Positions 1 to 31,597 of a stretch of 31,597 nucleotides of DNA are shown piece after piece; within the stretch, counting starts at the first letter, position 1, and each line of letters starts with the position of its first letter. The notes under the pieces were generated by a model. That model did not search any database. It had not been told where the DNA came from and was given only the letters and a program-made list of their open reading frames with translations. The stretch lies in the IMG/VR virus record IMGVR_UViG_3300001450_000136, positions 1-31,597 of that record, one strand, 5' to 3'. The translations under genes were made by a program, and so were the position numbers. This DNA comes from a virus.

Positions 1-1595
1 TCAGCATTAGACTCTAAGTATCTTGGGCGTTCTACTTTTCGTTTAATTTTTGTATTATATGAATTACACCCTTCTGAATAATAGCCACAATCACCATCTC
101 CGGGTGCATCACTATACGACACGGAATAACTTTTTTCACCCTTATAAGGGCTCTCCGAATTGGTCTCTGATCTAATTTTATATCTTTCCGGAAACTCACC
201 TATGTAGGCAGGTAATTTAGCTTGAATAGATGCTTTATTTATTGAATCAGTTATTGAATTGTATTTTACATATTCACCTTGTGAATTAATAGGTGAAAAG
301 CAATCTCCAGCACTAACAGTTATTTCTGCCGAATTTTCTATCACTTTTATTTCTGAATCGTTGCAATTTGAATAGCTAATGTTTGTATTAGTAGAGCTTT
401 GTACGTTTGACGAATTCGTTATATCATAGTTTGGGCAATTATTCATTTCGAAAGAAAATTTAATTTCTCCGTTGTTTTTCGCGCCTTCTCTTTCTACAGA
501 TGGATTACATTCGTTCTTTTTTAAGTTAAACATAGTATCATGAATTGCCCCGCTTGGAACGTTATCTACGTTCTGTCTAATGTAATTAAAGAAATCGACA
601 ACTCTTTGTTTAGCTTCGCCTTCTGTAATAAATAAGTTATAACCGCTTTCTGCGTAGATTGATGGATTAAGTCCAGATGAACAATTTTTACCTACTCCTA
701 TGACAGTTCCTTCCATTTTTACTATTGCACAAGGGTATGTTGAATTATTTCTGGTTTCTTCACTCCAAGACATTGAGTAATTTAATTCGTATAAATCTTG
801 CTCGGTATTTAAGTCTTCTCCTGTATACCTTAATTCTATTCTTTTTGATGAAGAATAATCGCCATTAATATAATCTTTTGTTGATGAAGAGCTGGAAAAT
901 ACTCCGCTGCATCCATTTTCTAATATAGCTAAGTTCCATCCTTTTTCTGTTGAATAACTACTTAGGTCTACGTATTGTCCATAATCAACGGGATTTGTAT
1001 AAAGGGCTAAATTAGCCTCATTTTCTCCTAACGCAAGCCGACCTTCTACGCTTGAATAATTTGGATCATCTTTATATAGAGGATGATCACTTACAAAATC
1101 AAAGTCATCTCCATAGCTAATACTATAACTATGATCTATACTATAACTTTTATTTTTGACATCTCTTGATACCGTAATTTCTTCGTTTCTGGTTACAGGA
1201 TCATCTTCCTGATCAAAGCTTTCATCCTCTGTTGAAACCTCGTATGTTAAATTTGTTATCGATTCGTTTGATAAGGATCCTTCATTGATTGAAAAATCTG
1301 AAAGCTTTCCTTTTCCTGCAAACAGTCCATTTGCATAGATTCTAGTTGAGTTAGTAACTACATATTGATTTTGTAGTTTTGCCATATCAGCAATAGAAGA
1401 CCCTCCAGCATTATTAAGATCTAAATTTAAAACGTCTAAGTTTAAAGACTTACTTCTTTTTACAAAATTATTTTCCCCATGGTTTAATCCATCACATTGT
1501 AAAAATCCAGCTGAGTCATTTTGGCGCGTCCAAGAATACGATATCCCCATGGATATCACATTGTTAAAATATAAATTTGTTGGACTCTTTTCCAT
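1..1595 (-). CDS. Large minor tail protein, C-terminus cut off by the window edge
   Basis: An open frame runs from an ATG at 1593-1595 to the window edge without a stop, giving 531 codons; the C-terminus lies outside. An AAGG ribosome-binding site sits a few bases before the ATG, and a TGATATAAT extended -10 element lies at 1634-1642. The protein is rich in Ser, Asn, Tyr and Asp with alternating beta-strand patterns such as SYSIDHSYSISY and YELNYSMSW. There are scattered cysteines, no transmembrane segment and no signal peptide. The Ser-rich beta style resembles the tube-like proteins at 17034-19478. Its position directly after the tape measure gene is where phages encode distal tail, hub or baseplate proteins. 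Function is inferred from position and composition only; I recognise no specific family. A tail-tube-like baseplate hub or an adhesin scaffold are the likeliest alternatives. Confidence 0.7.
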   Translation of the reverse strand, partial: MEKSPTNLYFNNVISMGISYSWTRQNDSAGFLQCDGLNHGENNFVKRSKSLNLDVLNLDLNNAGGSSIADMAKLQNQYVVTNSTRIYANGLFAGKGKLSDFSINEGSLSNESITNLTYEVSTEDESFDQEDDPVTRNEEITVSRDVKNKSYSIDHSYSISYGDDFDFVSDHPLYKDDPNYSSVEGRLALGENEANLALYTNPVDYGQYVDLSSYSTEKGWNLAILENGCSGVFSSSSSTKDYINGDYSSSKRIELRYTGEDLNTEQDLYELNYSMSWSEETRNNSTYPCAIVKMEGTVIGVGKNCSSGLNPSIYAESGYNLFITEGEAKQRVVDFFNYIRQNVDNVPSGAIHDTMFNLKKNECNPSVEREGAKNNGEIKFSFEMNNCPNYDITNSSNVQSSTNTNISYSNCNDSEIKVIENSAEITVSAGDCFSPINSQGEYVKYNSITDSINKASIQAKLPAYIGEFPERYKIRSETNSESPYKGEKSYSVSYSDAPGDGDCGYYSEGCNSYNTKIKRKVERPRYLESNA

Positions 1596-1633
1596 ATTAC
1601 CTTATTCCTTAATACATAAACCTTTTATAGTAT

Positions 1634-1642
1634 ATTATATCA
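1634..1642 (-). promoter_or_regulatory. Candidate extended -10 promoter before the post-tape-measure tail gene
   Basis: On the minus strand the 76-base gap after the tape measure stop contains TGATATAAT, a perfect match to the extended -10 consensus TGnTATAAT. No -35 hexamer stands out at 15-18 bases, which extended -10 promoters tolerate. Predicted transcription would start near 1627, leaving a leader of about 30 bases that contains the AAGG ribosome-binding site. In such AT-rich DNA a chance match is quite possible. Confidence 0.35.
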
Positions 1643-1671
1643 TAATAATTGATTAATTTCTTTTATTAATT

Positions 1672-4600
1672 TCATTGACCTATCATGCTTTTGGTTACTA
1701 AGTCCATGCTTTCTATTTCTGATTTTATGACTCCCGGCAATTCAGACATAATAACTGATTTGATTGATTGCGTAATTTGGCCAGCACCATTAACATTAAC
1801 TTGAACGCTAGGTATACTGACAGAAATGCTTCCCTGCACACTGCCTAATGCACTAGTTAAGCTATCCATCGAACGCGTTATGCCAGAAGAATCAATGCTT
1901 AACGACTTCTTTAATTCACTTGATAGAGTATTGAAACTTTTTTCTATTTTTGACGCTGCGCTAGTTAGCTTCTCGAAATTTACAGTTTCTATATCTGCTG
2001 ATCTAGCGATTTTTTCAGATCCATCCTTGAATAAACCCGCAGAATTTTGCAAAGCTTGAGATTGCGCAGAAAACATAGAAGCTCCATCAAATAATATTTT
2101 AGTTGACTTGCTAAATTCATCGAATCTCAAATCTGAAATTGCACTAGCAAAAACAGAAGTCGTTTCAGAAAATTTATCAGCAATACTTTTAAATTCAGAA
2201 AAGTCTAGTGAGCTACCCCCTTTTGGAATGAATCCATCTGCCGCCGCTTTTTTATATGGGTCAAAATTAAATTTCTTTTGTACTTGTTTTTGATATTGAG
2301 GCGCGGCTTTAGAATTTGATGGAGGTGCGATAAAGGGTTGAGACATTCCAGCCGCCTTAAACACAGACTCTTGGGTATTATAACTGGTTTTTCCAATACC
2401 CGATATATTCATAGTCTTGACTTGAGAAGGCTTTACTGGATTTTTATAACCCGCCATTTTAGAAGCTGCTATTTCCCCAGCTATTGCCGAAAAATTAGGG
2501 ACGAATCCTTTGGCTTTACCGGCTGCATTGGCGTCAGCAAAATTAACTTTATTTTCCATAATCAAATCCCATAAAGTTTGCATTGATGGGCTTCCACTGT
2601 AGTAAGGAGAATTTCTTTTATAAGTACCTAAGCTGTCATAACCGAATGGAGCGTAAGACGAAAGGATTTCATTCCCTGTATTCGCATTTGAAATATTTTT
2701 TACTCTATCATTAATGTGTTTACTAGCTTGCTCGGCTCTGTTCTGCCAATCTTTTGATTTAAGTTTTGGTATAGGGTTAGTTGTGTTATTTACAAGATCG
2801 TCTATACTTTGATTAGCTCCGTAAGTTAAATCAGGGCCAAAAAGATGAGATAGCATTTTTTTCTCAGTGTTTAACTCTGCGTCACCTAGTAATTCGACAA
2901 AAGGATTTAACCCATCTCTGTTAAGCTTTAGTTTATCTTCAACATTTTTTGACCACTCTATTGGGCCATAGTTTTCATTTTTAAAAAAGTCAGTCCTTGG
3001 AACGCCTGAATGATAAAAGCTTTTCCATTTGTCGAAATTTCCTACATTCCCTTTATTTAAAAGCGCTGACTTTAGATTAGTATCAGGGTTGAATCCTTGA
3101 CCTAGGCCCATTAGATACTTCAAATACACAGGACTTTTCATCAACTCTGCATGGCTTGTTCCAGCAAGAATTTCAGTCAAATGTTGAAATGGGTTCCCTT
3201 GTATATTTTCAGCTTCCTCTTTATTCTTATGGAGCCAGTCTTGTATTTGAATTTTATTCATGAAAGATAGGGCTCCTTCAATATCGCTGCCTTCCAACGC
3301 ATTCACGTCAAAGCTTTTCATCCCTTCTAATGTTTGCTTGCCTGATATTTTAACTTGTTCTTTGCTTAATTGATCACCAACTCCTTGAGAGCTGTGAAAG
3401 GGTACCCCAAGATTCTTTACTGCATTAATAAAATGATCTTCTCCTAGCCCAAATCCTTTATTAATTGTTTCGTCAACTAAGAATCCAAAAGCGGGATTAC
3501 CTTGGCCAACTCTCATTAAGTTTTCTTCCAATACCGTCCTTAAATCGTCAGGTATATGATTATGTAAATCATGTTCGTCTCGAGCCCCAAGGCTTCTCAT
3601 AAGACTCATTCTAGAATCGATATCTAGATCCGTAAAGAATTTTTCGAATTGCCCGCCAGTTTTCACGCCTTTATTGCCCTTTTGGTTTCTCATTCTTGCG
3701 AAATTCATTACATTAGGGCCGTCACTAAGCATGACGCCTTTTAGCTCTTCGCCACCCTCTTTAATTTCTTTCATTCTATTCTCGGCGTCTGTTGGTCCAT
3801 TAAGTCGTAAGGCTTCTCTCAACTCTTGAAATTTTTTCGCATAATCTGGAACGGATTCATACATAGGAGGCCCGAGCCTTCTTTGATCGCCCCCTACTTT
3901 AGAAAATTGCCCACCTTGAGTAAAATACAAATAAGCCATGCCTTCTTCATTTCCGGGCTCGTATAAACTTCTCCTTGATTGCAATGCTCCAATTTCACTT
4001 TCTATCTGTGATAGATTAGCTTGTACAGTAGTGTTCGGATTGTCCCGTATTGATTTAGCTCTTCTTTGCCTTTGGAATATCATTTTATCCAATTGATCCT
4101 GCATAAAAGGCATTTTATCACTAATTCTCATCATCCTTGATAATGCATTAACAGAAGCGTCACTTCCTCTAATTTTTTCGGTTTCCTTATTAAGAAGTTT
4201 TAGATACAGTTGGTCACGAATATTTGTTTCTCGAGTTTGGTTAGCGGTCTCTTCTTCTTTAAGCCTGTCTAATATTACTTGAGGGTCCATTCCCAGTTCA
4301 GCAAGAGCGTCTTTTTCTCCTTGTACTACTGGATCAAAAGCATCTGCTCCCGGTAATTTAGGGCCTTGAATATCATCTTTATCTTTTGGATTTGCATTAA
4401 CACCAGCAAGCCCTTTGTCTTTAATTACTTGAGCCCTGCTTTTTTGTCGTCTGTTTTTTTCAATCGCCTCCTTAGATCCTTCAACATCAGTATTCATAAG
4501 AGCAACGAATGCTTGAGTAAGGCCGCTAGAAACAGACTGAGGTTTTACCAATGACATTTTTGAAATAAAACTGTCAAAATCAGTAGAGAGAAAACTGTTC

Positions 4601-7600
4601 AAAGCGCTTTTGCTATTAGTAATAGCGCCGTTCTCAAAAGTATCGTCGATAAATTTTGTAGCGTCTGCGGTAGGTTCATTTCTATTTCCAGCGTGAACTC
4701 TATGATCTAAAAGGTTATTATATGCTAGATACATTTTTCCACCTTGTCCAGTTGAGTCCCTCATGTCTGGAGTTGCGACGGAAAATAGATCAGCACCTTG
4801 AACAAAAGGATTAGGAAAAGTTAATAATCTTCCATCTAGCTGGCCAGTATTAATATTTCCCCTTTGATTGACTATCATGTTTTTTCTTGATTCTTTAGAT
4901 AGCTTAAATTGCGTCATGTATTTTCTTGCCAATGATCCAGCCGCAACGTGCTGTTGCTTCTCCCGCTTGTACTGCTGGATCTTTATTTCATCTTCGTCAG
5001 CTTTCTCTTTAGAGTATACTATTTGACCTTTTTCATTAGCTGATTTTCCTTTTACAGATTGCAATGCCTTAATTGACTCATCCTTCCATAAAATAGAGTC
5101 CTCAATCTTTTTTTCTATTGCTTCTAGTTCGCCAAGATTCCATGGAGTGGATTTTTCTCCTACCTTCCAGCCAGTTTTTCCACTCGCTGTAAATTCGCCA
5201 TCTTTAAAATCAAAAGGTATATTATAAGATTCATTCGTGCTTAAATCATCTATAACTTTTTTATATACATTTATACCATTGAAATAATCGCCTACTCCAG
5301 AAAGTCCCGTTGATGCACTCAAAGCCGCTTCAAATCCAGATCCTGTCCCAAATTTAGCAGTTATCATAGCGTGTTGAGCAATCTGCTTTTGAGAATCTGA
5401 TATTTTCAATTTAGAACTCCTGAGCGTTGAAGAGCCTATAGAAAATAAGTCCATATCTAACTCTCCCCGCCCTGCAGCTTGTTGGAGTAATCCGGGTTGA
5501 GTAGATCCACCCATTTTATGAAACAATGGATAAGCTATATTGCCGTAAGATTTTTTAAGAGTTTCACCAAGAAGTTCGGGCGCACCATTTTTAATCAATG
5601 ATTTTGCAGGCTCTCCAAAAGAAGTTTTACTGGCGAAGTAACCATTATTAAATAAAGCATTATATGCCCCTCTAAGTTTTTCAGGATCTTCAAATGTGTC
5701 AGAAAGTATTCCCCCTATTCCCGCTCCTGCATAAGCCATTGTACTGAGCGTTCCCGCAAGCGCTGCAGTTGGCGTTGCAATTGGAGCTAAAGGTGTCGGA
5801 ATTAGCGCAGCCGCCGCAAGAGAGGTTCCTCCCAAAACGTCGCCCGTAGTTTCCAAAGGCCCTGTAACATTTTCTGCAAGCCCCTCATAATTTTCTTTAG
5901 ACCATTCAGCAAACCCACTCTTGTCTGAAAATAATAAATTAGAAAACTTATTTTGTAAAATTTTTGGAACGTGTGAAGAAATCTTATTTATACGGCTAGT
6001 ATAATCTTTATAATTTAAGGGATCGATAGCGTTTTCTCTTATTTTTGTTGCTCTATCAAAAACTTCCGATTTTTTGTAAAGGTCTCCGAGTCTTTGTTTG
6101 TCAACAAAAGGAGGCACGTCCGCTCTGTCTAGCCATAGATTTTTATCTATACTACCTCCGAAGTAAGCGTTTTTGACTATTCCTTCTTTGTCGGCCAAAG
6201 AAATACTATCCGTAAAACTTTCATCTTCAGTTTTGGCAAAATTCGGAATGAATCCCCCTGCCAGTGGAGCAAATTTGTTACCACCTTTTTCTTTCTGTAA
6301 GTTACGCACACCAATGGATGCCATATGAGACATTCTTTCGGTTAGCAATTTAGCAACGCTAATATTGTAATTATCTGTGAACGTCCCACGAAGTGATTCG
6401 TACCCCAGTTGGTCCGAGCCTTCTTTCTTTTTAAAAACGCTCTGAATATCCTTCATAAACTTATGTAAGGGCTTAACGTCAACATCTTTCCCGAGTGTCT
6501 TTAAAGTTTCTTGGGGATTCTTTAAGAACTTTGAATTTCCTTTTTCATCAAACCAATATCCCCTGAATTCAGGATCATTCAGGAACATATCTAGCTCTAG
6601 ACCTAAAAGATCCGGGCCTATTTGCAGGTCACGAGGATCTCCTGTTTTTCTAAATTTAGGCCAAGCAGTGGGGGCCGTATCTACAAGATAGCCCGTCCTT
6701 AGCCTATCTACCCCGCTCCCCACGCTCTTTGAAATCTCACCTAAACCCATAGCTTTCTTATGGGTCAGCCCGACTTTCTTCCAGAACATTGACTGCATCT
6801 CCATTATGTGTGGAGCGTAATATCTTAAATCGTTTGCCAACCACGCTTCGGCAGGGGTACCCATCTTCATCATATCATCAAGTCCGGGTAGATTTTTGAT
6901 ATCTTTTATATCGAATCTTTTTAAAACTTCTTCTTGTGAAAACTTTTTTCCTTCTAGGAAATCCTGATAAGCGCCAGCTTTCTTGTTGATACCTATATCG
7001 TCAAAAGACTTCGCATACCTAGCCTCTCCAAATCCAACACCGCCTAATGCTTTGTCCTGTTTTTGCATTGTATTTGCTAGCCACTGTTGGTACTCTTTGC
7101 TTCCAAAACCGCCTAATTGCTTTTTATACTTATTTTGTATCCAATGTATTGATTCATTAGCAAGCGTGGATTGAATCTCTGAAAGAGCTTTGTTTGGCAT
7201 TCCTTTGGTTGGAAATTCACTCATCCAGAGTTTTTCAGTTGTAGGATCAAAGGCTCCAAGGTTTCCTTCTCCATTGAGAACTTCGTAGTCGGGAGGAGTA
7301 TCAAGCGATAGGGTGACACCAGACTTGAGAGGATCTTCTTTACCTAAGCCTGTTTGCCTATAAATTTCTTTTTTGATAAGGTTCCATCCCGGAACTTTGC
7401 TAGCTTGCATCGTTGTCTTACCTCCTTCAGCTATATACTCTTCAATCCTTTGCAGCTTGTCACTTTTTCCCATGGCTTGGGAATAGATCTCCGCTAGAGA
7501 GGCTGAGCTTAGATCCCCTTCGGGCTCTGCGAAATTAGGAACAAGGCCTCTAGCAGCAGCCCCTTGTATTTTGGCGGAATTTGAAACTGCCTTATTCATT

Positions 7601-10600
7601 CCTTCAGGATGATCTCTTCTTACAGCAGAAAAGTTGGGTTGAGTAGCGGCGTCCCTTACATACGCTCCAACACTTGGATGGCTATCGATTACAGGTTTTT
7701 TAGCCCCCATACTTCTTTCTGTATTTAATGCCCTTGAAACTGGGCTTACGGGAGCAAAATTAGGAATAAATCCGGAAGCATTATTCCCTGTGATTTTTGC
7801 AGCGGCTTTTTCTAATAATATAGCTGACTTTTCTAAATTCGAAGAAGAATCCTTTAATCCTGAACCCTTAATTTCAGAAACTACCGAAGTTAAAAGCCTA
7901 GAGGTTTCTTCTTTTATTTTTTTATTAGCCTCTTGATTTTGTAAATTAACAGTTGATTGATTGCTTATTTCTTGAGCAATAACGCCTAATTCTCCTAGCG
8001 GCTCGTTCAATTTACTTACAATTATAGGGTTAACCTTTAGTGCCTCAACTAATGGACCAGACAATATTAATTTCAACTCATCGCTAAAAGTTTTAATAGA
8101 TTCTTGAGAAATTACCGTAGTAGCCGCTTTGGAAACATCTCCTTGGGTTTTTACTCCAGCATCTGCCTCCAAGGATTTTGCTTTGTCAATCGCAGAGGTC
8201 AATGCAACCACTAAAGCCCTCGTTTTTTCATCAAGCTGATTAAAAGAATCCGACCTAATAAAATCAGTGACTTGACCATCAAGCTCATCTAAAGAACTTG
8301 CATTAAACTCAACCCCAGCTCCAGAAGCTAAGCTTGAGAATGCTTGATTAAGGTTGGATAATTGACTTTGTTGCCTATTTGATTCTTGTAACTCAGCTAA
8401 AATATCTTTATTTCCGCCAAGTGATTGAATCGTTGATATAACTTTATTAAGTTCACTTATTTGAGCTAAAGAAGATTGTTGGCCTCTAGAAAAGGTTTGG
8501 AGTGATTTTAATTGACCTTCGCTTAATTGAGTATTTCTCTGGAATGCTACCGCTTGATTTCTTTCTTCAGCTAATTGCGCGTTCATAACGGCTCTTGTCT
8601 TAGCTTGTTCGGTCAATAATTTCGTGTTAGCGCTTTGTAGTTCACTGCGAGCCTCTGCCGCAGCTTTTTTCTGTTCTTCGGTTCCTGTTTTTTCTATTTC
8701 TATTAGCGCTTGAATAGCTGAGTCATTTGTTTGAGAACCATCGGCGATACCTTCTATTAAGGTTTTTATTCCTCCATCTAGAGCTTGACCGTTTTCTTTT
8801 GAGTTTCTCAATATTGTTGATGAGAATTTCCCTAAAGCTTTTTCTGATTCTTTAGCTGCGTCTTGAACAGCTTTTTCAATTTTTGCATCTGCTGTTCCTT
8901 TTATTATATTAGTGGAAGTTACTGTCCCTGCGGATTTTAATGTATCAACTCTTGATTTTGATTTTATCTCTTCGATTTCAGATAAGCTTTTATAAGAGGC
9001 ATCTATCGCCGCTGATGAAGACTCTATAGCTGTTGCTAGCTTATTGAAATCTTTTTCTAAATTTTTAATAGGAAGCCTAGTTTTATTAATAGCTTCCGCT
9101 AAAGCCGCTGAAGCAGTATTGTATCTAGCTTGAGCCGCTGCTGATTCTAATAATTTTTTGGCATATTCTCCATTCCCCTTTAATAAGACTAAAGTGGTAG
9201 CGTCTAACTCTCCAAATATATGTTGTAAGGATGCAATTTTATCTGCAGAATTTTCTGATGTCGCATCAAAACCCTTGAGCTCTTCTGCTAATTGTTTTAC
9301 TTTTTCAGGGCTTAAATTTTTAATCAATTGAGAAGAAGTGCCTTTTATATCTGATTCGGTCACTCCAGCTTTATCAAAATCTACTTTACCGGTTTCGGAA
9401 TCAATATTTTCTGCAAGTTTTTTAAATGTTTCAGCAACTGTGACACCAAACCCTTTAAGGTTTTTTCCTTGCTCTATCAAGTCTTTTAATTCTTGAGTTG
9501 CCTTTTTGAGGCCTTCTGCGTCTCCAGCGCTATCAAGTAAATTTTGAAATGCAGTAGCGTCAATGCCTTCCATATCTCCAGCTTGCGAAATTAATTGCTC
9601 CAAGAACTTACCATAGGCTTCAATATTTCCAGAGTCTGTAGATTTTGACAAATTAGCTAGCGTCGCTGCAAATTTATCTACTTTTTCTATATTTTGAGTA
9701 ATAACATTAAGTTGTTTCTCAGAAGCCTCAATGTATTTATCCCCAACTTTTATTAATTTTCTTATACCCGGGTCTATAGTTCCAAATAACCGCCCTAACC
9801 CTTCACCTATCAAATCTGTAATACTTGTGAATTCTTCAGGGATTATCCCCATCGTCTTTAGTATTGGAACGAAAGCTAATTCAGCAGCAATGAGCAAACC
9901 AAATATTTTTTTGAATCCGGAACTAAGGCCTCCCATGATTGTAGAAAACTTGCTTCCTTTTCCAAGAAAGCCGCCTACGGAGCCTTTCATCGATTTGAAA
10001 AGAGGGCCTATCTTACCTAATAAAGTCAATAAACCTTTTCCTCCTGCTACTACACCCCCAACCGCGAAGTTTGGAACATATCCGTTAGCAGTTGATTCTA
10101 TAGATCCTTTATTTTTTGGGTTTATTCCTGTAGAGAGAGCTCGGTCAACACCTTGAGAACCGCTCAATGGTTCGTCTCTAGTATTAGCGACTAATAAACC
10201 CATTGGGTTTTTGGAGCCCTTTAGTCTATTATCTTTATCTACATAAATTTTTGCATTTGATCTTTGTGATGATAGAGCTTCTCTTTCCCTAACTATCGCT
10301 TCTTCTAATGCGTCAGCAAAGTTCGGTATATATCCGCCAGCAAAACCATCCCTAAACATGGGTAGGTCTTGAAGATAATACTCTCGCCCCACTTTATCAT
10401 AAGGTCCCGGAACACCCATAGCCTTAAAAGTTTTTGTCAATGCTTTTGTTTCTCCCGGGACATACTTACTCGAAAGCTTACCTTTTTTTACTCCTGTGCG
10501 CTGGCTTGGGCTGAATTTTCGACCCATTTTTTTTGCTTTCTCTTGCTCTGAATTATAATGTTTTTTATTACTCCCTAGTCGTCCCAATAACCAAGCTGGA

Positions 10601-13600
10601 TCAAAGCGGCCCTCTATTCGCATTTTTGGTTGCGCGAGGCCTTTCGATCTAGCTTTTTCAATCAATTTCTTTCCCGAAACTATCATCTTAGGAATACGTG
10701 GTCCAACTATCTCTCCAGCAACAATTTTTTCATAAGGATTTCCATCTTGAGCTTTACTAATTACGTCCTTAAATAATGTAGAGATAGCACCAGCCCCTCC
10801 CTTAGGGAAGAATGTCTGAAGGTCTAAGGTGGTACCATGCCTACCGTAACTATTTTTTTCAAAATGCTTCATTGCGGAAAGCCCTTCGGCAAAGTTGGGA
10901 GTAAAACCTTCAGCCGCGTTACCATAAGGCTCTCTTATGAATTTTTTTAAGAAGCTCGTTTGATTGGTTGAGCTATCTAAAGTAGTTTTGTAATCTCCAA
11001 AATTAGAAGAACTAATATTTAAAACTTCTTTTTCCTTTTCGGTAAGAGAGTAAAAATCCCAGTTATTATTATCTAGTTGTGATAAATATCCTGATTCTTT
11101 ATTTACTGCTTTTTGCGCGGAAGTTATTAATTCTTCAAATATTCTGCCCGTAACCCTTCCTTTGTTTTGCTTGTCAGCAGCAGGGTTAAGAGATTTTCTA
11201 TTATACTCTTTTATTCTAGCTGTGTAATACTTTTTGTTGCCTTTAAGTATTGACTGAAAATGCGCTCTCCAGTCTTCATCTATAGAAGCGTTTGTGTTTG
11301 GAAAGATCTCTTCGCCTATCCCAAGCAAAGAACTCATTGAAATTTTACTTTTTCCTTTAATTCCTTTTTTAACTGACTTGTCTATCCTACCCCTTAACTC
11401 TTGATAGTCTATGTTGGATTTAGACATTTCTGGAGACCCCATAGAAACAGAATCAAATCCATACCAACTTCTTCCAAAATTCTCTACTAGTTTTTTTGGT
11501 ATTTTCGATTTTTCTTTTTCTGAGGACATTAAACTGTTTATCTGCTTTTGCCATTGACTTGGCTTAGATCCTCTAGTATAAATATAAGCGCTTTTATCGC
11601 CTTGAACTTTAAAGTTTTCAGCTCTATTAGCTAAAGAGTTTTCATTGATATTTTTGTAATTATTTTTGGACCAGTCAGACCGCCTATGAACAAAATTATT
11701 TGATATAAAATCTCTCCAGTTATCATCTCTCAGTTTTTTATTTATAAATGAAGCTAGCTCGCTTTCCTTAACACTCTTCTTGAATAAATTTTGGTTTTCG
11801 GGTTTTAGCTTTCCGAATTTTTTAATATCCTGAGGTTTGTAATTGGGGCCTGTAAATTGATCGACTGCTCTATCAGGCACAGAGTTTATAAAATTAGGAA
11901 TATACCCACCGGCTTTTGATTTAACATCATTTTTTGCTAAAATAGCTTTTTGCACTAAAGGAGCATATTGCTGTGTATGTATACCCTCTAACCTTTCTTT
12001 AAAAAACGAGGTGCCGTAAGCTTTTTTGATAACTTTTGTTTCTTCAGAAGCACTTCCTACTCTTTTTGCGTCAGCTTTTAATATATTAGGATATCCAGAA
12101 GAAGTAAAAAACATATCTTTTAAATCTCTAGATATGCTTGAGGACTCCTCAAAATCCCAAGTCGCTTGGCTGCTATTCGTGCCAAAAGTCTTCGCAGAGG
12201 CTTTTGATCCAAGTCTTATAGCAGCCTCAAATATACTTCCTTCTGCTCCGGTATCTACAATTTTACTTTTATCAGCCTCTTTCCATACAGAAGATACTAG
12301 ATCGTTAGCTTTAATTTCATCCCCAAATAACCTACCATAAATTTTAGCTGAAATATTTGCTGTTGCATTTGCGATACTGTTCCCTATAATATCATTAAAA
12401 ACTCCTTTTTGCCCTGAAAAATCATTAGCGTTAGCTTCATTTAATTTAGAAAATGTCGATCCCCCAATATTTTCAAAAGATACGCCTAGTGCCCCACCGC
12501 CAAGCTTGCTAATTTTTCTTAAAACCAATCCTTGTTCTTGAGCGTTTAACCTAGAGCCCGCTATTGATTGAATAATTTTCTTTCCTTGTTCAGGGCCTAA
12601 ATAATTAGAACCAAAAGGATTTAATTTTCCAGCTTTATTAAAAGGCCCAGAATTACCTTTTAATGAGATCATGCCAAATCCACCTAGCTGCTTATCCACA
12701 TCCACTGATAAACTTGGGTAATTAGTGGTTGCGTTTTTCCAAATGCTTGATTTTTCAATATTTGACCCTTTGGTCGCTAAGCCAGACTTACCTTTTGCAA
12801 AGTTAGGAATGAACCCTCCAGAAACAGGGATCGCTCCTTGTGGAACGCCTCCTGCTTTTTTCACCATCTCTTTATTAAAAATCGCAGATCCGCTTCCTCC
12901 ACCAAACCTAGGGACTATATATTCATCAGTATTTGCGACAATAGTTTCTTTTCTCCCTCCTCCCATTGGAAAGTTCGGAAGAACTTTTGGCCTCGCCGAA
13001 CTTGAAGCCCCTCCTTCGCCAGCTAAAATAGCTTGCCTTTCTGCGCTCATTGCACCAGAAACACCATTAGCAAAATTAGGCACGTACCCATCTGCTTTAT
13101 TTCTCGCACCGCCACTGGTATTATTGACAGCAGCTCCAACTCTTCTAGATTTTGCGAGCCTACTAACCATTGCTTGTTGGGCGGCGTAAGCAGCATTTTG
13201 TTGCCTAATGGTGTCTAGTACTAATTCTTCTTTTTGTTCGTGACTTAAAGTTTCTCTCGAAATAGCTTCATATAGGGTTTTGTTGTTTTTTAATAAGAAT
13301 CCTATTTTGGCTTCTGCTTCTGCTATCTTTTGCTTCGCGCTACCAATTTTAAAAACTTCCTTTAAAGCTTTTGCGGATTGAAAAGTGATAAACTTAAAAA
13401 GTTTTATAAAAGCTACTCCAATTATAATAAGACCGGGACCAGCAATAAAATTACCAATAGCCCCAAAAAAGTTCTTAATTAATGAATTTCCTTTTTCTGG
13501 ATCCAATGCGCTGTTTAAAGCTCCAGCTATAGAATTAAAAATCTTTAACAAATTTTCTACTGCAGGAGTCGCTACTAAATCTCCAAGGACAGAAGCCAGC

Positions 13601-14724
13601 TCCTTAGCGTTAACCGCGGCTTCATTAATCAAAGCGGATAAGGTGCTTTGCAGCTTTTCGTTCCGTTTAACAGCTTCGTCCGTTGCACCGTTTGATTGAT
13701 TCAGAGCTCTTTCATAAATACTATAATCACTTCCCAAATCTTTGACCAAAGCTTTTAAATTATTTATCTGAAATACCCCAGCGACCAACTCATCTGTATA
13801 AGCTCTTTGGGAGTCGCTTAAGGTTTTATATACCCCTGCGTAATCTTTAAGTATGTCTAGTGCGTTTCTTATGTTTCCTGCTGAATCGGTGGTTGCTACA
13901 CCAATATCCTCTAGAGCTTCTCTTACTCCCGATCTTTGGATTCTAGTAAATATACTTTTAAATGCATTTCCTATTACCGAACCTCCTCTAGCCGTTGTTT
14001 GTTGAACACTTGTGACCGCAGCCAATAACTGATCCAAGCTCACTTTTGCTGATTGGGCGGTCGAACCAGCTCTCGCAAGCGCGTTTGATAAATCTTCAGT
14101 ACTTACAGCAAAAGCGGCATCTACGGTAGCTAGTTTATTTACAAGATCAGTCGTTGTTAAAGCGGCGTCTCCAAAACCATTTACTGCAGCAGTTAATGTT
14201 TCTACTGATTTGGCGGCATCCATTCCAGATAACCGAGTCAATATCATCGCATCATTAATTCTACTTATAGTCTCTTCTGCCCCCAACCCTTGACGAGATA
14301 ACTCAACAGCTGCTTCTGATACCACTTGAAAACTTTGTCCAGTATTTCTTGCTGTATTAAAAAGATCTTCTGAAAATTTATTTAAAGCGCCTGAGTTAAG
14401 GTTTAAAATGACATTAATATCCGTAAGTGCTTTCTCAACCTCGACTGCGCTAGTAACCATGGCTTTAAATCCTTGAGTAACTGCGTTGAGGACTCCGACG
14501 GCAGCACCAAATGCTAAAGTACGAGCTACAGATGCATCAAGAGACTTCTGAAACTCTCCCATATCTCCAGAAATTCTACCTAATGGCTGCCTAAATCCTT
14601 TATCGTCAAGACTTACCGATATAGGCCTTATTTTTCTTTCAGCCGAACGTACTTGGCGTACTATATCGGACTCTAGTCCGCGTGCGCCAACATCTATTTG
14701 AATATTTCCACTACCTAATGCCAT
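1672..14724 (-). CDS. Giant modular tape measure protein (4350 aa) with motif-delimited inserted domains
   Basis: The start is well supported: ATG at 14722-14724 with AAGGA six bases upstream. Residues about 95-290 look like the TP901-type tape measure core (PF10145/TIGR01760-like), for example ARNTGQSFQ at 125-133. Hydrophobic stretches near residues 425-445, 1590-1615 and 2960-3000 could be the membrane-inserting parts tape measures carry. Residues 1552-2320 and the last 180 are long helical, Gln/Ser/Lys-rich tape measure-like sequence. The rest is split by the motif [AS]xG[FYL][IVT]PNF, with its Pro at residues 549, 640, 943, 1276, 1467, 1551, 2321, 2396, 2827 and 4076, and a degenerate copy at 4167. 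Between motifs lie two nuclease-like domains, a zincin-like domain, short modules and a 1249-residue unknown. It lies downstream of tube and chaperone-like genes, the usual tape measure place. Tape measure identity is firm; domain functions are inferred. Confidence 0.9.
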   Translation of the reverse strand: MALGSGNIQIDVGARGLESDIVRQVRSAERKIRPISVSLDDKGFRQPLGRISGDMGEFQKSLDASVARTLAFGAAVGVLNAVTQGFKAMVTSAVEVEKALTDINVILNLNSGALNKFSEDLFNTARNTGQSFQVVSEAAVELSRQGLGAEETISRINDAMILTRLSGMDAAKSVETLTAAVNGFGDAALTTTDLVNKLATVDAAFAVSTEDLSNALARAGSTAQSAKVSLDQLLAAVTSVQQTTARGGSVIGNAFKSIFTRIQRSGVREALEDIGVATTDSAGNIRNALDILKDYAGVYKTLSDSQRAYTDELVAGVFQINNLKALVKDLGSDYSIYERALNQSNGATDEAVKRNEKLQSTLSALINEAAVNAKELASVLGDLVATPAVENLLKIFNSIAGALNSALDPEKGNSLIKNFFGAIGNFIAGPGLIIIGVAFIKLFKFITFQSAKALKEVFKIGSAKQKIAEAEAKIGFLLKNNKTLYEAISRETLSHEQKEELVLDTIRQQNAAYAAQQAMVSRLAKSRRVGAAVNNTSGGARNKADGYVPNFANGVSGAMSAERQAILAGEGGASSSARPKVLPNFPMGGGRKETIVANTDEYIVPRFGGGSGSAIFNKEMVKKAGGVPQGAIPVSGGFIPNFAKGKSGLATKGSNIEKSSIWKNATTNYPSLSVDVDKQLGGFGMISLKGNSGPFNKAGKLNPFGSNYLGPEQGKKIIQSIAGSRLNAQEQGLVLRKISKLGGGALGVSFENIGGSTFSKLNEANANDFSGQKGVFNDIIGNSIANATANISAKIYGRLFGDEIKANDLVSSVWKEADKSKIVDTGAEGSIFEAAIRLGSKASAKTFGTNSSQATWDFEESSSISRDLKDMFFTSSGYPNILKADAKRVGSASEETKVIKKAYGTSFFKERLEGIHTQQYAPLVQKAILAKNDVKSKAGGYIPNFINSVPDRAVDQFTGPNYKPQDIKKFGKLKPENQNLFKKSVKESELASFINKKLRDDNWRDFISNNFVHRRSDWSKNNYKNINENSLANRAENFKVQGDKSAYIYTRGSKPSQWQKQINSLMSSEKEKSKIPKKLVENFGRSWYGFDSVSMGSPEMSKSNIDYQELRGRIDKSVKKGIKGKSKISMSSLLGIGEEIFPNTNASIDEDWRAHFQSILKGNKKYYTARIKEYNRKSLNPAADKQNKGRVTGRIFEELITSAQKAVNKESGYLSQLDNNNWDFYSLTEKEKEVLNISSSNFGDYKTTLDSSTNQTSFLKKFIREPYGNAAEGFTPNFAEGLSAMKHFEKNSYGRHGTTLDLQTFFPKGGAGAISTLFKDVISKAQDGNPYEKIVAGEIVGPRIPKMIVSGKKLIEKARSKGLAQPKMRIEGRFDPAWLLGRLGSNKKHYNSEQEKAKKMGRKFSPSQRTGVKKGKLSSKYVPGETKALTKTFKAMGVPGPYDKVGREYYLQDLPMFRDGFAGGYIPNFADALEEAIVREREALSSQRSNAKIYVDKDNRLKGSKNPMGLLVANTRDEPLSGSQGVDRALSTGINPKNKGSIESTANGYVPNFAVGGVVAGGKGLLTLLGKIGPLFKSMKGSVGGFLGKGSKFSTIMGGLSSGFKKIFGLLIAAELAFVPILKTMGIIPEEFTSITDLIGEGLGRLFGTIDPGIRKLIKVGDKYIEASEKQLNVITQNIEKVDKFAATLANLSKSTDSGNIEAYGKFLEQLISQAGDMEGIDATAFQNLLDSAGDAEGLKKATQELKDLIEQGKNLKGFGVTVAETFKKLAENIDSETGKVDFDKAGVTESDIKGTSSQLIKNLSPEKVKQLAEELKGFDATSENSADKIASLQHIFGELDATTLVLLKGNGEYAKKLLESAAAQARYNTASAALAEAINKTRLPIKNLEKDFNKLATAIESSSAAIDASYKSLSEIEEIKSKSRVDTLKSAGTVTSTNIIKGTADAKIEKAVQDAAKESEKALGKFSSTILRNSKENGQALDGGIKTLIEGIADGSQTNDSAIQALIEIEKTGTEEQKKAAAEARSELQSANTKLLTEQAKTRAVMNAQLAEERNQAVAFQRNTQLSEGQLKSLQTFSRGQQSSLAQISELNKVISTIQSLGGNKDILAELQESNRQQSQLSNLNQAFSSLASGAGVEFNASSLDELDGQVTDFIRSDSFNQLDEKTRALVVALTSAIDKAKSLEADAGVKTQGDVSKAATTVISQESIKTFSDELKLILSGPLVEALKVNPIIVSKLNEPLGELGVIAQEISNQSTVNLQNQEANKKIKEETSRLLTSVVSEIKGSGLKDSSSNLEKSAILLEKAAAKITGNNASGFIPNFAPVSPVSRALNTERSMGAKKPVIDSHPSVGAYVRDAATQPNFSAVRRDHPEGMNKAVSNSAKIQGAAARGLVPNFAEPEGDLSSASLAEIYSQAMGKSDKLQRIEEYIAEGGKTTMQASKVPGWNLIKKEIYRQTGLGKEDPLKSGVTLSLDTPPDYEVLNGEGNLGAFDPTTEKLWMSEFPTKGMPNKALSEIQSTLANESIHWIQNKYKKQLGGFGSKEYQQWLANTMQKQDKALGGVGFGEARYAKSFDDIGINKKAGAYQDFLEGKKFSQEEVLKRFDIKDIKNLPGLDDMMKMGTPAEAWLANDLRYYAPHIMEMQSMFWKKVGLTHKKAMGLGEISKSVGSGVDRLRTGYLVDTAPTAWPKFRKTGDPRDLQIGPDLLGLELDMFLNDPEFRGYWFDEKGNSKFLKNPQETLKTLGKDVDVKPLHKFMKDIQSVFKKKEGSDQLGYESLRGTFTDNYNISVAKLLTERMSHMASIGVRNLQKEKGGNKFAPLAGGFIPNFAKTEDESFTDSISLADKEGIVKNAYFGGSIDKNLWLDRADVPPFVDKQRLGDLYKKSEVFDRATKIRENAIDPLNYKDYTSRINKISSHVPKILQNKFSNLLFSDKSGFAEWSKENYEGLAENVTGPLETTGDVLGGTSLAAAALIPTPLAPIATPTAALAGTLSTMAYAGAGIGGILSDTFEDPEKLRGAYNALFNNGYFASKTSFGEPAKSLIKNGAPELLGETLKKSYGNIAYPLFHKMGGSTQPGLLQQAAGRGELDMDLFSIGSSTLRSSKLKISDSQKQIAQHAMITAKFGTGSGFEAALSASTGLSGVGDYFNGINVYKKVIDDLSTNESYNIPFDFKDGEFTASGKTGWKVGEKSTPWNLGELEAIEKKIEDSILWKDESIKALQSVKGKSANEKGQIVYSKEKADEDEIKIQQYKREKQQHVAAGSLARKYMTQFKLSKESRKNMIVNQRGNINTGQLDGRLLTFPNPFVQGADLFSVATPDMRDSTGQGGKMYLAYNNLLDHRVHAGNRNEPTADATKFIDDTFENGAITNSKSALNSFLSTDFDSFISKMSLVKPQSVSSGLTQAFVALMNTDVEGSKEAIEKNRRQKSRAQVIKDKGLAGVNANPKDKDDIQGPKLPGADAFDPVVQGEKDALAELGMDPQVILDRLKEEETANQTRETNIRDQLYLKLLNKETEKIRGSDASVNALSRMMRISDKMPFMQDQLDKMIFQRQRRAKSIRDNPNTTVQANLSQIESEIGALQSRRSLYEPGNEEGMAYLYFTQGGQFSKVGGDQRRLGPPMYESVPDYAKKFQELREALRLNGPTDAENRMKEIKEGGEELKGVMLSDGPNVMNFARMRNQKGNKGVKTGGQFEKFFTDLDIDSRMSLMRSLGARDEHDLHNHIPDDLRTVLEENLMRVGQGNPAFGFLVDETINKGFGLGEDHFINAVKNLGVPFHSSQGVGDQLSKEQVKISGKQTLEGMKSFDVNALEGSDIEGALSFMNKIQIQDWLHKNKEEAENIQGNPFQHLTEILAGTSHAELMKSPVYLKYLMGLGQGFNPDTNLKSALLNKGNVGNFDKWKSFYHSGVPRTDFFKNENYGPIEWSKNVEDKLKLNRDGLNPFVELLGDAELNTEKKMLSHLFGPDLTYGANQSIDDLVNNTTNPIPKLKSKDWQNRAEQASKHINDRVKNISNANTGNEILSSYAPFGYDSLGTYKRNSPYYSGSPSMQTLWDLIMENKVNFADANAAGKAKGFVPNFSAIAGEIAASKMAGYKNPVKPSQVKTMNISGIGKTSYNTQESVFKAAGMSQPFIAPPSNSKAAPQYQKQVQKKFNFDPYKKAAADGFIPKGGSSLDFSEFKSIADKFSETTSVFASAISDLRFDEFSKSTKILFDGASMFSAQSQALQNSAGLFKDGSEKIARSADIETVNFEKLTSAASKIEKSFNTLSSELKKSLSIDSSGITRSMDSLTSALGSVQGSISVSIPSVQVNVNGAGQITQSIKSVIMSELPGVIKSEIESMDLVTKSMIGQ
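6247..7536 (-). other. Zincin-like domain within the tape measure, with degenerate NExxH motif
   Basis: This is the inter-motif segment of residues 2397-2826. At residues 2521-2528 it reads LANESIHW, the context of a zinc metallopeptidase helix (usually xxHExxHxxQ), followed by an amphipathic stretch. The first zinc-binding His is replaced by Asn2523, while the Glu (2524) and the second His (2527) remain. The Asn codon is AAT, one base from CAT. An upstream patch, AFDPTTEKLWMSE, resembles the edge strand that precedes zincin active-site helices. The third ligand is not obvious. The fold assignment is an inference from motif context, and as written the site would bind zinc poorly. Confidence 0.45.
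10327..10896 (-). other. Unrecognised basic domain within the tape measure
   Basis: This is the inter-motif segment of residues 1277-1466, about 190 residues, strongly basic and rich in Lys, Arg and Gly. It contains patches such as EIVGPRIPKMIVSGKKLIE and MRIEGRFDPAWLLGRLG. It contains no hydrophobic membrane segment and no repeat. The compact size and flanking PNF motifs suggest an independently folded module. I do not recognise its family; nucleic-acid binding would fit the charge but is not shown. Confidence 0.4.
10900..11895 (-). other. PD-(D/E)XK nuclease-like domain B within the tape measure
   Basis: This is the inter-motif segment of residues 944-1275. Its C-terminal part carries the ordered residues typical of restriction-like nucleases: GRIFEELI with Glu1197, NNWDF with Asp1223, then FGDYKTT with Asp1244-x-Lys1246. 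Spacings are 26 and 21 residues. The N-terminal two thirds (about 944-1160) is a basic, Trp/Asn/Lys-rich region of unknown role. The same E, WDF and DxK order recurs in the neighbouring segment, which strengthens the reading. Activity is not demonstrated, and a short three-residue signature alone can mislead. Confidence 0.5.
11899..12804 (-). other. PD-(D/E)XK nuclease-like domain A within the tape measure
   Basis: This is the inter-motif segment of residues 641-942. It contains GSIFEAAI with Glu833, ATWDFEE with Asp857, and KADAKRV with Asp885-x-Lys887, spaced by 24 and 28 residues. This matches the Glu...Asp...(D/E)xK order of PD-(D/E)XK nucleases and the arrangement of the next domain. Before it lies a Gly/Asn/Ser-rich part (about 641-800) with patches such as GGFGMISLKGNSGPF. 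The overall similarity of the two domains outside the signature is low, so they are not a recent duplication. The nuclease call is an inference. Confidence 0.45.
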
Positions 14725-14755
14725 AACAGTTCCTTGCCTTTATATACACTAGTTT

Positions 14756-15748
14756 TTAAGAAAAATTTTGAAAATCTTCTATGGTCAAAGAGCCTTTCTT
14801 TTTTGCCAACTCAAACGGACTAATATCCATTTCATTAGAAACTCCCATCTCCCCCATGTCTTTTTTAGTTGCTCCTACTACGCTAAAACCTTGCTTGTCT
14901 TTGCTTTTTTCTTGAATGTTTTTTGTTCTTTTTTGGGAATCTGCAAAATCAAGCAAGTCATCAGGGTTTCCCTTGATAGCTTCAGGGATGTTTTCTACAT
15001 TCTCTAATATAGAGTTTAATACCTTTGTATAATTTAATAAATTCAATTGGTAATAAGAATACAAATAAATACTCCTATCAAAAAACTTGTATAGACTCTT
15101 TGATCCAAGTATATTATAATATATAGAAAATATACTGCTTATTGATAAATACTTTATATTGTCTATCGATAAATGTTGTGTACTTTCTACATATGTTAAA
15201 AACATATTTTGCAAGCTTGTTTTTGGGATTTCCCCAAACTCTTCTTCAGTAAAGAATTTTTCGCTTAAACTTTCGTTTTTAAAAAAACTTAGATAAAGAC
15301 TAAAGTCATTATTCTTATTTTTTGCATAGCTTTCGCATGTTGAGGTTACTAAAGACTCTTTTTTTTGCTTAAGATTTTGTAATTTTTTCTGAGCTTCTTC
15401 GATGTCTTTATTAATCTGCTCTATCTGACTGGGTATAATAAGATTTTTCTTAGTATCCCGCAGGCTGTTTAAGTACTTTTGTGTTTCGTCTATTTCGTCT
15501 TCTTCTTTTTCCGACCACACTTCTTGCTCTATTAGAAGATTTAAAGTCTCTTCTTCCGTTGGTAAGCCTTTCTCTCTTGCTTTGTCAAAAGTTAAACGAT
15601 AATGATTTTCTAATATAAACTGATCTTCATTACCAAAGTGTTTGATAAATACTTTATCACTACCAACTTCACTAAGAGTATAGCCCTTTACGACTTCTGA
15701 CAAAACTTTTCTTAACGTTTCATCTTCTGGCGCTCCTTTTTTATCCAT
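14756..15748 (-). CDS. Probable tail assembly factor upstream of the tape measure (330 aa)
   Basis: The ATG at 15746-15748 has AAGG five bases upstream and lies 16 bases after the preceding stop; the stop is 31 bases before the tape measure start. The protein is hydrophilic and charged, with a strong heptad-like coiled-coil segment around residues 80-145 (IEQINKDIEEAQKKLQNLKQ). A Tyr/Leu/Ile-rich helical middle follows at about 185-250, and then a Lys/Asp-rich tail. There is no signal peptide. Genes in this slot, between tail tube and tape measure, usually encode tail assembly chaperones that hold the tape measure before tube polymerisation. I recognise no sequence family, so the role is inferred from position. 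It is in a different frame from the upstream gene, and an intervening stop rules out a simple frameshift fusion of the two. Confidence 0.6.
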   Translation of the reverse strand: MDKKGAPEDETLRKVLSEVVKGYTLSEVGSDKVFIKHFGNEDQFILENHYRLTFDKAREKGLPTEEETLNLLIEQEVWSEKEEDEIDETQKYLNSLRDTKKNLIIPSQIEQINKDIEEAQKKLQNLKQKKESLVTSTCESYAKNKNNDFSLYLSFFKNESLSEKFFTEEEFGEIPKTSLQNMFLTYVESTQHLSIDNIKYLSISSIFSIYYNILGSKSLYKFFDRSIYLYSYYQLNLLNYTKVLNSILENVENIPEAIKGNPDDLLDFADSQKRTKNIQEKSKDKQGFSVVGATKKDMGEMGVSNEMDISPFELAKKKGSLTIEDFQNFS

Positions 15749-15764
15749 TGCGCCTTAAGTTACC

Positions 15765-16694
15765 TTATGAAGGTTTAGGCTTTTCTTTGGACTTTTCCTT
15801 GGACTCTTCCTTGGACTCTTCCTTGGGCTCTTCCTTGGGCTCTTCCTTGGGCTCTTCCTTGGGCTCTTCCTTGGGCTCTTCTTTGATCTCTTGAACGTCA
15901 GACTCCCTGTCCATTTCCTTAAGTACTGATTCGAAATCATCTTGATCCTGAACTCCGCTCATATACCATATAGTAGCGATAGTGCTAAGCTTGTCAATAG
16001 TTTTTACAAAAATGTCTTCTTGATCTTCATCAGCTTCTTGATACGAAAGGTATTTTTCTTCGTAATCACTTCCGGGAAATAAAGGTTCTTCTTCGGCATC
16101 GTCCTTATCACCTCTTACAAAGTAAGATAAGTGAAGAAGGAACCAAGTGATGGTTTTGTTTCTAGCCTTCACGTCAGCAGTGTGATCAAAAATAGACGCT
16201 TGAGCGGCTTCAAAATCTGCGATTTGTTTTCTAATAATAGCTAGATCGGAGATGGCTTTTTCAAGACGCTCTTTTTCGTCATTGCTCATATTGTCTCTAT
16301 CTTTTGCGGTATAACGAATTACATTCTGTTGTTTTTCAAAAAGCTGAAGGTAGAGCTTAGCAAAGTTTGACTTGTCGTCATCATTTAATGTTCCCCCTAC
16401 ATCGACTTGTTTTTTCGCAAGCATAGCTCTTGTCAATAAGCCCATTTTAATAAACTTGTTAAGCCATATGCTGTAAAACATATCTCCGTCTTCTACTTGA
16501 GTTCTGGTTGGCTTTCTGAGAAAAACTTTGACGGGAGTTTTTTCTGTGACTGTTTTCTTTACTGTCTCGTCAACTTTTTCTTTTTTGCCTGTTTCTTTAT
16601 TTTTTCTTTCTACCTCTCTAATAACCTCTTTCTCAATTTCTTCTTCGATTTCGATATCAAAACTATAGAGTTCTCGATTCTTCTTGTCTTTCAT
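15765..16694 (-). CDS. Putative tail assembly chaperone with acidic EEPK repeat tail (309 aa)
   Basis: The ATG at 16692-16694 has a good AAGGA site about seven bases upstream. The protein begins with a charged segment rich in Glu and Lys (residues 1-50). A conserved-looking core follows (TPVKVFLRKPTRTQVEDGD, then MFYSIWLNKFIKMGLLTRAM), and then helical acidic sequence. It ends in a tandem EEPK/EESK tail from about residue 269 to the stop. The core resembles proteins I have seen encoded just before tape measure genes in marine phages, described as tail assembly chaperone-like. That is recognition by style, not by a defined family. A +1 frame through the repeats stays open and would give a basic KSPR tail ending at 15755. 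I see no slippery site, so programmed frameshifting, common in this gene class, is not supported. Confidence 0.6.
   Translation of the reverse strand: MKDKKNRELYSFDIEIEEEIEKEVIREVERKNKETGKKEKVDETVKKTVTEKTPVKVFLRKPTRTQVEDGDMFYSIWLNKFIKMGLLTRAMLAKKQVDVGGTLNDDDKSNFAKLYLQLFEKQQNVIRYTAKDRDNMSNDEKERLEKAISDLAIIRKQIADFEAAQASIFDHTADVKARNKTITWFLLHLSYFVRGDKDDAEEEPLFPGSDYEEKYLSYQEADEDQEDIFVKTIDKLSTIATIWYMSGVQDQDDFESVLKEMDRESDVQEIKEEPKEEPKEEPKEEPKEEPKEESKEESKEKSKEKPKPS
15793..15876 (-). repeat. 12-bp tandem repeat encoding EEPK/EESK units
   Basis: Seven consecutive 12-base units run across this stretch. The plus-strand unit is TCTTCCTTGGGC, with GGAC variants in the first two. Five are identical and degenerate units lie on both sides. 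Each encodes Lys-Glu-Glu-Pro or Lys-Glu-Glu-Ser at the acidic C-terminus of the gene. The near-identity at DNA level indicates recent slippage expansion, and copy number is likely to vary among relatives. Confidence 0.9.
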
Positions 16695-16711
16695 ATTATT
16701 TTCCTTATTCC

Positions 16712-16999
16712 TTATTTAATTGTTAATTCGAATTGTTCTAGTTGACCTATTATTTCTCTCAATGTATCATTACCGTTGTCAAGAATTTTTTTCCTTAAGA
16801 AGTCCATTCTTTCTGTATCCCAATAATCTGCCTGATTAATGAGATCTAGGTCCTGAGGGAGAGAAGATTTTAATTTCCTGAAAGATCCTTCATGCTGGTC
16901 ATGCATGTCTTCCATCATAATTAAAAATGATTTATATAAATTTATAACGTTTCTATTGATTTGAAACTCCAATAATTCCTTAAGTTTGCCTTGATCCAT
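16712..16999 (-). CDS. Small conserved-looking phage protein of unknown function (95 aa)
   Basis: The ATG at 16997-16999 lacks a clear Shine-Dalgarno sequence; the stop is 17 bases before the next gene. The protein is predicted helical and mildly acidic. It begins with an amphipathic helix (MDQGKLKELLEFQINRNV) and ends with DYWDTERMDFLRKKILDNG, whose aromatic and charged pattern suggests a conserved interaction surface. It has no membrane segment, signal peptide, cysteines or known motif. Position between tail-tube-like genes and the putative assembly chaperone points to a tail assembly or minor tail role. I do not recognise the family. Confidence 0.6.
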   Translation of the reverse strand: MDQGKLKELLEFQINRNVINLYKSFLIMMEDMHDQHEGSFRKLKSSLPQDLDLINQADYWDTERMDFLRKKILDNGNDTLREIIGQLEQFELTIK

Positions 17000-17033
17000 G
17001 TCATATGTTATATATAAAAGAGGCGTTTTTCAA

Positions 17034-17819
17034 TTACAAGTATTGAATAATTTTCGCTGTATTAGTTTCGTCTTGTTCGGAAGATACGCTAGAAGATCTA
17101 GAGCTTAAATATCCATTAATATTTAATGAACCTAAGTCTTGCCCACCGCACCCAAGCATAGAAATGCTGTAATCTTGAGGAGGGGTTACGCAAGATTGCC
17201 CTACAGTGTTTGTTAGTCTGTTAGGGAATCCCTCTCCATTAACATCTACTTGAATCTCTCCTTGGCTAAAAACAATCACAGGAGTAGTATTTCCCAACAA
17301 ATAATGAGCACTGTAACTTTGATTAAAACTCCAAGTTATTGATGATATAGGGTCCATTGATCCGACATTACTAAAACCGCTTAGACTTATATTTTCTGCA
17401 ATTACCGGATTTAATTCTGGAGATATTGGCTCAGGAGGGCTCTGTTCAGCAACCCCTCCGAAGTACTCAAACTGTCTTTGCACAACAACAGGTTCACCTA
17501 TATTGATATTTATAGACATGCTCGATAACACGCATGGTGCTGGACAGTAATAAGGCCCAAGATGAACAGTTATATTCTGATCGTTACTCCCTTTTAATTG
17601 ATTGAATATATTTAAATCATTTATTAAATAAGAATCAATGCTTAAACTTCCTTGTGGTGCTTTTTTATTAAATACAGAGCTAGACCCTTTAATTCCTAAA
17701 GATAAAGAATGTTCTAATTCTATACCTTCGTCTAAGCTTGCTGAGTTGCCGTATATATTATCAACAGATAAATCCGAGTAAGTAACAGCCGCTGGAAAAC
17801 TTTTATAACAATTACTCAT
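17034..17819 (-). CDS. Tail-tube-like structural protein, copy 4 (261 aa)
   Basis: The ATG at 17817-17819 overlaps the end of the previous gene by eight bases. The protein is almost entirely beta-type, Ser/Asn/Ile-rich, with several cysteines. It aligns by eye with its upstream neighbour: APQGSLSIDSYLIND matches HPEGSIDIDFYVTTGD, LGPYYCPAPCVLSSMSINI matches AGPFIIKNALLNSFSING, SFNQSYSAHYLLG matches SFSQNFDVKYSLA, and NINGYLSSRS matches SISGILNSRS. That ordering shows common descent. Both share the broad architecture of phage tail tube proteins. The role is inferred as a specialised tube or tube-terminating ring protein; low GC suggests lower expression than the major tube gene. Pilot or baseplate components are alternatives. 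Confidence 0.65.
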   Translation of the reverse strand: MSNCYKSFPAAVTYSDLSVDNIYGNSASLDEGIELEHSLSLGIKGSSSVFNKKAPQGSLSIDSYLINDLNIFNQLKGSNDQNITVHLGPYYCPAPCVLSSMSININIGEPVVVQRQFEYFGGVAEQSPPEPISPELNPVIAENISLSGFSNVGSMDPISSITWSFNQSYSAHYLLGNTTPVIVFSQGEIQVDVNGEGFPNRLTNTVGQSCVTPPQDYSISMLGCGGQDLGSLNINGYLSSRSSSVSSEQDETNTAKIIQYL

Positions 17820-18624
17820 CGCAGCCTGTGTTTTTTACATATTTTTCAGAAATGTTAATTCTTTCTATAACTTCTGATCCGGGGGAAGAGGATAAACTTC
17901 TACTATTCAGTATGCCGCTTATAGATAAATCAGCAACATGTTCTTGACATAAATTATATAATCCAATTTCTGATGCTCTTTTTGAAAATCCAGATTCAGA
18001 GATGCAAAGCCCAGAGGCCCCAGTTAAATTTGTTTTCTCAAAATCCACATCGGAAAGTACGCTTTCTATGTCTAATGTTTTTGACCCTCCAGCATAACTA
18101 ACTCTACTTATTCCAGAACTAGCCAAAGAATACTTAACATCAAAGTTTTGACTGAAAGAATAGTCAAAAGATATCATTTTACTCACCCCTAAATCTTCCA
18201 TTCTCCCGCTCGACGAAGCTCCATGAGCTGGTATTATAGTCGCTCCGCTTTTCGAAGGTGAAGAGCCAGATTCCATTTGCCCGTAATATGAATAACTAAT
18301 AGAGCCTCTTATAATATCCGAAGGGCTTCCGTTTATAGAAAATGAATTTAAAAGAGCGTTTTTTATTATGAAAGGCCCTGCTCGGACTTCCGTAAACCCA
18401 GTGCTTCCATACCCGCTCTCAATCATATCAATCTCATCTCCAGTAGTTACATAAAAATCTATATCTATACTTCCCTCTGGGTGCCCTCTTGCTATTGTAT
18501 TGTAATTTTTAGTCCCTAAGGCAGCGAAACTGTCAACGTCTATACTTTCTGAAATATTTATTGATTCGGCATAATAGCTTTGACTACCAATAGAAGCTTT
18601 CATATTCTTAAAAGAAACGCTCAT
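17812..18624 (-). CDS. Tail-tube-like structural protein, copy 3 (270 aa)
   Basis: The start overlaps the upstream stop in an ATGA arrangement (18621-18624), a sign of translational coupling. The protein is Ser/Gly/Ile-rich and beta-type. It starts with SVSFKNMKASIGSQSYYAES, and a GHPEGSIDIDFYV strand pair near residue 50 looks like the beta-hairpin region of tail tube proteins. Its C-terminus (VADLSISGILNSRSLSSSPG) resembles the equivalent part of the next gene. It lacks signal or membrane sequences. The likely role is a minor tail tube or tail ring subunit. The paralogy with 17034-17819 is visible; relation to the two genes upstream is weaker and rests on shared design. Confidence 0.65.
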   Translation of the reverse strand: MSVSFKNMKASIGSQSYYAESINISESIDVDSFAALGTKNYNTIARGHPEGSIDIDFYVTTGDEIDMIESGYGSTGFTEVRAGPFIIKNALLNSFSINGSPSDIIRGSISYSYYGQMESGSSPSKSGATIIPAHGASSSGRMEDLGVSKMISFDYSFSQNFDVKYSLASSGISRVSYAGGSKTLDIESVLSDVDFEKTNLTGASGLCISESGFSKRASEIGLYNLCQEHVADLSISGILNSRSLSSSPGSEVIERINISEKYVKNTGCDE

Positions 18625-19478
18625 GAGAAAACTCCCGTCAAGTCTGATATTTCACTATAATTAGTCTCAAAAGAAACGCTGGCTGTCATGTTAGAGCCCA
18701 CACTTGCAGACAGATTAGAACTTAATATATTTGCATTGATAAATGTAAATGCTCGAATACTAGTACCGCTGCATGTATTTAATTCAATAGACAAATCTTC
18801 TGTAAAATCACTTGAGCAAATAGCATCGTATATATTTTTACTCTCGTAATCGCTTACTATAAATTCAAATCCAATATTAGCTTTAATTGGAGTCAATAAA
18901 TTAAACTGGCTAGGAATAAACATATCTCCTATTTTGTATACAGGGCTTCTATCTACTGATAATTCAAAATTATATGACTGTATACCATTAGTCGAACCGA
19001 AAGAAGTTATTAATGATATATGATTTGAAATAGCTGGGGTTGGACTATACTCAGTATAACTTCTTGATTCGTTATTAATTTTTCCGGCCCCTCCATATGC
19101 AGTCATTGAAAAATCATCAGAAGCTATTTCCCCAACAGAACATGAAGAACTATAAGAATTAATATGAGCTTTTTTAAAATTAAAAACTTTATTGTAAGAT
19201 TCGTTTTTTCCATATATCAAATATCCACTTAGGGAAGAATCAAACATTCCTGTTATAGGATCGCTTTCTTCTGTCATAAGTCTATTAACAGAAATATTGC
19301 CAACTAGGTCTCCTTCAATTTCGCTTCCTACAAATTCATGTCCCCCAGCAAGCATGTCAGACCTTGGTATAGACCAGTTTCCATCAAAAGACTGAACGCC
19401 TTTTATTTCATTAGCTGAATTACCATATTCGGCAATAAAGACCTGTTGGTCTGAATACTGATTCCTTCCATAAGCCAT
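18621..19478 (-). CDS. Minor tail-tube paralog, copy 2 (285 aa)
   Basis: The gene starts 18 bases after the terminator of the major tube gene. It aligns along much of its length with the 370-residue upstream protein: LSVDRSPVYKIGDMFIPSQF matches IDLPLGRTPLNRIGNSFPFS, IYDAICSSDFTEDLSIELNT matches LRDLICADAKRRNITVTMNT, and NANILSSNLSASVGSN matches NAQLDSQNMSATIGDN. The N-terminal part, FDGNWSIPRSDML, corresponds to VSHSIEVARTDVN. It is therefore a paralog of the likely major tail tube protein, shorter by about 85 residues and much more AT-rich (a sampled line, 18841-18900, has 17 of 60 G+C). It is probably a minor tube or tail-tip ring protein made in lower amounts. Confidence 0.75.
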   Translation of the reverse strand: MAYGRNQYSDQQVFIAEYGNSANEIKGVQSFDGNWSIPRSDMLAGGHEFVGSEIEGDLVGNISVNRLMTEESDPITGMFDSSLSGYLIYGKNESYNKVFNFKKAHINSYSSSCSVGEIASDDFSMTAYGGAGKINNESRSYTEYSPTPAISNHISLITSFGSTNGIQSYNFELSVDRSPVYKIGDMFIPSQFNLLTPIKANIGFEFIVSDYESKNIYDAICSSDFTEDLSIELNTCSGTSIRAFTFINANILSSNLSASVGSNMTASVSFETNYSEISDLTGVFS

Positions 19479-19496
19479 ACCTATCGAATATTACAC

Positions 19497-19527
19497 AAAA
19501 AAGCCCCTGAGTAGAACTCAGAGGCTT
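19497..19527 (-). terminator. Intrinsic terminator after the major tail tube gene
   Basis: On the minus strand the RNA would form an 11-pair stem, AAGCC-U-CUGAG with CUCAG-G-GGCUU (one U-G pair), closed by a UUCUA loop and followed directly by a run of six U's. It lies 22 bases beyond the stop of the 370-residue tail gene and just before its AT-rich paralog, so it would reduce expression of the downstream tail genes relative to the tube gene. Confidence 0.9.
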
Positions 19528-19548
19528 TAAAGTTAACGATTATATGTC

Positions 19549-20661
19549 TCAGGCCTTACCTGAAATAAACACTCCGTTATCGGTATCACTTGGTCCACCA
19601 ATTTGAGTACTGAAGGTCAAGTCTACTGACTTATTATCTCCAATAGTCGCACTCATGTTTTGTGAGTCAAGTTGAGCGTTCTTCAACTTATAAACAACGC
19701 TGGTATCTCCTCCACAACGAGTGTTCATAGTTACGGTAATATTCCTTCTTTTAGCGTCGGCACAGATCAGATCACGCAAAGCGCCCGAAGAGATATCGGT
19801 CAAGTTTGCGGTCACGCTAAGCGAAGCATTAATTGGGAAATCGAGCTCACGAGAGAATGGGAAAGAATTACCAATCCTATTAAGAGGTGTTCTACCTAAC
19901 GGCAAATCAATACTAAAATTTTGAACATTAGCAGTAGCTTCGTCTCCTACGGTGGTCATCCCCGGAAGGATTGCTCCACCCATGTCAAGCTTGTCATTTC
20001 CAAAATTAATCGTGATATCGCCGGGGCGTAAAGCAGCAGCAGAAAGATCTCCTGTAGTAGATACGGGAATTGTAATCAAACCACCGGGCATTGCACTTCC
20101 ATCAGTAACGTCAATTGCAGGATTAGCAACCCCACTACTTTCGGTATCAAAACGAAGGTTAGAAGCTTCAACAGAAACACTAGCACTTGGAATTTCTCCA
20201 ACAGAAGCACTCATACCATAACTGGTAATATATCCATTTCCTACTCCGATCAAACCATTTGATGCTCCATTACCATAATTGGCGCTATCGTTACTCGCGT
20301 CTTCTCCTTCTGGAACTGTTAAAATGTAGTAATTCTTTTCTGCATCAAGGGAATTTTCCTTCATGATGCCAGACAATGCGCTGGTTTCAACTGCGCTATT
20401 GTGACCCTCGACAGATAGTCCGAGACCACTAGCTTCATTGAACCCATCAACAACAAAATATGTAAAATCTAAACTTACAGTTGGTGATTCAATAATTTCA
20501 CGACTTAGAGCGGCCAACTTACCAAACTCATTAACATCGGTACGAGCAACCTCAATTGAATGAGATACGTCTTGCACGCGATGCAATTGCCTTGGTGATT
20601 GGTCTCCAGTCTTGCCCGCATACAGGGCCTCACTTTGATATATGATACGTTTTCTAGCCAT
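19549..20661 (-). CDS. Likely major tail tube protein (370 aa)
   Basis: The ATG at 20659-20661 follows a 59-base gap and lacks an evident Shine-Dalgarno sequence. The protein opens with MARKRIIYQSEALYAGKTG. Strand-rich segments follow, including VSHSIEVARTDVNEFGKLAA (about residues 32-51) and a PTVSLDFTYFVVDG hairpin, and it ends with DLTFSTQIGG. Three features single it out as the abundant tube subunit. It is GC-richer than its tail neighbours (25 of 60 G+C in line 20101-20160). It has its own strong terminator. A clear paralog follows downstream. The middle (about residues 185-230) adds about 85 residues absent from the paralog and may be a surface-exposed domain. The tube role is inferred from position and architecture, since no defined family motif is visible. 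Confidence 0.75.
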   Translation of the reverse strand: MARKRIIYQSEALYAGKTGDQSPRQLHRVQDVSHSIEVARTDVNEFGKLAALSREIIESPTVSLDFTYFVVDGFNEASGLGLSVEGHNSAVETSALSGIMKENSLDAEKNYYILTVPEGEDASNDSANYGNGASNGLIGVGNGYITSYGMSASVGEIPSASVSVEASNLRFDTESSGVANPAIDVTDGSAMPGGLITIPVSTTGDLSAAALRPGDITINFGNDKLDMGGAILPGMTTVGDEATANVQNFSIDLPLGRTPLNRIGNSFPFSRELDFPINASLSVTANLTDISSGALRDLICADAKRRNITVTMNTRCGGDTSVVYKLKNAQLDSQNMSATIGDNKSVDLTFSTQIGGPSDTDNGVFISGKA

Positions 20662-20720
20662 AATGAATATAAATGTTTAACTAAAGATACAGTGAAAATT
20701 GAGAAAAGAGAACTTTTTTT

Positions 20721-21617
20721 TCATATTTCTGATTTTGGTAGTCTTGGTGAACTTATTGTGAAATCTATAAAACCAATCCGCATGTCTCTTGGTATATTGG
20801 TTGCCGAACTTGCGGTGTCATATAACTTGCTGCAATTCACTTTTTCTATAAAGCTATAAGGCCCATTACTATCCATGATATTACTATATATTCCAGTATA
20901 AGTATATGGAGGATTTTTAATATGATAATATTCACCGAAAGGAAAATCTTGAAATTCAACTAAAGGAACACAAACTTCCGTAGAGTCTCTAAACAAAGAC
21001 ATCATAGCGTCGAGCGTGAAATTGTCATTAGTTATCACCACAGCTCTTAAATTACTTTTTGTATCTTGCATACCACCTAAAGCAAAAGGTTTATTGGTGC
21101 TTGAATTATAGCTGATAAATGCTGCTGGTATTGTATAATTTAAAGATCCAAGACCGGAAATTGACTGTAAGAATGTTTCGTCATTACCATCTGCGATGAT
21201 AAAATCAGTGTTCATTAGAAGCTCTTCTTCGCTTTCGTTAGTGATATAACAGTTTACTGTTTTTCTGCTGAAGTCTCCGCTAACCGAAAGAGATGTTCCT
21301 ACATTAGAATTCATCACTACCCTACCCTGATCAAAATCAATCATTAACCCAGTTGGGTCAGATGGGTTTTGCTCTACAAAATCATATTGCCCGGTAAAAT
21401 CTATGTAAACGCCACTCGGAACGTCACTACCATTAGCTACCAATTGTCTATCTGGGCTATAATACGCAACTTGATTACTTGGGATATCAACGGCATTACT
21501 TGAATAATAAAACTGCTGACTAATTCCTGTTTCTGTAGCCTCTGCATATCTAGTTAGTCTATCATCAAACCATAAATAAAAGCTACTAAGTACTTTATGA
21601 TCAAATTGAGGTTTCAT
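20721..21617 (-). CDS. Probable tail terminator or tail completion protein (298 aa)
   Basis: The start overlaps the upstream stop as ATGA (21614-21617). The N-terminus, MKPQFDHKVLSSFYLWFDD, is a recognisable opening of a protein found between neck and tube genes in many aquatic phages. The rest is mixed beta with Ser, Asn and Asp, including GVYIDFTGQYDF, RKTVNCYITNESEEELLMNT and a C-terminal MRIGFIDFTISSP strand. No enzymatic motif, signal or membrane segment is present. Immediately after the neck genes and before the tube gene is the standard place for tail terminator or tail-to-head joining proteins. The exact role is inferred from gene order. Confidence 0.55.
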   Translation of the reverse strand: MKPQFDHKVLSSFYLWFDDRLTRYAEATETGISQQFYYSSNAVDIPSNQVAYYSPDRQLVANGSDVPSGVYIDFTGQYDFVEQNPSDPTGLMIDFDQGRVVMNSNVGTSLSVSGDFSRKTVNCYITNESEEELLMNTDFIIADGNDETFLQSISGLGSLNYTIPAAFISYNSSTNKPFALGGMQDTKSNLRAVVITNDNFTLDAMMSLFRDSTEVCVPLVEFQDFPFGEYYHIKNPPYTYTGIYSNIMDSNGPYSFIEKVNCSKLYDTASSATNIPRDMRIGFIDFTISSPRLPKSEI

Positions 21618-22231
21618 ATTCTTTTTAAACTAGCTTCTATATTCTTAGTCATTCTTTGTAGAATTCCGCTAATATAATCTATTGATCCTGAACTTCCGGG
21701 CCTGTCAGCTATATCATAATCAATTTGTATAGCGCTTTTAGAGCGACTCTTACTACCAAAACTTCCTCTCCCGCCATCATAAAGATACTGCCCTAAACCA
21801 CTCATACCTCTTTCTACTGCTTCAACCCAGCTTTCCGTAGACCAAGGTGATGGGGCAACAGCTTTGATTTCATCTAAAGTGGGCACCGAAAAAGTTAAAC
21901 TTAATGCAAGCACATTTCTTTTTTTTCTTATTGTCTTGATTTTTATTGATCTAGCAAGTAAGCTCCTTATAGGCGAAATGGGATCGTTGCCACTCTGAAA
22001 ACCAATAAAAGTAAATAAGTTTCCGTAGCCGCCAAGAGTATTACTTAAATTTGAGGCTGAAGGACCGCCTTCTATTTCTTTTGTAACTTCGTTATTATTA
22101 AAGTCGTTTAAAAGTTTCTGACTTTCTTTTTCTAAGGCTCGCTTAACTCTTTGTTCCGCTAAAGGTTTGAATATTTTATATCCTTTTTGGGCTATTTCAG
22201 CTTTTAGCCCTCTCATATTTATCTTGGCCAT
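21614..22231 (-). CDS. Neck or tail completion protein (205 aa)
   Basis: The start is coupled to the upstream stop as TAATG (22229-22233) and has the strongest ribosome-binding site in the window, AAGGAGG about nine bases before the ATG. The first 50 residues form a basic helix (KIFKPLAEQRVKRALEKESQ). A Gly/Ser/Asn-rich section and a strand-rich core follow (RKKRNVLALSLTFSVPTLDE), then SPWSTESWVEAVERGMSGLG and a C-terminal helix. Basic N-terminal helix plus compact beta core is reminiscent of HK97 gp10-like tail completion proteins, and the location fits. This is an analogy rather than a demonstrated family match. Confidence 0.55.
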   Translation of the reverse strand: MAKINMRGLKAEIAQKGYKIFKPLAEQRVKRALEKESQKLLNDFNNNEVTKEIEGGPSASNLSNTLGGYGNLFTFIGFQSGNDPISPIRSLLARSIKIKTIRKKRNVLALSLTFSVPTLDEIKAVAPSPWSTESWVEAVERGMSGLGQYLYDGGRGSFGSKSRSKSAIQIDYDIADRPGSSGSIDYISGILQRMTKNIEASLKRI

Positions 22232-22677
22232 TAATCAGCCCTCCTTAAAAACAAGGTATAAAATTTTACTTTAAAAGGGCCAACTTTAGATGGGTCACTT
22301 ATAATTCTAAAAACCTCTCCGTCAATTTCTATTTTTGTAGCTTTGGTGAAAAGAGCATAACCCGCAGCGTCTATTTTTACTCGAACGGACCCTTCACTGA
22401 AGGGGACGTTGACTTGAGCCCTAGACCCGGGCAGGTCCATTTCTTTTTGTTCTTGTCTATAAAGTATTCGAGCTTGTATAGTAAATTGTGTTACTTTAGC
22501 TCTAGTACTTTGTTCATTTTTTATTCTGGAATAAAGAGCGTTATAAGTTCCGTTTGTCGCTACGAAGATTTCGTTTTCACGCTGGAATACTATTATTGAT
22601 CTCGCAAAAGTATCATGAATGTTATCAAAAACATCTCCTATCGCATCTTTATCGGAGTCTGGAATTAATGATCCCAT
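22231..22677 (-). CDS. Probable head closure or head-tail joining protein (148 aa)
   Basis: The start is coupled to the upstream gene by a TAATG overlap at 22675-22679. The first 30 residues are acidic and helical (DAIGDVFDNIHDTFARSIIV), and the rest is predominantly beta strand (SVRVKIDAAGYALFTKATKI). It ends with KVKFYTLFLRRAD. Size, strand content and position, second of four tightly coupled neck genes after the capsid gene, match head closure proteins (gp16/gpFII-like), which bridge connector and tail. No catalytic motif is seen. The family is inferred from order and size. Confidence 0.5.
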   Translation of the reverse strand: MGSLIPDSDKDAIGDVFDNIHDTFARSIIVFQRENEIFVATNGTYNALYSRIKNEQSTRAKVTQFTIQARILYRQEQKEMDLPGSRAQVNVPFSEGSVRVKIDAAGYALFTKATKIEIDGEVFRIISDPSKVGPFKVKFYTLFLRRAD

Positions 22678-23159
22678 TATTCATAAGAGCCGCTTCCGGA
22701 AACATAGCCTCCATCAATTCCAGCTGTTTGCCTTGGCATAGATCGATAAAAGTTATAAGAATAAACTAAATCTCCTAGCTCAATAGACGCGTCTCCAGCT
22801 AAAGACTTATAGTTTTTTGCTATTTCAGTTTTATTAGATCGTACTATAGTCGTATCCCCTTCACTTAACCTAGTCCAGTCCAAAGCCGAACCTGAGCCTC
22901 CTCCGCCTCCAACAAGTATACTTCTAGCTTGCTTGTTGTAGTAATTCTTTAAATATAATTGAGTCAGAATATTTTCCTCTTCTAAAAGAAAAGAGTCTCC
23001 AGTTCCAAAACTTGAATAAGTTAAGTTATTAAATTGCCCAACATTAGCTTCGAGCCATCCGGATATAGCCTCTATTCTAAATTCTCTTTCTAGCTCAGTT
23101 TCGGCATCATCGAATTCATTATCATAAATCCTAGTAGATATTTCGCCAATACTAGACAT
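22677..23159 (-). CDS. Probable head-tail connector (adaptor) protein (160 aa)
   Basis: The ATG at 23157-23159 lies one base after the upstream stop and has an AAGG-type site about ten bases upstream. The protein is acidic and helical through residue 90: ELEREFRIEAISGWLEANVG, then a Leu/Tyr-rich helix. A Gly-rich hinge follows (GGGGGSG, about 85-91) and then a short strand-and-helix region ending in a Gly/Ser tail. Helical connector proteins of about 100-170 residues normally follow the major capsid gene in siphophages and attach under the portal. The role is inferred from position, size and helical content; no diagnostic motif is visible. Confidence 0.5.
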   Translation of the reverse strand: MSSIGEISTRIYDNEFDDAETELEREFRIEAISGWLEANVGQFNNLTYSSFGTGDSFLLEEENILTQLYLKNYYNKQARSILVGGGGGSGSALDWTRLSEGDTTIVRSNKTEIAKNYKSLAGDASIELGDLVYSYNFYRSMPRQTAGIDGGYVSGSGSYE

Positions 23160-23160
23160 T

Positions 23161-23559
23161 TCACAAACCTTCTTGAGATATTTTTAAAATATTTTCTGCA
23201 GCATCACTTTTTGGGTCTACTAGAGGCTTCGTATAACCAATGTTATATCCTGCTCCTGCTCCCGCATGAGATTTAAAAGCTTTAGTAATTTTATTTTTTA
23301 GAGATAGCTTGTTTCCGCTTGGCATTATACCTATCCTCACGGCAAAAGATTGTAGATCTGTAAGAGTCATTTCGTTTATATTCTCCTGAAGAATTTCCAT
23401 ATTAGTCGTTCCGAATGGATTAACTTGTTTAACTCCTAATAAATCTTCTAGATCTTTTACTTTCTCAATATCAGTTTTTCCGTCTGCGATTTTGAGGGAT
23501 TCTACTTTTTTGACCGCTTTTTTAGTGGTTTGCTTTTTTGATGTCTTTTTTGCTGGCAT
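23161..23559 (-). CDS. Small Lys-rich structural protein with SAP/Rho-N-like helical segment (132 aa)
   Basis: The ATG at 23557-23559 lacks a Shine-Dalgarno sequence but lies about 20 bases after the predicted start of a promoter at 23586-23613. The first 22 residues are strongly basic (MPAKKTSKKQTTKKAVKKVE). Residues about 63-95 (MTLTDLQSFAVRIGIMPSGN plus KLSLKNKITKAF) have the two-helix pattern of SAP or Rho-N-like DNA-binding segments: Leu-xx-aromatic, then Lys-x-x-Leu-x-x-Lys-Ile. The Gly/Ala-rich tail is of unknown role. Basic N-terminus plus possible nucleic-acid motif suggests a DNA-contacting virion or packaging protein. I cannot exclude a simple head completion protein. Confidence 0.55.
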   Translation of the reverse strand: MPAKKTSKKQTTKKAVKKVESLKIADGKTDIEKVKDLEDLLGVKQVNPFGTTNMEILQENINEMTLTDLQSFAVRIGIMPSGNKLSLKNKITKAFKSHAGAGAGYNIGYTKPLVDPKSDAAENILKISQEGL

Positions 23560-23585
23560 AATAATAATTTAGTTAGTAATACTAT

Positions 23586-23613
23586 ATTATAACTCCAGAT
23601 ACACAAAAATCAA
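23586..23613 (-). promoter_or_regulatory. Sigma70-like promoter between capsid terminator and neck genes
   Basis: On the minus strand TTGATT (plus 23608-23613) is followed by 16 bases and a perfect TATAAT (plus 23586-23591). The -35 matches TTGACA at four of six. The element begins just beyond the U-run of the capsid terminator and the expected start site is about 20 bases before the ATG of the 132-residue gene. It would restart transcription for the neck and tail operon. Placement makes it more convincing than the base match alone. Confidence 0.55.
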
Positions 23614-23625
23614 GTCCCCGAGAAC

Positions 23626-23653
23626 AAAAAAACCCACCCCCGAAGGGGTGGGT
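23626..23653 (-). terminator. Strong intrinsic terminator with UUCG loop after the capsid gene
   Basis: The minus-strand RNA forms a perfect nine-pair GC-rich stem, ACCCACCCC with GGGGUGGGU, closed by a C(UUCG)G tetraloop and followed by seven U's. It lies 25 bases after the stop of the major capsid gene. It is the strongest hairpin in the window and would sharply drop read-through from the abundant capsid transcript. Confidence 0.95.
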
Positions 23654-23678
23654 CTTAAGAGGTTATCTGATCTTACAA

Positions 23679-24800
23679 TCAGTGTCCAGCAACAACAATA
23701 CCGGTAAGAACTCGGTTGTCGATAATCATGCGACCCTCTTCGAGGGAACCATAATAACCAATCTTTTGTTGGCGAACGCTGTATTGATCATCAGCGGACA
23801 AGGAGAACTCAGCTCCGGACTCAGCGTCATTCGCAACTGCACGAATCAAAGATTCACGAGAGCGATCAAGGCCAATCACCAAGTCATCTCCATCACCAAA
23901 GGCGGGGATGCTTGAAACAGCAGAGCTAGCAACGAACTGTTTGAACAAACGGCAGAACTTGCGGTTAGGTCCAAGCTCATTGATTTCCATCAATCCAATG
24001 CCGTAAAGCTCAGGAACTCCACCATTGGTGAAGACGCTAGAGCGGTAAGACTCAGGGGCAGCAATACTGTCAGCGTTGGCATCATTAGTAGCAGACGACT
24101 TTGTGTTGACGGGGTTGTAAGCCATTGCGCGAAGATCTTCCATAGTTTCAGGAGAAATGAGGAGGTCAGTAATTCCCTTAATGGTTCCTTCTGGCGTACC
24201 ACCGGTCCAAGCCGTATTGATGCGCTTACCAAGAGTGATAAGAGAGTTAAAGTCGGCAAGAGTAAATCCAACACTTGAAGAAGCTTGATTCTTTACATGA
24301 GCTTTATCGTTAGTTTCGGCGTCAGCCAAAGAACCAAGGACCAAGTTAGCGGATGTAGATTCTTGCTTGAGCAAGATTTCTTGAGCGATTCTGGTGAAGG
24401 ACTTTCCAACAACATCAAGACGTGACTGAGCAGCGTAACGACGATCAAAACTAATCGCACTATCAAGGCGGTAAGTAGTGAACTTCATTTCGCTAGCGGT
24501 CGGCAGAACTTGGTTAGTGGGAAGACCACCGGGAACCGTAGTGCTGTAAACCTTGATGTAATCGTCAGCGTTGATATCGTAGTAGAGATCAAGCGGAAGG
24601 CTTGGGTTGCTATCTGCGTTAAACGAGAACGAACTGAACAAATTGCTCAGTGTTGGCGCTTGATTAACTACTTCAGCAAGAACGGGAGCCATGAATTCAG
24701 CCAAAGCGGCTTGAGCTTCATAAGCTACGTCACGATTGCGAGAAGCCATAGCTTTTACAAGCTCGACTTGTTCTTCGGTGCGTTTAAGAGTAATATTCAT
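23679..24800 (-). CDS. Major capsid protein, HK97-like fold (373 aa)
   Basis: The ATG at 24798-24800 has AGGA about ten bases upstream. The N-terminus is helical (RTEEQVELVKAMASRNRDVA, then AYEAQAALAEFMAPVLAEVV), followed by a strand-rich body. C-terminal sequences such as DGDDLVIGLDRSRESLIRAV and EEGRMIIDNRVLTGIVV are of the kind seen in HK97-fold capsid proteins. Length fits the family. There is no long N-terminal delta domain, consistent with a separate scaffold in the upstream 764-residue protein. GC is the highest in the window (27 of 60 in line 24121-24180), and the gene ends at the strong UUCG terminator, both fitting very high expression. The portal-scaffold-capsid order supports the call. 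Confidence 0.85.
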   Translation of the reverse strand: MNITLKRTEEQVELVKAMASRNRDVAYEAQAALAEFMAPVLAEVVNQAPTLSNLFSSFSFNADSNPSLPLDLYYDINADDYIKVYSTTVPGGLPTNQVLPTASEMKFTTYRLDSAISFDRRYAAQSRLDVVGKSFTRIAQEILLKQESTSANLVLGSLADAETNDKAHVKNQASSSVGFTLADFNSLITLGKRINTAWTGGTPEGTIKGITDLLISPETMEDLRAMAYNPVNTKSSATNDANADSIAAPESYRSSVFTNGGVPELYGIGLMEINELGPNRKFCRLFKQFVASSAVSSIPAFGDGDDLVIGLDRSRESLIRAVANDAESGAEFSLSADDQYSVRQQKIGYYGSLEEGRMIIDNRVLTGIVVAGH

Positions 24801-24818
24801 TTTCTTAATTTCCTAGGG

Positions 24819-25493
24819 TTAGCAGTTAATACGAACAACAGCGTATTTTCCATTAGCTCCGGCAGCGCCGGTACCAACAGAAGCTCCTGCGAATTGATCG
24901 TCAGAAACGCCACGATTTACACGTTGCCCAGTAGCGAGAACTTGACCAACAAAGGTCGAGCTTTCAACAGCGGCTCCAGTTGGTAAGTTAACACCACCGT
25001 CGGTAATTCTACCGTCAGTCGAGCCAATCTTCACATAATTTCCCGGAGCAGGAAGGGATCCGTCAATAGCGGAATCAGCGTCCAATGTAACAATACCCTT
25101 GCCAAGAACAGGAACAGCTTCGCCGGTCAAGACGGACTGATTCTCGAGTTTCTTTTGTGGGTAATAAAGGAGCTTTTCGCCGTTTTCGTCGAACATAGCA
25201 GTCTGAAGCAAAGTAACGCCGAGGACAGGATCTCCAGCGCTAGCAGCTTCGAATTTCAATGGGACAACAGGGTACTGGTTTCTTCCGATGAAAGGATAAT
25301 CCGTCTTACCGAGGTAAGAATTATTTTCGTATCCAACGGGGTCAGCACCAAAGTCCCCAGCACTTACTTTAACAAAGACGCCTGCATCTGCATCGCCACT
25401 GTCGCTAAGCTTATCGTTAGCGGCAGTACTTGCGAACAGATTGACAACGTCTTCTTCAGCGTACTGACGGAATGGTAGTAATCTAATAGCCAT
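24819..25493 (-). CDS. Probable capsid decoration or stabilising protein (224 aa)
   Basis: The gene starts two bases after the scaffold stop and ends 18 bases before the capsid ATG. No clear Shine-Dalgarno sequence is seen. The protein is Gly, Ala, Asp and Val-rich with a beta character (GVFVKVSAGDFGADP, GKGIVTLDADSAIDG) and an AASAGDPVLGVTLLQT core. It is GC-rich like the capsid gene. It has no membrane or signal sequence. A small, beta-rich, highly expressed gene between scaffold and major capsid is the classic place of decoration proteins (lambda gpD-like position). I do not recognise the family, so a second capsid component is also possible. Confidence 0.55.
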   Translation of the reverse strand: MAIRLLPFRQYAEEDVVNLFASTAANDKLSDSGDADAGVFVKVSAGDFGADPVGYENNSYLGKTDYPFIGRNQYPVVPLKFEAASAGDPVLGVTLLQTAMFDENGEKLLYYPQKKLENQSVLTGEAVPVLGKGIVTLDADSAIDGSLPAPGNYVKIGSTDGRITDGGVNLPTGAAVESSTFVGQVLATGQRVNRGVSDDQFAGASVGTGAAGANGKYAVVRINC

Positions 25494-25495
25494 AA

Positions 25496-27790
25496 TTAAT
25501 AATTAATTTTGATGTTTTCTTTTGAGAAAGCTTTGTTAAATTTATCACGCAAAGAAGATTCTTCGGTTGATGCAGCTTCGTTATTATTAGAAATGCTTGC
25601 GTCTGATTCTTCAGCAACCTCTTCTAAAACTTCTTCTACTGCCTCTTCGGCATCTTGTTTTGCAACTTCTTGAACTTCTTCTGAAGACGCTTTGCTTGTG
25701 GTTAGCTCTTCTACGCGTGCTTGAAGCGCTGCTTCAAGTTTTTCGTCGAATGCTTTTTCCTGAGCTTCAATAAACGCTTTAGTCTTGTGTTGCCACATGA
25801 CAGTAAGCTTTTCTTGGTAGCTAGCGAATGATTCTTCAGTATTTTCCAATTCGGAAACTTCGGAAGCAACAATTTTTAAATCTTCTTCGCCCAAGTCAAA
25901 TGCTTCAGTAACAGAAGCCATTCTTGAGTTAAAGAGATCTTTTGCTTCGCGAAGACGTTTTTCTTCTGCCAATTCATTCCATTGTAATTCTGAAGCTTCA
26001 AGTTTTTGTTTAAGCTCGGCTACTTCATCAACAAGAGCTTCTTGAGCTGTTGAAGATTCCGTAAGAGCTTGATCCTTAGCGGCTTTTTCGTCCTGCCATT
26101 GAGAATCTTTTTCCTTGATTGCGTCCATCATAACTTTAGAAACGCTGGCGACGGCTTCTTCGAATTGTTGGCTATCGCCAATTTTTTCTGAAAGCATGCC
26201 TTCGATTTGTTTAAGTAGATCTTTAGTATCCATAGTTAATGTGTTGTTCTTGTTTACATCCTTTTTTTCAAAAAGGGAAGTATTTTTTTCTATTTGTGAA
26301 TTATTTTTTTCTATATCCATGCTATTTACATGAAAAATTTCTGCTTCTGTTTCATCTTTTTTAATCTCTAAGCGTTCTTGGTCTTCTACGAATACCCCCT
26401 TAACTTCAGCAGCGGGATTAGACGTAAACCCAATGCCTAGCGGATAGACTTCTCCAACGACAAGACGATTAATGATTGTACCATCATCCATTTTGCCATC
26501 CCCATCATAAGCTTTTAAATATTTCTGAAGCTCTTTAATTTGTGATTTATCGGTAACTATCTCAGCTTCATTTAAATCATTACTACCAACAGCAATGTAA
26601 AAATCATTAAATCCTATTTCCCAGCTCGCAGAAATTGCATGATAAAAATCTTCCCCTTCTTGTGATTGTTCTAACATTTTTGCGAAAGCAGGGTTCACAA
26701 TCTTATAGACAAGAGCACCAAGCGAAATATTAAAAGGGTCGCTACTTCCCCTAATAGATTCAGGAGTCATAATCTGACTAGTATTAATATCACTAAAAGA
26801 AGAAGTTATTATATGTCCGACAACTTTTTCTTTATTATGTTCTATATTAGTAGGCTTGTGAACAAAATAATCAGATACGGCAAGCGCGGTTTCAGTATCT
26901 ATGCCGTCTCCATTTTTATTGAATTTATTCACGACTGCAGCATTAAATGCCACGCCAAGCAAATCAATATTTTTTTCAAGATCAACCTCTAAAGGAATAA
27001 GCGGTTTTAGATTTTCAAGAGAAGCTTCGCTAATTTGAAACCTCTTGCAGCTACCATCAAAGCATGAAGCTTGTATTTGGTTTTCAAAGTTTATTTTATA
27101 TTTAAAGTTTGCATTCATTTGTTTTTTATCCTTGTTACTAGGCAGGTACACTGTTTTTGATAGTTTAGGTATGAGATATTTATCTACAATTAAATTGGAA
27201 AATTCGTTATCCGTAGGAAAATGAACTCCCCTAATAACTCTAGCCATACTAATTTGATCACTAATCTTTTTAAATTCTTTTTCGTGATCAGCATGTATAT
27301 TAGCTAAAAGTTTATAAACCAATCTTCCCTGCAATGCATGACCACTAGGGTAAGATGGTGTTTGGGCAGTTTCTGTATCATTTTCTTTTATATCTATATT
27401 ATGATACTTGTTTATTTGATATGGCCTAGGCCTATTGTAAAACAACTTCAAACCAAGAATTATTGAATCTACTTGACTAACTATATCTAATATATAGTCT
27501 TTATCAAAAATGAGATTATGTTTACTCGCATAGTCAAAAAATATATTTACAAAATCTTTATCTAGTTTATTCTTATAATCTCCTTTATACCAATCTTGTT
27601 TAGAATTTTGAACTTGACGAATATACGAAAGCTCCTTAGCGACCGCTTCACTGCTATTAGAGTTAAACGGCTTATACTCTATATCCCCCAAAGAAAGAAG
27701 CGGGGATTTCTCCGCCGCTTTTTTCTGTAAATTTTTATCTACTTCGCCATAGCGAATAGAATCAAGATCTTGACGATCAATCATTTTCAC
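25496..27790 (-). CDS. PAP2 phosphatase - prohead-protease-like - coiled-coil scaffold fusion (764 aa)
   Basis: The start is ambiguous: GTG at 27788-27790, or ATG at 27782-27784 with GAG seven bases upstream; both overlap the previous gene. Residues 1-205 form a PAP2-type phosphatase with all three signatures: Lys115-x6-Arg122-Pro123, PSGH at 148-151, and Arg184-x5-His190-x3-Asp194. Residues about 230-470 resemble capsid maturation proteases, with VHKPTNIEHNKEKVVGHI (310-327), SASWEIGF (387-394) and VYPLGIGFTSNPAAEVKG. His311/318 and Ser387/389 are candidate catalytic residues. Residues 520-764 are acidic coiled coil typical of head scaffolds, joined by an Asn/Lys/Glu linker. It lies between portal and decoration genes, the expected place for protease and scaffold. 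Fusion of a PAP2 enzyme here is odd. The phosphatase motifs are clear; the protease call is by resemblance. Confidence 0.75.
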   Translation of the reverse strand: MKMIDRQDLDSIRYGEVDKNLQKKAAEKSPLLSLGDIEYKPFNSNSSEAVAKELSYIRQVQNSKQDWYKGDYKNKLDKDFVNIFFDYASKHNLIFDKDYILDIVSQVDSIILGLKLFYNRPRPYQINKYHNIDIKENDTETAQTPSYPSGHALQGRLVYKLLANIHADHEKEFKKISDQISMARVIRGVHFPTDNEFSNLIVDKYLIPKLSKTVYLPSNKDKKQMNANFKYKINFENQIQASCFDGSCKRFQISEASLENLKPLIPLEVDLEKNIDLLGVAFNAAVVNKFNKNGDGIDTETALAVSDYFVHKPTNIEHNKEKVVGHIITSSFSDINTSQIMTPESIRGSSDPFNISLGALVYKIVNPAFAKMLEQSQEGEDFYHAISASWEIGFNDFYIAVGSNDLNEAEIVTDKSQIKELQKYLKAYDGDGKMDDGTIINRLVVGEVYPLGIGFTSNPAAEVKGVFVEDQERLEIKKDETEAEIFHVNSMDIEKNNSQIEKNTSLFEKKDVNKNNTLTMDTKDLLKQIEGMLSEKIGDSQQFEEAVASVSKVMMDAIKEKDSQWQDEKAAKDQALTESSTAQEALVDEVAELKQKLEASELQWNELAEEKRLREAKDLFNSRMASVTEAFDLGEEDLKIVASEVSELENTEESFASYQEKLTVMWQHKTKAFIEAQEKAFDEKLEAALQARVEELTTSKASSEEVQEVAKQDAEEAVEEVLEEVAEESDASISNNNEAASTEESSLRDKFNKAFSKENIKINY
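26231..26233 (-). promoter_or_regulatory. Candidate internal start codon for a free scaffold protein
   Basis: Met520 of the fusion begins MDTKDLLKQI exactly where the low-complexity linker ends and the coiled-coil scaffold begins. Translation from here would give a 245-residue free scaffold, as lambda Nu3 is nested in its protease gene. An AAGGA lies 26 bases upstream, too far for a standard ribosome-binding site, which weakens the case. Confidence 0.25.
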
Positions 27791-28520
27791 TCGAACTAGC
27801 CCTAACTTTCTTCATCATGGCGCCGAGTTTATCTTTGATCATGGCGTATTCTTTGTCCATGTCTTTTCTAGCTTTATCGATTTCATCCATGCGAGAATGC
27901 ATTTTCTTCATCATAGCGTCGTCTTTTTCCATTTTCATAGCGTCGGACTCTTCCTTAGGATCTTCTTTGGAATCTTCTTTTTTGTCTTTATCGCCAGACT
28001 TTTTTTGTTTTTCTAAAATAGATTTTTGAATCGCAGGAGGAAGCTTCTTTTGGTCTTTCGAAAGTTCAGCTTTTGACTCGTCTTTTTTGTCAGACTTATC
28101 TTCGGACTTCTTGTCGCCAGACTTTTTTTCGTCAGACTTCTTGTCGTCAGACTTCTTATCGTCAGACTTCTTATCGTCAGACTTCTTTTCCAACCAAGGT
28201 GGCAAGCCAGCCTGAGATTCCATACCTAGCTTTTCGGCCCTAAGATGGATATTATGAAAAACTGCTATCTGCATACCAGAAGATAAGCTTGAAGCTTCTA
28301 GTTCTTTTATCGATTGAGCTACTTCATCTTTACTTGACATAGGGAAATGCCTCAAAGACCTAGGTACAGTTCGATTATTAAAATCAATCTTCCCGCCCGC
28401 TTCGATATAAGCAAAGTCAGAGTCTGGAAGTTCGTTAAAATGCGCTTGGCTCTTTCTAGCCTGAAATATTCCTCCCAGATCCTTAGAATCTTGAATGTTT
28501 TTAGAAAAATCTAGTTCCAT
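27777..28520 (-). CDS. DUF6582-like head protein with KSDDK repeats (247 aa)
   Basis: The ATG at 28518-28520 follows a 42-base gap with no clear Shine-Dalgarno sequence. Residues about 32-100 (LPDSDFAYIEAGGKIDFNNR, then PRSLRHFPMSSKDEVAQSI and FHNIHLRAEKLGM) match the pattern of the DUF6582-type phage domain, usually found next to or fused with head protease and scaffold. A highly charged low-complexity region of KSDDK/KSDEK repeats occupies about 110-150. The C-terminus (about 185-240) is Met/Lys/Asp-rich and helical (MDEIDKARKDMDKEYAMIKD). The charged tail and coiled coil suggest a scaffold or internal-core role. It overlaps the following fusion gene, suggesting coupled translation. The function of the domain is unknown. 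Confidence 0.6.
   Translation of the reverse strand: MELDFSKNIQDSKDLGGIFQARKSQAHFNELPDSDFAYIEAGGKIDFNNRTVPRSLRHFPMSSKDEVAQSIKELEASSLSSGMQIAVFHNIHLRAEKLGMESQAGLPPWLEKKSDDKKSDDKKSDDKKSDEKKSGDKKSEDKSDKKDESKAELSKDQKKLPPAIQKSILEKQKKSGDKDKKEDSKEDPKEESDAMKMEKDDAMMKKMHSRMDEIDKARKDMDKEYAMIKDKLGAMMKKVRASSSEND
28116..28190 (-). repeat. 15-bp tandem repeat encoding KSDDK units
   Basis: Five consecutive 15-base units, plus-strand GTCAGACTTCTTATC with one to three changes, run across this stretch; the middle ones are identical or nearly so. A more diverged unit and a 12-base unit lie to the left at 28089-28115. They encode the KKSDD/KKSDE repeats. The near-identity points to slippage expansion. Confidence 0.85.
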
Positions 28521-28562
28521 AATTTATATTGAAAAGTTGTTAAGTTTAATTACACAAAGTTT

Positions 28563-30602
28563 TTATTTTTGAGAAGCGTCTTCTTTTGTTTGGCTATGAT
28601 AATATAAAGCTGAAGGATATAACTCCATGTCATGTTCTTGAGCGGTTTCAAGTATTTCCGGCATGACCAATAGAGATTCTATATGGCTAAAATCTTTTAT
28701 GCACGCTTTAGCTTCTTTTTCCCAATCATTTATTCCACTAGATAAAACAACCGTCTTGCAAAGCTCATCTAGCAGCATTTTTTTGTCCTTAGAAAGTCTT
28801 TTTATTTTGTGAGATTTTTTCATTTCTTTTTGAGCAAACGAAAACAAATCCTCAGTTTTGTATATAGTAGACTGAAGAGCTTTTCGATCTGCTGTCGCGG
28901 TTTTCCCTGTCTTGCTAGTTCCGGATGGCCGCCCTTGTTGTTGAGGGGTTGATTGGTCAGGAGTGCGATTGCTCACTTTGTTTATTTCTATTTCCGCAGC
29001 TTCTTCTTTCTCTTCTTCTGTTAAAGGCAATGGTTGTCCCCCAACCAAAGGAGAATATAACCCCTTTTGTCTGTCCTCTATATATTGGTCTTGACCTGCG
29101 CCTACCTCTCTTTGCTCTGGGTAGATGCCAGTTTTAATTGTTTGTATTCCTTGCTCTGGCGTAAGAATACCTAGTTCCATAAGTCTAGTAGTTACCCTTT
29201 GGAGTTGAACTTCATCCTTAAGATCAATTTCTTGAAATCTTACGGTTGGGTATTTTCTAAAACCTAAGTTCTGACAAACCAACTTAATTTGGGGTTGTAA
29301 AAAATCATTAATAAAAGTATTTCTAGCTTCCTTAAGTCTTTCAAGAAATATTTGAGCTTTTACTTGAGTATTACTATACCTTTCGTTTCCTACTACAACA
29401 TTCTGAAGAGCTTCTTTAATATCTTGATCTACTATTTGATACTTCTCTGGCCCAAGCACCCTATTTAAATCAGGGATAATAAATTCAGCTTTAGTAGTAT
29501 AATCGCTGACAAGAACTCTACCAATACTTTCATTTGAAAATAATGACTGCATAGCCTGTAAGTTATGTGGGTTGATACCTCCTTTATCGGGGGTGTTACC
29601 CATTGTTATCAATAAGATGACATTTTCAATAGTTCTAGTTACAGCTTGGTCAACTTTCTTTAATTCAAGCTTCCAGTTTAAATCATCCAATACTGGAAAT
29701 CCAAAAGGAATAGCAAAAGGTTCATAATCTTGTTTTTTATAGAATGAATATATTAGTTTGTCCGGATCTAAATTAATAAAAATTCCACTAGAGGTAAATT
29801 GTCCCGCCTTAATTGCTTTTTGGTCTTTAGGAGATAATCCATTTAAAACCTCTTTATCGTATTCTGTCTTAGGGTCTTTTAATCTTTCCAGTTCAAACTC
29901 GGACAGTACCTTTCTATAAACTTGACCGTTAAAGCTTGTGGATTTAACAGTAGCTATGTCATATGGATTCAATAAAATATATCTAATTGGGATTTCTCCC
30001 GGCTTCATAAACTCTGAACCGTAAATGGTTGACATTTTACTAAAGTCATCATCGCTAAATTTAGTATCCAGCCTATACATGAAAACATTACCGCTTCTGT
30101 AATACTCCCTAAAGTATTGATCTTTAATAGACCATACTTTAACCTTTTGCATCCATTTATCAATAAAGGTTCTGGATTTTTCTGTTCCGCCTTCTAAGTA
30201 TAAATCTGTGTTTGCAAACTCAGACATTATGTCGATTACGTTTCTAAAAATAGGAATGTTAGCGTAAGCTTTTTGACAAAGCATTATCGCATCTCTAATA
30301 TCACATCCAGATTTTCCATAATAATACGGAAGTTGGCCTTCTCTTATATTAGAGTATTTAAAGTTCTTTTTTGCTACTGCAGCCCTATTGAGCCTTGTAT
30401 TAGTTCTGCTAGTGGGTCCAGATTTATCTTCACCTGTCCTTTCATAATTAGCTTTTGAGCTCTGGGTGTAGTAAGCGTCTCCTGCTAAGGTAGGGGTCCA
30501 GTCTGGCTCAGTACCTTGGGTTTCCTGAATTAACTCATTCAGATCTTTACCTTTGAATTTGTCCCAATATGGAGAGCTTTTGTTATATTTTCTTTTAGAC
30601 AT
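28563..30602 (-). CDS. Portal protein (679 aa)
   Basis: The start is an ATG at 30600-30602 without a visible Shine-Dalgarno sequence. A helical basic N-terminus precedes the family-like core: an aromatic-rich stretch, EYYRSGNVFMYRLDT (166-180), RYILLNPYDIATVKS (208-222), then FGFPVLDDLNWKLELKKVDQ. The sequence VTTRLMELGILTPEQGIQTI near 475-495 is the hallmark motif of portal C-terminal regions. A Pro/Gln/Thr-rich linker and a basic helical tail (about 555-679) follow; the tail could be a wing or a fused minor domain. Length exceeds many portals (450-550 residues), owing to this tail. It forms the dodecameric DNA-entry ring. It follows the terminase, the standard order. Confidence 0.85.
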   Translation of the reverse strand: MSKRKYNKSSPYWDKFKGKDLNELIQETQGTEPDWTPTLAGDAYYTQSSKANYERTGEDKSGPTSRTNTRLNRAAVAKKNFKYSNIREGQLPYYYGKSGCDIRDAIMLCQKAYANIPIFRNVIDIMSEFANTDLYLEGGTEKSRTFIDKWMQKVKVWSIKDQYFREYYRSGNVFMYRLDTKFSDDDFSKMSTIYGSEFMKPGEIPIRYILLNPYDIATVKSTSFNGQVYRKVLSEFELERLKDPKTEYDKEVLNGLSPKDQKAIKAGQFTSSGIFINLDPDKLIYSFYKKQDYEPFAIPFGFPVLDDLNWKLELKKVDQAVTRTIENVILLITMGNTPDKGGINPHNLQAMQSLFSNESIGRVLVSDYTTKAEFIIPDLNRVLGPEKYQIVDQDIKEALQNVVVGNERYSNTQVKAQIFLERLKEARNTFINDFLQPQIKLVCQNLGFRKYPTVRFQEIDLKDEVQLQRVTTRLMELGILTPEQGIQTIKTGIYPEQREVGAGQDQYIEDRQKGLYSPLVGGQPLPLTEEEKEEAAEIEINKVSNRTPDQSTPQQQGRPSGTSKTGKTATADRKALQSTIYKTEDLFSFAQKEMKKSHKIKRLSKDKKMLLDELCKTVVLSSGINDWEKEAKACIKDFSHIESLLVMPEILETAQEHDMELYPSALYYHSQTKEDASQK

Positions 30603-30661
30603 ATAGTATCATACACAAAAGTGTATCAAAAGTCTAAGAAAAGTTAAAAGTTAACTTTTAA
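30603..30661 (-). promoter_or_regulatory. Terminase-portal gap with two inverted repeats and a weak promoter-like element
   Basis: The 59-base gap holds a perfect 16-base palindrome, TAAAAGTTAACTTTTA (30645-30660), one base after the terminase stop codon. It also holds a stem of ATACAC/GTGTAT with an AAAA loop at 30611-30626. The minus strand also shows TAGACT, 17 bases, TATGAT ending near the portal ATG, which would give an almost leaderless transcript. No U-run follows either hairpin, so neither is a convincing terminator. A repressor site, a weak promoter or chance are all possible. Confidence 0.3.
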
Positions 30662-31597
30662 TTAAGCAACAAAGATAGGAGTAAAAGTTGCTTGAACATT
30701 ACTTTCTTCGGCATGCTGCATATCATAATAAACCTTGATCATCCAATTCCCAAGCACTAGCGCAGAATACGAGTCTTTTCTGGCTTTTTCCGGCCCAGTC
30801 TGTCTTTTAAGGTTGTCAGGAAGATCAAACGTCTGAGTCCCATGCGCTGTAGTTTTAATTTGTATTAATGCACATTCCGCTTTTGTTTTCTCCATCAAGT
30901 CAACCTGATGCTCTACGAGATCAATCATTTTAGCTGCGTTACTTTGTTTTTCATCTTCAATACTTTTAAGAAATTTTAAATCTTTAACTGGTATTTTTTT
31001 ATTTCTTTGTTTTTGATAATCATCATTAACTGCTCTAGATCCAAAATGTATTCTTTTATGATCAAAATTAGCTTGCAATAATTCATTAGCAGTTCTAATC
31101 CATTGGGAGGTTGGCTTGCGAAGTATGCAAATTTTCTTTTTGTCTAGATTATACTCCATTTTCATATCACGCAATGCCTGCTGATAATTTTCTAAATTAT
31201 CAAGGTCAGTTCCAATAGTGTCGATCTTGAGGTTGTTTTGCTTAAATCGACTGCTTTCGTTGCAAGCGTTAAGGAATTGAACGCCTCCATTGTAGTCTCC
31301 TACTATAGCTACGATATTGAAATTATTTAATAGATAATGAAAATAAAATATATGATCCTTGAGGCGCGCGCCAGACATGGCGTAATTATGAACAAGAGTT
31401 CCGTTACGAGCATCGTCATTCAGCTTAAAAACTTGTATCGCAAAATCATCAGAGCTTTCGCTCTCAGCCCAACTAGGGTCAAATGAGAGTAGATATTTGT
31501 CCGAAGGCTCTCCCGCAACCTCTACGCATGGCCCCTGACCGTCAGGAACGGTGCAAGAAGCCATTTTTGAGATTTTGAAGTACCCAGAGCTATCATC
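30662..31597 (-). CDS. terL: Terminase large subunit, nuclease domain (N-terminal part outside window)
   Basis: The frame is open to the window edge, 11 codons beyond the Met at 31564, so the ATPase half is outside; the stop is TAA at 30662-30664. Numbering from that Met, the RNase H-type nuclease acids are visible: Asp29 in LSFDPSW, Asp90 in VAIVGDYNGG and Asp264 in ARKDSYSALVLGNW. These are the three Asp residues that hold the two metal ions in TerL nucleases. Spacing and the final ALVLGNW helix fit the family. The enzyme cuts concatemeric genome DNA during packaging through the portal, encoded next. The Met at 31564 is probably internal, since the upstream codons are still coding-like and a nuclease without its ATPase would be unusual. 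Confidence 0.85.
   Translation of the reverse strand, partial: DDSSGYFKISKMASCTVPDGQGPCVEVAGEPSDKYLLSFDPSWAESESSDDFAIQVFKLNDDARNGTLVHNYAMSGARLKDHIFYFHYLLNNFNIVAIVGDYNGGVQFLNACNESSRFKQNNLKIDTIGTDLDNLENYQQALRDMKMEYNLDKKKICILRKPTSQWIRTANELLQANFDHKRIHFGSRAVNDDYQKQRNKKIPVKDLKFLKSIEDEKQSNAAKMIDLVEHQVDLMEKTKAECALIQIKTTAHGTQTFDLPDNLKRQTGPEKARKDSYSALVLGNWMIKVYYDMQHAEESNVQATFTPIFVA

Follow-up and report, generated by a model that had tools for sequence, protein, structure and literature searches.

Organization of the tape measure locus

The window analyzed here was a 31,597-nt stretch of viral DNA, being part of a 32.9-kb IMG/VR record (IMGVR_UViG_3300001450_000136). It carried a 4350-aa ORF which is, as judged from its N-terminal domain and its gene position, a siphophage tape measure protein: (i) the N-terminus contained a PhageMin_Tail domain (PF10145) and was matched by eleven tape measure families in the PHROGs search and (ii) the gene was located between tail tube and tail-tip genes, a position based on an upstream gene of the window with a weak PF18906 tube match and, in relatives, on PF05939 and Phage_tail_L genes found downstream or close by (see below). 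PF05939, Phage_tail_L, and NlpC/P60, namely lambda-like tail-tip genes, were found near the tape measures of relatives, and together with the tube-like gene they point to siphophages. All features are located in Table 1.

Table 1. Features of the tape measure ORF and its upstream genes in the window
Feature	Residues	Position	Strand	Remarks
Tape measure protein ORF		1672..14724	-	4350 aa
N-terminal PhageMin_Tail domain	124-308	13801..14355	-	PF10145, E 3.3e-27
Hydrophobic segment 1	422-440	13405..13461	-
Motif 1, GYVPNFA	from 546	13069..13089	-
Module B	553-636	12817..13068	-	ETIVANTDEYIVPRF..SAIFNKEMV; 10 loci among the matches listed; confident in AlphaFold2 model
Motif 2, GFIPNFA	from 637	12796..12816	-
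Cargo segment	644-939	11908..12795	-	PD-(D/E)XK-like signature GSIFE..WDFE..ADAK
Motif 3, GYIPNFI	from 940	11887..11907	-
Cargo segment	947-1272	10909..11886	-	second PD-(D/E)XK-like signature GRIFEE..NWDFY..GDYK
Motif 4, GFTPNFA	from 1273	10888..10908	-
Cargo segment	1280-1463	10336..10887	-	confident alpha/beta domain
Motif 5, GYIPNFA	from 1464	10315..10335	-
Module A	1471-1547	10084..10314	-	NPMGLLVANTRDEP; family in at least 53 loci
Motif 6, GYVPNFA	from 1548	10063..10083	-
763-aa stretch, probable ruler	1555-2317	7774..10062	-	ruler role probable
Hydrophobic segment 2	1610-1628	9841..9897	-
Motif 7, GFIPNFA	from 2318	7753..7773	-
Module D	2325-2392	7549..7752	-	VRDAATQPNFSAVRRDHPEG
Motif 8, GLVPNFA	from 2393	7528..7548	-
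Cargo segment	2400-2823	6256..7527	-	NESIH at aa 2523 in place of HExxH
Motif 9, GFIPNFA	from 2824	6235..6255	-
1242-aa segment	2831-4072	2509..6234	-	relatives in L002 and L003
Motif 10, GFVPNFS	from 4073	2488..2508	-
Module C	4080-4163	2236..2487	-	GIGKTSYNTQESVFKAAGMSQPFIAPP; module identity by inspection
Degraded motif 11, GFIPKGG	from 4164	2215..2235	-
Conserved gene directly upstream of tape measure		14756..15748	-	at least 54 loci
Conserved gene, candidate tail assembly chaperone		15765..16694	-	at least 46 loci; candidate function from position
Conserved 95-aa gene, candidate tail assembly chaperone		16712..16999	-	at least 38 loci; candidate function from position
Tail tube-like protein		17812..18624	-	weak PF18906 match, E 6e-4, below Pfam cut-off

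The tape measure ORF contained ten G-x-x-P-N-F motifs plus one degraded copy, as the first-pass annotation had counted: eight of the ten ended in PNFA, and the remaining two were GYIPNFI and GFVPNFS. Shuffling of the residues (5000 times) gave a mean of 0.03 and a maximum of 2 copies, versus the ten observed. The seven copies matching G[FYL][IV]PNFA all differed in DNA, on average at 3.2 of 5 wobble positions; a DNA repeat was therefore ruled out as the origin of the motif, and this variation at wobble positions indicates selection on the peptide rather than on the DNA. The degraded copy closed a recognizable module (module C) and is thus taken as a real site. The 763-aa stretch following motif 6 probably acts as the ruler, and the presence of a second motif set (residues 2318 to 4164) beyond this ruler-like stretch made the window unusual.

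Three further observations concern the gene surroundings. The window contained four consecutive tail tube-like proteins (17034-20661, minus strand) that formed two related pairs, which is more tube paralogues than usual. A 764-aa protein (25496-27790, minus strand) in the structural gene block had a PAP2-superfamily domain (PF01569, E 3e-8), which is odd for a region of virion genes. Some relatives carried ribonucleotide reductase, glycosyltransferase, and sulfotransferase genes close to the tape measure.

Distribution of the motif and exchange of cassettes

A DNA-pattern scan of IMG/VR for GG[FY][IV]PNFA recovered at least 118 stretches, and about 113 of the 118 matches listed were located in tape-measure-like ORFs; the same pattern gave 43 matches in 257 Gb of bacterial and archaeal genomes, with only four (L124, L141, L149, and L164) in tape-measure-like ORFs. 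The consensus was A-[AS]-G-G-[FY]-[IV]-P-N-F-A, in which G-G was partly imposed by the search pattern. PNF was found in 361 copies versus seven carrying another residue for N, and the motif flanks were rich in Gly, Ala, Ser, and Lys. Among the matches listed, the tape measure N-domain was present in 64 of the 67 ORFs that had their own start, and the first motif lay at residues 537-564 or 616-645 in 60 of these 64. Motif spacing was irregular (about 50 to 1250 residues), the last motif was followed by a median of 1286 residues (33 complete proteins), and most relatives had no motif in this long C-terminal part.

In isolated phages, tblastn matches covered less than half of a 1008-residue N-terminal query and one-fifth of a whole relative, always at the N-terminus, and the most widespread module gave no match. 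Three isolate phage records, containing four tape-measure ORFs, were inspected and had no PNF. Since isolates matched the N-terminal domain only, and those inspected had no PNF, the motif is a feature of phages mostly not isolated, and on the sequences at hand it is a hallmark of uncultivated siphophage tape measures.

Several matches stood apart from this pattern. Those of L106 and L107, in non-tape-measure ORFs, were attributed to chance. L047, L101, and L113 encoded another giant protein with an HExxH site, each having a single GGFVPNFA near the C-terminus, which may be fortuitous or may mean that the motif is also used elsewhere. L061 and L115 had a related tape measure that kept module B and one PNFA, with AGGMIPAVN and AGGYTPKSA as degenerate boundaries; this tape measure may be an older or a decayed form. 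A general tape-measure element, 'GGxVPG...GE', was considered as the origin of the motif and was unsupported in the three isolate records.

All ORFs were split at the motif, and the resulting segments were compared. The short inter-motif segments were modules recurring in many relatives: module B was found at the first motif pair, module C was an alternative to B and usually occupied that position, and module A or D was usually the last before the long C-terminal part; in the window, module C was located near the C-terminal end. Among the matches listed, 31 segment families were present in at least two loci, 28 of them with more than one neighbour pair, and 85 segments were singletons.

Close relatives were often alike except for one segment. 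Of 119 internal ends of high-identity matches, 81% fell no more than 10 residues from a motif (median 1), compared with 4% of randomly drawn positions and 11% when the draw was confined to the motif region; these 119 ends were not independent, many ORFs being related and pairs being counted in both directions. In L019 and L110, residues 1-625 were 96% identical and the following segment 98%; then came 247 versus 272 residues without detectable similarity and, after these, a 96% identical module. At DNA level, their 96.1% identity stopped at residue 796.3, in the last codon of the motif at 790-796, and the match resumed at 1042.3, two codons before the next motif (starting at 1044). Likewise, the DNA match of L011 and L039 broke at 502.0 (motif 496-502) and resumed at 708.0 (motif at 709). 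Compared to L019, L072 had one additional 130-residue segment plus motif.

These alignments demonstrate that phages exchange whole cassettes and that the junctions coincide with the motif; because similarity stopped at motifs and cassettes were replaced between consecutive motifs, the motif bounds a polymorphic cargo array. The first-pass annotation had offered, as one of several possibilities, that the motif is a boundary allowing domain swaps; the recurrence of cassettes at varied positions and beside varied neighbours and the DNA-level replacements support this, the motifs being located between domains.

Cargo domains and possible membrane topology

An AlphaFold2 model of residues 540 to 1560 had a mean pLDDT of 51 and was confident for module B and for residues 1280-1463. 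The motifs adjoining these two domains fell in low-confidence stretches outside them, so where the model was informative no motif was placed inside a domain. The whole-region model gave no significant match in PDB or BFVD, and the best VIA-align Z of the alpha/beta domain at residues 1280-1463 was 5.3, too low for naming a fold.

The commonest cargo family, present in at least 79 loci and including residues 644-939 and 947-1272 of the window, was characterized by G-x-[IF]-F-E, D, and [DE]-x-K. G, D, and K were invariant in all 81 domains, and D or E was present two residues before K in every one, giving the D...(D/E)xK active-site signature of PD-(D/E)XK nucleases. The AlphaFold2 model of the core (mean pLDDT 79) was mostly helical, and the core had no PDB match for its model and no Pfam family; membership in PD-(D/E)XK is therefore unproven, and these domains are termed nuclease-like rather than nucleases.

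Other recognizable cassettes were found in relatives: (i) GNAT acetyltransferase above the Pfam cut-off in L043, L053, and L056; (ii) an SNase match (2.7e-5); (iii) PHROGs matches to polynucleotide kinase (5.5e-6) and endonuclease (1.3e-5); and (iv) ADP-ribosyltransferase (ART)-like segments of L092, L108, and L074 with invariant LYRG, S, and E-x-E in the alignment, corresponding to the R..S..ExE triad, the S-T-S reading being altered in L074. The ART-like segments had no profile match, the ART-like and P-loop segments had no significant match in a PDB sequence search, an NCBIfam search gave nothing convincing, and most cassettes matched no family. The acetyltransferase call rests on Pfam, and the ART-like, P-loop, and nuclease-like calls on residue signatures; several cassettes look like enzymes acting on nucleic acids, nucleotides, or proteins, not on the cell wall. 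The GNAT-containing cargo segment of L053 also had an intact zincin-like HExxH (aa 381) and is a candidate built-in peptidase.

The initial view of the window as carrying two nuclease-like domains and one zincin-like domain as enzyme cargo was thus kept in part. The two nuclease-like signatures stood, but prediction left their fold unconfirmed; the zincin was unsupported, its site reading NESIH and so lacking the first histidine of HExxH, and no relative of this segment was found in viral contigs. Several cassettes of relatives were enzyme-like, and in the window itself the enzyme-type evidence was limited to the two nuclease-like signatures.

The hydrophobic profile was compared across relatives as well. 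In 61 of 64 proteins, a peak of at least 1.6 was found ahead of the first motif, located at about residues 418-444 in nearly all cases, and the array had a fixed start about 100-230 residues past this segment (residues ~420-440). Peaks of at least 1.6 were rare inside the array (3/56), and a second one was found within 400 residues past the array in 20 of 51 proteins. The tape measure of the window had two peaks only, flanking the first six motifs, and the first part of its array ended just ahead of the second hydrophobic segment. Should these peaks be membrane segments, the array would be a soluble loop exposed at one face of the membrane.

Possible roles of the array and relation to known systems

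We give somewhat better than even weight to a tape measure with a swappable cargo array that is carried in the tail, ejected, and refolded in the host. The middle of the protein carries compact domains, each bounded by A-A/S-G-G-F/Y-I/V-P-N-F-A; the array would ride in the tail tube largely unfolded or extended, leave with the tape measure at infection, and refold in the host, where the cassettes might serve as first-wave host-takeover, counter-defence, or anti-competitor proteins. Tape measure biology makes ejection with the genome most likely. Being selected as a peptide, the motif is probably recognized by a protein and thus bound or cut, a protease freeing the domains being the likeliest partner and a docking partner a less likely one. 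The wider proposal of a general delivery chassis, with an enzyme array in the tail tube cut at PNFA and freed into the cytoplasm of the host, ahead of the DNA or together with it, is tentative and has a less than even chance. Several points count against the favored reading: no candidate processing protease was found beside the gene, and the zincin-like site of the window lacks its first histidine; the fold of the nuclease-like core was unconfirmed, and most cassettes matched no family; the second hydrophobic peak was clear in only a minority of proteins, with a motif set beyond it in the window; and several folded domains of 15-30 kDa would be hard to fit into a tail tube.

In the main rival reading, which we consider unlikely, the motif serves to dock a protein of the tail, be it an assembly chaperone, the tube wall, or the neck, and the bulky cargo region is thereby organized without being cut. 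The three conserved upstream genes (at least 38 to 54 loci) could be the partners, and no processing protease was found beside the tape measure gene in the stretches examined, except one NlpC/P60 match. However, the irregular spacing argues against docking, as does the lack of motifs in most relatives both in the first ~537 residues and in the long C-terminal part, where chaperones or the tube would bind too; given this lack in the C-terminal part, a ruler-wide form of the tube-wall or chaperone role raised in the first-pass annotation is unlikely. Docking is weakened accordingly as a rival, and the window departs in part from the rule of a motif-free C-terminal ruler. A motif acting without any protein partner, as a linker and joint for recombination that connects any two domains safely and offers short homology for exchange, would agree with swap junctions flush with the motif and with its Gly-, Ala-, Ser-, and Lys-rich flanks, but synonymous sites varied freely within one genome, so DNA homology is not what is kept, and a mere linker would not hold P-N-F in unrelated contexts; we regard it as improbable.

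Similarly small weight is given to the view that the cassettes function within the cell that produces the phage or within the virion (assembly, packaging, or tail structure) rather than in the next host. The producing cell makes tape measures late, and ejection is deduced here from tape measure biology; against this, the array follows the hydrophobic segment of a protein class known for ejection into the membrane, and the rapid turnover of cassettes in near-identical phages looks like host conflict, not conserved assembly. Catalytically dead spacers that lengthen the tape measure are the least probable reading: most segments match no family, but the invariant residues of the nuclease-like family are the putative catalytic ones, and the GNATs reach the Pfam cut-off. 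Under the favored cargo reading, swaps at a peptide in over a hundred environmental phages suggest an undescribed set of tail-borne proteins sent into the host.

Polymorphic toxin systems likewise combine a constant carrier with exchangeable effector domains. Their exchange takes place at the C-terminus, with immunity genes, whereas the exchange seen here was internal and multiple, and no immunity gene was identified. Muralytic tape measures (Basilisk-like and SPbeta-like phages, T5 pb2, and phiIPLA35) have the same N-domain family with enzymes fused in the chain (PMC6145125), but those enzymes cut peptidoglycan, whereas the recognizable cassettes here were nuclease-like, acetyltransferase, ART-like, and P-loop, several per protein, motif-bounded, and swapped. 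Polyvalent proteins of phages and conjugative elements likewise contain many enzyme domains (ART, GNAT, nucleases, and zincins) in one giant chain, are thought to enter the host with DNA, and have been proposed to be processed into pieces (Iyer et al. 2017, PMC5512222); the relatives resembled them in having several unrelated enzyme domains per chain (GNAT, ART-like, P-loop, SNase, and nuclease-like). The word 'tape' is absent from the text of that paper; in the present case the tail tape measure serves as carrier, and every domain is delimited by a fixed peptide. In contractile injection systems, the Sle1/Tme effectors have a tape-measure-related carrier in the tube and a diverse variable domain, whose exchange was tested there (PMC13277306); they are bacterial with a single C-terminal functional domain, whereas a phage tape measure with an internal multi-cassette array and a repeated boundary peptide was found here.

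In the open-access literature, nothing relevant was found for PNFA/IPNFA, nor was the combination of a repeated boundary peptide, many cassettes, and non-muralytic enzymes in a phage tape measure. A large survey was unable to establish genuine recent mosaicism of tape measures (PMC10684548); pairs of the L019/L110 type, by contrast, displayed clear cassette exchange inside these proteins. The motif makes it simple to mine phages for many more enzymes and to ask whether a non-contractile tail can carry and release proteins. Besides its usual roles as ruler and membrane channel, the tape measure would likely have a third one, that of a modular carrier for enzymes directed at the host.
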